Assembly (NCBI GenBank): GCA_949751835.1
Contig: CATKHK010000001.1
Span: 248,001-312,000 of the forward strand
Reading direction: 5' to 3'
From: Blepharisma japonicum
Lineage: Eukaryota; Ciliophora; Heterotrichea; Heterotrichida; Blepharismidae
Length of the DNA stretch: 64,000 bases
This document shows positions 1 to 64,000 of the stretch, piece after piece. Each line of letters starts with the position of its first letter. Position 1 is the first letter of the stretch. The notes below the pieces were generated by a model. That model made no database searches. It saw nothing but the letters and a program-made list of their open reading frames with translations, and was not told where the DNA came from. The position numbers and the translations under genes were made by a program.

Positions 1-111
1 TATACTCCAATGCTCTTAAGAGGTATAAAGAAAAGGCGAGGCCATAAATGAGCTATCTCTGTGAAAAAGGACAAACTCAAGAAGTCATTTGGTAATTCAT
101 TTAATCTCTAG
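1..111 (+). CDS. 3' end of an unidentified gene (partial)
   Basis: An open frame runs from the first base to a TAG at 109-111, with one TGA (Trp) codon at 49-51. The 36 visible residues are basic, with a cluster RGIKKRRGHKW followed by KKDKLKK, and I do not recognise a family. A GT...AG stretch at 92-111 could instead be a 20-nt intron, which would extend the frame by about 20 codons; the 15-nt norm of this genome argues against that. Only the C-terminus is in the window. Confidence 0.35.
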
Positions 112-443
112 GCTCATCTAAATGGACATGAAAATGTGAACCACACAATTTTAATTCTAACCCGAATCTTTAATATAGATAAATACCATTAGAATAAATT
201 AATTTGCAACAATATTTTGATAGAAGTTTTACGTTTGAAGTGAACAAATAGAATTTATAATTAAGTTTGCCAATATTATTTTCTTATAGCCTAAGGATCA
301 TAAATTCTAAGGTTATGCTTTCTATAAAATGCATACTTTGATTGCCATTTTGTATCCTCAAAATCGCTTATTTGTCTGATTTTTCCAATTATATTATGGT
401 TATATTTCTTAGATAACTAAAATAAAATTTTATTAAATAGATA
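112..443. other. Intergenic, no gene seen
   Basis: AT-rich spacer between the partial plus-strand gene and the stop of the minus-strand gene at 444. Short frames only; no conserved feature recognised. Confidence 0.5.
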
Positions 444-1208
444 TTATATATTAAGATATTCTTTTAATTTTTCTATTTGATTTGCATTTTCTTTATTAAG
501 GATAAACAACTCTTTTAATTTTCTAAGTATATGAGCTCTATGCATATAAAATTCTCCATTAAAAATCTTTGATTGAAATAGAAATATGGAGTTTGTCTTA
601 GGCCACAAAGCTATTTTTCTATTTGGAATCAAAAACGGTATCCAAATGCCATCTATAAATACTTCAGATTTTACTATAAGATCTATTTTATTCAATGATG
701 ATTCTATAAGATCAATAAATGACTTATCGATTCCAAAATACTTGAAATAATCAAACTCACGCCAATACTGCCGGGTTTTTTGATCAAGAATTTCTACATC
801 TTTGAAATGTGGGTCCATTCTAATATGATTTGCAAGCAAAAAATGTTTGAAAGTAGGCTGCTCGCACTCAAAGTCTTTACTATTCTCTATATGTCTCTCG
901 ATTACTAATTTATTTGCATTAAAAGAAACCAGCCCATATATCCAGTTTATATACTCTAAGTCATTTTCAAATTTAATGTCTTTATTCTCGACATAATCTA
1001 TCAGGCTATTAGCCATATCAATTGCTCATTTCTGCTTTTCAACTCTTAAATCTGCCAAAATTGAAATAGTTTCTGCCAGATAACTTGAGCTGAAGTTATC
1101 TGTTTTATTGCAAACCGCCAAAATAGCATCTTTGCTCGGGTTCCTAAGATGTTTTAGTTTTTCAATAATCATACTCATAATTTCACTATTATTATATTTG
1201 TAATTCAT
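444..1208 (-). CDS. Hypothetical protein, possible RAP-like C-terminus
   Basis: A continuous frame of about 254 residues once the TGA at 1028-1026 is read as Trp; read as a stop it would split into two short pieces. I chose the ATG at 1208 because the four codons upstream begin with TTG, not ATG. The protein has no signal peptide or membrane helix. Its last 70 residues (NRKIALWPK..., then FNGEFYMHRAHILRKLKEL) resemble the shape of a RAP domain, where a hydrophobic strand is followed by a basic helix carrying LxxR/KxxxL. RAP domains occur in organellar RNA-binding FAST-kinase-like proteins. The match is weak and by eye, so the function is open. The gene ends with TAA at 444 and points away from the PP4C gene's 3' end. 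Confidence 0.6.
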
Positions 1209-1494
1209 CTGATTATTCAATATTATATGACCAAAGTTAGTGGTTCTTAGTTTATTGGTCTGGCAATGAAGGTTTTTGCTTTTTTACAAAAGGAAAGTTT
1301 TGATGGCTTTCTCTTGCCGCAGTGCCTTGTTTTGATATGCATTTTTTTAGGATGGATAAAAAGAATTAATCCTCTTAATAATTATGATCTTTATTAGCTT
1401 ATAAATAAGTAAAATACTATCAATTTTTTCTAAAATAAATTATTAGATCATCTCTTGTATCTTAAAAATGCAATTTTGGTATAAACTATAAATT

Positions 1495-2415
1495 TTAAAG
1501 AAAATAGTCCATTACTGGATTTTTATTAGGAGGGTCTCTTGCGTCAGCAGGGGCAGCTTCAAAAGTTTTGTAAGAGCGATTTAAATGCTCATCTAGCTCT
1601 AAAATAGCGGCAACATTACCGCACCGATAGCAATAATTAGGGGCAGACCAAACCGTAACTAGAGTGTCATTAAACATAATTTTGTAGCCTTCCATGACAA
1701 GCTGATGTGCTCGGCATATAAGCTCAATGTTATTTTCATTATTCCATTTCGATACTATATCTCTGCCAAATAACCAACCAGCTCCTCTAGGACTTATACT
1801 CCAGCCATTCGTTTCTTCAGGGTCTGACCACATTAAATCACACATTGTCCCTTCATGTGGAACTTCTTGCTTCCTATCAATTGCTCTAATTTGATCAATG
1901 CTTTGTATTGTAGGACTCAGTCCTCCATGGACGCAAAAAATCCTATCATCAATCAGTGCAGCCAGCGCCAAATAGTCAAAGACCTCAGTGCAATATCTCC
2001 ATACATTGACTGACCCATACTTCCTCAAGCATTCATCATAAAATCCATAAACCTGCGTAATTTGTCTACTTTCATGGTTTCCTCTAATGAGTGTGATTCT
2101 GTCAGGATATCTGACCTTTAATGCCAGCAAAAGCAAAAATGTTTCGATACTATTTAAGCCTCTATCAACAAAGTCGCCCATAAATAAATAATTTGTGATA
2201 GGCAGCTCGCCACCGACTAAGAAAAGTTCGCAGAGATCATGAAATTGTCCATGAATATCCCCACAAACAGTAACCGGAGCGTTGATAGGCTGAACATTGC
2301 TTTCTTCAGCTAGAATTTCTCTGGCTCTTAAGCAGAGCTGCTTTACTTCTGATTCTTTGATGTACTCACACCTTCGAAGCTGCTCTATTTGATGATCAAG
2401 GTCAGCTGTTGACAT
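1495..2415 (-). CDS. Protein phosphatase 4 catalytic subunit (PPP4C-like)
   Basis: This 306-residue serine/threonine phosphatase is almost collinear with animal PPP4C (307 residues). Metal-binding and catalytic motifs are all present: GDIHGQ at 52-57, GDFVDRG at 80-86 and RGNHE at 111-115. The N-terminal signature [12 protein letters not shown] and the stretch [19 protein letters not shown] favour PP4 over PP2A or PP6. The C-terminus is DYFL, the tail that is carboxymethylated in PP2A-family enzymes. PP4 acts in DNA repair, centrosome/microtubule control and nuclear signalling in other eukaryotes. The gene has no intron and no in-frame TGA. Its ATG lies 18 bp from the divergent ATG of the EF-hand gene. 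Confidence 0.97.
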
Positions 2416-2433
2416 TTCTTTTAAATTTTTATT
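2416..2433. promoter_or_regulatory. 18-bp shared spacer of a head-to-head gene pair
   Basis: Only 18 bp of T/A-rich DNA separate the start codon of the PP4C gene (minus) from that of the EF-hand gene (plus). Any promoter and both 5' leaders must fit here or overlap the coding sequences, so leaders must be extremely short or overlapping. Promoter activity is inferred from layout only. Confidence 0.4.
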
Positions 2434-3162
2434 ATGGATTCAAGCAGCTCTGATGATTCCTTGAATTATTTAGAAGAATCAAGTGAAGAAATCAATGAGA
2501 AATACTATTATCAGCCACTCAGCACACCAGAGCTAGCGAGAGATGAAGAACGAAAAGAAAGAAATAAGCGTAGTAAATCCCTTAAAGAAGGCACACAAAA
2601 AATTATGGAAAACCGAACGAGAACTTGATTGAAAAAGCATGGTAAAAAAAACTATATTGATTTTGATGAGAAAATGAGGAATGAATTAAGGAAATATTTT
2701 CTATCAATGGATGAAGATGGATCAGGAAGCATTGGAGTCGAAGAATTAATGGAGCCGATGCTAGCTTTAGGGCTCGCGGAAAATAAAGAGCAAGTACAAA
2801 CTCTGTTTAATCAGGTTGATAAAGATCATTCAGGAGAAATTGAATTTAATGAGTTTTTATCAATTGTTAGAAGAGGGGAACATAATTCACCTATCGGGAA
2901 TTTTTTCCAGGGAATTACATCAGGAAAAATAATGCCCGGGTCGAAGAATTTACCGTTTAAGTTGGTCGTAAGTAATTATAGGAGGAAAATGATAATGGAA
3001 GCTGTTATGGGAAACGATTTGAATAGTAAAGTAAAAGGAGAAAGAATCATGAAGGCAACAGCAAAATTACTGGAGGTTGAGACTGAAAAACTAAGAACGC
3101 AACACCCTGAGTATATGAAAAGGAAAACTATGATTGAAATAAATAGAATGCAGAAAAAGTAA
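2434..3162 (+). CDS. EF-hand calcium-binding protein
   Basis: This gives 242 residues when the TGA at 2626-2628 is read as Trp. Residues 1-65 are Ser/Glu/Lys-rich and charged. Two canonical EF-hand loops follow: one starting [12 protein letters not shown] near residue 92 and one starting [12 protein letters not shown] near residue 129. Both keep Asp at positions 1 and 3, Gly at 6 and Glu at 12, so both should bind calcium. The 36-residue spacing is that of a paired calmodulin/centrin-type lobe. The C-terminal 80 residues are basic and helical, without a recognised domain. The protein is a two-hand sensor or effector rather than calmodulin, which has four hands. It is tail-to-tail with the cyclin gene, 68 bp apart. 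Confidence 0.88.
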
Positions 3163-3230
3163 TAATTAATGTATTATAAAGGTCTATAAAATATGCTTTA
3201 AATGAGAATTATTTACCAAAAATTAATAGA

Positions 3231-4025
3231 TTAATTATCAAAAACGCTATGCTTCATTAAAATCGAAGAAAAATTCTGATATTCAAACCGATACAGCTCA
3301 CATTGTGTATCTAATTCCTGTATATATAACGCTACAGGACCTTGGGTAGGAGTTTCATCTATCCCCAGCTGATCTTTTCTTGCTTTTAATATAATTGCTT
3401 CTGCTAGCTTCGGTAGTGAAGCACTTGATAAATCATTTTTTAGCAATGAAAGGTCAGCTAAAAACCATGAATATTTAGCTATCGCTTCACTTGAATTCTG
3501 TACAAAATATTCTAAATAATCATATAGTGTCGGTATAAAGACATTATAATTCACTATATTCAAAATATCTTTTTCCATTGCCAAAATACTTTCCTTTGAT
3601 ATTTTTCCATGTGCTATGTTTTCATGCGCATTTTTAAGTGTTAATTGCTTTATATCTTCATATTTTGAAGCGATAAACATAGAGGCTACCCCTATTACAT
3701 GCAAATCCAAAGGAACTAGTCCTGAAGAATTAGCTATATAAATATCGAGCAGTTTTACAGCTAAAAATAACGTCCTCGATGATGAATGAAATGAATTTAG
3801 AACTTCTATCATCCAGTCTACTAGCTTAGCGCGGATTCTTTCAGTAATAAAATGATGAGTAAATGCTTCATCCAAGTTATAAGAAACATCAAATGCTTTT
3901 AAAAGCGTTAAATGCTCGCTGAGAGGAACAGGCTTTTCAGGCCTGTGAGTAAGACTTCGGGTTCTTCTTGATCGAGATTTGGTGAGGGGATTATAATTTT
4001 CTTTATTTGAGGAGTTGAGATTCAT
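3231..4025 (-). CDS. Cyclin A/B-like protein
   Basis: A 264-residue cyclin. The N-terminal cyclin box holds RAKLVDWMIEV (about residues 65-75), matching the MRxILVDWL signature of mitotic cyclins, then LAVKLLDIYIA and ASKYEDIKQL. A second, shorter helical repeat follows (residues 160-250). The N-terminal 35 residues are short and rich in Arg/Ser/Thr, and no clear destruction box (RxxLxxxxN) is visible. Mitotic cyclins of animals are usually over 400 residues, so this is a compact version. It should activate a CDK in cell-cycle control. No intron or in-frame TGA was found. Confidence 0.9.
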   Translation of the reverse strand: MNLNSSNKENYNPLTKSRSRRTRSLTHRPEKPVPLSEHLTLLKAFDVSYNLDEAFTHHFITERIRAKLVDWMIEVLNSFHSSSRTLFLAVKLLDIYIANSSGLVPLDLHVIGVASMFIASKYEDIKQLTLKNAHENIAHGKISKESILAMEKDILNIVNYNVFIPTLYDYLEYFVQNSSEAIAKYSWFLADLSLLKNDLSSASLPKLAEAIILKARKDQLGIDETPTQGPVALYIQELDTQCELYRFEYQNFSSILMKHSVFDN

Positions 4026-4104
4026 TTGATTCTTATAAGAAAAATCATCTTATGAAATTAAGTCATGCACTTTACTATGATTTAAATTATGAGTAAATAT
4101 GAAA

Positions 4105-5415
4105 TTAAGAAAAAGTGTTAAAATTTAAAAGATCTCTCTTTTGAAGCTCGTTTTCAGCAAATAAAAGCTGATCAGATAATTCGCTAATGGTTTCTTCAAG
4201 TGAGTTAATTATTTTTTCATAATAAAATTTTATTTGGTTTCCTTGATTTATCAATTGTGATTTATATTCTCCTATTGTTCCTTGATTTTCTATTAACTTT
4301 ATCCGTGCTTTTTCATAGTTTTGGCTAATTTCTTCTAGGTTTTTTTTAAGTGTTTCTAAATCAAAATTTTTTTGGTATAAATTTTGCTAATTACAAATTA
4401 CTTTCTGCTCTCTAAGCTCTTCAACTGTCCTATTACAAATTATTTCTTGTTCTTGATTTTTCCGTGTTAGTTTTTCAATTTCTTGTGTATTGTTGTAAAT
4501 AGCTTGATTTTGTATGTTAATTTCATTACATTTTTGTTTTAAAACTTCTTCCATGTAATTAATATTGTTTCGGAGATCGACATTTTGCTTATTTAACTCT
4601 GAATTCTGTTGAAAGCAATTTAAGTACTCCAATCTAATGCTTTCTAATGATTGTGAGAGTGAATTTTTTTCATTTTCTTTTTCTTCAATAATTTTATTTT
4701 TTATAGTCAACTCTTCATTTAATTCTACATTTTTTCTAAGTTCTGATTCATATTCATCTGTTTTGATAGTTATTCCTTCATTTGCTGCTTGGCATAAATT
4801 TTCCAAATGTTTTATTCTGGACTCACAAGATAAAAGTTTTTCAGCTAGAGCCTGATTACTTATTTTAAAATTTGAAAAATTAATTTCATTTTCCAACAAT
4901 GATTCGTATTTATTTTTATATTCTCAATAGGCGAGCTCATAATATTTCAATTCCTCTATAGTAATATATGATTGATTAAGTCTTTGGCTCAAGCTTTCTT
5001 TATCATTTTCAATTTGCTTTTTTTCATTCTCATTAATTTCCTAATTTTTATTTACGAGCAGTTTTTTAAAATTCTCATGAGATGGATCTTCCTGAGCATT
5101 TCAAGAGCTTTCATCTTTATCTCTAATCAATTTGTTTCCAAAATATACTTGATGCTTTCGCTTTATTGGTAAATCTAGTGGATTTGTTATTCCAATAGCA
5201 TTTTGTTTTTCAATTTTCATTTCTTTCAATCCTTTATGGCTTTCCCAAGCATAGGAAAGTTGAGACTTTTTAAATTTTACTTTGAATCTTTCATTTTCAA
5301 TCTTTAATCATTTAATAATTTCCTCTTGCTTTTTTATTAATTGATCTTGGTCAACTATTTTATGATACTGCTGCACCATAAGGGGGTTTTGGTTTTGTTC
5401 ATCAGAAGAAGTCAT
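4105..5415 (-). CDS. Long coiled-coil protein (copy 1 of a tandem pair)
   Basis: The gene starts at the ATG at 5415 (MTSSDEQNQNPLM) and ends at a TAA at 4105. It has two 15-nt phase-0 introns: 5041-5055 (GTAAATAAAAATTAG) and 4387-4401 (GTAATTTGTAATTAG). Removing them joins three frames into a 426-residue protein with three or more TGA-Trp codons. From about residue 125 to the end it is a nearly continuous Glu/Lys/Gln/Asn-rich coiled coil. The C-terminal motif KFYYEKIINSLEETISEL matches KFYYENKIDFLEENINEL in the gene just upstream (5483-7171), so the two are tandem paralogs. No enzyme domain is present. A structural role in the cortex, cilium or basal body is possible but only inferred from the coiled coil. 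Confidence 0.85.
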
Positions 5416-5482
5416 TGATAAATATTTAGTTCCATATTTCTACTCTATAGATCTAAATAACTAAATTCATATTAAAACGTTT

Positions 5483-7171
5483 TTATAGATTCTCTTTAAT
5501 ATAAAATTTGCTTTCATCTAATTGCTTCTCAAGGCTTGCACATTGTTCTGTTAATTCATTGATATTTTCTTCAAGAAAATCAATTTTATTTTCATAATAA
5601 AATTTGGTTTTGTTGTCGAAACTATAGATTTGTTTCTTCATATCTTCGATAATTGAGCAGTTTTCCGCTGCTTTTCTCCTTAGGCTTTCATATTTTTCGT
5701 TTACTTCATTTAACTCTTGCTCTAATTTTTTAATATTTTCAGTTTGGCTACTTAAATGCAGGGATTGATCAGGTGCGTCGTTATTGCTTTTCAATAGCTG
5801 CTCCTGCATCATATTAAGATTTAATTGATATTGATAATTTTCTATATTCAATCGATTAATTTCTTGATGCAATTCATCAATTTTTCATTGTAGTTCTTGA
5901 ATTTTTGCGATATTTTTGGACTCTGAATCTTCAAAATTTTTAATATTTTTAATCAATTCACTCATTTCATTAATTTCATTTTCCAAAAAAAGAGTTTTTT
6001 CTTTATTTTCATTTAATAATCTTTCTTTTTCTTGTCTATTTAGCTCATTTTCTGCCTCCATTTCAGATAATTTTATTCTCATTTCTTCTCGACTGGTGTT
6101 ATTTTGACTCGTCAATGAACTTATTTCTTCAATTAAATTATTTATTTCCTCATCTTTATTTTGAAGTGTCTCCTCACTTGTTTGTATTTTTTCACAAAAA
6201 CAAAGTTTTTCCTCTTCTAATTTTTCAATTATTTTAAACAGCTTTTGCAATTTTTCCTCTCTTCCTAAATTTTCATTTTCCAATTTTTCTATAGTTTCTC
6301 TTTGTTCATTTTCTTTGAAATTAATTAGTAATTGTTTATTATCTTCTTGCAAAATACTTTTATCATAATGCAAAAAGCCATAAATATTATTTGATTCATT
6401 TGCAAAAGTACTGAAATATTCTTCACATTTTTCTTTTTGTTGTGCATTTTCTAATTCTAGAGCTTTTATAATTTCTAAATTAATTTTGTGCTGTTTTATT
6501 ACAGTCTCATTAGAGTGTCTCAATTTTTCAATTTTCCCTTCAAGATCAATTTTTTCCTTAAGCCAATCTTCCTTTCTCTTTGCAAACTTTTTTAATTTAT
6601 TCTCCCATTCCTTTTCTTTATTTTCATATTTTTTTAATATTTCTTTTGCTTCTAAATACTTTTCGCGAAGTTCACTATAACTTTGCTTTACCAAATCTGA
6701 TGATTTTTTTTCAATTATTAACCTTTCTTCTGCAGATTTCAAAGACTTTTCTAGTTCTGAATTTCTAATATTACATAGTTTAATCTCTCGCATTAATTCT
6801 TCAATTTTTTGATATTTATCAGCTTCTTTTATTGTAAGTGTTTCTGCATTATGAGCTTCATTTTTATAAGTCTTTAAACATTCAATAGGTATCTCCCCTC
6901 CCAATTCTATAATTTTATTAATTTTTTCAAAAATTTCAGTATTTTTTTTAGATATCAAATCATTTAGTCTCAAATTTTCTTTCATAAAAACTCCATTATT
7001 TTTCTTTAGAATTTTGTCCATTTCATATAACTCATTATATTTTCTTTCTCAATCTTTATTTTTCCAATCAGATCCATTTAAGATTGCCTATGTAAATTTT
7101 ACCTTTGTATTCTCAAGCTCTTTCTCAAGTTTTAGTATTTCTTCACTCATATTGATTACTCTTTCTTCCAT
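5483..7171 (-). CDS. Long coiled-coil protein (copy 2 of a tandem pair)
   Basis: This 557-residue protein is read from the ATG at 7171 to the TAA at 5483. A 15-nt intron lies at 7088-7102 (GTAAAATTTACATAG, phase 0), and TGA-Trp codons occur, for example at 5887-5885 and 7051-7049. Almost the whole protein is predicted coiled coil, rich in Glu, Lys and Asn, with leucine heptads. The last 75 residues resemble the end of the neighbouring gene 4105-5415. The spacer between the two is only 67 bp, with the same orientation, which suggests tandem duplication followed by strong divergence. No catalytic motif or membrane segment was seen. Confidence 0.85.
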
Positions 7172-7414
7172 AATAAAATTATAATTAATTTTTCGAAGTA
7201 TGACTATCTTATACAAAATTATAGCCTATTTATTAATCCTTCAATCTTATGCCTAAAATCCTAATGATTTACACTTCATCGATCCAACTGATTTTTACAG
7301 TGGAAATAATTGAATAGAAATGTAAATAATCTATATAAATATTACTCTCTACAATAAAATCCACAACTTCTTTAAATGTATATATAATTAAGATGACTTT
7401 AAGTTAACTTATTA

Positions 7415-10400
7415 TTATCTGTTTAGAAATTCATGGCCATGCTCTTCAAAATATTGCGCAAAGCCTCCTATCATCCTCAGTCCTTTAAGAATTTTATCAT
7501 CGCATAGTAAAGCTAGCATTTCATGGATTCTTACTTCAGTAATTTCTATGCTTCCTCCAGAAGAATTTCTAGTCTGAGTTGATTTTTCATTAGGGTTCTG
7601 TCCTGAATATTCATCTAAACTTGACTCATATTCATTTTCATATTGTACATGCTCTTCTCTTATAGAGTCAAAGGTATTGTAATGAATTTTTGATTTTTTA
7701 CCTCCAGATTCTAGTGACAGTGCAGGGGATGAAGCTCTTTCGACGTTTATGCTGCTGGCGTCCACAAAATCTTCTTGATTTTCACCAAAGCTTGGCTGGC
7801 GGTATTGCCGCTGGTCTATATTACGAGGTTTAAAATGAAGCATTTCTTGGGTTTCTTGGCTATAATTTTCAGCTAAAGTGTCTTTAAAAGGATAAGCTTG
7901 TTCATTTTCTGGGAATTCTCCTGTCCCCTTCTGCTGTAGTTCTGCTTCTGGGTGCTCTTCGACTAAAATTTCATTGGAGCCTTGAGAAATTTCATATTTA
8001 CCTTCAGAGTTTTCGCTCTTTTTCGAAAATGGTGACTGACTTCCATATTTTCTAGGTGATTTTGATTCCTCTTTTTTTGATTGAGATGAGACCTGAGACT
8101 TTGAATCTTCATTTTTTGACTTAGAAGAGGTCTGCGATTTGGCATCATCATTTTTTGATTTAGAAGAATTCTGAGATTTTGCAGAAGTTTGGCTTTTATT
8201 ATCAAAACTTTCATCTTTTATAGGCCCTTCAATGTCTTCAGGCATTGGAGACTGCGATAATGGAGACAGTTTGACTGAAGGTGAACTGTTTGGAGATCTT
8301 ACTTGAGGAGAATTTCCAAGAGGTGTCGAATTTTTTGAGCCAGAAGCTGGAGATTTAGCCGGAGATGAATGCTTTGAGCCAGAACTTTTGGTTGGTGAAG
8401 CTTCTTGCTTTGATTTATTGTTTTCTAATAACATTTTTGTAGGAGAATCAGCAGCCATCGCAGAAGGATTTTCGTTTGGCTCCATTTTTGTAGGAGACTG
8501 CTCTGTCAAAATGATTTGATCTTCACATACAATGGAATCGTCTTTAATTGGACTGGTTATTATACTCAATGCATTCCCATACGGGGAATTTTCTAACAAT
8601 TTTGATTCTTCTTTTAATTCTGAGTCATTTTTTGAGTTTCCTATAAGATTTCCTTTTACTCTTATGACTCCTTCACTGTTTTCTGGACTTTCAGGACTCC
8701 TTCTATTTCCTAAGACTGGCTCATAAGATCTTCCAGGCAACCCTGTGCTTTTTCCGCCTCTAACTTTGACTTTTTCAGGCTTTTTTACAATGGTTTGTGG
8801 CTGTTCAATGTCAACTGTGTCCTCTTCTACAGAATATTCTACTTGACTTTGCTCAGTTTTTCCCCCTTTTATATCCTCAACTGGGAATTTTGGCGAATCT
8901 TTATCAGCTTTTTCTTCTTTTTTCTCTTGAGTTGCGGCATTTTCTTCATCTTTAAATATATTGATGGTGCTGTCCACCACAATTTCTGGGTTTTTGATAT
9001 CATATATTTCTTCTTTTGCTTGTGAAATTGGCATTGATTTTAATGAACTTAAATCATCTTCTCCTATATCTGACTTTGTATGCTGGTAATCTTGAGCACT
9101 GCAGACACTTTTCTTTGAAGAAAAGCTTAAATCTTTATTGGATTTTTTATCTTTGTTTGACATTTGCTCAATTATTGACTGTTTTATCGATTTGGATTTT
9201 TCTCCTCCTCTTTGTACCGTAAATGAGTCATTTTTAGTATCTTCTCTATTGGACATTTGAGATCTTGGTGTTTTTATGTCAGATTTGGAATCATCAAGGA
9301 TTTGGCTTTTAGATTCATCTAATCTTTTCAAAGAAGCTTGGCTCCGCATTTCATCTTGCTGTTGGCTTCGTGGGGTTGTTATTTCAGCTCCTGATTTATT
9401 CTCACTTCGCTTATATTCAAACGGATCCGTTTTTACTTCATCTTGCTCACTTCTTTGAACTACTTGAGATCTTGGAGTCCTAATTTCATTTCTCGGTGTT
9501 GTGGCGCCATTTTTTCTTGATAGTTCTGATCGACTTGGGGTTGTTTTTCTTGCATTTTCTCTTACAGAAATGTAGTTATCATTTTCTTTTCTTCCACCAG
9601 TGCTTCTTTCTACACTGTAGGATGATGATGACTTTAGTTTTTTAGGAGTAATTAAATCACTTTTCTTATCTTGGAGCTCTTCAAGTCTTTGCCGCTCTCT
9701 ATTTAGCTCTTCAAGTTTTTGCCTTTCTTTATTGATTTTTTCTTTAATATTATCATTTTTTATATCATCTGCATTTGAAATGGTAGCTACCATTGACTTG
9801 CAGACTCCTTTAGTCCTATTTGAATATTCAGCCCTTCGGATTACAACTCTTTTCCTTTCTTCTTCTTTTACATTTTCAATAGCAGCAGGGTTGTAATAAA
9901 ACGACTCTTGTATTGATTTGGTTTCTTTATAATTTAAAGCAGTCAGCTCTGTTTTTGGAGCTGGATATACTTCTTTATAGTGAATTTCATTTATAACAAC
10001 GCCATCTTCATTGACTGGGTCTTCTTCAATGATTTTAAATGATCGATCAATATCAGAATCCCACTCTTCTGGCTTAGAATTAGTCTCAATAATTTTTTTC
10101 TTTATTTCAGTGACCTCGTTTTTATCACCAATTGAATTTCGTTTTACTACTTTGACCAGCTTTGAATAAGAACTTGAATTCTCTGTGCAGTTTTCTGCAG
10201 TTTCGAACTTATTGCTAGGCCGAATTTTGGGAGGGCTTTCATGGAATGAGCCTTCTATTGAGGTTTCAATGGCTTTGGTACCACATACACTGCAACCAAA
10301 AAAATAGTCTTCAGAAAATTCTATGCCAAGAGTGCTTACTGTAGGAGACATATAATTGGGGCTCATTGAACGACGATGGGCACGAGATAACTGGGTATTT

Positions 10401-10471
10401 GGGTCATGCTCGTTAGAGAATTGAAGTGAGCGACGCCCAGGAGATGAGTAGCTCAGAGAATTACTTTTCAT
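7415..10471 (-). CDS. Large Ser/Lys/Glu-rich low-complexity protein
   Basis: One open frame of 1018 residues with no intron and no TGA codon. Most of it is predicted disordered. It carries many TPRSQ repeats (residues 310-410), SPxK/SPTK motifs (640-740) and a short-period run of KSKNEDSKSQ/SSKSKN units (about 740-800). A possible zinc knuckle, CSVCG, lies near residue 60. A more structured acidic/hydrophobic C-terminus (IHEMLALLCDDKILKGLRMI, about 985-1005) may be a binding domain. The SP/TP sites suggest a target of proline-directed kinases. I do not recognise a family; a cytoskeleton-associated scaffold is one possibility. Confidence 0.85.
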   Translation of the reverse strand: MKSNSLSYSSPGRRSLQFSNEHDPNTQLSRAHRRSMSPNYMSPTVSTLGIEFSEDYFFGCSVCGTKAIETSIEGSFHESPPKIRPSNKFETAENCTENSSSYSKLVKVVKRNSIGDKNEVTEIKKKIIETNSKPEEWDSDIDRSFKIIEEDPVNEDGVVINEIHYKEVYPAPKTELTALNYKETKSIQESFYYNPAAIENVKEEERKRVVIRRAEYSNRTKGVCKSMVATISNADDIKNDNIKEKINKERQKLEELNRERQRLEELQDKKSDLITPKKLKSSSSYSVERSTGGRKENDNYISVRENARKTTPSRSELSRKNGATTPRNEIRTPRSQVVQRSEQDEVKTDPFEYKRSENKSGAEITTPRSQQQDEMRSQASLKRLDESKSQILDDSKSDIKTPRSQMSNREDTKNDSFTVQRGGEKSKSIKQSIIEQMSNKDKKSNKDLSFSSKKSVCSAQDYQHTKSDIGEDDLSSLKSMPISQAKEEIYDIKNPEIVVDSTINIFKDEENAATQEKKEEKADKDSPKFPVEDIKGGKTEQSQVEYSVEEDTVDIEQPQTIVKKPEKVKVRGGKSTGLPGRSYEPVLGNRRSPESPENSEGVIRVKGNLIGNSKNDSELKEESKLLENSPYGNALSIITSPIKDDSIVCEDQIILTEQSPTKMEPNENPSAMAADSPTKMLLENNKSKQEASPTKSSGSKHSSPAKSPASGSKNSTPLGNSPQVRSPNSSPSVKLSPLSQSPMPEDIEGPIKDESFDNKSQTSAKSQNSSKSKNDDAKSQTSSKSKNEDSKSQVSSQSKKEESKSPRKYGSQSPFSKKSENSEGKYEISQGSNEILVEEHPEAELQQKGTGEFPENEQAYPFKDTLAENYSQETQEMLHFKPRNIDQRQYRQPSFGENQEDFVDASSINVERASSPALSLESGGKKSKIHYNTFDSIREEHVQYENEYESSLDEYSGQNPNEKSTQTRNSSGGSIEITEVRIHEMLALLCDDKILKGLRMIGGFAQYFEEHGHEFLNR

Positions 10472-10736
10472 TTTATTAATTGACGGTTAGGAGTTATTTT
10501 TGATGAAATTAAGGATTATGGCAGCTTTATGAAGGCTTGCTATACGAGAATAAGAGAGAGAAGAGTAAAAGGAGTTTTGAAGAAAGCGGGAATTAGCTGA
10601 GAAATGGCTATAGAAATAGATGAAGATTTTAGAGAAATGATAAGAAATAATATATAATAAAAAAGTTATTTGATATGTTTTTAAATTTAGAGCTATTCTA
10701 TTAAGTCGAAAATGTATGAATTGCAGGCTACTTAAT

Positions 10737-11645
10737 TTATCATTCATTAATTCTGCTTTCCAAAAGCGTCAGAACATTGTTCGTAGTTTTCTTGAATTTT
10801 TCAATCATCAAAGTATTTGCTGGCATTTTCATAATTGGTCTGCAATCAATTTGCTGAATTAAAGTCACTAAAATTCCCAAATCAATTTTCCTAATTAAAA
10901 TTGCTTCAAAAACGGTTTTTCCTGCCTCTTCTACATTTTCTACTAACTCTTCGCCTCTTACAATTGTAATAATTGTATTTTTATCCTTTCTAGTTGACCA
11001 TTTATCAGAATAATTTCTTTGAATATTCTTATGGTCTCTCCTGCTCAAAACTACCCAATCCATAAATAGTGTTCCTGAAATGACTTCAGCATCTATATAA
11101 GAATCATCCCAGTTTTTATACAGCATAGGAGTATGAAAAGTCTCAAAAATCGAGTTCAAAGAGACTGTATGATTGAATAAAATTCTTGCTTTTAACACTA
11201 CGCAGTCTTGATTAAAGTCACTTGAAATTCGCTTAAAAATTTCAAGATTGCAGTCCTCTACCAAAGGCACCCATTTATTTTCACCACAAAGCTCTGGAAG
11301 CTCTCTATACACATCTATAAATTCTTGGCTTGGAAACGGATGAGTTTTTAAGTCAAGTAACGTGTCTTCTATAGGCTTGATTTCTGCCAAACTTTTTGCC
11401 AGGCTTCCAATCTCTTCAGGAACTTGTGGATTTTCTATCACAGTTTCTTCTTTTTTTATCGAAATTGTCGTATCAGCGTCGCTTTCCTTATTCTTGCCTT
11501 CTTCATCTTCATTTTTTGCTTCTTCGTTTTTCTTATATAAATTTTCCTTAGCAAAAGGTCATGGCTCTGGTCTCAATCCTTGATAAGAAAGCCTTTCATT
11601 TTCTAATATATTCCCTTTTGCTTCCCTCGTTTGACAACAACCCAT
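10737..11645 (-). CDS. Acylated START-like lipid-binding protein
   Basis: The frame opens at the ATG at 11645 and gives 302 residues, with TGA-Trp codons at 11561-11559 and just before the TAA stop. The N-terminus MGCCQT is a typical signal for N-myristoylation of Gly2 and palmitoylation of Cys3/4, so the protein is probably membrane-attached. After an acidic linker (30-65), residues 95-300 look like a START/Bet v1-like fold: VVLKARILFN, then the mid-domain Trp/Asp block LYKNWDDSYIDAEV, then MDWVVLSRRD, and a long C-terminal helix. START domains carry sterols, phospholipids or ceramides between membranes. The assignment is from pattern, not alignment. Its ATG is 52 bp from the divergent profilin gene. 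Confidence 0.72.
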
Positions 11646-11697
11646 TTAAAATTATGACAAATTCCATCAAAAAACGATTGCAAAATTCATATAAAAT
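11646..11697. promoter_or_regulatory. 52-bp divergent spacer (START-like gene / profilin)
   Basis: AT-rich DNA between two start codons on opposite strands. It must contain both promoters and leaders unless these lie in coding DNA. Inferred from layout only. Confidence 0.35.
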
Positions 11698-12117
11698 ATG
11701 GTTGAAGGTCTTGAAAATCTCAAAGAAGAGCTTGCCAAGCAGAATGAGTGGGCCAAGGCTGTAATTTTTGACCACGAAGGCCGGCTTGTTGCATCAAAAG
11801 GCTTTAATGTGAATCCATCTGAGCTTTTACCATATCTTCATGCATTAGACTCAAGAGATGCTACAATAGGAGCTGGATTTATATTGGCAGGAAACCATTT
11901 CGACGTGCATAGGTTCCACCCTCCTCTGGTTTATGGTAGAAGAGGTGGGCCTGATGAAGGTGAAGGAATTGCCCTTTGCCAAGCTATTAGAAATGGCCAA
12001 CCTGTGTACGGAGTGATTACCTATGAATTTCCCTATCTAAGCGCCCGCTGCGTACCACAACTTATTGAGTTCTGCAGAAACTATATAGGAACTGTTGAAA
12101 TCCCACAGCCAAACTAG
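11698..12117 (+). CDS. Profilin
   Basis: This small protein of 139 residues has the profilin order: an N-terminal helix with a conserved Trp (NEWAKAVIFDHEGRLVAS), a first strand pair that reads like the family's 'G.vvAss', a central helix (LLPYLHALDS), then GFILAGNHFDV and VYGRRGG. The 'GF.l.G.ky' then 'yg.kg' arrangement is typical of profilins. A C-terminal helix (VPQLIEFCRNYI) ends the fold. Profilin binds actin monomers and proline-rich ligands. Length fits the family (125-150). It ends with TAG, showing that UAG is a stop here. It is tail-to-tail with the CCCH gene, 28 bp apart. Confidence 0.75.
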   Translation: MVEGLENLKEELAKQNEWAKAVIFDHEGRLVASKGFNVNPSELLPYLHALDSRDATIGAGFILAGNHFDVHRFHPPLVYGRRGGPDEGEGIALCQAIRNGQPVYGVITYEFPYLSARCVPQLIEFCRNYIGTVEIPQPN

Positions 12118-12145
12118 ATAAATAAGAATTATTGATAAAGTGATT

Positions 12146-13447
12146 TTAATTAAAATTAAGCTTAGTCACGTGCTTTTTCTTACAGGCGATACATTCTTGG
12201 TCCAAGCACTCTGTGCACACAAAGACGCCACACTCAAAAAGCCACTCCATTTCTCGCTCTCCACATTTTTTGCAGTAAAACTTACAGATGCCTGCTTTAG
12301 GCTTCTCAATGGGTTTGTCTTCATTTTCTTGAGATATTGTCTCTGCATTTTCTTTGGGTAAATCAGAAGGTTTTTCAGTGGCAACTTCTAGTTCAGGATT
12401 TTCAGAGCTTTTATTTTCTTCAGGTTTTGGCTCAATTTTTATAGGGGCTGTTGATTCCACATTTTTCTTATCCTTATGACTTTGATGTAAGAATGGGCAA
12501 TTATTATTGACTCTGCATGCTTCCTTTTTGCATGGCTTTGTTTTGTAAAAAGATTGATGGAAATAGATTTCGTTCTTTGTATGGGCTTTGTTGCAATCGT
12601 CTCCATTTGGACATAAGCTAGGGTCCAAAAACTTCCTTTCCCGAAACACGAAAATGCATGGAATGGCATCATATCTGAATTTATCTAAATTCCTTCTTCT
12701 TTGCTTTTCATCATGATATCCTAAGCAGTCCTGATTTTTGCAAATTTCAATATTACAAGGCTCAGTCTTAAAAGTTTTTATATTGAATTTTGGTTTTTCA
12801 GGTTGAAGACCAGGCGCTCTTCTATCATCCTCACTATGAGCATATGAACAATGTGACCCTTTATTTTTGCAGCTTTGTCCTTCGTTTTTTTCATATCGAC
12901 AGTTCTGGACTTTATAGACAATAGGATGATAAGAGACCTCTTCTAGAGAATGAGCATATTTACAATGTACTCCATTTCTGCAATATTTTTCATTTTGGCA
13001 CATCTTGGGCCAGTAGTTCCAAGCGTCTTCGATTGGGTAAGGGACACGTCTTGGTACTTGCCCTGGGTGGTAGCTGAGGCATTCTGGGTTATTGCAATTT
13101 TCGTGGCATTTTTTGACGCGATAATGAAGTATGTATTTTTTATGCTCTGGCTTTTCGTTTTGGTAAATTTCTTTTAAGGTTTTATTGTCAATTTTGACAT
13201 GATTTGGGTAGGAGTCTTTAGAACGCTTAGGCCGGTCTTCAAAGTTTTGCTTCCAAGTATTTTGATCATTATCTTTGCGGGGATTTCCACGTGAAAATTG
13301 ATTTTGACGTTTTTCAGGGTAATGGTCTTGTTTTGGGGTAGATGGAGGGATCCATTCAGGCCAAGGATCAGAGGGACGTTGGTCTTCTTTGATACTATTG
13401 TAATAAGCAGCCATTTCAGGGTCAGTTTTTGGAGCGCCAGATTCCAT
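12146..13447 (-). CDS. CCCH zinc-finger protein with C-terminal RING-like domain (Unkempt/TZF type)
   Basis: A 433-residue protein. From residue 105 to 325 it carries a series of Cys3His zinc fingers, for example CQNEKYCRNGVHCKYAH, CKNKGSHCSYAH, CPNGDDCNKAH and CRVNNNCPFLH. Linkers of the type YHPIVYKVQNC and FHQSFYKTKPC are diagnostic of the Unkempt / plant tandem-zinc-finger group. After an acidic linker, residues 393-430 hold paired CxxC/CxC motifs (FYCKKCGE, VCTECLDQECIACKKKH) like the RING domain at the end of Unkempt. These proteins bind mRNA and control translation or decay. No intron or in-frame TGA was found. Confidence 0.88.
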   Translation of the reverse strand: MESGAPKTDPEMAAYYNSIKEDQRPSDPWPEWIPPSTPKQDHYPEKRQNQFSRGNPRKDNDQNTWKQNFEDRPKRSKDSYPNHVKIDNKTLKEIYQNEKPEHKKYILHYRVKKCHENCNNPECLSYHPGQVPRRVPYPIEDAWNYWPKMCQNEKYCRNGVHCKYAHSLEEVSYHPIVYKVQNCRYEKNEGQSCKNKGSHCSYAHSEDDRRAPGLQPEKPKFNIKTFKTEPCNIEICKNQDCLGYHDEKQRRRNLDKFRYDAIPCIFVFRERKFLDPSLCPNGDDCNKAHTKNEIYFHQSFYKTKPCKKEACRVNNNCPFLHQSHKDKKNVESTAPIKIEPKPEENKSSENPELEVATEKPSDLPKENAETISQENEDKPIEKPKAGICKFYCKKCGEREMEWLFECGVFVCTECLDQECIACKKKHVTKLNFN

Positions 13448-13882
13448 TTTATGAGAAAATTAAAAATAATTTGTTTAAGAAATTCTATAATATAAATTTA
13501 TTGTATGTATCTTGATGATGTTAATTAATTGGAATTAATGGCTCATAATAATTAGCTTACATAAAATTAAAACTTTTGAGTAATTTAGCAATTTGATATA
13601 ACTGAAGAATATTCTCCCTAGCAAAACGATAATATAAAATGATTGTTCAAAATTTAACTCAATTGCTTTTCCAAATTATTTTTCAGCAGTTTTATTGTTA
13701 ATAATTAAATTATTGAATAAGTTTTATTATGAAAATAGGAAATAACTAGATTCTCAAAAAATAAAAATAATTTTTAAATTGATCTGCAAAACAGCATTAT
13801 AAATTACTAATATTTTCCCTATCAAATCATAACTCATGCAATAATTTCTTAAGAATATTGTTTCCTATTTTCCTGGACTAAT
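13448..13882. other. Intergenic, no gene seen
   Basis: AT-rich spacer upstream of both flanking genes, which diverge from here. No repeat or RNA gene recognised. Confidence 0.5.
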
Positions 13883-14515
13883 ATGATAAAAGAAATTGAC
13901 ATTACAAAAACCTTCGAAACTACAAACAGAACATACAATGATCCAAAAGAGCTAACTTCTGACAACAAATATTATAAACTTGCCTTAAATCTGGAGTCCC
14001 AATTAAAAACGATGAATGTTTTGCTAACACTATTTGGCTTAATTTGTTATTTCTGCGAAGGGTTAATAGTGATTATTTTTTATTTCCACGAAGAGAATGA
14101 GATGATATTGATATTTAAATATTTTGTCTTTTTTAAAGCTATAAGCTCAGCATATATGGGGTATATATCAATACAATTATGAAGACATAGGGAGGCTAGT
14201 CATCCTATGAACTTTTCATACATTATCATCTGTTTTATAATCGTGCAAACCAGTTTATTTTCATATGAGGCCCCAGGAAATAATGCCTGCATGGTAAATT
14301 TTGCGATAGTTGATACAGTTTTGGACATATTACTTCTGCTGGCTTGCATTGCTTATATTTACTGAATGAAAGTCAAAGCAAGAAGTTATTTCAAAGAAAA
14401 AGAGAGTTTCAGGTCATTTGCAACAGTTTTAAGCATAAAAATGCTAAGGTTATTCCCTATTTCAGATGATATGGAAGCTGATGCATGCCAAAATTCTAGT
14501 TATGACTTGGATTAG
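13883..14515 (+). CDS. Multi-pass membrane protein, unknown
   Basis: This gives 210 residues when two TGA codons (14180-14182 and the one before MKVKARSY) are read as Trp. Four hydrophobic segments are visible: about residues 43-63 (VLLTLFGLICYFCEGLIVII), 73-97, 111-130 (YIIICFIIVQTSLF) and 145-166 (DTVLDILLLLACIAYIYW). A short basic/acidic tail follows. Both ends should be cytoplasmic. I do not recognise a family; the length and four-helix layout would fit a tetraspan or a ciliate-specific membrane protein. Confidence 0.75.
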
Positions 14516-14915
14516 ATTTATCTATTATTAGATAAAAATCAGTAATCATTATTAACACAATATTGCAAGACTAAAATGTTTTAAATTCAGCTGTAAATAT
14601 ACATACACATAAATCCTAATCCCCCATAATTATTATCAAGAATAATATATTTATTTTTAAATTTCTAAATTTTGACAAGCCAAATTCATGACTAAAAAGA
14701 TTAAATTAAAAATAATTCATCTCCCTAATATAAGAATTATAATGAATTTAAAAATTTCACAAGCCATTTTATTTAAACAATTGCTAATTTTCTAGGCTTT
14801 TTTGTTTATTTCGTTATCTTAATAAAAGGCTATGATGATTCTGATTTCTTCTATTCATTTCTTTATGATTTAAAAACATGGAATTAAGCTTGAAACTAGG
14901 GTGAGATAATAATAA
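14516..14915. other. Intergenic, no gene seen
   Basis: AT-rich spacer before Rab1; nothing recognised beyond poly-A/T runs. Confidence 0.5.
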
Positions 14916-15560
14916 ATGGCTAGCCCAGAATAGTAATTCTTACGCAGCGATTATCTCTTCAAGCTTTTACTCATTGGTGATTCCGGTGTTGGAAAATCTT
15001 CGATATTGTTAAGATTTGCTGACAATACATATGCTGAAAGCTTTATTGCCACCATCGGAGTTGATTTCGTAAGTTCTATCTAGAAAATCAAAACAGTAGA
15101 AGTCGAAAACAAGGTCATAAAACTCCAGATTTGGGATACAGCAGGACAAGAGAAATTCAGAACAATTACGTCTTCTTATTATAGAGGAGCTCACGGCATC
15201 ATTGTGGTTTATGATGTCACGAACCGCGACTCTTTCAACAATGTGAAAAACTGGATGAACGAAATAACAAGGTATGCCAGTGAAAATGTAAACCGATTAC
15301 TTGTGGGAAACAAAAGCGATATGGAAGGCAAGAAAGTTGTAACTTATGATGAGGGAAAAGAACTTGCTGATTCATTCGGAATCCCATTTATCGAGACTTC
15401 AGCCAAAACTTCTGTGAATGTCGAACAAAGTTTCTTAAGGATGGCCGGAGAAATCAAAGGGAGAGTTGCGGCCACTGCAACAAAATCAAATCCTCAGCCA
15501 AAAGGACAAAGACTAGCCACCGGAAAGAGCTTAACGCCAAAGAAAACAGGGTGTTGCTAA
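14916..15560 (+). CDS. Rab1/Ypt1 small GTPase
   Basis: Two 15-nt introns, 14933-14947 (GTAATTCTTACGCAG, phase 2) and 15069-15083 (GTAAGTTCTATCTAG, phase 0), must be removed. The result is a complete 204-residue Rab: [20 protein letters not shown] at the start, P-loop GDSGVGKSS (16-24), effector threonine in FIATIGVDF, switch [11 protein letters not shown], guanine motifs NKSD and ETSAK, and a C-terminal Cys-Cys for double geranylgeranylation. The N-terminus and switch regions are those of Rab1, which drives ER-to-Golgi vesicle transport. The exact fit of the protein to the splice sites is among the clearest evidence for tiny introns in this genome. Confidence 0.96.
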
Positions 15561-15662
15561 CTAGGTTAATATCTTATAGCATGATTTTATCTTAAATAGT
15601 CTTACCATTTTATGGATTTTCCTATTATTCTTACTTTTCAATAATTTCTATAATAAATTTTA

Positions 15663-16667
15663 ATGGAGTGTGGCATTTGCTCTCACAATTATGATGCTCG
15701 GTATCATATTCCAACACTACTGGATTGTGGCCACACTTTTTGCAATAAATGTATTGAAGACATTATTATAGGAGATCTAAAAATTGAAGACCTCCTGTTT
15801 CAGTCACAAGAAAAATTATGCCCAGTTGATCATCGGCCTTTCTCTACTAGATTTACTCCAAATTATGAGCTTTTGACATCTATTTCTCTTTGTCCGATAT
15901 CATCAGATGCTCATGCTCCAGATTTTCATCAAAAGCACCGTACCGTTTTTCAGCGCCAAGCTCCAAATAGAGCATCTTTTGCTGAATTATTCCCAAGCAT
16001 TGATAGAAGGCAAATAACAGAAATTTTTAATTTTTCTGTCCAAAGAGCAATTGAAAATGAGCTTAAATGCAGTAATGGGCACAATTTAAATAGAAGCGAA
16101 AATTTTGTGGCTGAATACCAAAGCAATGAATTTAGCTTCAAATGCAGACTTTGTAAGAGAGACAAAACTTTAGGGTGGCTTTGTAAATCTTGTATTTATA
16201 TAATATGTGATGAATGCAAAGAGTGGCTTACAGAGACTGATGTAATTGAAAACCCTGGAGTTGTGTGCATAAGGAGACATAAACTTAGAATGACCCCTAA
16301 CGCCCAAGTCTATAATTTAAAAATTGGCAGAGGAAGTGGGAACTTCAACTGTGATACTTGCTTAGAAAGAAGAATCGGCTGAAGTGCACAATGCCGAGAA
16401 TGTAACTTCGACATGTGCGAAGGCTGCACTGAAAATTTGAAGAAAATTGTGCCTTTAGTTGGAAATTTGCAATGCCTTAGAAATCATCCACTTGTATGGA
16501 TCCCTGATTTTAATACAATAAGAAATAAAGACTATGGGTGTGATGTTTGTAAAAGAAGGTTCAAAAAATCAGGGAGCTTTAATTGTGGGCTTTGCAAGTT
16601 TGATGTGTGTATAGCATGCGCAGATAGAAGGCTTGCTGAAGTAAGAGGTACGCTGAATCCTAGATAA
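15663..16667 (+). CDS. RING finger protein with DC1-like zinc modules (paralog 1)
   Basis: This gives 334 residues when the TGA at 16380-16382 is read as Trp. An N-terminal RING starts CGICSHNYDARYHIPTLLDC, followed by GHTFCNKCIED and ends CPVDHRPF. The last zinc ligand is Asp rather than Cys (C3HC3D, as in TRAF6). From residue 135 there are about three repeated zinc modules with the pattern CxxGHxL...CxxC...WxCxxCxFDxCxxC, reminiscent of DC1 domains of plants. A likely E3 ubiquitin ligase. The paralog at 20753-21598 has the same order of modules, with a shorter linker after the RING. Confidence 0.88.
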
Positions 16668-17353
16668 GTAAAATATTTGATAATTAACTTTAAAATTAAC
16701 TGATAATAATTATAAGAACCTAAGATATATGAAAATGCTATTTCAATTTTCCAGCAGTGATAGAGTTTTATTATGATATATTTATCCTTATAAAATAGTT
16801 ATTTGAATTTTTCAATTAAATATATTATTGCGATTCATACAATATATTAATTATAATTTTACATTTTTATATATTTCTATTTTCTAAGCCTATGTTTCAG
16901 CTCTTTAATAAAATTAGCAGTAAGGGGCTGGAATTTATCTTTGCCCAGCAGTATTACAGTAATGAAAAGCTATGATCTTTTCAGCTATTTAGTATATATT
17001 ACATAAAAAACCCGATTATTGCTCTTTTTGAAATGCCTTAAAATATATCATAAAAACATTTTTTCCCCAAAAATTTAATCTCCGATAGTAATGACTTATC
17101 CTAAGATTTTTCTTTCCATTTTTAATATTAATTATATATGGAAAAATCAATAGTACTAAGACAGGAATCTAACATTATAATAATCAACTTTTTATCTTAT
17201 TTCAAAGGGATTCTAAATGGATCAATGGATAAATTGACACAGTTGAACAATTAAATGAAACAATAATGTAAGTTCAAAATAATTAAATTTTTAGTGTATC
17301 ATAATTATTATTTGCAGAAATAAGGGAGAATCATTTCTAATTATTGCTTATAG
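16668..17353. other. Intergenic, no gene seen
   Basis: A 686-bp AT-rich spacer between convergent 3' ends of RING paralog 1 and the pepsin-like gene. No coding potential recognised. Confidence 0.5.
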
Positions 17354-18589
17354 TTAGAGAGATTTGGCTACCAAAACGCATGATAACGCGCAAATAACTA
17401 TCAAGCCTACAACTGAGAAAGCAATTACTACAGCAAGTTTCCACGTAGGCCAACCTTCAGAAGAAGATCTTTCTTTTGATTTTGCAAAGCCAATCCTTTT
17501 GTTATCCATATCAAAATGTAGGTAAAACCTTCTAATGAATTTTTCCCCCAATACCCAATAATCTATATCACTGCGATATTGAAGAGTTGGGTAGCAATTG
17601 TCTTCTTCAAAATGGAAGTAATCTATCGGTAATAGTGTAAATTCTTTATTAGATAGCACAAAAGTAATTTTAGGGTAACTCTCATCACAATCACAAGACA
17701 CGTAACCTAAGCCATCCTGGCTACAAGAATAACTGTTCACAAGAGTTAACAGAATATCAATCACATCATCTTTAGGGCCTATAATATTGCTAGAACTTGC
17801 ATAAATAATTGCTGATGTTCCTGAAGTGTAGCCTTCGTTATTAAATATTACACCGTTACAGGGAACTCGCCAGTATTTTGTTGATGTGACTAAGTTGACA
17901 TAGGTAAAGCTGTCTTCTGATGAATACTTATCTAAATCATATCCATCAATTATTAAAATTGAGCCTTTATGAGACAAATCTGATTCGTCTCTATTCTCAC
18001 TGAGGTGTAATGAAAACTGCCTGTTTTTTATTTGGCCTAGGCTCTCCAAATTGGTAATTATTGAGCTTCCGTTGCTTGAAGCTTCAAAACCTAAGCCTAA
18101 TAGTCCGTCTGATTGCATACTAGCAAGGCCATCTTCAGAGGTCACCAAAATAAAAGGCTGGTGAGTTGCATTCAAATTTCCAATAGAAATAACATCGCTG
18201 CTCACATAGCCGCTTGATTCCCCTCCAGGAGTATAAAAATGCTTAAACTCGGTCGTGTTGTCGTAAGTCGATGAGGCTCGTGGGTTAAATGTATTATTAG
18301 CATGACAGCTGTTGCAGTTATTTGCATCAATTCAGGTTCATGTGCTTACTGTGTCAATTCAGAGTGTAAACTCCTGAGGACGGGTCCCAATAGTTGCTTC
18401 GATGAAGTATTCGACCTAAATAGAGCCTACATTTTTATAATTGGTGGCGCTTATAGATGTTGAAAGTTCGCGTGGAGAAGTGAGACTAGAAATGGTATGC
18501 TTTTCTATGCCCTTTTCTATAGCTCTTCTATATAATGGCATTGATATAGCTGCTAGGGCTACAGAAAGTCTTATACATAGTAAAAACAT
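17354..18589 (-). CDS. Pepsin-like (A1) type I membrane protein, second catalytic Asp lost
   Basis: Starts at the ATG at 18589, with a 15-nt intron at 18416-18430 (GTAGGCTCTATTTAG), and gives 406 residues. A signal peptide (about 1-19), then a two-lobed pepsin fold: VEYFIEATIGTRPQEFTLWI, active-site region DTVSTWTW (Asp74, the usual DTG changed to DTV), flap and hydrophobic core DGLLGLGF, KNRQFSLHLS, and the end-of-domain block RRFYLHFDMDNKRIGFAK. The second active site, normally (D)TGS/T, reads AIIYASSSNIIGP, so Tyr258 replaces Asp. A membrane helix (LAVVIAFSVVGLIVICALSC) and a very short tail close the protein. Without the second Asp it should not be a normal aspartic protease. Five TGA-Trp codons or fewer are used. 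Confidence 0.9.
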
Positions 18590-19290
18590 TTAAATTATTA
18601 TCTTTATTTATGCTTTCTTGATAAATCAACATATTGTTTCTATATTTTATAATTTTTAAAAGGTCGAAAAATTATAGATGGAACATTTTTAATGATTATC
18701 AAAGCCAAAATAATTTTAGATGAATAAAATTTTGATATGTGTTAATAAACAGGCTTATAATTACTCTCGATATAAATCAAATTATCAATAATAATATTAA
18801 TAGCATAAAAGACAAGAAATAATTATATTTTTAATTTTTCATTTATTTCTTTAGATTACTATATTTAGGATCTTTTGATCAATTACTATAAATTAGAGGA
18901 ATTTCATTTCTAGCTTATATGTCTATTTTAAGATGATTGATAAAAGTATAATCTAAAGTTATATTTATCCCTATGAAATGCTAAAAGGTAAAAGGCATGC
19001 AAATTAAAAAGTACAGTAAGAATTATGATATGGTCCAGAAATAAGATTATTCTAGTAACTTATAAGTTTCGCTTTTTACCAGAATCAATAAATAAAGAAG
19101 AAGCTGTTTCAGGAAATACCAAAGACACAGTACTAATTTTGTTATAAGAAGGCTAATATTTCTTGAAAATACAGATTTTTTAAGGAAAATTTGACTAGAT
19201 TAAAAACTTATGCTAGCCTAATCCTATTTGCATAAGAGTAGAAAATATTAATTTGATTTAATAAGAAAGGTGATGATAAGTTTTCACCTA
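18590..19290. other. Intergenic with a piece of duplicated flank
   Basis: AT-rich spacer. Its right part (about 19090-19245) resembles the DNA just upstream of the decayed pepsin-like copy (about 20225-20380). No gene seen. Confidence 0.45.
19198..19241 (+). repeat. Direct repeat, copy 1 of 2
   Basis: A 44-bp block that contains ACTTATGCTAGCCTAAT and TTTGCATAAGAGTAG recurs at 20333-20375 with a one-base length difference. It is the best conserved part of a longer weak similarity, probably a remnant of the duplication that made the two pepsin-like copies. Confidence 0.75.
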
Positions 19291-20201
19291 ACTCTCATCG
19301 CAATCATAAGACAAGTTACCTAAGCTATCCTGACTGCAAGAATAACTGTTCACAAGAGTTAAAAGCATATCAAGCACCTCATCTTTAGGGCCTATGATAT
19401 ATCTAGCACCTGTACAATAATTGCTCATGTACCTAAACAGAAGTAATTTTTATCAAACATTACACCATAGCAGGGAGCTTTCTAATCGTTTGCCAATTTG
19501 ACTAAGTTGACATAGGTAAAGCTGTCTTCTGATGAATACTTATCTAAATCATATCCATCAATTATTAAATTTGAGCCTTTATGAGACAAATCTGATTCGT
19601 CTCTATTTTCACTGAGATGTAATGAAAACTGCCTGTGTTTTATTTTGCCTTGACTCTTCAAAGTGGTAATTATAGTTTCCACCGCTTGAAGCCTCAAAAC
19701 CTAAGCCTAATAGTCCGTCTAATTTTAAACTATCAAGGCAATCTTCAGAGGTCACCAAAATAAAAGGCTGGTGAGTTGCTATCAAATTACCAATATAAAA
19801 GATATCACTACTCACATAGCCTCTTAAATCTCCTTTAGCAGTATAAAAATCTTTCAACTGATTTGTATTTTCATAAGTTGATGAGCTTGCATATTAAATG
19901 TGTTATTAGCATGACAGCTATTGCAGTTATTTGCATCAATTCATGTTCATGTGGTAAAAGTATCAATTCAGAGTTTAAACTCCTGAGGAGGGGTTCCAAT
20001 AGTTGCTTCGGTGAAGTATTCGACCTAAATGGAGCCTATACATTTTTATAATTACTAATGCTTACAAAATGTTGAAAGTTTGTGTGGAGAGGTGAGACTA
20101 GATATGGTATGCTTTTCTATGCCCTTTTCTGAGACTCTTCTATATAATGGCATTGATATAGCTGCCAGAGCTACAGAAAGCCCTATATAGAGCATAAACA
20201 T
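19291..20201 (-). pseudogene. Decayed copy of the pepsin-like gene at 17354-18589
   Basis: This stretch matches the minus strand of 17354-18589 along its length, from the initiator ATG (20201) and signal peptide through lobe 1, the first active site (now DTFTTW) and most of lobe 2. The match stops near 19291, so the C-terminal third with the membrane helix is missing. Several small length differences of one or two bases shift the frame (near 20055, 19895 and 19675). An in-frame stop appears near 19485, and the shared intron has grown from 15 to 17 nt (20025-20041). It looks like a fairly young dead copy of a host gene. Confidence 0.88.
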
Positions 20202-20752
20202 TTTAATTGCTACCTTACCATTGCAAATAGGTTGTTACAGAAATACAAGAATGGCAATAGAACCAGTTCTAATTTGTTATCGAGGACAAACACTTTTGAA
20301 GAGTACGAACTTTTCATTTGAAAAATCGATTAGATTAAAAACTTATGCTAGCCTAATCTATTTGCATAAGAGTAGGTTTTTTTAAACTTGCTCTTTAGAA
20401 AGAAGCTGAAGAGTTTTTACTTCAGAATTTTGTATGCAGTTTCCTTAAAGTTGTACAGATTCTGAGAAAATTGATTCTAAAATAATTTCAGAGAAAACGA
20501 TAGATTGAATTCCATTGCAGTGCAAACCTGATTTAATTCTAAACTTATCAATAATCAGATGCGGATTATAATTAAGGCAAAGACAAGAATGATACGATAC
20601 TTAATAATTTGAAACACTAGTTATTATGTAAAAAAAGCAAAAAGACTTAAGGCAATAACTAATAATTATCAAAAGAAGCATAGGTCTTTTGAGATTTTCT
20701 TAAATGTAAAAATTAACTGTGACAAAATATAACTTATCAGTAATTTTTATTA
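20202..20752. other. Intergenic with duplicated flank
   Basis: Spacer between the dead pepsin-like copy and RING paralog 2, whose starts diverge. About 20225-20380 resembles 19090-19245. No gene seen. Confidence 0.45.
20333..20375 (+). repeat. Direct repeat, copy 2 of 2
   Basis: Near-identical partner of 19198-19241, lying 132 bp upstream of the start of the decayed pepsin-like copy. May be old promoter DNA of that copy. Confidence 0.75.
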
Positions 20753-21598
20753 ATGGAATGTGGGGTTTGCCTAAATGAATATGATTCTCGTAATCATGTT
20801 CCTACCTTGCTTGACTGTGGACACACATTATGTAGAAACTGTATAGAAGATCTCCTATCATCAGAGCAAAAATTGTGCCCTATTGATAGAAATCCTATCG
20901 GCACCCGATTAGTTCCAAACTATGAATTATTAAGTCTACTAGAGATCAGAAGCCAAAATCCTATAAGAAATCTTAACGAAAATGAGTTGAAGTGCAAAAA
21001 TGGTCATTTTCTAGCTCTCAGTGAAGACTTTAAAGCAGAATATGAAGGCGCAGGTATAATGTTCAAATGTAAACTTTGCAAACGGGAAATAAATCAAGGC
21101 TGATTATGCAAATTTTGTATATTTCCTATATGTGATGAATGCAAAAAATGGTCCACTGATACGCAAGAAATTAATGATCCTGGGATTGTCTGTGTAAAAA
21201 ATCATAAAATTAGACTTACTCCAAATGCTGAGGAGTGGAATTCTAGAATCGGAAGATGGAAAAATGGGAAATTTTTATGTGATACTTGCCTTGTAAAGAA
21301 AACTGGGGCTAGTGCTCAATGCCGAACCTGCAACTTTGATATGTGTGCTGATTGCTTATATAAATTAAGACAAGTTTTACCTATGGTTGAATACTTAAAC
21401 TGCAAAAATAAGCATCCACTTGTTTGGCTTCCTGATTTTGTTACATCAAGAAATAAAGACTTTGCTTGCAATGGCTGCAAAAAGAGGTTTAATAAATCAG
21501 GAAGTTTCAACTGTGGGCTTTGCAGATTTGATTTATGCATTTTATGTGCAGAAAGCAGAATTGCTAATATGAGAAATTCTATTCATGAATTATTATAA
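20753..21598 (+). CDS. RING finger protein with DC1-like zinc modules (paralog 2)
   Basis: This gives 281 residues, with a TGA-Trp codon at 21101-21103. The RING begins CGVCLNEYDSRNHVPTLLDC, continues GHTLCRNCIEDLL and ends CPIDRNPI, again with Asp as last ligand. The later zinc modules repeat the pattern of paralog 1, including the near-identical end NKSGSFNCGLCRFDLCILC. The linker between RING and zinc modules is much shorter than in 15663-16667. Probably an E3 ligase from a local duplication. It is tail-to-tail with the Pho80-like cyclin, 57 bp apart. Confidence 0.87.
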
Positions 21599-21655
21599 GT
21601 TCAAGGAATAAAGCTACGATAATGATAATAGGTTTACTTATTTATAATAAATACT

Positions 21656-22381
21656 TTACATGTCTTCTAACTCATCCAAATTAAGTGTACTCTTTGAAAC
21701 AGACACAAATTTAGTTAAATCCCCATCACTTTCATCTGGTGTCATTCATTTTGACCGATAAATTGCTTTTTTTACCAATACTACGTTATAAAGCCAAACG
21801 CAACAGGCGTTTTCTTTTTTATTAAGGTCATTATAATGTCTTTCGAAAATCTCTGAGCTTATTTCATATTTACAGCGAAATAAATTCAGAAATTCTATTT
21901 CCATAAGACATATTGCCTCAACGTCCATTTCAGGAAACAGCTGGACGAATTCATAAGTGTCTAAGTGGTTCGCACTGAAAACTTTTTGTGAAGTCAATGC
22001 AGAAATGAACAGAATTTTCATCCAGTTGGATTCTCCAATAGGGATTTCTGCAATCTCCAGAAATCGCTTAATATAGATATATATTAATGAGCAGCATTCT
22101 GCATTAAGCTTCGCAGAATTGCACACATAGGATACAAAGTCCAAAATTGTCTTCCTGTCAAATTTTACTTTGCTTTGGCCACAGGCTAAGAAGTCTGCCT
22201 TAAAACTGTTACTGCAGCTCTCAGCTGGTAAACTGGTCTTTTTAGTGGAGTTTTTGGCGCTTTCACAGAACAGATCGTGCAAAATGAATGAAAGGGACTC
22301 AAATATCTCTTGCTGGCTAGGATAAATGCTGATTCGGCAATGATTGCTCTCGTGCTTGGTGTAGTTTATTTTTGATGGCAT
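21656..22381 (-). CDS. Pho80-type (P/U) cyclin
   Basis: This gives 241 residues when the TGA at 21748-21746 is read as Trp; the true stop is the TAA at 21656. The central region has the single cyclin box of the PHO80/PCL group: VSYVCNSAKLNAECCSLIYIYIKRFLEI, then the signature NWMKILFISALTSQKVF, and an ending in MEIEFLNLFRCKYEIS. Such cyclins partner Pho85/CDK5-like kinases in nutrient or polarity control. The N-terminal 70 residues are unlike known domains, and a short acidic tail ends the protein. Confidence 0.88.
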
Positions 22382-22984
22382 ATTTTATATTATGAGTCAT
22401 CAATTTGGATTATAGAAAAAATGAGAAGGCTTTGATTCTCAGGAATTCAAAATTATTTAAATTACAACCAGGTATAATTGTTACCTTTTGGGCTTAATGA
22501 ATAATTTATTTGGGATAAATGGAAAATCTTTTTAAAAAGGTTCGGTTTTATTTTTTGGGACATTAATTCTTCTGAATGCTGCTATTAAGAAAAGAGCTCA
22601 TTTATAAATCCGATAGAAGTAGAGATGAATTTTCCGAAATTTCTGACTAGGATAAAAATTTTGAAGTAAAAGACTGCTGAATTCAAACACTGAGCTAATT
22701 CCGAATACGAAGTGCCATTTATTTAAAAGGTAAATTTCATACTAGCCCATTTTGATTAATGAATAAAACAATTAGAGTTTCGAGATTTTATGACAAATTT
22801 GAGAAGTGTCAGCCATTCTGAAATCTTATTAGAAACAAAATCTTTAATTTATAAATGATAAAACTACTTAAGATTTTTCCAAAGAATTTGTGAATAACTT
22901 TCGTGACATATTAATTATCAAATGTCAATATTTAAGAAAATTTTAGAAAAAGTCTCCCAAAAGTGAGAAAAGACTACATGAAAA
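22382..22984. other. Intergenic, no gene seen
   Basis: About 600 bp of AT-rich spacer between divergent starts. No repeat or RNA gene recognised. Confidence 0.5.
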
Positions 22985-23731
22985 ATGACTATTGTTGTTG
23001 GCAGCGCCGTAACGATTGCACTTATTCTGATCTTTGCCAGTCACCGCAAAAAAGCAGCCCCAGCTTTACATTCCACACCACAAAATTCCAAAAAAATTGA
23101 ATCTCATCAAATCGATCCTTTTACCCCAAGTTCTGATCTTTCTGCTGAACTGAATAAAAAACTCCTAACCAAATCCTCTTTGTTAAAAATTCTGCACCTT
23201 GTAAATGAAAAACTACGCCAAGATTTCGTAAAAATTATATAGAAGCCTATCAAAGAGCAAAATCGGCACGAAAGACGAAAATTGAAAAAAAGTTCCCAAG
23301 AAACCTATCAAGAATTTCTTAAATCTTCAATTTCTGATGAACTAAAATTTACTGAACAAGTTTTAGAGGGAGTATTGACGGAATCTCAAATTAATAAAGA
23401 AAAATTTAATGAAGCTTTAAAACTATATCAAGAAGATGATGAAGTTATAGGCTGCATAAATAGTTCAGAGTTCGAAGCAAGCAGAGGTTTATTGCCTAAA
23501 TTAGAAATTTGTGAAGAAGTTCTAAATTTTGAGCTTGAATATTGGAACGAAAAATCCTCAAATAACATTACCACACAAGCGAAGCTAGAAAATAAATACA
23601 TTCTAGAAGACGAAGTCTTAGAGAAATGGGGAGCAGAGATAGGAGATGTTCATTTATTAGCAAAAAACAGTAAAGAAAACAGAAAAAAACTTTTCGGGTT
23701 ATATAATAAAGTAAGAGAAATTTGCCCATAA
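22985..23731 (+). CDS. Membrane-anchored helical protein, unknown
   Basis: The frame is closed by a TAG at 23240 unless a 15-nt intron (23228-23242, GTAAAAATTATATAG) is removed; splicing joins two long frames into 243 residues. Residues 1-18 (TIVVGSAVTIALILIFA) form an uncleaved signal anchor followed by basic HRKKAA, which predicts a cytoplasmic body. The rest is helical and Glu/Lys-rich, partly coiled coil. No family recognised. The stop lies 21 bp before the next gene in the same orientation. Confidence 0.78.
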
Positions 23732-23752
23732 TTTAAACTAAAACGATTAAAA

Positions 23753-24613
23753 ATGGGATGCTTATGGTCGCGAAACAAATGGGAACAAGAAGAAATGCTT
23801 ATCGCAGATGCTGAAGAGTGCTTAAAATTCAAAAGAAAACACTGTAAGAAAATTGTATCTGTTTTACATAGAATGTCTAAATATTTTCATATGAACCCAA
23901 CCCAGTTTGAATCAGCTTTAAAGGAACTAAAAATAGAAGCTGACGAAGAAGCGATGAAATTTTTTGAATTATTCAAAGGAGATCCTAGAGATTCTTATTT
24001 TTTTAACAATTTAGAAGAAAAACCGAAGTTAAAAGACGATGAATATTTGTATTCAACCAAAAAATTAAGTATCTTAGCTATCTTTTTTGGAAAAGGAAAT
24101 GTTAAAGAAAAGATTAATACGTTATTTTTTATATATGATATTGATCTTTCAAAAAAATTGTCACAAAACGAGCTAATGGCAATGCTGAAAGACATCGTAG
24201 AAATATCTTTGCACCATCTTCCAAGATTAGCGACTGTAAAATACCCAAATAAGATGAGTGAAATTATGAAATACAGCAAATGCTTAAGTAAAATGCAAGA
24301 AGGGCTCATAGAGTATTTTAAATACTTGCTTTGTGGGTTTCGAACAAGAGAAATTAACCTCCATGAGTTTGTCGAAGCTTTTGAACAAGAAGAGCTAAAA
24401 ATGATTTTAAATGCTGCTCAAATAAGAAAATTTGCGATAAAGGCATATGAAGAAGCATTAATCCAGAAAGTTGAGAGAAAAAACGAAAGTCAGGTAGATC
24501 CAGATGAAATCCAAGTCCAAGAAATTACTCTTGAGAGACGTCATACCACTTGGAATAAACGTAAAATCCGCAAAAAATTCAATAAGAAAAAAACAACTGA
24601 CGTCCCAATTTAG
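23753..24613 (+). CDS. Acylated EF-hand-like protein
   Basis: A 286-residue protein that starts MGCLWS, a probable myristoylation (Gly2) and palmitoylation (Cys3) signal. Residues 100-210 have the spacing of an EF-hand sensor. One loop is recognisable, DIDLSKKLSQNE (about 125-136), with Asp at 1 and 3 and Glu at 12 but no Gly at 6. A second possible hand (residues 185-205, TREINLHEF) is degenerate. The layout recalls neuronal calcium sensor/CBL-type proteins, here with weakened calcium ligands. A strongly basic tail (KRKIRKKFNKKK) could bind membrane lipid. The stop is 19 bp from the stop of the facing kinase gene. Confidence 0.72.
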   Translation: MGCLWSRNKWEQEEMLIADAEECLKFKRKHCKKIVSVLHRMSKYFHMNPTQFESALKELKIEADEEAMKFFELFKGDPRDSYFFNNLEEKPKLKDDEYLYSTKKLSILAIFFGKGNVKEKINTLFFIYDIDLSKKLSQNELMAMLKDIVEISLHHLPRLATVKYPNKMSEIMKYSKCLSKMQEGLIEYFKYLLCGFRTREINLHEFVEAFEQEELKMILNAAQIRKFAIKAYEEALIQKVERKNESQVDPDEIQVQEITLERRHTTWNKRKIRKKFNKKKTTDVPI

Positions 24614-24632
24614 ATTATTGTTTTTAAATTAT

Positions 24633-26387
24633 TTAATTTCATTTTGCTGTTACAACTCGAGGTGAACTCCAGTTAAAAACTGAAGGAGAAATATTTAAGT
24701 CTATTTCCCAATTTTTTACTTTTTCACTATTAATAATGTCTTTTGTTTTTGGCCTATTCTTCGTAGAGCAAAGCCACCAAACTAGCTCACATTCAGTTTG
24801 CCCCCTTTCAATGGTTTCAATAGGAAAACTCGCTTGGTTTTTTAAAATTTTGGATCTCTCACTTCTATTCATTTTTGGGCATAAAAGTTCTAGTAAAATT
24901 TTGCCAAGCTGATATACGTCTTTTTGTCTGTTTTCCTTAATAAGTGAGCCTGATTTCTCCTCATCACTGAAATTATGCAGCTTAAAATCACCAATTTTCA
25001 CGCTTAAATCATCGTTTAAGAATATATTTGATGACTTTAAATCTCCGTGAGCTAGTTTTTGGCTATGAATGCTATGGACTCCCTTTACAATTTGTCTGAA
25101 AATCTTATAAGCACTGACCCTATCACATTTCCCTTCATTTTCAATCCACTTGTCAAGTGAAATTCCTGACATAAACTCAGTTTGTATATATAAGTAAAAT
25201 GTCAGATATGCAGAATTTTCTTCTGAAAAATCAAAGGAAGGAGATGTAAAATTATCTGGGGCGGAGGCTTCAATCCAAGAACTATAATACCGCTTTAAAT
25301 ATCTTGAATGGAGTTTTGACATATGTAAAACCTCTTTAAAAAGCTTGTGCTCTTTAATGTTTTCTTTTATCCCAATATGAAGCTCAACCACTTTTACTGC
25401 ATAAAGGTGCCCATCCAGCCTATGCCTTGCTTGATAAATCTGCCCAATTTTGCTTTTTCCAAGTTGGCCGACCATTTCAAAGGAGTTTGCGAATTTGCCA
25501 TCTTCAAGGATTTTTGAGTATTTTTGCATTTCTTGCTCTAGGTCTTTGTTGAGGTTGGATTCAGAAAATGACCCAGAGTAGTGGAGGACTAAATTCGTTG
25601 ATTTGTTAGAATTAGTCCATTCAGGCATCGAGAGCTGGATTTCAGTTATAAGGCTTTCTGAGTCAATTGTGCTTTTTGAGTCATTATCAAATAAAAATCG
25701 ACTGTAGTTGCTTTTTATAGGAGACGCTGACATGAAATCTAGGAAACTAGGAGTAGCTGGATCTGAATTCGTCTCATTTTCTTCTAATGCTAAATCATCT
25801 TCTTCTATATCAAGTATAAAGCTTGTATCAATTTCCTGAATTTCTTTGGTCTTTTCACATTTCTTCAGCTTTTTTCCAATGAAAAATCCAAAAATTACCG
25901 CAATGCTGATCAATATTCCCATGAGCCCAGTCTCCCATGAAACGTCTGCAAACAAGCTGGCATTTTTCGGCAAATTTTTGAAATTTTTTTCATTTTCATC
26001 GTTCGGTGATATTGTGAATTGTAAAATATTGTACAGGGATGATTGGGATTGGGCTTGCAAAATTTCTGCATTTTTTAATCTGCGGAAATTAAAAGGAGAT
26101 AAAGCCGGAAGAAGGAAAGAGGATTTAAAAGTTGGGGATCTCTTGTCGTAATTGAGGTAGAAGACATTAAGTTTTGTATATTCGGGAAATTTATTTTGAC
26201 ACGCTAAATCACCTTGAAGAGATTTAGCTTTTGTTGATAATTGGTTGGAATTGGTTGCAAAGCTTTGAAAATTTTGTTCTCACTGCAAATTTTTTACTGA
26301 AGTTGGGTTTAATATAAGGATGTAAAAAATCGCAACAGCACTGATTATGAATACAAAGCAAGATATCCTTGAAGAAAATATTCTCAT
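24633..26387 (-). CDS. PERK/PEK-like transmembrane protein kinase
   Basis: This gives 584 residues from the ATG at 26387 to the TAA at 24633; TGA-Trp occurs at 26282-26280 and just before the stop. Order: N-terminal hydrophobic signal (about 8-25), a lumenal part of some 125 residues, a membrane helix (GLMGILISIAVIFGFFIG, about 154-171), then an acidic linker and a kinase domain from about 300. Kinase motifs: GQLGKSKIGQIYQARH, YAVKVVEL (ATP lysine), HGDLKSSN (catalytic Asp kept) and IGDFKLHNF, where the DFG glycine is Lys. The block YYSSWIEA...YLYIQTEFMS is like the eIF2-alpha kinases PERK and GCN2. The type I layout suggests an ER stress sensor; the DFK change makes activity uncertain. Confidence 0.8.
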
Positions 26388-26774
26388 GCTCTGGATAATT
26401 GCTTTATAACCCATTTTTAACAGATACTTTTATTTGGACCATTTTAAATGCTCACCTAAATTTTGTTTATCTTCTCAATTAATTGCCTTAAAATATAATA
26501 TTCTTATTTTCCATAATATCAACTAGTTGTATTTCTTCTACCCGTTAACTTACTATGTAAGTTTCTTAATATTACTTTGTGCCTTCTACCATTTTCCATT
26601 AATTTATATTCCTCAGAATTTGGACTTAATTAGTTTCACTTCTTAAAGTTCTTCAATATCTAAAATAAAACTCCAAGCGTCTTTTAACTTAGCAGTTATT
26701 AATACCTACTATTTATGGCCCAATTTAGTTTAAATCCTAAGTCGCCTTAAAATTTTAAAAATTTCCATAATAAA
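26388..26774. other. Intergenic, no gene seen
   Basis: AT-rich spacer between the divergent kinase and Piezo genes; probably holds both promoters. Nothing else recognised. Confidence 0.5.
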
Positions 26775-29700
26775 ATGATAGAAGAATGCTTGAATTTTAT
26801 TCTATTTTTATGTGGGACTTTAAAACCCTCAGGACTATCTGCAATTTATTTGGCATTTGGCATATTAATTTGGCTTATTCTTCTGCTTACAGTTCAAGTT
26901 CCACGTGCTGTTTACAAATATCTAGGCATTTCTAGTGTTTTACTGAATTTATGGAAATTAGTTATGCTAATTATATTTTATTCTGATAAAAATTCAACAT
27001 TTTTCTCTGATCACAAAGAAATTCTGAAAATTTTAGGAGTTTTTTATCATGACACAAGTGAGCTGAACTATGTGTCTGCCGCATCTTTTTATCCTGATTT
27101 AATTGCATTTCTTGTTAGTTTAATTGGGTATTATTACGGAAATACAAAACTTAAACTCAGCAACAATTTCAGAAGGATGCTTAATTTATTTTTGACTTTT
27201 TCAATGGTGATGGCAAGCTGCATTTCATCATTTTCTTTTGTGAATGTACTTTATATAATTATAGCAATGTATTGGGTTTTAACTTGAAGCTATGGAATTT
27301 ACCCTAGGTTATATCAGCTAGGATGTAGAGTTATATCAGTAGTTACATTGTTACAGATCCTTAGCTCTTATCTCTATAATATGGTTCTAGATAACTATTT
27401 TTCTTCTGTTGACGCGATTCGCTATGGAATTATCCTACCAACTTACAGTGACTATTTTAATTTTTTTGTCGTTTTTGCGTTGCATGGATTTTCTACTGTT
27501 TACGCAAGAAGAGCTTTATTGAATCCAGACGAGCATAGAGCTGTTTTAATACAGCCTGAAGAAGAAATTAAAGATAATGAAGAAAAAAATTTCAATTCAA
27601 CGCTTGGAGATGAAGATTTAAATGAATCTGTTCCTTTTGAGTTATCCAGATCTCTATTACAAGCTCCAAAACCGTCTTTAGAAGAATTTTCAAGAGAGTC
27701 TCAGATACCTGAAGTTTTAAAGCCAACTTCTCCACCTAAAAACAAAATGAAAATTTCTAAAATTCCTCTTCAAATTATCAAATTTATTTATGCCGTGATT
27801 TTTTCATTTGCATTTCTATACTTAGTAGCTCGATTTTTACTATTTTTATGAATTTTTCATTACATGAGTATCTTAGGATGCTTTGAGATGCTGTGACTTT
27901 TTTATTCTTTTATAGATGACGATGATAGTCGAACAATAAAAACCGTCAGGTTTATCTTATGTCCAATGCTAGTTATTCAGTTTTTTACTACTTATGTGCT
28001 TAATATTTTTGATGTTAACCCTAATAGTCAGTATGGATTCCCTAAGCTAGTTTTTCCTGCACTTGATGTAGGTTTTCAACTTGCAACTATTTTTTTATTT
28101 TTATACCTCACAAGATCAATCCGTAAAATGATCAAAAAGCAAGCGAAAACAGATGGAAACTCGTCTTGGGACATGCTTTTAACCATAGTTTTGCAGAACG
28201 CTGACAAATTTTCTATAAGTGTTTTATTTGTAGTCGGTCTCTCGGCTATAAATTTAGTGCACACAGGATTTATGATAATTTGTTTGTTTTTTATGCTAAA
28301 TTTTAATTTAGCAAAAAAATTTTGGATTGTTCTGGTGATTTATACAATGAGCGTTCTTTTCATCAGATATTTATGGCTGCTTATTTTATCTCTTATTAGT
28401 AAAGACAGCTTAAATGAGACAGTGCTGGATTTCATTGGCCTTCCTATAGAAAATAGTGCTGAAGATGACAAGGTAAATATCCTTCCTTATGATTTTTTAG
28501 TATGGGTGCTATTATTTTCAGCAGCCATGCAGTTAAGGGCTTACAAGGCAACTATGTTTTCTTTAGTTTATCATGAGTTTACAAGGGTAGAAGTTGCCAA
28601 AAATCAACCATTTATAGTGAAAACTATTATGAAAATATATAGATGGTATTATAGACTAGAAATGTGGGCAATTTATCTGTTTATCTTTATACTGTTTTTA
28701 ATAGCAAAATTAAATTGACTAAATTTTGCAAGAATGGCTTTAGGATGTGGATATTTGTTTATTCATTTATACGGCAATTTGAATGAAATTTCCAAAAATT
28801 ATATGAAAATTAAGTCTATATGGCCTATAATTGTGTATTATAGTGGAGTTTTATTAGTTATCAGATACGTCTATCAGTTCATTCCTTTTATAAAAGCTAT
28901 TACAAATTATAATTTTCCTTTCATAGGGCTAGAGGTTTATAGCTCGAGTGATTTATATGAGAGCATGGTCACCGATTGCCTACTTTTGATTTTTACTGTA
29001 TTAGGCTCCAGATCTCATAAAAAAGATGATGTAAAATTTCGACCATCTCAATCTGACCAATTTGAAGATGTTGGACTTATACAAGGACTTGTCCAAGCTA
29101 ATATGTCTATAATTGAGCAAGATATTGGCCAAAATGCTTATTTTAAATTTATTCATCCTTGGTTTCAGCTTATAATCTTTTTCACGGTTTCTATATTGGC
29201 ATCGCAGTGGAAGCTCTCGATTTCTATGGGAGCTTATATTGCTATAATAGAAATTTATTATTTTTACAATACTTTATATATGTCAGAATATATCCAAAAA
29301 AAATCATCTCTAGACTCTGAAAAAGAGCATAGATATCGCTCTTTATTATGAGCGGCTTTATTTACAGCCACTCTATGCAACTTAATCCTCTCTTACTTAG
29401 GATTCATTATAAACAAAGATTTCATGGGCGATAATTCTGATAACATTTTATGGTTTTATGTGTGGATCGGATATGAGCAGCCTGATGAAAGTTTTCTAAT
29501 AAAAAATTGTTACGGGTACTTAATATTGCTGATTTTTCTCGTAATTGAAAGACATTGTCTAGAATTTATTTTGTTTGAAAAAGTTCTTTTAAGTGATGAG
29601 GAAAAGCTCCAGGCCAAGAAAAGCAAAAGCCTTACGAAATTTTTGAATTTTTTAAGAGTATTAGCAGAAGCATTAGTCCCTATGTTTATTCTTTTAATTG

Positions 29701-32700
29701 CGTTTAGCAAATTAACATTTGTTAGTGTGATTTATGTGATTGGGGTATTTTTATCAATTTTATTAGGAACGACTTTTACAAGAACAAAATTTTTAAATTA
29801 TTTATTGCTCGCCATGACACTTGTGCAGTATGCTTTACTTGTCGGAAATCTGCAAAATAAGAATTCTCCAACCTCTTTGCCTGTTGACAGTCCAATTAAT
29901 GTTCCATGGTATCCGCACAAAACATGGGAAAACGATGATGTTCCAGTATTTTTTGGCTTAGGAACCAGCATAGGCCAGTTACATAGCATTATATGAGATT
30001 TATTAACTCTATTATTTTTATATATCTATTATACATTTCTATCAGCCAAAGAAAATGAGCTTGAATTGCTTGGTGATGAGGAAGAAGTGGTAGATTTATC
30101 AAGTTCAGAAAAGAGTCAGAGACAGAGCGAAAAAGAAAAAGAAAAAAGTGAGGAAAGCAAAAGCGATGAAGAAGAACAAAAAATTGAAGCAGAAAAGCTT
30201 GATATTTTTAAAGACTCACACTCTCTTGAAAAGATTGAAGAAGCTAAAGACACTTCGCTGGAGTCTTCTAGCTCGAATAGCTCAACTGGATCTATTGACA
30301 GATTTTTAGAAGAATCTAAACAACAGCATTCAAGAGTCCCTAGTGCAGCCCCTGCTAGAAGTGAAGCTTCCCACCATTCACTTCCTCAGATCCTCCCTCA
30401 AGCAACCAGCAACGTATCAGAAGTCAATAGGAATTCTCAAGAAATCCCATTTGGTACTTTTGATACTGCTAAATTTGACATCCCAAAGTCAGAGCCCTCA
30501 AAATTCAACAAAGAAATTCTTCTGAAATTTAAAAGCGCCTTTTATAACTCTTCACATTTCCTTATCCTCCCAATAGTATTGTTATTTATTTCTCAAAGCC
30601 ATGGCTTGATATCTGGTGTTTATTGTTTATTCTGCTTAATTTTTATATACAAATCGAATGAAATTATAAAAAGTGAGAAAAGCTGAAATCAGTATCTGAA
30701 AATCTTGAGGAATTATTTTTTGATTTTTATGCTTATAGATCTGACGCTGCAGATTATTTATCAATTACCAGTTGAAGAAATGCATTCTAGCAGCACAGCA
30801 ACAGATTGGGTTGAATCAGCTGGTCTGATGCAACTATGAACAGCTGGTGGCAATAACCCAGACGATGCAGGAAACAAACAATTAAAAATAAATTTCAAAA
30901 TTTTTACTTTTGCATTCCTCTACATGATGTACAGGATGATGAAAAGTAAAGATTTTACTGAACATATGAAAAAACAACGGCAAAGCTTATTAGAAGAAAG
31001 CAGAAAAATAGGCCTAGAAATAGCTCATTATTTCAATGATAAAAGGATTGAAGAAAATAAATCCTATCAAGAAAAGCGTAAAAGGTTTGAAAATGAGTTA
31101 TTAAAACTTGACCAAAATGTCAATAAATGAAGCAAAAAGTTTTATGGAAGTGAGAGCAAAAAAAGCTCTATTGGGTATATGCTAAGGCAAAGAGATAGAA
31201 GATTCACCTCAAAAATAAGATTTTCAAGGGCAAGCGGCATTGGTCAGCCTCCTTCTTCTACAGCTCCACTTGAAGCTGTGGTAACCGAGCAAAAAGAATC
31301 CTTTAAAATCCGCTTCCAAAACCTGCTTATAAACTTGATAAATCCTGTGATTTTCAAAAACTATATCAAAAAGCTTAAAGAGCACGAAAAGAAAAATGCA
31401 TCACAGGATGTATCTCCTATTAAAATCGAAGAAATAAAGTTTACAGACTCTTCACCTATGGGAGAGCAAGATGAGTTGGAAGAAGAAGTCAATCTGAAAG
31501 ATGATTTACCAATGCAAAGAGCTGAATATGACTTGACATGGAAAAATTATATTGTGCTGATAGCATATGCAATTGCAAGTAACACTGAATATTTAGTGAT
31601 TTTGTTTTTCTTCGTGAATCATTTTGTATATGCCAGTTTGGAGTCAGCTGTTTTTCCTTTATCTGTTCTAGGCTATGCAATGCTTGAATATCCTCGACCT
31701 CCTGCTAGGTATTTTAGATATATGCTTTTATATACCATAATTGTCTTTTTTATCAAATACTGCTTACAATTCCAGCTGTGAGGATATGTATTCGAAAACT
31801 TAGATAAATATGAAGACACATATAAAATTGGTTTTAATCTTGCTTCAAATACTTATAGCCAAAATTTATTTGTTTATATTTTCTGAGATGTTGTAGTTAT
31901 GCTTTTACTGATTTTCCATGAATATTATTTACTCAGAGTTGGGCTATGGCCACATACAGAATTTGATTTAGAAAGCTTAAAAGAAGCCAAAAAAAGAAAA
32001 CTCTTAGAAATGGCTAGCGAAGAAACAATTGAGCAGTCACAAATTCAAATTCGACCATTTAAAGAGCCTCAAAGATCGTTTTATCAAAAAATCCGAGCTT
32101 TTTATGGAAGACTATTACCAAGAAACAAGGAAGAAAAACCTGGCTGAGACTTATACACCCCTACAGTGCTTGCCCAATTACTTATCTTTTTATATATTTT
32201 ATGCTTTTTTTCTGATATGGATGGGCAAGCTACAAATATATCAAGATCCTTTGCGTAATATTTATTTAGTGCCAATCAATTTTCTGGAAGAATGGTCATA
32301 GCTCTGATTTTACAAATGGCAGCAATCATTTTCGAACGTTTTTTATATTTGACTCGTACATCTCAAGCATTAAAATTAGCCTTATTACGATTAAGTAATG
32401 TAAAGAACGAAGAAATTTGTCAAATACAGTGGGACAGACCTTTACAAATAAAATTACTGTGACATATTTTGCTCCTTTTGACTATTCATTGGCTCGTTTT
32501 TTGGTATTTTCCACTATATGGCAATTATATGATGGTGGGAGAATATAACTGCCAAAGCAAATATGATAACGAGAGATGCAACAATTTTCAAATAAATTAC
32601 TCGCTAGAAGGCTTTTATGTCCTTTATATGATTTATTTCATAATAGCTTCTTTACAAATCCAGCATGGTCTGCCAAGCTTTAGAACTGGATCTTTTCCTT

Positions 32701-33959
32701 TACAAAGAAATGTATCAAGTGGATCTCGCTATGGGTTTTTATTGTATAGAGGATTGCCGTTCATATTTGAATTAAGGACATTGATAGACTGGACAGCGAC
32801 AAAAACTTCGTTAGATATTTTTCAATGGTTTAAGTTCGAAAATATATATGCCCGCCTTTATGTGACACAAGTATCACAACGGTGATATGGCTCTCACGTC
32901 CGTGGACAGCCTATAAAAAAAGGCAATAAAATAGCGAATGGTTGCATTGTATTGATCTTTTTATTGTGTATCATACTAATGCCATTACTAATATTTAGCT
33001 CTCTCAATCCTATTATAGAATCCAATGGTGTGAAATCATTAAGCGTAGAAATAGGAACAATTGTGGATGACAATAATTATTTTCGGCTATATTTAGCTTC
33101 AAGAGTTAGCGATATGCATTATATTACTACAAAAGAATGAAATGAAAACAAATTTAATAAACTCAGAACTATACAAGCTGCAGATAAAGACCTCATGCAG
33201 ATTATAGTGATGCCTACAAGTGCAGATACTGAGTGAAACATGACACCACCAAGTCAGCAGCAGCTATGCAATTCTCTGGTAGATGCCTTGGGGCCTAAAA
33301 AAACTACGATTGAACTGCAAATTACTTATACCTTCGTCAGAAAATACCCACAAACTGTCCAAAGAATATCTGAAGAGGTCTCATATCCTTTATCCACTGA
33401 GCAAATCTTGGATTTAAATAGCGTAATTTGCCTAGGCTTTACCAACAGCTTTTCATATGAGAAATTCGAACGAGTTATATATAGGCTTCCAAGTGCGGGA
33501 AGTAGCATTTCACCTGACTCAATTGAGGCTACTAACAGTTTACCATATGATTTAGTTATGAATTTAAATAAAACAGATACTAATGGCTTATTCTGGGAAG
33601 TCGGGTTTATGGACTCTTCTAAAAATTTTGTAGGGATGAATATTGTTACTATCAGTGAAAATTATAGTCCTGTCGCTTTTGGATTTTCTGTCATAACCTT
33701 TTATGTATCTGTCGTATGGCTCCTAGGTAGAATTATAAGGTCAACATTGGCAAGTGGAGGGAGTACTGGAGTGTTATTAACTGATATGCCTGATCCAGAG
33801 CCATTAATCAATTTGTGCTCTGGGGTTTATCTGAGTAGAATGACTGGAGATTTATTGAGAGAAGAAGAACTGTATTATGAGTTAATTGATATTTTGAGGT
33901 CGCCTGAGGTTACAAAGATGCTGACAGGAAGAAGCTCAATAAAAGAAAAAAATGATTAG
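26775..33959 (+). CDS. Piezo mechanosensitive ion channel
   Basis: A single 2389-residue protein once about sixteen TGA codons are read as Trp and the 15-nt intron at 32255-32269 (GTAATATTTATTTAG, phase 2) is removed; all twelve fragments share one frame. It has dozens of hydrophobic helices, as expected of the Piezo blade repeats. The C-terminal pore module is unmistakable: PFIFELRTLIDW, then FENIYARLYV, then RGQPIKK and ILMPLLIFSSL. An extracellular cap follows (about 2060-2300), then an inner helix and the cytoplasmic end PDPEPLINLCSGVYLSRMTG...LRSPEVTK. Animal Piezos are 2500-2900 residues. It should form a trimeric stretch-gated cation channel in the cell membrane. The gene ends with TAG. 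Confidence 0.96.
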
Positions 33960-34407
33960 AATGATATGATAAAATAATTTCTTGCATAATTATTAAGGAC
34001 ATGGATGGCTGGAAAATCATCAATTAAGATCAATAATAATTATTAATTTAATTTCTCTTTAACCTCAAATTTTGAATTATTTATAAAAATTGAAGAGAAT
34101 TCAGAGTAAAGAAACTCAATAGAATTTGGAGGAGCCTAAAAAAATTCAGTAATTTCTTAATAAATTATAAGAATTAAAAAAATAAACCAGATAATTTCTA
34201 AAGCTTATGTTCCAATGCTGAATAATATATTTTATTTAAAATGGGATTTGGTTGCAAAGAATTATTATTACTATTTACAAATATTCTGATTGAAAATCCG
34301 GCATTCTAATTTAAAAAAAACAAAGCTCGACATATGGAAAATTTTGTTTAATATAATATTTATAGAAGTCTCCACAAATGCAAAATCCTAATACTAATAA
34401 TTAATAA
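33960..34407. other. Intergenic, no gene seen
   Basis: AT-rich spacer between Piezo and the DUF229 gene, both plus strand. No feature recognised. Confidence 0.5.
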
Positions 34408-36420
34408 ATGACAAAATTCTCACTATTTGCTCTCTTTTGGATGATTTTGTCATGTGCCGTTCTATTTCTGAAATACTGGGACGAAGACTATTTAGATAAT
34501 TTTATAAAAAGAAAGAAGCGGAATATCGATTTAGGCCCTTTAATGTATTTTGATCCTCCAGACGCTGGAAATAAAACTGCAACAGATGAGATCGCATACG
34601 ATAATGTTTTTAAGTTATATGACATCTATGACCTGAAATGTTCTCCTTTCTCATTCGGCTACAACTGAGAAGAAGCTGAAGCTTTATTTCCAAGCTACGA
34701 TTTTCCTTCATGCTTTTCTCAAATCACACAGCCAAAATGAAAGATTGTGGATCGGGTGTTTTCAATGAAATGCCAAAATTACTCGCGTGCTGCAATAGTT
34801 CAAGGCCCAACTGGAAAAGTAAAATTTCCATCCTGGAAAATTCATCAAGGATTATGGCAAGCTGAATCTTTTAATGAAAAAGAGCAATTAAATAAAAACA
34901 CTGACTTTCTTCTTGCTACTTGCGATTACAGTAACAATTTCGAAGTCGCATGACATAGGCCAATTTATAATCCTGAAATTCATTGAAATGCGCAGTGTTT
35001 GAGGCATAAAGAAAGATTACCTAAGCCTTTATTCATACTGACTTTAGGTTTAGACAGCTTTTCGAGAAGGCATTTCTTCCAAAAGCTGCCAGAAACAATC
35101 AAAGTTATAAATAGTTTTGCAAAGAAATTTAAGATTTACGATTTTAAATTGCATAACATTGCTGGGAAAGCGACCGCGGAAAATATAACTCCTATTTTTA
35201 TTGATGAGAAATATATAAAAAGGCTTAAAGCTTCCACACAAAAAGATAAGATGGAAGGAAGAGCGATCTGGGTAGATTTTATGAGCAGAGGATTTATCAC
35301 ATCATTACTGACTGATGATTGTGATTATAGAGTTTATGATAATATCGGCCCACAGCCTAATATTCACTATGTTTCTCGAAATTTTTTCTGTGCAGCCACC
35401 AAATTTACAAATTATATCACAGAAAAAAATGAAAAATTAAAACAGAGATGTATCGGGACTCAGATGTCCCATACTTATATTTTCCAATACTTAAATGATT
35501 TGCTAGATATGTATCAAGATGTTAGTCATTGGAGCTACGTTCATCTTAACGCTGCTCATGAAGCTACAGGGAGGCACGCACAAACTTTGGATCCAGACCT
35601 ATCTGAATTTTTACTGACATTTTTGCCAAAAGTCTCAAAAACACATGATGTTATGATTAATTTATTGGGAGACCATGGGATGCGATATGGCAATTATAAA
35701 ACATCGGTTAATGGAGACCAGGAAATGAAACTTCCAGCCTTTATCATGATAATAAGCGAATTTTTCATAAAATCAGTACTGACTGATGAAATATTGCAAA
35801 TAAACACAGAGCGATTAGTAACAAAACAGGATATTAGACAGACCTTTCTAGAGATTGTAAATAGAATTGACTATGCCAGGCGCTCAAAAAATAAACATGC
35901 TTATGATTTATTCACAGATGAAATCCCACTTAACAGAAATTGTGATGTTAATGCTCACATTCCAATGAGGTACTGCGCTTGCTTGAGCTATAGAGAAGTT
36001 AAACCTGAGTTTTGGAATGCTAAAAGCTTTAAGGGGTTGGTAGATGACTTAATTCAAATTGCTTGTGATCATATGAATTCAGTTGTCCATACGCCAGGTG
36101 TATCATCTTTTAAGCTATGCCAAAAAATTGATGTTGGTGAAATTATTGGAGTTTTTCATAATCCAAATTTTTCATTTTTAAGTATGAGAATTGAATTCAA
36201 AGCAAAATACTCCCATGCTAGATTTCTAGTCGAATATCGAATACACATAGACGATAAAGACAATTATGGAATCCCGATTATTTTTAATTACCAAAGACTA
36301 CTTGTTCAAATAGCTATGATTACAAGGCAGGATGCATATGCAGGCCCATGTGAAGAAAAAAGTAACAAATTAGGAGTAAGACCAGATTTCTGTATTTGTG
36401 AATATGATACAAAGGCATAA
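34408..36420 (+). CDS. DUF229 family protein (sulfatase/alkaline-phosphatase-like fold)
   Basis: This gives 670 residues when four TGA codons are read as Trp. A hydrophobic segment near the N-terminus (about residues 3-22) predicts a type II membrane protein with the body outside the cytoplasm or in the lumen. The core follows DUF229: LFILTLGLDSFSRRHFFQKL (the Ser region takes the place of the sulfatase nucleophile), FKLHNIAGKATAENITPIF, WSYVHLNAAHEATGRH and the metal site LLGDHGMRYG. Known DUF229 proteins occur in animals and ciliates, with unclear substrate. A C-terminal Cys-rich region (CNxNxHIPMRYCAC, CQK, PCEE, DFCICE) probably forms disulfides. Confidence 0.85.
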
Positions 36421-36466
36421 TTTATTAAATAGTCACATTAATATCTAGCATAAATTTAAAAAAATT

Positions 36467-39373
36467 ATGAAAATTCGAACAATTAAACGGCCTCACTCAA
36501 AGCATTCTTCAGCTTCTACAGCTGATTTATACACTCTAATGGACTTTATGAGAAGCAATCCTGTTTCTGTGGTATCAAATGAGGCCTCATGCAAATCTGC
36601 CAGAATTATTATGAGAAACCATTCAGAAGGAAAATTTTGTGAGGCAACGCCGAATAGCCAAATGGCGAATAGAAAACTTCTAAATGAAAGGGCTAAGACC
36701 TCGAGGATTAGCACGCCTATGTTGGAAACTCCGAAAGTAAAGAAAAGTGATGAGAAGTTCAGGGAGCTCTTAGAGACTTTAGGACACGAGCCTGAAAAAC
36801 CTGGGATAAATCTACCACTTGATTTGAAACAATTAGATAAATTTTTGAGAAAAGAAAAAACAAATGGAGATATAGTTGAAAATAATGAATATTTTGAATT
36901 AGGGCAGCCTACAACCAGAAGAGATGCGGAAAACATTGGCGAATGGCTTGACTTAATGCTTACCAAAGCGCTGGAAGAAATTAAGGACGACCCTGAAAAA
37001 TTATTTGAAAATACAAACGAAATTTACACAATTGGCTTAAATGAAATTATAAGACAAGTAAGTGTTCAATGCAAAGAAAGAGGAATTTTATTAAGAAAAA
37101 TATGAGATGCCTATCAAAAACTATTTGAAAATGCAATAAGTATGATGAAATTAAGACTTGAACAAACTAAATCACAAAATTCAACCGACAAAATTAATTA
37201 TCTAAATAAGCATAAAGAAGAATTAAAGCAATTAGAAGCCAAACTGAAGGACCTTGATCTAAGCAAAGAAAGTTTAGTAGAAGAAATCTTAGTAAAAGAT
37301 GAAGATATAAAAATATTGAAGTTAAAAGAACAACAAATTGCAGAAAGATATGGAATAATTCAAGAGAGATACAAGGCTCTTAAAAAGGAAATTTTGACTA
37401 TAAAAGAAGAAAATCGAATTTTAAAGATCAAGGTTGAAAACTCTGGCTTTCAATTTGAAGATGATGGAAAAGGTGGCCTAATTATGAGAAAGAAGGTCAG
37501 AAAACGATTTATCCCAAAAAATGATTCCCAAATTGAAAATACTTTAAATAAAGATCCAGTCTTATTTAACATAAAATACATTAAGCCTACCGATACGGCT
37601 GATGTTTTTGTTAAAAAAATTGAAATGCATGAAAAAAAATTGGAAAATACATTTAAGGTTGATGATTTTCAAGATAAATTCACAGAAATGCCACAAAGAA
37701 CCTTTGCAGACAAATCAATTAATACAAATGTAGAAGATCTATGCGGAGAGTCTATTGGAATTAAAAAAAGACGGGTGCGGGCCATGACAATATCGGATTC
37801 AAGCCCATATACACCAGAACCTACTCGATCTCCTTTATCTGACTTAGAATCATTTTTTTCGAAAATTGAAAAAGAGGAAGACGATATTTTAGTAATTATC
37901 GGAAAAGATGATAAAGAAGAAGTGGCAGAGATGAAGAGAAAACACAATCACATTAAGAAGCTAATAAATTCAATAAGAGAAAATGTATATGAAGAGTTGA
38001 CATATGAAAATATGCCCCATTCAAAAGTTCTTAATTTATTATATAGTAGCATCAACCAAATCCTCAAATTCCTAATTAAGCATCCGTTAGAAAAAATTGA
38101 TGATGAAGTACAAGAAGAAATTGCAGAAGAAGAATCTACTTTTAAAAAGAAACAAAAATTAATTCAATCTGTAATTAATGTCGAAGAAGAATCCAAAGCT
38201 AGTAAAACTCTTATGAACGATGGCTTAACAATAATAGGGAAAATCATGGCAACCCCAGTGCATAAACTTAAAAATGTCATGTTTAAGAAAAATGTCCTGA
38301 AATTAATTTCCCATTTCTACCAAGAGCATGCTAAAGAGAATGAACTAAACAAAGGCGAACATTTTGGACTATATGTCTATGATTTACTTATGAAAAAATT
38401 TATTATGAAAAAAGCTGCAGAAAATAGATTTAATAACCTATTAGCAAGCTGCATGAAATATAAAAGTGTCCACAAAATCAAGCTCTTCGGAAGATTTCTA
38501 GGGCTTTATGATGCGCTGGATACAGAAGACTTAAATTTCTATATAGATTGTCTAGAATTTTTAAACAATTCTTTATCAGGCAAAGCAAATTTTGATGTAG
38601 AGGCTGAATATCAGTTTGTGCCTTATATAAGATGTGTGGAATGCATAAAACACTTTGAAAAATTGCTTCCAAAAAATGAAATAAATGCCGTGAAAGAGTA
38701 TCTAGAAACAATTAAGCTACAAGATAAAATCAATAAAGGTGGAGTTGTAGACTGTGAGTTGTTTCTAGAGAAAATGGTTTCAGCTTTTCATAGCTATAAG
38801 CTAGAGCATATGAATTTTATGAGATGCATCTATGAAGCAGCTGATTTGAATGAAGATGGGTTTTTACAACAGCAAGAATTTGAGCTGCTGCTTAGATATT
38901 TGTCAGCGCTTGATTATTCCCCTCATCTTGCAGCCCAACTATTTGATGCTTATAGCGAAACCTTTACATCTGAAGATGAAGCAGGTGTTAAAGCAATTTC
39001 TTTTGTAAATCTTTGCCAAATGAATTCCAAACACCAAATTTTCACTTTTTCATCAATGATAAAGCTTTCTCAAGCCTCGAATCAGGCTGAAGCAGAAGAA
39101 AAATTAAAACAGCTGAAGCCAAGGATAGAAGAAGTAATAAATGATATTTATTGACGATTCACAGAATCCACTGTATATGAAGATCATTTGGAAGAAATGC
39201 ATAATTTAATAGACACTCTAAGATTCAAGCTAAGCACAACAAATAACCCTGAAGGGACTTGGCTCGGATATAAGTTACTAGAAGAAGAGTCCAAAAGGGT
39301 TGTTATAATGCAAAGGGTTAGAGAATTATTTCCGCAGATTGGCTTATATATTTTGGGGAAAGAATTATATTAA
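36467..39373 (+). CDS. EF-hand coiled-coil protein, TSNAXIP1/p28-like motif, probably ciliary
   Basis: This gives 968 residues with TGA-Trp codons at 37103-37105 and 39152-39154. Residues 160-235 include IYTIGLNEIIRQVSVQCKER followed by GILLRKIWDAYQKLF. This motif is like the TSNAXIP1 N-terminal domain and the axonemal dynein light chain p28 (EIIRQVTINCAERG). Residues 225-330 form a coiled coil. An EF-hand loop DLNEDGFLQQQE sits near residue 792 with good calcium ligands. The combination suggests an axonemal or basal-body protein. It lies 46 bp after the DUF229 stop in the same orientation. Confidence 0.83.
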
Positions 39374-39581
39374 TACTGTAAGTTAAGTTTTAAATGTTAA
39401 TATTTTATATAATAAGTAGACAGCTGCTATGAAAGAATTTTAATATATTTAAATAAAAATTTTATATATATCCTCATAAAAGTCTCAGCTTTTTGTACTA
39501 TTTCATAATTTCTTGCTTAATTAATAAAATTTTTATTTAGTTAAATTCATTTCTTATGAATTTATACAATAATTGTTAAAA

Positions 39582-41777
39582 ATGGAAGGAAAATATTACG
39601 AGCTACAGTTAGAGTTGAGAGAAGTAACTGGCGCACCAGAAGGGCCAGTCAGCTGTCGAGTAAATGTAGGAGGTATTGAAGACATCTTAGAAGGGAGAAG
39701 TCCTTTATCACTTATTTTAGATGACGTTAATGGCAACACAATTCTTTCTCTTGTATTAGAGCAAGGAAGCGAAGTCATTGGAGGCTTCAAATTTTCTCTG
39801 TTGACTCTATTCGGAGAATCCCTCAGTGGAAAGGTAGAAAAATGGATCCGCCTTAAAGAAGAAACTGGAAAAGACGTAAGAATCAAACTCGCAGCCAATC
39901 TCCAAACTGCCAAAATGGATACTCAGCCTTCTCAACCAGATGAAGTTTATTCTAGAAGACCTCGAGAAGTAGAAGCAAAATGCCCTTACGTCGATCATCT
40001 CGCATCAGGCAAAAAACGCAACGAAGAGCCATTGGAAGAAATTTGGAAAGAGAGGGTTTATAATTATGATCCGTTAGGAAATAATGTCATAAGGATCACA
40101 TTAGAGCCAGATGGAAGATTTAATCAAAATTTAGAGCCTGTCCCTGTAAACTTAAACAATTTGGAAGAGCTTGAAGTAGCTAGCTTAGAAGAAGCTGGCG
40201 GAATTCAACTAAAAAAGATCCTTAAAGACCTCAGCGAAAAGATCAAAAAACCAAGAACACAAGCTCAGCAGCTTCCTTATTTAAGAAATACTCTACAAGT
40301 GAAAATAGAAGAAAGAAAAGATTTGCAACAATCATTAGAAGAGTCTACTAATGATTTAAATAAGCAAGCTGAAGACAGGGTAGAAAATATCCAAGAACTA
40401 ATAAAAAAGAGGCAAGAAATGGCTGAAAAATTGTTAGAGGAACAGAAAAAGTCAAGGGAAATCGAGCAAGAAATAGATGGAATTAAAGTTGAAGTTCAAC
40501 AAGCTAATAGAGACTATTTAAGGGTCCAGGCTTTTAATAAAAGAAAAAATGATGTCGAAGAATTGGCTGGGAAAATCCATGAACTCCTCAAAGATAGTTT
40601 AGCAAAGGAAACTGAACTAGAAACTAAAATCAATAATGAGAAGGCAAAAATGGACGAAAAGAAGAAACTTATTGAACAAAACCGTGATAAACTAGCAGAT
40701 GAAACTAAAACCATCCAAGCACAAATTTCAGTGGTTTCAGAAAAATATAGAATCTCTTCAGCATTAAATGAAGAGCTTAAGGATAGGGTAAGGAATCTTA
40801 AACTTCAGTATGGGGAAGGCCAGAACTACAAGCAAGTTATCACTGAAGCTAGAACCGCTTCTTCTCTTGATGCTAATAAGCGTGAGCATGGCCAAGAAGC
40901 CTTAAAAGAGCTGGTAAATCTCATAGACACCCAGTCCTCAGAAATTATCCAAAAACAAAAATCCCTGATTGCTTCCAAAAAATCTCAAACTCAAAATATT
41001 CTTGAAATCGACCAAGACCTCAACACCAAAGATCAGCACGCTCTTGAGCTCAAGCGTAAGCTTTATCTGGCCTCAAACAACCAGATAACTCTTGAACAAA
41101 TTTGCTGTATAAAAGCTGATCTTTCTCAATTGATTGACGAGCTTTCAAAACTCCATAAAATCCACTCAGAAGGTCGCGACCACATTTTACGTGACTTGGA
41201 CTCAGGGTCGGAATTTGTGTTAAAAGAAGCTGAAAAAATCCTTGAAGAAGCTAGAAATATTGACCCTATGATAGACGCTATTGACGAAAAAGATTTTGAG
41301 TTAGACAATTTGAAAGGAATTGTAGGAGAAATTAAAGCCAGAAATCCACCTTATGTGCCTAATAAAGATGACCCATTAGATATTGCCCTTGGGGAGTATT
41401 TGAATTCAAGGGATGGAGATTTGTTGATACCGTTTACGAGAGAAGAGGAAGGGGTTTATTTGTTTGGGACTAAGAGAATTTTCTTGAAACTTGAAAATGG
41501 AGACATTAAGATTAGGGTTGGAGGTGGATATACCACTATTGATGAATTTATTGAAATTTATACAGAAATTGAGTTAGAAAATCAAGAGCAGACATTGCAA
41601 GAAAGCCTACCAAAATTGTCACAGAGCTTGTCAAGATTTACCGAGAAGCCATCTGTTGGAATGTCTCCTCAAAGAGCAGCAAGAATTATATCAAACACTG
41701 TTGAAGCAGTATCAGAAGGGTCTCCACTAAAGAAAATCACACCTCATAGGAGAGTGCCATCAGGGCAACGTAAATAA
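39582..41777 (+). CDS. C2-like / coiled-coil / GAS2-like protein
   Basis: This gives 731 residues from the ATG at 39582; an upstream in-frame TTG is not a plausible start. Residues 1-105 look like a C2-type beta sandwich (ELQLELREVTG...LSLVLEQGSEVIGGF...FSLLTLFG). Residues 210-560 are coiled coil. Residues 595-665 hold a conserved end domain with DDPLDIALGEYLNSR and YLFGTKRIFLKLENGDIKIR, followed by VGGGYTTIDEF. The VGGG-xxx-xDEF core is that of the microtubule-binding GAS2/GAR domain. A cytoskeletal linker between membrane and microtubules is a reasonable guess. No TGA codon or intron. Confidence 0.8.
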   Translation: MEGKYYELQLELREVTGAPEGPVSCRVNVGGIEDILEGRSPLSLILDDVNGNTILSLVLEQGSEVIGGFKFSLLTLFGESLSGKVEKWIRLKEETGKDVRIKLAANLQTAKMDTQPSQPDEVYSRRPREVEAKCPYVDHLASGKKRNEEPLEEIWKERVYNYDPLGNNVIRITLEPDGRFNQNLEPVPVNLNNLEELEVASLEEAGGIQLKKILKDLSEKIKKPRTQAQQLPYLRNTLQVKIEERKDLQQSLEESTNDLNKQAEDRVENIQELIKKRQEMAEKLLEEQKKSREIEQEIDGIKVEVQQANRDYLRVQAFNKRKNDVEELAGKIHELLKDSLAKETELETKINNEKAKMDEKKKLIEQNRDKLADETKTIQAQISVVSEKYRISSALNEELKDRVRNLKLQYGEGQNYKQVITEARTASSLDANKREHGQEALKELVNLIDTQSSEIIQKQKSLIASKKSQTQNILEIDQDLNTKDQHALELKRKLYLASNNQITLEQICCIKADLSQLIDELSKLHKIHSEGRDHILRDLDSGSEFVLKEAEKILEEARNIDPMIDAIDEKDFELDNLKGIVGEIKARNPPYVPNKDDPLDIALGEYLNSRDGDLLIPFTREEEGVYLFGTKRIFLKLENGDIKIRVGGGYTTIDEFIEIYTEIELENQEQTLQESLPKLSQSLSRFTEKPSVGMSPQRAARIISNTVEAVSEGSPLKKITPHRRVPSGQRK

Positions 41778-41998
41778 CTAATATTTAACTATTTAAATAC
41801 TGTCAATTGATTTTTAGCATCTAATAAGAATTTCCAATTGCCACATCAATTACAAATTTTAATAATAAAGGATATTTATATCAGAGTATATTCTCTTGAT
41901 CACATACTTAAGAAAATGAATTAAATGAGCATTTCTGATCTTTAATTTTCAATCATGAATATTTAAAGCGATTAATTCTTTTATGAGTTACAATAAAT

Positions 41999-43414
41999 AT
42001 GATACTTTTACTATCCCTGTTTTCCCTAGTCTTTTCTTACGATAACCAAAACCCACTTTTCAACTCTGAGCCTACTATTGTGGGTGCCTCTAGCGACAAA
42101 CTAAAAATTCTCTTTTCCATAGGCCGAACAACCCTTAAAGTACTTCAGGGCACATCTTCTTATATTGATATTACACTAAACCAGACCTATAAGTTTGCTG
42201 ACGATCTCTACTACGGCTACACAGTTCTCGACCTTAATTCTAAATCTCTTAAGTGAAAACTTTATGATTTTGCAGGAAGAAAAAGCAAATGCACAACAGT
42301 TTTCATGACAACAGAAGAAAGTATACCGTCTTCAGATATTTGCGAACAAAAAGGCTGCCCATTAGCATTTGTAGGTGACCACTGATGTGACGCTCAATGT
42401 CTTTACCCTGAATGCGGATTTGATTCAAAAGACTGCGAAAATATTGATCAGTTTAAATTATTGCAATGCGACCCAATTACAATAGGAGATGGGACTTGCA
42501 ACCAAGAATGCAATAATGAGCTGAGTTTTTTTGATGGAGGAGACTGCAAAACCCCTTGTTCTTTAACTGGGTGCGGTTCGAAACAGTTAGGAAATGGTAT
42601 TTGTGATCCTGAATGCAAAAATAATGAGTGTAAAAATGATTTCGGAGACTGTGATTTATGTGCCATAGGGTGTACTGAAGATATGCTAGGGAATGGAAAT
42701 TGTGATCAAGTTTGCAATATAAAAGAATGCTCTTACGATTTCCATGACTGTGACGCAATTTCATGCTTTGACACTGGATGCACTTTTGATTTACTGGAAA
42801 ATTCATATTGTGATTCTATATGTAATAATACTCACTGTAATTATGACGCTGGAAGATGCATTGAATGTGCATCATACGGCTGCTCTGCTGAGTATGTTAA
42901 TGATACCCATTGTGATACTTCATGCTTTAATAGTGCATGCGGATACGATGGTGTGGATTGTGTAAAAAAGACCTGCAAATCTAAAGGGTGTAAGAAAGAA
43001 TATATCCAAGACTCTAAATGCGATGTGGCTTGCTATCATGAAGATTGTGCCTGGGATGGAGGGGATTGTGAAAAATACTTTTGCTCTGAAGGGTGTTTGC
43101 CTGATATGCTGACAAATGGAGTTTGTGATCTCCAATGCAATGTTGCTAAGTGTGGCTATGATAATAATGCTTGTCTTAATGAAAAAATATTGTGTGCCAG
43201 CGACTGCTTGAATGATTGGATTGGAGATGGGATTTGTGATCCAGCTTGCTTAAATAAAAATTGTAATGATGATGGAGGTGACTGTGCAGCAAGTCTTATG
43301 CTAAAAGAAGGAGTTTTAACAATTAATGGTATCACTTATACTGCAAATACTCAATGTATTCGCTCAGGGGCAGAAACGTTATTTGTGTCCTTTATAATAG
43401 TTCTTTTGACATAA
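41999..43414 (+). CDS. Secreted/GPI-anchored protein with nine LNR (Lin-12/Notch) repeats
   Basis: This gives 471 residues with TGA-Trp codons at 42254-42256 and in GDHWCDAQC. A cleavable signal peptide (MILLLSLFSLVFS), a roughly 100-residue domain without homology, then nine Cys-rich repeats of about 33 residues from residue 115 to 435. Each has six cysteines and the calcium-binding core xGNGxCDxxC...C.xDxGDC, as in LGNGICDPEC...NDFGDC. The C-terminus is a short hydrophobic tail (ETLFVSFIIVLLT) without basic residues after it, fitting a GPI-anchor signal. LNRs in Notch guard a protease site. Here there are no EGF or ankyrin repeats. The gene opens the surface-protein cluster. Confidence 0.88.
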
Positions 43415-43572
43415 AATAAATCTCTTGAATTTATAAATATTTTTTTTTTATTTGATGCTTTTGATATAAATAAATATGGATTATTCATTATTAGAGCATC
43501 AAAATTTATTGTGAAACCTCAATCATGCGATGAAATGCTTTATAATACCATAATTTATATAAATAAAGCGTT

Positions 43573-45188
43573 ATGAAATTAATTTGCCTGTTTATTTCAA
43601 TCACTTTTGCTGCAATATCAATCCCTTTAATTTCAAAAAATAGCCCTCAGAGAAAGTTCATTAAGCATGACATTGGGAATTCTTCGTCATCTTTTCGAGA
43701 ACTAGTTTCGTCTACAGCAATAACAAATTATAATGACGTAAGTGATAAGTAGTACGAATATTATATACAAGCTAATATAGGCACTCCACCTCAAACTTTT
43801 AATTTCCTTGTTTCCACAGGAACCGCTTGAATCTGGATTGATATAAAAAATTGCAAGACTTGCCGTTCCGAGAGCAGCAAGTTTGATCCAAACGCATCTC
43901 TAAGTCTGACTTCTTCGAATAAATATCAATATATAACTTATATTGGACAAGTAAGAGGCTACCAAGACACTGAAACAATAAGTATTGGGAATAACACTTC
44001 ACTGCAAGTGACGTCACAAACGTTTGTTCTAGTTGATTACGAGTGGGGAACTCAAGGATTTTTTCCTGATGGGATTATAGGATTTGGTTTTGACCAGCTC
44101 GCCTCCAATACTCAGTCCTTTATGACCTCTTTAAAAAGTCAAGGCAAAATCAATAAAAAACAGTTTTCAATCTATTTAAACTATACAAACCGTCCTTCTG
44201 ATATCCCAGATTTGGGTTCCTCAATGATTATGATAGATGGAGATACAATCTATCGAAATATTCAGCTGAAGCTGATTTTACTTATGTAAATTTAGCAAAT
44301 TCCAAAGGGTTTTGGGAAATTAATTGTGATTTTGCACAATTTGATAATGTAAATTATACTACTGGGCTTACAGCTATTATAGATACTGGGCTTTATTATA
44401 TTCAAGGACCAAAAACTGATGTTATAAGTATAATAAGAAAATTATTGAATAATTATGGATGTGCAGTTGACAGTGATGGGTATCCTTATTGTAATTGTGG
44501 AAACAGCTATCCAAACTTGATTTATCAATTAGGTGGCTATCAGTTTACAATCCAATCAAATGATTATTTTGAAAAATATGAAGGATTATGCTACCTTCAA
44601 TTTGGGTACTCAAATGGAAACTATTGGGGTTTAGGTGATGCTTTTTTGAGACGGTTTTATACTAATTTTGATATGGACGGAATGAGAATTGGTTTTGCCA
44701 AGATTGGCTTGAGTTCATCAAGCACTAGCAGTTCAAACAATACTACTCAGACTAATGATAATACAAGTTCGACAAATTCCAATAGCGGCTCCCAAAATAA
44801 TAATGAAACATCCGCAAATTCAACAGAATCTTCAAATAATAATTCTTCCTCCTCATCTTCAAACTCGACTGATACCACAAATACGACATCTTCAAGCAAC
44901 TTTACAAGCTCTTCACCAAATGCGGGAGCTAGTCCTTATGGCTCAAGCAGCAATAATCAAACCGGAGGCAATTTCGGAAATTCTAATTCTCAAGGAAGCT
45001 CCGATGATTCTGAAGGCCTAGCAAACTGAGAATTAGTTTTAATTATTACTATCCCCACTGTGATTATAGCTGCAACCTTTTCTATTATTACAACTATATT
45101 TTGCTATAAAATGAAGAAATTGAGAGCTAGAAGACATGGAAATGGGAATGAAAATAATAATCATCGAAGTTTCTCTGTTGATATTTAG
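43573..45188 (+). CDS. Pepsin-like membrane protein with a frameshift; first catalytic Asp lost
   Basis: Exon 1 (55 codons) has a signal peptide and ends NYND. A 15-nt intron (43738-43752, GTAAGTGATAAGTAG) is followed by YEYYIQANIGTPPQTFNFLV. The first active site reads STGTAW, so Ser76 replaces Asp. The second site keeps Asp (AIIDTGLYYIQGP). Between them, near 44240-44256, two extra bases relative to the paralogs shift the frame; the downstream frame stays open for over 300 codons, through YTNFDMDGMRIGFAKI, a long Ser/Asn/Thr-rich stalk (about 120 residues) and a membrane helix (LVLIITIPTVIIAATFSIIT). Either a recent pseudogene or a sequence error. The coordinates cover both frames. Confidence 0.75.
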
Positions 45189-45852
45189 ACTAAAATGTTT
45201 AATAAGCAATTTTTATATGAAAGTACTTCATAAATTATTAAATACCCTTAAAATTCAATTTATAAGGATTTACGAGAATTGCATTTGAACGGAGTATAAA
45301 GCTAGAAATATGTAAGCTTAGAAACACAATTATAACCCAGAACGCGTTTAGAATCGTCTTGAATGATAGTATAATTAAATCCCTTGTGACTTTTTGCGTA
45401 TCTGTAACTGATCTACTGGCCACAATCAATCATCGATTCAGGCTGAAAAATATATAACTCGTGCTCCCAATAAAACAGTTTGCTGGTGCTCGAAAAAATC
45501 CCAGCGGATATATTCATGAACTACTTTATAAAGAGCGAGTGTGTTTTATTTTTTCTGTATATTTTATCGGTAAGTAGCTATTGCTAATTTCTTGCTATTT
45601 CATTTTTTATTACGCATATAAAATTCTGCGTTATGCATTTGCATCAATAAAAGTTCTGTTTCTTATCTTGGGTCTAATAAGAAATATTTACCTAATACCA
45701 TTAATTAATAGTTCTATAAAAAATGGAAATTCGCACAACAATTATGGCTCGCTAGGATGCTAATATGATATCCTATGTTCTATAAAAAGTAAAATATCGT
45801 ATAATAATTATGCCCAGTCAACAAATACTTGCATATGGTTTCTTAATAATAA
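45189..45852. other. Intergenic; upstream region of the next pepsin-like gene
   Basis: Mostly AT-rich. A minus-strand open stretch around 45238-45525 encodes a hydrophobic peptide but lacks an ATG and a family match. The last 140 bp carry the duplicated upstream motif listed separately. Confidence 0.45.
45712..45812 (+). repeat. Two copies of an upstream motif before a pepsin-like gene
   Basis: The motif TTCTATAAAAAATGGAAA, followed by a TCG and ACAATTATG-like end, starts at 45712 and again, more diverged, at 45778. The same double arrangement, with similar spacing, occurs at 47950-48050 before the next pepsin-like gene. The second copy lies about 75 bp before the ATG. It is either promoter DNA kept after duplication or a functional element. 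Confidence 0.65.
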
Positions 45853-47355
45853 ATGGCAATAGTTTATGCTTGCCTATCCATTGCTCTAGCAGCTATTTCT
45901 ATGCCTTTATACAAAACTTCTTCACATCGAAGCATTGGAAATAAAAATCTATTAAGCCAAAATTCTCATCCGCGAGAGCTTTTTTTATCCTTTAATGTTT
46001 CCAATTATAATGACGTAAACTTCATTTAGTATGTATATTACACCAAGGTTTCAATTGGAACGCCTCCTCAGCAATTTTTATTCATAATTGACACAACTAG
46101 TGCTTGAACATGAATTCCTTGAAATCAGTGCAGGCGTTGTCATACTTACGGTGATAAATTTATTAAGAAAAACTCTACAACCTATCTCAATACCACAGAA
46201 GTGAAGCGTATTAAATATTTTGATGGCTACTTAAGCACAGATACCTTTTCTATTGGAGACAGCGATTCTTTAGTTTTAGCTGACCTACCTTTTATTTTAG
46301 TTTATGATGAAAAACAAGAAAATCTTAATATGTGACAGGACGGAGTACTGGGTTTCGCATTTGATGAACGGAGTGCTGGGGCTACCTCGATTATGACCTC
46401 ACTAAAGAATAAAGGTAAAATCCAGAGCAAGCAATTTGCACTTTACTTAAGTGAGGCAAATGTCAATTCAAAGATGGGTGGCCTGGGAAGTTCATCCTTC
46501 ATACTTGATGGGTATGACCTGGAAAAATATTCATCCGAAAGTGCTTTTACTTATATCGACTTAGTCAATTCTAATGGACTATGGGAAATCAAATGCGATA
46601 AAGTAGAGTATTCAGGCGTCGAATATAATAAAGGTAAGACTGCTGTTCTTTGAACTGGATCGAGTGAAATTGTAGGTCCTGAAGATGATATGCGTAGTAT
46701 TCTGGCATATCTCTTCTCCAGCCCTGACTGCCAATATAAAGATACCTATAAAGGCACCTATTGCAAATGCAATGGGACTTTTCCTTCTTTAACGTTCACG
46801 TTTTCTGGCTATCCATTTACTCTTGAGCCCAGCGATTATTTTTATATTGATGATGGAAATTGCTATCCAAATTTTAATTCCATTAAATTGGATCATTGGA
46901 TCTTAGGTTCCAGCTTTCTCAGAAGATTTTATATTAACTTTGATATGGATGGAAGGAGAGTTGGGTTTGCAAAGATAAAATTAGTACCTCAAGAAGAAGA
47001 TAATAATGATAGCAGTTCTGGAGGCACAGCTGACTGAAAAATAGCTATTATTGTTGTACTAAGTATATTTGGCGGGCTATGAATTATAATAGTAGGAACA
47101 TTGCTGCTAATGTATTTGGTGAAAATTCATGTTGTAAGTAAGGATGAAAAGCCGACTGCAGAGAATTCTAGTTGTATAAAAGAAATGGCGAAGACCATAT
47201 CTAGTGCATCTAGCGCTGATGCAAGCAATAATAGATATGAAGAAAGAAAAGATACAGAAAATGAAAAAAGAGAGGGGAAAAAAAGTGACAAGACAGCAGG
47301 AATTATCAACTACCCAAAGTTAGAAGAAGTAAATATAATAGTTGAATGCAATTAA
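45853..47355 (+). CDS. Pepsin-like type I membrane protein, second catalytic Asp replaced by Trp
   Basis: This gives 495 residues after removing the 15-nt intron 46015-46029 (GTAAACTTCATTTAG), which follows NYND as in its relatives. Signal peptide 1-19. First site FLFIIDTTSAWTWI keeps Asp75, with TGS changed to TTS. Second site reads AVLWTGSSEIVGP: Trp262, from a TGA codon, replaces Asp. Other pepsin features are intact, including DGVLGFAF, QFALYLSE and RRFYINFDMDGRRVGFAKI. A membrane helix near residue 395-420 is followed by a 90-residue charged cytoplasmic tail. If TGA were a stop, the gene would appear broken at the active site. Confidence 0.9.
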
Positions 47356-48088
47356 TACTAAACGAGCCTACTTTAAGGATGCTTATGTTTTCTTAAACAA
47401 AACTCTTCAATTTGAAAGTGCATATATTATTGTTGATTCCTCACTTAGGAGTTCCCCCAGAGTTTGAAATGGCAAATCCAGCTAAAATTTCGTCAATAAA
47501 AAACTATAATGACTCTCAGGGTCTATGTTTAATTAATTCATACACTTTATGGCTAAATTGGATAAAATATATGTGAATTGGTCAAATAATTTTTGATTGA
47601 GTCTGAAATAGCTTTATCTATCCCTCTTAATTTACAAAAAAGAGAATTATCTATATATATACCTAAATGGATTGCCTTTTTTACAGATTGTTCTTTATGC
47701 ATTAATGATAATATATTTGCATTTTTTTAAAAGGAGACTTTAAGAAAAATTTTTAAATAAGCTAGTAAAAGTCCCTGTTATCCTAGAAGATATTATGCTT
47801 ATTGGGTTTTTCATCAGAGTTGGTTACATTTTACACTATATTATGCTATTAAAATATTTTTACCTTGTGTGAAAGTTTTACAATTTTAGCTTACATAAAA
47901 GTTCAGTTTCTATATAATCGATGAGCACATTTATTTTACTACTTAAAAGTTCTATAAAAAATGGAAAATCGTATAACAAATATGGCTATTTAATTACCAT
48001 TTTTCATGAGATCGATATTCTATAAAAGAGATAAATTGTATAACTATCATATTTAATTAGAAGATTGTGAGCTATTTTATAATAATAA
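47356..48088. other. Intergenic with a possible exon-1 relic and upstream motif
   Basis: AT-rich spacer between two pepsin-like genes. Around 47440-47515 there is a peptide-like stretch ending in KNYND that resembles the end of exon 1 of the family; the rest is not recognisable. Confidence 0.4.
47950..48050 (+). repeat. Two copies of an upstream motif before a pepsin-like gene
   Basis: Copies of TTCTATAAAA(A)ATGGAAAATCG start at 47950 and 48018, matching the pair at 45712 and 45778. The second copy lies about 71 bp before the ATG at 48089. Confidence 0.65.
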
Positions 48089-49636
48089 ATGAAAATATTA
48101 TTTGCTTTCCTTTCGATAGCTCTAGCGACTATATCTATACCTTTACATAGAGCCACCTCATCTGAGAGTGTAATAAAACAGGCTTTGTCAAGCTTAAGTT
48201 CTCCACCTCGTAAGCTTTGATCATATTCTAACATCACTAATTATAAAAATGTAAGCTTTATTTAGAACCAATATTATATTCAAGCTTCAATAGGAACTCC
48301 TCCTCAAACATTTACTTTTTTAATCAATACAGGGAGCTCTTATACTTGAATTGATGGAGCTGACTGCCTTGATTGTCATAATGGCAGCAAGTTTAATGCA
48401 AAAAGCTCTTCAACTTATCAAAATACTACTAAAACACAATTTATATCAAGCATGAGTGGCTCCTTAAATTGCTCTTTGGGTACTGATATTATTTCTATTG
48501 GGTCCAGTGATTCTTTGGTGGCAACTGGCCAGCCCTTTTATTTGACTTATAGTGGATCTTGGTATAGTGAATTTAAAGCAGACGGAGCAATAGGATTTGC
48601 TCCTAATTTATTGGAAGGTGAGATGAGCTCGCTGATTAGCACATTAAAGAGCGAAGGAATAATCCAACATAGGCAATTTGCTCTCTACCTTAACGGAAAA
48701 AATACCTATTCAGATTTACCTGATCATGATAGTTCGAACATAATGATCGATGGGTTTGATCTTGAAAAGTACTCAATAGAAAGTAGTTTTCATTATATAA
48801 ATTTATACGTAAGCGATGAGTTGTGGGAAGAAGATAAAGGCTTATGGGAAATTGACTTTTATTATATGAGTTTTGGAGATGAAATCGAATACAGCACTAA
48901 AACAACAGCTATTATTGACACAAGCATCAGCAGTATTATTGGCCCTTACTCAATGATAAGAGATATTTTATATAGTACCTGCTTGAAATCTATCAATGAT
49001 TGCTTTTGCTTATGCAATTCAAGCTATCCTGACCTATTTATATATATGGGTGACTGCAAATTTACTATGCGCCCAAGTGATTATTTAATACCTTTAGGAG
49101 AAGGATACTGCAAGCCAGCTTTCGATTGACTTAGTGGGATAGACTATTGAATCTTGGGTGATATCTTCGTTCGCAAATTTTATATTAATTTTGATATAGA
49201 TGGGAGGAGAATTGGATTTGCAGAAATTGAAGCAGATACGTTAAGGGAGACACCTTCTGTGTTCGAAGACAGTGACAGTGGGTATAATGGATCATCGGGC
49301 TCGTATAGCTCACATATGGATGAAGTAGGGTTTCCAACCTGAGCAATTGTTTTGTTAAGCGTACTGCCAGGGCTTATAGGCTTAGGATGCTCATTTTTCA
49401 TGTGCGTAATATTTAAAAATATTAATAGAAATTTGAGAGAGCAGATAATTTATAGAAATACAGCATCAGTAAATAGACCTAGCGTGACTGAACAAGCAAT
49501 AAATGAGAATTTAAATCAAGAAAGGAAAAGTATTGAAGGAAAAAATCTTGATAAAAATAATAATTTCACTGATGGGACAAATGAAAATGGTTCAAATCCT
49601 ATTGAAGGTGGTATAATGATGGGGGCTATTGAATAA
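48089..49636 (+). CDS. Pepsin-like type I membrane protein, first catalytic Asp replaced by Asn
   Basis: This gives 510 residues with a 15-nt intron at 48251-48265 (GTAAGCTTTATTTAG) at the family position, after NYKN. Signal peptide MKILFAFLSIALATISIPL. First site reads FLINTGSSYTWI: Asn75 replaces Asp while the TGSS that follows is canonical. The second site keeps Asp272 (AIIDTSISSIIGP). The closing block RKFYINFDIDGRRIGFAEI is intact. A membrane helix (AIVLLSVLPGLIGLGCSFFMC) precedes an 80-residue Asn/Glu-rich cytoplasmic tail. Four or more TGA-Trp codons are used. Confidence 0.9.
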
Positions 49637-50126
49637 AATAAAACAGCCAGTCAAGAATAGTCGAATAATTAATGGCCTTTTAATTTCAATTTATATTTTG
49701 CAAAATTAAATATCACAAATGCATACCAATTATAAAATTTAGCTTAATTTTGAGGTTCAATTGGCATTTTTTATATATCCTTCTTCAAAAAAATGAGCAA
49801 AGGGCTAGCTGAGAAAAATGATTTGATAGAAATTATTTTGCATGTAACTTTCTTCTAAAGCCTTAGTGAATAATTACCATAATGGCAAGCTTCGCTCAAG
49901 CGAATATGAGTCATAAATCTTAGAGCTAGCTAAAACCAAATGGCTCTAAAGGTAGCAAAACTCTGGAGAGAACACTTGGGATAGCTATGCTTCCCCTAGA
50001 CTTAAAAGCAAGAGACTGATGGCACAGCGTTAGTAAGTATTTCTAAAGGGTCAATCTGCAAATGGCAGTTTTAGTTTCAGAAGAAGGTATACCCTAAATC
50101 AAAAGGGTGTTAATGGCTTTAGCCCT
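49637..50126. other. Spacer with an unidentified insert-like stretch
   Basis: The stretch of about 49850-50105 looks richer in G+C than the surrounding spacers and has no open frame on either strand. It sits exactly where the body of the truncated pepsin-like copy should be. It has no tRNA or rRNA look that I can recognise. Confidence 0.4.
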
Positions 50127-50593
50127 ACATTAATTTTGACATGGAGGGCAGAAGAATCGGCTTTGCTAATATTAGAATGAGTCAGGACAGCGGAGACAAT
50201 GACGGAGGATCTAATAATAGTGGAAGTGATCAGGATTCTACAGAAAACGAAGATACTGGTGATAGCTCAGAAAGCTTTGCTGGATGGAAAATCGCTCTCA
50301 TTGTAGTGCTACCTACTGTTGCTGTAATCGCACTTGCAGCTGCAATTGGAATAAAAATATATAAAAACAAAACAAGAGGAAAACCTGCTAGAGAGCTAAC
50401 AAGTTCATCTGGAACAGAAAAAGAATTAAGTAATAAAGCAAGCACCCTCTCTAATAATGATCAAAATAATATTGCAGGTGATAAGAATGAAAAAAATGAA
50501 AGTGGTACTGTAGAAAACAATAAAAAGAAAGAATCTAAAATCGAAAATGCTGAAGAGCACAAAGAAGAATTAAAATCTGAAAATAGAGCTTAA
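50127..50593 (+). pseudogene. 3' remnant of a pepsin-like gene
   Basis: Homology to the family begins abruptly at YINFDMEGRRIGFANI, the last block of lobe 2, and runs through an acidic linker, a membrane helix (WKIALIVVLPTVAVIALAAA) and a 90-residue charged tail to a TAA at 50593. Both lobes, the active sites, signal peptide and intron are missing. The remaining 155 codons are intact, so truncation is recent or the tail is still expressed from an unknown start; no signal peptide is visible for that. Confidence 0.75.
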
Positions 50594-50783
50594 AAGGAAT
50601 GTGAATCAAATAAATAATATTATTTTACTGTTTCATCAGTCTAATTGTATATTTTAAAGAGACATAAACTAATTACATAAAAATTTCTACTTAAGTATTT
50701 TCAAATAAAAATCATCATTGAAAGAGCTTTCCAAATATTAATACTTTATTAATATTTTTAATAATCTTATTATTGTGGAAAAT

Positions 50784-52416
50784 ATGAAGTTATTGGATCT
50801 TTGGATATCCCTTGCTTTGGCTTCAGTCTCTATCAATCTTCATTGAGGTTCACTAAGAAATAATAATAAACTGGATGAAAGAAAAATTCACTCATGGCCC
50901 TCAAATTTAACACATTCTAATGTTCAATCTAATTCAAATTTTCAAAATGTAACCAATAATTTAGGAATTTTATTACACAGAGCTTTCATTAGGAACACCA
51001 ATGCAGTATTTTGCATTTCTAATTGATATAAATACAGAATGGACATGGGTAGAAACAATAGAATCTAAAAACTGACACACCGATCATCAATTCAACTCAA
51101 AACTATCCTCAAGTTTTTCAAATTCAACTAATAGGAAAGCTGTGGGAAGTCTTGAAGGAAAAATCAGTGGCTATGTGTGCACTGAAAATTTGGCAATAAA
51201 CAACTTTCTGATTCAAAATCAATCCTTTATTTTAGTTGACTATTATTCTGGTATAAAGGGCATCTCAGCAGATGGAGTTTTAGGTCTAGGGCTCGATTCA
51301 TCAGACGGAAAAGACTCTTATATAAATGCACTACAAAGCCAAGGGAAAATATCAAAGAAGCAGTTTTCCTTATACGTTGCAGGAGAAAAACACCTAGAGC
51401 CATTTTTATCAAGCTCAAATCTGATAATTGATGGGGACAATCTTTTTAAATATTCATCAGAAAAAGCTTTTACATATATTAGTCTTACAAATTCGAGTAG
51501 ATTTTGAGAAGTTCCATGCGAATCTGTGACATTTGGAGGAGCGGTTTATTTAGAAGCTAATACAGCAATATTTGAAACAGTATTTAGAGTGATTGCTGGG
51601 CCAGCAACTTCTATTTCTGATATTTTAAAAACCTTATCAACAGACTATGGATGTAAAATAGATAGCTTCAAAAATTATAAATGCGATTGTGGGGATATAT
51701 ATCCCGATATGACTTTCTATTTGGAAGGCCATGCGTTTACTATTAAATATAGCGACTACTTGAAGGAAGTTGATGGAATTTGTTACCCAATGCTCAAGTT
51801 TAACGGCGATGCTCGGCATTGGAGTTTAGGGACTAATTTTATGAAGAGATTTTATATGAGCTTTGATATTGATAAAAAGCAGGTTGGACTGGCAAAGGCA
51901 AGACTTCTTAAAATTTCTAATAAAGTAAGAGCCCCTCCTATCTCTAAAACTGCTGCAAGCGATCAACAAGCAGTCAATACAACAACAGCGAATACAAACC
52001 AAGTATCTGCAGCAGCAAACTCCACAGTAAGTTCTGGATCATCAAACTCAAGTGACTTATCAGCAGGTGAAATAGTTTTAATAGTTGTTTTACCTTCAGG
52101 AGTTCTGATTATTCTATTCTTCATTATCAAGGTTTTATTGTGGAGAAGGAGTCAAAAGGAGAAAGATCAGGAAAATAATATTAAGAAGCCTGCTGTTAAT
52201 AGTATTGAAGAGCCAGTTAGTAGAAAAGAAGAAAAAGAGGACTCTGCTTTAGGATCTAATGAAGATGAGATTTCCCATCTTACTTTTGATGTTGGGAAAG
52301 AGTTCTCAAGAGAAAGTGAGGTCTATGGAAAAGAAAATATGCATAAATTTGAGATAATTAAGACTGATTTAAGAGATACTGATCATAACGAAGAGGAAAG
52401 TTCGGATAATGAGTAA
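50784..52416 (+). CDS. Pepsin-like type I membrane protein, second catalytic Asp replaced by Glu
   Basis: This gives 538 residues. Its intron, at the family position, is 16 nt (50949-50964, GTAACCAATAATTTAG), the only one of that length seen here; the following exon reads EFYYTELSLGTPMQYFAFLI. First site keeps Asp76 but in the context DINTEWTW, without the usual Thr-Gly. Second site reads AIFETVFRVIAGP, with Glu259 for Asp. The remaining fold is normal (DGVLGLGL, KKQFSLYVAG, KRFYMSFDIDKKQVGLAK). A Ser/Asn/Ala linker, a membrane helix (IVLIVVLPSGVLIILFFIIK) and a 90-residue acidic tail follow. This is the most diverged member of the cluster. Confidence 0.88.
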
Positions 52417-52890
52417 ATTAATAATTTATGTCAAACCCTATGTATAAAATCGAGAGAAAAAAATTTACTTTAAGCTGATTGATTCGATTTATTTAAATAA
52501 ATATTCATTATGGTGTTTCTCTATTTTTACTTAAATCAAATTTTAAAATTAAATAGTAGAAATCTTAAGGAACTGACCCATATTAAGAGATATATCATCT
52601 TAGTTTAAAACATATGCCATTAGAAATAATCCTCTTTGCCCCAGGCTATTATCAAGAATCGAATTTCAATTGATAATGAATGGGAATTGATGCTTTTAAT
52701 TTTTTATATTGTGTAATAATATATAAAGCATAAAAAGATGAGAAATAATTAAAATCTAGACGAAAGATGAGTTAAATATAAATGCTTGCTTAATTATTAA
52801 TCTTAATTTTATTGTTGGTTTTAGTACTAAATAAAACGACAGTCAATACAAGTCAATTTGATTTAATTTTATAGAGAGCATAAATCAAAA
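52417..52890. other. Intergenic, no gene seen
   Basis: AT-rich spacer at the end of the surface-protein cluster. Nothing recognised. Confidence 0.5.
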
Positions 52891-54078
52891 ATGGCATCCT
52901 TTCCATCGAGCAGTGCAACATGTTCAATGTTGAATCCACAAAGACAGAATGACTCCGATCAAAATACAATCAGAAGAGAGCCTGCCAGAGCAATCAAAGA
53001 AGGACTAAATAACTACAATATGGGTGATTTCAAATCTGAAACATCAAGTGATTATTATTACAGTGCAGATAAATTGAAGACACTCTCCCATTATGCATCT
53101 TCACTTTTTGTTTCAGAAGAGTTGATGGCTGGCTTGCCTGGCAATAATCTCAAAACTGAAAAATCTAGAAGTATTGGGAATGAAGAATCCAAGAGCCCCA
53201 CCTCGACTGATCCCAGACAAGATTTACAAGAGGTTCCAGCTCAAATAAATATCGCAAGTGCTTTTTCTCAGCTCATAGAAAATGTAAAAATTTGTGCAAG
53301 CTCTTCTGGAGTCGAAAAGAAAGAGAATACTGAGAATATTCCTGAAGAATCTAAAATTTTTCTGGAAGAGGAAAAGAAAGATTGCCTAATGAACTGCGAT
53401 TCTTGTATACGCGCTTATCCAGAACTTGGAAGTTTATATGTTATGAAGGCAAGAGCTTTGTATTTATTTAAAGATTATCAGGAAGCATACGAACTCTGCA
53501 ACCAAATTATTTCGAAAGAAGCTTCTTTTCAAATGTTATATCAATTAATTTATTTTAATCCGCCGTCTGATGTAAAACTTAATTTTGGGTATAAAATATA
53601 CTCAATTAGAAAGTGGCGCTTTTGTGATTGCTGTCAATATAAATTCGACTACTTAAATGATACTCACTATGTATGCATGTATTGCCCCAAGCTATTATGT
53701 GAAGGCTGCAGCAAAAGGAAGCCTCCAAATCAAGAATTATGCCATCATTATATTACCTATGTAATGAAGAAATCACATGATACTTCTCAAAATAATCTTA
53801 CAATAGGAAAATGGGAAAATTTTAGCAAGAAAATACTCAAGAAAGGCCAAAAATTAAGCAATAATTTACAATTTGAGCCTGAAAATGCATGCGCAGCTTG
53901 TCATAGTAAATCCTCAGATATTTGGTATCAGTGTGCATACTGTCCTAAAGTGAGCTTTTGCGTAGAATGCCAACAAATGAATGATTTCTATACTAATTAT
54001 ACAAATTCATCAGCGCTCAAACATAAGCATAATGCTTCGCACATGATGATAAAAATAGTAATTCCACAATTTAAGTAA
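52891..54078 (+). CDS. Zinc-binding protein with TPR-like segment
   Basis: A 395-residue protein with no TGA and no intron. Residues 1-140 are polar and probably disordered. Residues 160-220 (SCIRAYPELGSLYVMKARAL, then YQEAYELCNQII) look like one or two TPR helices. Two zinc modules follow: CDCCQYKFDYLNDTHYVCMYC...CEGC (about 248-280) and CAACHSKSSDIWYQCAYC...CVEC (about 330-362). Both have ZZ-type spacing (CxxC...YxCxxCxxxxxCxxC), the second close to a ZZ finger. It is likely an adaptor for protein-protein binding. No enzyme domain seen. Confidence 0.75.
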   Translation: MASFPSSSATCSMLNPQRQNDSDQNTIRREPARAIKEGLNNYNMGDFKSETSSDYYYSADKLKTLSHYASSLFVSEELMAGLPGNNLKTEKSRSIGNEESKSPTSTDPRQDLQEVPAQINIASAFSQLIENVKICASSSGVEKKENTENIPEESKIFLEEEKKDCLMNCDSCIRAYPELGSLYVMKARALYLFKDYQEAYELCNQIISKEASFQMLYQLIYFNPPSDVKLNFGYKIYSIRKWRFCDCCQYKFDYLNDTHYVCMYCPKLLCEGCSKRKPPNQELCHHYITYVMKKSHDTSQNNLTIGKWENFSKKILKKGQKLSNNLQFEPENACAACHSKSSDIWYQCAYCPKVSFCVECQQMNDFYTNYTNSSALKHKHNASHMMIKIVIPQFK

Positions 54079-55545
54079 AACCAATTATAAATTTAAAATT
54101 GCAATTTTTAATTACTGTCTTAAGTGATTTACTGAAATGAGAGGGAAAGAAATTTAATTCTTTATAATGAGGATATTATTTTTTATTTTCAACTGCAAAA
54201 TGGAATTTGGAATTCTTATTCAGCTTTCTATACTTAATATTTAAACTATAGTTTTGTAAGGCGTTTATTTGGAAAAAGCAACTGCATTCTAATCAATATT
54301 TCCAAATTTATAGAATCTTCAAATTTTATTATTTATATAATTATAGTCTTGACGGTCAAAGTTCAAAATTAAACTTAGATTTTTCAAAATAATACTTTGG
54401 GCTATTATTGATAGTTAAATTATAGATTTATAATGACATTTCCCTTTAAAAAGTTACAATTCCTGAAAAGCTTTACTAATCTTATCCTCAAGCTAAAAGC
54501 TAAACTCTTATCGAATAAAAGCAAAAATTTAGTGAAAAGGTAGCTTATATCGAATATTTAAAGGTTAAAAAGCTGCAACCACATGATTCTACAAAACAAA
54601 ACGATAACATTAGAGAATTAGAGATCAGGAAAATAAATAAAAGGTGATTTTAAGCTTGCTCATAGAGTTTTCTTTAGAATTATTAAGCATGAATCTACTA
54701 TGTTTATATTCAAGAGTATATTCTGTATAAATTCGCAAAACTTCTATACTTTGGTATTCAAAGACAATTCTAAAATCAAATAATCAGTTATTTTCAGTAT
54801 GTAATACTCGAATAACCCTAATAAGAAGCATAGCCTGATCTCCTTTAGTTATTTTTAGTTACTCAGGTCCAATTGTCTAACCTTGGTCTGAATATTAGAA
54901 ATCAATTCAGGACAATTCATTGTTTGACTTATAAAGCCTTTTTGCATTGAATATCAGCCGATTCTATTATTTTTGAATCAAAAACTATTGCTAAGATGAA
55001 TCTATGATAATATAGTAAACTGTTAGATACTTTATCTAAATTGTCAAAAAAATTAAGACTCTCTAAATTTTCAATTCTGATTAAGAAATGGGTATATAAG
55101 AGTTGTAGAGAATGCTAAATCTATTTATCTAACAAAATAGAATTTGGAAAGGAGCATAGAGTGAGAAATGCCTTGAATTTCTAAATTATTTCACTCGTAT
55201 TAATCTTGAATATCTGCTTACTAAGAATAAACTAAATGCTTCAAGTTGTTAGAGAAACTTTAGGAGGCTTGTCGCATGTGGAGCTATCCTCCACATGTCA
55301 AAATAATTGTCACATGTGGAGTCTTCATACCTGTGAAACTCCACATGTGAAAAAAAAATTTACATTTAGAGGATGTCTCCACATGTGGTAAGCCTCCCAC
55401 AATTATTCAAATACATGATAAATCTGAAAATGTAAATGATATAGCTCCTAACTATTTTAACATATCTCATAATTTTCTACAAATTTCTACAAGTTATTCT
55501 TTTGCACCATTCTACAAAATTTATAGAATTCAATAAACCATTTTT
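54079..55545. other. Long gene-poor region with possible gene relic and a fold-back element
   Basis: The longest stretch without a gene. From about 54480 to 55250 short peptide-like frames are interrupted by many TAA/TAG, which may be a decayed gene, but I recognise no family. The fold-back element at 55263-55397 is listed separately. Confidence 0.45.
55263..55397. repeat. 135-bp fold-back element with CACATGTGGAG repeats
   Basis: The ends are inverted copies of each other over 21 bp: left 55263-55283 and right 55377-55397, sharing GGAGGCTT and CATGTGGAG, with about three mismatches. Inside are two more hairpins: 55275-55297 (9-bp stem, 5-nt loop) and 55310-55350 (13-bp perfect stem, 15-nt loop). 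The core CACATGTGGAG or its complement occurs five times. No open frame fits inside. It could be a MITE-like mobile element, a retained or mis-excised germline segment, or a cluster of binding sites. A clear target-site duplication is not visible. Confidence 0.75.
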
Positions 55546-56811
55546 ATGGCTGAAGTCTTAGATAGCTATTATAGCTCTTTCGAAGCTGAGGATTACCATT
55601 TAGGATCCAAGTCCACTCTAAAAAAGGTTACTTTTAAGAAATGGCAAAAAGGCTCCCAATATCCTCGCATAGGAGTTATGAAATATTTCTTAAAATGTGG
55701 AGAAGAATTCCAAAAGGAAGCCCATTATCTGATGCGTGCTGCAAAGTGCCACCATGGCATTATACAATTTTATCATGAGATGATAATTAATAAGCAGTAT
55801 CACATCTTTATGGAATACTGCGAAAAAGATAGCATAGGAGATATCATCTCAAGTAATCGTCAAAACCAACTCTTGTGAAATATAAATCAGCGGGTAAAAT
55901 ATTTTATAACCATCACAGAAGCCCTCACTGCATTGCATGAAGCTGGTATCGCCCATAGAGATATTAAACCAAATAATATTTTTCTCAACGAAAATAACGA
56001 AATAAAAATCGGTGATTTTGGGGAGTCAAAAGAAATCCGCTTCGGAGAGCAAAATACTATAATAGGAACTTGCAATTATATGTCTCCACTTTTAGCAAAA
56101 CATTACGAAGCAAAAATGTGCAAAAGTAAATTAATTCACCCTTTTAAAGAAGATGTATGGTCCACTGGAAAAACTTTATATGAAATTGCTATAATGAACA
56201 CATATGCTAGCCTGCCTAAATCAGAGGACAAATTAAAAAATAGAGTTAGGTGTGACATGGTATGATGTGGGTTTCCTGATGAAGTAATCGAAATCATTTT
56301 AGATATGCTGACATATGACCATATAATAAGACCCAGTATGGCTGAAGTCTGTGATAAACTTAAATCAGCTTATTTTAATTCAATGGCAGCTCAACATTTA
56401 GTATATCAGCCCTCAGATAATGCATATGCAACAGAGAATCGAGATTTTAAGGAAGGGGTGATAGATTGAGATGATTTAAAGCTGACAAAAAATGGTAAAG
56501 ATTTAAATAATTTCTCACTTAGTGCTTTTTGTGTGGAAAATGAGAAGCTTACACATGAATCATTAGAGAAGCAAGCTATGAGCATAGAGAGAGCTGAAGT
56601 AAATCAATCTAATAATGACAGTAGCTGAAAATTATGTCTAAAGAAAGACTCATTTATCCACGACTGTGGGATGGAAATAGATAGGGACACTTTTTTATCT
56701 TTTATTAAAGAGATCCTTCTAATAGAAACGGATTATTCCAATATTGCTTGTAGTTGCTGTGGGCACGCTTTTCCTAGAGAAATTTTTATGTGTAAAAATT
56801 GAGATCTATAG
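55546..56811 (+). CDS. Protein kinase with C-terminal zinc motif
   Basis: This gives 421 residues with five TGA-Trp codons. Residues 10-280 are a protein kinase: ATP-lysine region IGVMKYFLK, catalytic loop HRDIKPNN, GDFGES, and DVWSTGKTLYEIA. Changes from the norm: the glycine-rich loop is hard to see (LGSKSTLKKVTF), and the APE motif reads YMSPLL, without the Glu. The C-terminal 60 residues contain CSCCGHAFPREIFMC, a possible small zinc ribbon. The family is unclear (NEK/ULK-like by general look). Catalytic residues are present, so it may be active. The gene ends with TAG. Confidence 0.83.
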
Positions 56812-57458
56812 GAATATAAAATTATCCAACTACTCAAAGGTGTAGAATTATTAATAAATAATTAGAGTGCTTACTTAATATTACCGATTAAAATACTTCT
56901 AAAAAGAAACTCAAAGCCTAAAAGTTCACATACTATAAAGAGATTTCTAAAACCTCTAATGTTTTTTAATAGAAGAAAACGACATAGCCAAGGTTCTCTA
57001 GTATAGTAAAGATCTACTCATTCATAAATGGGGATATCTATAGAAGTTTTATACAGAGAATTTTAATTAATGACACTTGGGGGATGCATTATAATTTAAA
57101 TATTCATAATAAATAATAATTAGCTGCTTAGTATTTCCTTTAAATTTGATATTAAATTATTATACTCTGAAGATTATCTAAATTTTTTGCATATCTTACG
57201 ATGAAATAAGCATTTGAATATCAAATAGCATAGCCATGACCAATATATATATAAAATCGTTAATATTAAATAATAATGATAATTACCTTACTCTTTTAAA
57301 TAGATCGAAAATATATCAATTTTTCCCTAGGAATCCAGTCTATGTTAGCAAATTTATATAATGATGTCAATTTTGGAATAGATTTCTCTTAAAAGTTGTT
57401 ATTATTCTTACTTAACCATTTTTCTAAATTATATTATAATTTTACCAAATTTATTAAT
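56812..57458. other. Intergenic, no gene seen
   Basis: AT-rich spacer between convergent genes. No coding or RNA feature recognised. Confidence 0.5.
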
Positions 57459-58187
57459 TTAATATTTGCCTCTTCCTCTCCTCCTTTTTTTACCACTACG
57501 ATTTGCTTTTTTCATTGGGACTTTTTCATTAGGTTCTTTATTTTTCACACTCTCTTCCTGGGCATTTTCTCCTCAGTCATCTGTGAGCTTTTTATTAAGA
57601 AGACCTTTTCATTGTTCAATCCTTTGCTCAATTTTTGGATTATCTTTTATTTCAAGATCTGGGTGCTTGGCAAACGGATTTCCTTCAACATACTCAACTT
57701 CATCTGAGCTTCCTTCTTGGCCTTCGCTTTGGTCACTTAGTCTTTCAGCGCGATTTTTGATAAGATTTTTTGCTTCCTCGAGGCTTATAGTGAGAGCTTG
57801 TTCTTCATCACTTGGTGCGAGCTTTGGTATTTCTTGAATGGAGTTGATCTTTGAGATGAAATTCAAGTAGTAGTCGATTTCTTTGTTTATAGACTTAATC
57901 TCAGCATTCAGGCTTCGAAATATTTCGTTTATAATGACATTTGCATTTAAAATACATTTGGATTTGGAGTTTATGAGATCTTCAACTGCGCTTTTCAAGT
58001 GCCTTGTTAGCTCTGTCTTGTTCTCCTTTAAAGGCTTGGTGAAAAGTGGCTCTGTTAAATGACCTTTTCCAATTTTCAAACTTATGTGGTCAAGAATATG
58101 AGTTTTGCAGATAGTCACACCTGATCCTTGACAGTGGCAGAGGATACTAGGCTTTTCTTCACAAAAGGGATAGAAACATTGCAGCAT
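57459..58187 (-). CDS. B-box-like / coiled-coil protein
   Basis: This gives 242 residues from the ATG at 58187; two TGA codons (57611-57609 and 57575-57573) read as Trp carry the frame to the TAA at 57459. The N-terminus CFYPFCEEKPSILCHCQGSG followed by CKTHILDH resembles a B-box zinc finger. Residues 55-150 are helical and partly coiled coil. The C-terminal end is strongly basic (KKANRSGKKRRRGRGKY), possibly for RNA or nuclear targeting. It lacks a RING, so it is not a full TRIM protein. Confidence 0.72.
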
Positions 58188-58595
58188 GATTTGAAATTAT
58201 GTTGATTCTTCCAAACGAGCTATTTTATTTACTGAGTTATAAAAATTCAATTAAAGATAAGCAAGACAATATTGAGTCAGCTATGATTTAATATAGAAGT
58301 AAGTTGAAAATTCAGAAATAATATCGTTTTTTGATATCTAAACCTTAATCTACCTCAATTTATAAATGTTAGATGAATCTTATAATTTGATGAAATTTAA
58401 AAATATTACTTTTGCGTTTTGGCCTTTAATACCGTCTCAAGCTCTAAGCGTATTATTAAGTGAATTTGAGTAAATAGGCCGAGGAAATAACCTATAATAA
58501 TAATTCAGACTAAGCAAATCAAAATTTTCACTTTGAATCTTTGTTATTAATGGTTGCATTACTGATTTTGCATAATTTTATTGTAATATTAAGAA
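58188..58595. other. Intergenic, no gene seen
   Basis: AT-rich spacer; nothing recognised. Confidence 0.5.
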
Positions 58596-59132
58596 TTATT
58601 TAAATTCATAAAGCTCTCTAGAAGTAAACTCAAGAGCAAAGCTTCTCCTTATAATTGACTTGAAAGGCCTGGTCAGTGTATAGTAAATCAGCCAAAAGAT
58701 TTTGCAATATTCTCCCAATAGTATTAAGAAATGCCATCAAAGACGCATGTGCACTTTTCCCAACACAAAATTGTTAGCATTGATTTTAGGAACATTAAAA
58801 ATTTGTTTTTTTAGATGCTCAACCTCTTGTTTCTTTCTGTTAATAGAAATTCAAACCATCATGCAATAAATCACAACTCCTGCAATTTTCATGGTTTCTT
58901 TGCTAAATAAAAGGTTGCTCAAGAACTTCAGAACGCCTAGAAAACGGTGGGTCTTTTTGTACTCGCATTTGCATATTTCGCACTTCTTAATGCTGTTCTG
59001 ATGATTTAAATCCCAGATCTGTAGGCATTTCTGATGCACAAATTTTTGAGTCCCTTTGCAATTGCATGGCGATATCATTTTGCTAGGGAACTCAGCTTCT
59101 AAGCATATTCTGCAGGTTTCCATTTCCAGCAT
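58596..59132 (-). CDS. RING-CH (MARCH-type) membrane E3 ligase
   Basis: This gives 178 residues from the ATG at 59132 to the TAA at 58596; TGA-Trp codons occur at 58853-58851 and 58739-58737. Residues 7-58 form a RINGv/C4HC3 domain: CRICLEAEFPSKMISPCNCKG, then FVHQKCLQIW, then CEICKCEY. This order, with Trp after the Leu-Gln-Ile, is the MARCH family signature. Hydrophobic segments follow at about 82-95 (IAGVVIYCMMVW) and 130-150 (WWHFLILLGEYCKIFWLIYY). MARCH proteins ubiquitinate membrane proteins to control their turnover. Confidence 0.86.
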
Positions 59133-59434
59133 TGAATTTATTAATATTCTTTAAAATTAAATTTTATTAAAATATGCCAAGCTTGTTTATTTGAATCTAT
59201 GCATAAAATTGAAAAAGCTCTAATTTATTACTCTTTAATGTGTACAACTGTATATTAATAATATTAATAAAAATAGGAAATATCGATTCACAAGATATTA
59301 GATTGAGTAAGACTAATTTTTTCAAAAAAAATTATTCTTTTTGATTTGAATTTTATTAGAAAAAGGTTAAAAGCTCTTTGCACCACCAAACATATATTCT
59401 GTTTTATTTAGCCCTAAAAAGAGAAATAAATTAT

Positions 59435-60874
59435 ATGGCTCTGCCAGAAATCAAAGAAGCTTTTCTATCTTATCTGAACAGAGAAGGGGGAAAATTAGAA
59501 CTACTTAAAGCAAATCTTATTAAAAGCATATCAGAAATAAACTCAATGAAAAGGATTTTAAAAGATTACTTAAGAATTATTGATGACGATATAGCCGAAA
59601 AAACTTTTCAAATTGAAAAAGTGGAATCATCATCTGAAGAAGCTGAAATAAGCTTATTTTTAGGCTTTGATATTTCAGCCTTGTCATCACTTGAAACTTT
59701 TGAAGCCTTTAAGCCAAAAAATGATTTTAACTATTCAGTGTTAGATAATATAATCAGGAATGTCCTAAAGATTTCAAATAAACTCAGCTTAATTGGAGTG
59801 TCCTCAGGCAATTCTCCATTTGAAATCATCAATGATTTTGAAAAAGAACAGCAAAAACAGCCAAAGCAATTAAAGGAGATTCCTAAAAATGATAATGGAA
59901 CGGAGGCTCTAACCTCGAGGCCAAAGAGGTTCTTGAGCAATAAGAGGCACACAATAAAAAGTCAATTATCAAAAACAAGGAAAATTATCCAGTGCAAGGA
60001 GAAGATTTCAGAAAGAGGAGAATTTATTCAAGATAATCAATTTGAGCCTAAAGATATCTATGGGCATTTAAACTTGAGTTCCGATAACTCTAGAAAACGC
60101 CTTTATTTAACAGATAGAGGCGCAAACAATTTAACGAAGTTGATAATTTACGATACAGAAACGAGACAGCAAGAAATAAAACTTATTGAAACTCCCGAGC
60201 CACTTAATATGTTCACCTGCATAGTAGCACTCCCTGATTCAAAAATATTTTGTTTTGGGAGCAACCCAGGATCTGGAGTGTGCTATATAATTGACAAATT
60301 GCAAAATATCCAACTAATGCCACCTGGGACGCCATGCAGAAATTCTGGAGCAGTCTATTTTGAAAATAGCGTGTATATATTCGGTGGTGTTTATCATCAA
60401 ACCAATTTAAATTTAGCAGAAAAATTTGACTTGATGGAAAGAAGGTGAACCAAGCTGCAGCAGCTTCCAGTAGCAACTTACAATTGTTCTTGTACAGAAA
60501 TGAAAGAAAATTTTTACATATCTGGATTTCATCATTCTATAATTTATAAATTTGACCCTAATCGAAACTCTTATACTGAATTGTCTCTGAAAGTCAAGAG
60601 CTTTACACAGAAACTTTTATTTTCTGAAAACTCCAAAAAGTTATATGTAATTGAAGCTGGTGGCAGTATTTATTCCAATGAAATAGAAAATGAAGACAGC
60701 TGGCAAATGCTTTCAAATTCAATACTCTGCTATTATGATCAAATTTTCCTTATTTATGGATATCGATCTGTAAATATTGGCTTGAATTATTGAAAAGACT
60801 GCTATAATTGCCATTATTTCAAATTTTGTTTCGATAGTGAAAAGCTTTCGTTGGAGCAAGAATATAAAGCTTAA
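59435..60874 (+). CDS. Kelch-repeat protein
   Basis: This gives 479 residues from the ATG at 59435, with TGA-Trp codons at 60446-60448 and at GLNYWKD. Residues 1-60 are helical and coiled coil, followed by a polar linker with basic patches (RPKRFLSNKRHTIK). From about residue 215 there are four or five kelch-like blades, for example IVALPDSKIFCFGSN, SGAVYFENSVYIFGGVYH and WTKLQQLPVATYNCS. They give a small or incomplete beta propeller. Such ciliate proteins are usually binding modules. The next gene starts 26 bp after the stop. Confidence 0.78.
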
Positions 60875-60900
60875 TTGTATTATTAATAATCTTGATATAT

Positions 60901-63459
60901 ATGTCTGAGAAATCAGAACTTAATAGAAATCATGAGCTTTACCTACTTGAAAAGCATTACGAAAACATTCAATGCATTCAAGACATAATGAAAAGACCAC
61001 AAAAGGATCCAAGCTTTAGCCATAATGAATTATCCAAATATTTATTGAGTAAAGAGGAGATCGCTGAAAAGAAAAATTATCTAATTTTATCTTTTCAGAA
61101 GAAGTTGATTATATCCACTTCATTTAAGTCCGAAGCAGAACTTTATAGAGATATACAGTTCTCTATGAGTAAAAGAATTGCAAACGAAATCACAAAACTA
61201 GCAAATTCAGTAAACTTAAAAGATAGCTTCTTCAATAAGGTGAAACTTATGCATGACAAGGAGCTCCTTAATTGTCTTAAAGAGGTCTTATCTATCCCAG
61301 CAAAGGCTATATTATCAGAAATTATTCTATTTTCAAGAGATTCTATGGAATTCGATATTTCAGCCAGCAATGCAATCACAATTTTGAACTATGCAAGCCA
61401 TTTGATAAGTATGAAAGATTTTCATGGAATAAGAGTTCCTGAAGCTGATTTATCTCATTGTAGTTTCATCAATGTAAATTTTGAAAATAGTTACCTGAAA
61501 GGTGCAAATTTATCTCATACTTTCTTTTATGGTTCAAATTTACAAAATTGCAACCTGGAGGGTTCTTATTTTGAGCAGCAAAGACCATTGCTTTTGAAAA
61601 ATGCTCTTTATAAGTCTGAAATAATTATTTCTAGCTCTGGAAAATATATTGCCTATATTGAACATACAGAAAAGTGAAGAATACTTAATATTATTGTAAG
61701 GAGCATCCTGACTCAAGAGATAATCACAGAAATCAATGTAGAAGGTAGTCATAAACATATACTTGACTTCTCGATAGATGAAAAGTACCTTGCAATCGGA
61801 TCTGAAATTTATTTAAAGCTAATAGATTTAAACAACAGACAAATAGCAATGTCTGCAATAAAAGACCCGGAGAAGCTTGATTTTTTAAAATTCTCATATA
61901 ATGGAAATTACATAGCATTGGCAACACCTACCAAAAAAATTTATTTATGATCTGTGAAGACAGAACTAATATTAGTAAATGTCATAACAGAAGCATCACT
62001 GATTAAAAAACTTCTATGTCCAAGATTATCAAATTTTATGATAGTTATAACAGAAGCAAACATTAAGTTTTATGATTTATTTAAAGGTATTTGCATGAGA
62101 ATAGTATCTGGAAATTTTAAGAAAATTACTTGAATAGATCTTTCTCCTAACGAAAAGTACTTTATTCTTTTTATTGAAAAAGTAATACAGATTATAAATA
62201 TTGAAGATTTTGAAATAAAATTTAATAAAAAATTGGATGCGCCATCTTTTGTCAGCATTTCTCCTTGTGGGAAGCTTCTCTCGCTTAGTGATTGTAACAA
62301 ATCTAAAATTTTCAACCTTGAGTCACAAATATTTTTAAATGAATTTAAATCCCATGAAAAGAAAGCGAAAAGGATTATATTTTCTCCTAATGGTGAGAAT
62401 TATTTAATGGCACAAAATGATTATTGCTTAAAATTCTTTAATTATGATGATTTTGAATCTCATAAATCATATGAAAAACAAATATATAGCATTTCATTCT
62501 CAAGTCACCAAAAGAAGCACTATCTTGCAATCTCAAGACCAGATACCTGCATAAAATTAGATTTAGATAATGATACCTTAGTCTCTAAAACTCCTGACTC
62601 TTATTTTTCTACACAAATTTTATTCAAGTACAATGAAAAAAGTTTGATTCTCTTAAATCTAACAACTCGAAATATAACAACTTGTTGATATGATGATGAA
62701 ATAAATAGGGTTGGAATTTCGCCCAGTGGTAAATATGCAGCAATTGCATTTGGACGGCAAACTGTTGAATTCAAAGATCTTGAATTCGATAAGACTCTAA
62801 TTACATGAAACTCAAGGTTTGATGATATTCGTATTTCATCTTCTACATGTGGGCAATATTTTGCTATTACAGTTTATAATAAAAATCCTTTACCAACAAA
62901 GATTGTGATATGGGAAATCCAAACTAGAAAGAAAGAATTTGAGGTTTTCATTAAAGATCTTGAAGTTGGAGCACTGGCTTGCTCTTCTTACGGCCAGTAT
63001 CTTGCCTTTGGGTATAAAGAAAAGCTAAAATTTTGAGATGTCAAAGGACATAAAGAATTATTTTGCCTCGTTGGCCATAAAGCAAAAGTTTCTGCTGCTG
63101 CATTTTCATTTTCTGGAGCTTATCTTACCTCTGGGAGTGAAGATAGAAATATAATTTTATGGGCAATTGATGAAAATAGTAAAATTATCAAAATAGCGCA
63201 AGTATTTGCGCATTCTTCTATGGTTTCATCAATTACTTTTAGTTGATGCAATAAATATTTCATTTCATTGGGTTTTTATGGTGAAATAATTGTATGAAAA
63301 ATAAAAAGAAATTTAGAAGGCAAAGAGATAACCTTGAAATGAACATACAAAAATTTTGAAGGGACAAGTGTCTTCAGTACAAATTTCAGTCATTCTAAAC
63401 TAAGTCTAGTGAATCAAAATTTTATAGACTATGCAATTAAATTAAACAGCCAAGAATAA
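60901..63459 (+). CDS. Pentapeptide-repeat / WD40 protein
   Basis: This gives 852 residues with nine or so TGA-Trp codons. The N-terminal 170 residues are helical. Residues 180-225 contain pentapeptide repeats (A(D/N)LSxxxF: VPEADLSHCSF, LKGANLSHTFF, LQNCNLEGSYF). From residue 235 to the end lie WD40-like blades: SSSGKYIAYIE...WRILNI, FSYNGNYIALATPTKKIYLW, FSFSGAYLTSGSEDRNIILW and others. Two propellers could be built. The arrangement recalls the C-termini of NACHT/STAND proteins, but no P-loop NTPase is present here. Confidence 0.8.
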
Positions 63460-64000
63460 AATAGAATTTACATTACTTTGCCTCTGGTGATTTTATAATT
63501 AAAACATTCAATAAGCTAAGTTGAACCAAATAAGACATAATCATTTATCACATTTAAATTAATTCACTCTATATGATTTATTTTAATATCTTAATTTACT
63601 ATACTATTAATAGCATAATTCTTATTCTCTAAAATATTTAAATGAAATAAAATTAATTAAATTATTTATATAATACCAGCATAGCAATTTTTTAAAATTA
63701 TGAATTTGTGTGAAATGATGCTAATGCACCAGCTAATATGATATATTAATTGGATATATCTTATAAATTTATAATAAAACTTTCTTGTTGAAATATGATT
63801 AATGATATGGGTGAGCTATTTTTACTGTTGTTGAGCAAAATATAAGGATTATCCACATGATTTTTCTTAAATCGTTAAAACTAGCACGTGGAGTGCAGTC
63901 TTATATATTTATTTTCATTTGATAGTTATTTTCATTATTAACTTGTATAGTTGCATTTATGGTAGAGACCTTTCATCTCTATTTATTTTAAACTCAAAAA
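63460..64000. other. Intergenic to window end
   Basis: AT-rich DNA with no gene of recognisable type. No telomeric repeat at the end. Confidence 0.5.

Follow-up and report, generated by a model that had tools for sequence, protein, structure and literature searches.

Pepsin-like proteins with a single catalytic aspartate in Blepharisma japonicum: probable intermediates between membrane-anchored proteases and receptor-like pseudoproteases

A cluster of pepsin-like (A1-type) genes in the ciliate Blepharisma japonicum, each retaining only one of the two catalytic Asp residues, probably records the conversion of membrane-anchored A1 proteases to receptor-like pseudoproteases, with the one-Asp copies as intermediates and not as enzyme halves. 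The cluster lies in a 64,000-nucleotide stretch of contig CATKHK010000001.1 (hereafter, the window) and was compared with the A1-type copies of the whole genome assembly (45.2 Mb searched). The starting point would have been type I membrane-anchored A1 aspartic proteases whose active site eroded stepwise, presumably with loss of catalysis, and which would have kept a pepsin-like domain, a signal for secretion, and an anchor in the membrane. Most likely, the window proteins would act as non-catalytic binders at the surface or in endomembranes, with the old substrate cleft holding peptides or glycoproteins. One branch appears to have proceeded to nearly fixed Ser at both sites and to cytosolic RING/IBR-like or Kelch modules, giving a receptor-like layout with a pseudo-pepsin outside, a membrane helix, and a ubiquitin-ligase-type part inside; the single-Asp copies would be intermediate, partly dying members of the transition. 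Pseudoproteases are usually encountered at the end of their evolution. In this case, a single genome seems to span the series from active protease (two D-T/S-G motifs) through one-Asp forms to a receptor-like form, Asp-less and nearly fixed, that carries cytosolic ubiquitin-ligase-type modules, and this series makes the order of events testable, i.e., whether the loss of catalysis preceded or followed the gain of the cytosolic part.

The window holds five A1-type copies, named below by their first coordinate, together with two remnants (Table 1). Residues are numbered with TGA read as Trp and the 15- or 16-nt intron taken out.

Table 1. Pepsin-like copies and remnants in the window
Feature	Positions	Strand	Length (aa)	PF00026	Intron	Site 1	Site 2	Other elements
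17354 copy, A1-type	17354..18589	-	406	E 1.2e-54	18416-18430 (15 nt)	Asp74 (GAC 18353-18355, DTV)	Tyr258 (TAT 17801-17803)	pepsin-like domain 17480-18412; signal peptide; membrane helix
Decayed sixth copy	about 19270-20200 (extent estimated)	-		score left only at 19654-20007				several frame breaks
43573 copy, A1-type	43573..45188	+		both pieces match	43738-43752	Ser76 (TCC 43813-43815, STG)	Asp (GAT 44382-44384, DTG)	frame-broken near 44235-44245
45853 copy, A1-type	45853..47355	+	495	E 3e-48	46015-46029	Asp75 (GAC 46090-46092, DTT)	Trp262 (TGA 46651-46653)	membrane helix, then charged tail of ~75 aa
48089 copy, A1-type	48089..49636	+	510	E 3e-45	48251-48265	Asn75 (AAT 48326-48328, NTG)	Asp272 (GAC 48917-48919, DTS)	membrane helix
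C-terminal-only fragment of another copy	50123..50593	+						protease domain end, stalk, hydrophobic helix, and a tail rich in charge; Pfam search at E 0.01 negative
50784 copy, A1-type	50784..52416	+	538	E 1e-37	50949-50964 (16 nt)	Asp76 (GAT 51025-51027, DIN)	Glu259 (GAA 51574-51576)	membrane helix, charged tail

Full-length PF00026 matches (E 1e-37 to 1.2e-54) place the four whole copies in the A1 sequence family, and gene models and hydropathy give each of them a signal peptide, an intron at a common site, and a membrane helix, in a type I layout of signal peptide, ectodomain, single helix, and cytosolic tail. A first-pass annotation of this DNA had ascribed fold, signal peptide, helix, and intron site to all copies. 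These features can also be read in the 43573 copy, which has a signal peptide, a Ser/Asn-rich stalk, and a membrane helix (the helix judged by eye), but that copy is frame-broken, and the accompanying statement that frames are mostly intact fails there. A structure prediction for the 48089 copy reached a mean pLDDT of 48 with alignment rows drawn from the window only; because it is poor, the fold assignment rests on sequence homology. The ectodomain corresponds to PF00026, with no PA domain match in the window copies at E 0.001. Likewise, the Pfam search at E 0.01 found no RING or IBR in the six window tails or fragments, and the short tails of the window copies carry no Kelch match. The 50784 tail gave a weak TMEM154 match over the cut-off.

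The reading of these genes depends on the genetic code. In alignment columns of the family with 30 or more rows filled, 60 of the 101 in-frame TGA codons fall where Trp is the most frequent residue and 41 at other columns (S 9, L 9, and F 8 being next), so TGA = Trp is well supported and the standard code, with TGA as stop, is rejected. The genome is heterotrich-like in this respect and in its 15/16-nt introns, and both traits are described as Blepharisma features (PMC9942806). An intron was considered as the source of the frame break in the 43573 copy. The frame is not restored by taking out 15 or 16 nt, and the only fitting GT..AG lengths between 12 and 59 nt are 47, 50, and 56; since these are unlike the 15/16-nt introns found in the genome, an intron there is held unlikely.

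Active A1 enzymes need two catalytic Asp. Sites 1 and 2, mapped with HMMER to pepsin Asp32 and Asp215, bear out the first-pass reading of one catalytic Asp per window copy, with the residues as it had named them (Table 1). The five replacements (S, N, Y, W, and E) are all different, and erosion extends beyond the lost residue: D-T/S-G is missing around the retained Asp in four of the five copies (DTV, DTT, DIN, and DTS; DTG in 43573), none of the five has two Asp each in D-T/S-G, and the flap Tyr75 is present in only two (45853 and 43573), with T, S, and S in 17354, 48089, and 50784, respectively. That the lost Asp are not sequencing errors could be upheld in part. Ser(TCC) and Trp(TGA) each lie at least two base changes from Asp, so one base error is no explanation for them, but the changes to Asn, Tyr, and Glu are single-base and an error is possible.

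The genome-wide alignment of the two Asp positions, proposed with the first-pass annotation, yielded 80 A1-type copies readable at both sites, of which 49 have two Asp, 16 have one (in two classes of 6 and 10; i.e., 49/6/10/15), and 15 have none. Because all three states occur in these numbers, the one-Asp form is an intermediate state. The same distribution, together with a 13-gene sister clade that has no Asp at readable sites, does not support the notion that a single Asp is the state at which copies are maintained. Five of the 16 one-Asp copies fall in this window, where both single-loss kinds adjoin in one cluster, an arrangement that invites the idea of complementary half-enzymes, first-Asp-only copies pairing with second-Asp-only copies to restore a single active site. 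The two Asp of an A1 enzyme meet where two lobes of the same chain face each other, and such pairing would therefore require a domain swap. Both Asp sit in D-T/S-G in 43 of the 80 genome copies, i.e., in 43 of the 49 two-Asp copies, whereas the retained motif is intact in only 2 of the 16 one-Asp copies (1 of 6 and 1 of 10), and this argues against paired half-sites. Moreover, no window copy offers an intact site-1 D-T/S-G, the sole intact second half in the window belongs to the frame-broken 43573, and the sister clade lacks Asp at readable sites altogether. Partners that complete one active site, as the first-pass annotation had entertained, are thus scarcely credible.

In the tree, the five window copies fall in a 20-gene clade (support 100/100) with C59:140916, an intact two-Asp relative (DTG/DTG), with C74, an odd two-Asp member (DTS/DLG), and with the 13 Asp-less genes, one of which has site 1 uncovered. 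The 43573 copy is sister to these 13 genes (support 96/93; bootstrap 96). As its site-1 Ser is common to both, the window losses are not all independent. Monophyly of the five window copies is disfavoured (AU p 0.024), three of them sit in an unresolved fork, and long branches lead to 50784 and C74; five independent losses, as earlier claimed, can no longer be maintained.

Selection bears on a rival account, plain birth-and-death, in which tandem duplicates at or near non-functionality lose Asp at random and keep long frames because the losses are recent. Decay is evident in the window, with the broken frame of 43573, the decayed copy at about 19270-20200, and the fragment at 50123, and beyond it, where C193:1060/1478 is split in comparison with its whole relative C78:15365 and the 1060 piece has omega 6.3, a figure with very few synonymous changes behind it. 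Active clades also have lower omega (0.12-0.16) than the four whole window copies (0.22) and the 13 Asp-less genes (0.27). Nevertheless, every window branch has omega between 0.07 and 0.25, each better than 1 (2dlnL 13.55-35.67), dS is at least 1.3 in the computable window pairs (the decayed copy apart), the 300-codon domains are open in four of the five copies, and the Asp-less clade conserves Ser at its two sites. Plain birth-and-death is therefore unlikely, though it remains the rival with the most to commend it. The omega values support the first-pass annotation in that all window branches lie below 1. Its reading of a surface-type pseudo-protease family is sustained, as the window copies have lost catalytic residues in a domain under constraint, 43573 being frame-broken. 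The omega of 0.07 in 43573 points to past constraint, and its frame break may consequently be recent.

The receptor reading draws on the sister clade, because the window tails are short and free of RING, IBR, and Kelch. Ser occupies site 1 in 11 of 12 Asp-less genes and site 2 in 12 of 13 (0.92 each), compared with a mean column conservation of 0.66 and values of 0.69 and 0.75 for the motif surroundings. Tails of at least 200 aa, measured to the first stop, occur in 8 of the 13 genes vs. none of the 72 other models (Fisher 3e-8, calculated on related rows), and in 7 of the 13 the open frame continues beyond the membrane helix to encode RING/IBR-like or Kelch modules. The clearest example is C99:7291, in which the Ser/Ser domain, the helix, and RING1-IBR-RING2 follow one another in a single open frame. 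It matches ARIH2 (3.3e-12), in an alignment that covers all three parts, as well as ARIH1 and parkin; IBR and IBR_1 exceed the cut-off, RING1 is without a Pfam match of its own, and GCEHVEC aligns with GCNHMQC of ARIH2, which includes what we take to be the catalytic Cys of RING2. The layout is thus that of an RBR ligase with its RING2 Cys. C156:28829 and C189:7181 match the C99 RBR (5e-30 and 1e-23), end inside the IBR, and have weak Pfam scores. C78:15365 has a tail with two RING units and C78:29176 one with Kelch motifs; a Kelch match in C193 is under the cut-off. In C193:8120 and C78:22619, RING and IBR exceed the Pfam cut-offs, no RING2 was found to complete a RING1-IBR-RING2 layout, and FYVE is also over the cut-off on the IBR stretch, scoring above IBR. 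Between these two genes, omega is 0.72 (0.41-1.32) for the tails, not distinguishable from neutral and thus a point for birth-and-death, and 0.31 (0.14-1.11) for the RING-IBR part. The tail omegas and FYVE matches weigh against the receptor part of the proposal. Accordingly, its boldest form is offered as a tentative possibility: digestive-type enzymes may have given rise to a new receptor class by losing one and then both Asp, the dead protease serving as a ligand-binding ectodomain over an RBR-type ligase and/or a Kelch propeller inside, with one-Asp intermediates preserved in the window.

The near-fixation of Ser at both sites in 13 genes could alternatively reflect altered but real catalysis, with a different chemistry in the Ser/Ser clade. 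Plasmepsin HAP (histo-aspartic protease), in which one Asp is replaced and which is still catalytic, is among the PDB sequence relatives and resembles the window copies in being an A1 protein whose catalytic Asp has been exchanged. Furthermore, 8 genes that form a clade of their own have lost site 1; the flap Tyr is present in 7 of them, and the 6 with the second Asp have D-V/I-G there. In the ciliate copies, however, unlike in HAP, erosion has also reached the neighbouring motif and, in many cases, the flap: neither the Ser/Ser clade nor three of the five window copies have the flap Tyr, and the five different Asp replacements in the window leave no new catalytic pair evident. Retained catalysis is thus improbable, and conversion to pseudoproteases remains the preferred reading.

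Comparable systems match this family in part. The pregnancy-associated glycoproteins (PAGs) are secreted mammalian proteins, and this ruminant and pig A1 family is, like the window family, large, duplicated, and pepsin-like, with active and inactive members. Pepstatin or peptide binding is reportedly kept in PAGs, and the one modelled in PMC6221303 has both Asp, unlike the window copies. PAGs also differ from the ciliate family in lacking a membrane anchor and any cytosolic module. Bla g 2, Per a 2, and Lma-p54 are insect proteins of the single-gene type and, unlike the ciliate genes, do not form a multi-state family in one genome. These cockroach pepsin-like proteins are expressed and reported to be inactive, and Lma-p54 may have a role in binding (PMC9541408). 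The layout of C99:7291 is that of the RMR / PA-TM-RING sorting receptors and E3 ligases, which PMC12552968 describes as type I proteins with a lumenal protease-associated domain for cargo, one helix, and a cytosolic RING. These proteins combine a PA domain with RING-H2, whereas C99:7291 combines an Asp-less A1 domain with an ARIH-like RBR. ARIH1/ARIH2 and parkin share the RING1-IBR-RING2 order and the aligned RING2 Cys motif; they are not known to act as membrane receptors that bear a pseudo-protease on the outside. One narrow search of the open-access literature returned no paper on a pepsin-like or aspartyl protease domain joined to a RING E3 ligase, and the layout may nevertheless have been reported already. 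Finally, the TAXi (xylanase-inhibitor-type) proteins are non-catalytic A1 relatives, and their likeness to the window copies is seen at the domain start, where TAXi_N is over the cut-off on the first ~50 domain residues in four of the five copies; PF00026 scores far better and covers the whole domain.

All five pepsin-like copies in the window match PF00026, placing them in the A1 family, and their PDB relatives include pepsins and renins. The first-pass annotation had reported that each copy keeps one catalytic Asp, and re-made gene models bear this out at the residues it named: D74/Y258 (17354), D75/W262 (45853), N75/D272 (48089) and D76/E259 (50784) at sites 1 and 2 (pepsin Asp32 and Asp215) of the four whole copies, and Ser/Asp in 43573. 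The signal peptide, membrane helix and shared intron site, the intron sitting just 5' of the pepsin-like domain, were likewise confirmed in the four whole copies, and in 43573 signal peptide, intron and helix were recognised by reading the translated sequence. Mostly intact frames had also been claimed, which fails for 43573, as its reading frame shifts near 44235-44245; no intron of the usual length accounts for this shift. The only intact triad (D-T/S-G) among the window copies is site 2 of 43573. The window also holds a decayed A1 copy and a C-terminal fragment, and the A1 cluster therefore turns over. A Pfam domain search found no RING, IBR or Kelch in the short tails of the window copies, and the tail of 50784 gave one weak TMEM154 match. 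The window copies may serve in simple surface binding or, for some, may have no function left.

Further features of the window and the second site-1-loss family
Feature	Position	Strand	Pfam	Remark
Decayed A1 copy	about 19270-20200			window
Piezo-type mechanosensitive channel	26775-33959	+	PF23188, PF24874, PF12166	two long frames
DUF229-family protein	34408-36420	+	PF02995	
Protein with seven LNR (Notch) repeats	41999-43414	+		hydrophobic C-terminus; directly upstream of A1 cluster
C-terminal A1 fragment	50123-50593			window
Second site-1-loss family	C24:395300-405900, C24:303100-306000, C77:140349, C5:425200-430000			L073, L074, L032, L053, L036

The window lies within contig C1 of a 45.2-Mb genome of 224 contigs, in which a PF00026 profile search returned 99 pieces, 85 of them of sufficient length to be aligned in full and 14 of them fragments; all 99 entered the analysis as DNA. 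With the two pieces of 43573 taken as one, and 18 pieces with at most one site covered omitted, 80 copies remained: 49 with both Asp, 6 with the site-1 Asp only, 10 with the site-2 Asp only and 15 with neither. This alignment of all A1 genes, proposed in the first-pass annotation, shows the one-Asp state to be real (16/80) but not fixed. Both triads are intact in 43 of the 49 two-Asp copies; the retained triad is intact in one of six site-1-only copies (Fisher p 0.0007) and one of ten site-2-only copies (p 4e-6), both p values being too small since the copies are related. As retained triads are mostly broken, losing one Asp releases the other site, which is the opposite of what complementary pairing of half-sites, an earlier suggestion, would predict.

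On a quick tree of 83 rows, built without the catalytic columns, the minimum number of changes is five at site 1 and nine at site 2, and Asp loss has therefore been recurrent in this genome. The C24/C77/C5 family (eight rows) has Ser or Gly at site 1, and further losses include C113:106509 and C10:610313 (D/S and D/A copies), C4:224701 (a D/S copy within secreted pepsins) and others. As a separate observation, C24/C77/C5 is a second, independent, partly tandem membrane family without the first Asp, with D-V/I-G at site 2 in 6/8, the flap Tyr in 7/8 and both Asp lost in two.

A careful tree, drawn from 34 rows of this set, contains a 20-row clade (100/100) comprising the canonical protease C59:140916, C74 (which has both Asp but broken motifs), all five window copies and 13 Asp-less genes, which have no Asp at any readable site (site 1 is uncovered in one). 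Because 43573 groups with these 13 (96/93), and its site-1 Ser codon, TCC, agrees with the TCN found in 11/12 of them (Asn in one), the sequences suggest that on this line site 1 went first and site 2 later. Five independent losses had been proposed for the window; the site-1 Ser that 43573 has in common with the Asp-less genes speaks against this. A single clade of the five is disfavoured (AU p 0.024), but three copies lie in an unresolved fork, which makes the number of independent losses uncertain.

One-ratio omega for the pepsin-like domain was 0.27 for the 13 Asp-less genes, 0.22 for the four whole window copies, 0.15 for the window five with C59 and C74, 0.17 for the site-1-loss family, and 0.16 and 0.12 for the active membrane and secreted clades. 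Foreground values for the window branches (0.17, 0.23, 0.25, 0.10 and 0.07), rough owing to near-saturated synonymous change, were each significantly below 1 (2dlnL 13.55-35.67). Eight pairs of whole genes in which neither Asp is left gave pairwise omegas of 0.15-0.54, with one interval reaching 1.16; in one of these pairs a gene misses the start of the domain. Weighing against the constraint seen elsewhere are two pieces of a frame-broken C193 copy (0.46, 0.18-1.06; and 6.3, with almost no synonymous change) and 17354 compared with its decayed neighbour (0.67, 0.36-1.08). Separately, C193:1-12300 looks like a segmental duplicate, since diverged, of the C78 stretch 14300-31000 (L071, L072, L043, L044), with the same gene order, similar spacing, dS of about 0.07-0.11 and one gene broken, on C193 only.

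In the Asp-less clade, where mean column conservation is 0.66, Ser occupies site 1 in 11/12 and site 2 in 12/13 genes; residues flanking the sites are conserved at 0.69 and 0.75, only slightly over this mean, and the flap Tyr is lost. C-terminal tails of at least 200 aa, measured up to the first stop codon in a stretch of 1100 bases and with introns mostly unmodelled, occur in 8/13 of these genes versus 0/72 other A1 models, and modules can be recognised in seven genes of the clade. For example, C99:7291 encodes a complete RING1-IBR-RING2 (RBR) in a single open frame with the ectodomain, with Pfam IBR and IBR_1 above cut-off, ARIH2 as top PDB match (3.3e-12) and the RING2 Cys motif aligned. 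C193:8120 and C78:22619 have RING and IBR above cut-off, with FYVE, also above cut-off, outscoring IBR on the IBR stretch; between them omega is 0.72 (0.41-1.32) over 339 tail codons and 0.31 (0.14-1.11) for RING-IBR, both intervals including 1. C193:8120 also has a Kelch match about 870 residues into its 1043-aa tail (E 2e-4, under its cut-off), C78:29176 has Kelch motifs above cut-off, and C78:15365 has two RING-like units. Finally, C156:28829 and C189:7181 (44 and 37 percent identical to the C99 RBR) end inside the IBR, with weak Pfam scores.

Outside this clade, the C99 RBR has its closest relatives on C97 and C90 (38-54 percent). C97:34209, whose frame extends beyond the end of the sequence examined, and C90:81123 each have several RING-like units, and the genome search found no A1 match on either contig; these relatives are a possible source of the C99 RBR. 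The Kelch part belongs to a family for which the genome gave at least 137 matches; judged by eye, several of them lie near contig ends. IBR-containing genes also form a tandem array at C125:85000-105500.

Taken as a whole, the data demonstrate stepwise active-site loss in a constrained domain, pepsin-like and membrane-anchored as predicted from sequence, and the joining of predicted RBR and Kelch frames to a pseudo-pepsin in the sister clade of 43573. Proteolysis has probably been lost in the Asp-less and one-Asp copies, the former cleft may hold a peptide or glycoprotein, and ligand binding could lead to ubiquitin transfer by a C99-type protein. Plant RMR receptors, which combine a protease-associated domain in the lumen with a RING on the cytosolic side (PMC12552968), work alike in layout, although the Ser/Ser receptor-like proteins are not RMR family members. 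Other A1 families that are inactive, and for which a binding role is proposed, are the PAGs (PMC6221303) and the relatives of Bla g 2 (PMC9541408). An open-access literature search found no paper on Blepharisma and aspartic proteases, or on a pepsin-like/aspartyl protease domain combined with an E3 ligase.

Counting only alignment columns with residues in 30 or more rows, 60 of 101 in-frame TGA codons fall in Trp columns, beside 177 TGG, and the remaining 41 are scattered across eleven other residue classes; A1-family introns are GT..AG, 15-16 nt. Both features appear to fit the Blepharisma pattern, B. stoltei (PMC9942806) having UGA as Trp, predominant introns of 15 and 16 bp and a 41 Mbp genome. 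Elsewhere in the window, the two Piezo-type frames probably belong to a single gene that a short intron interrupts.
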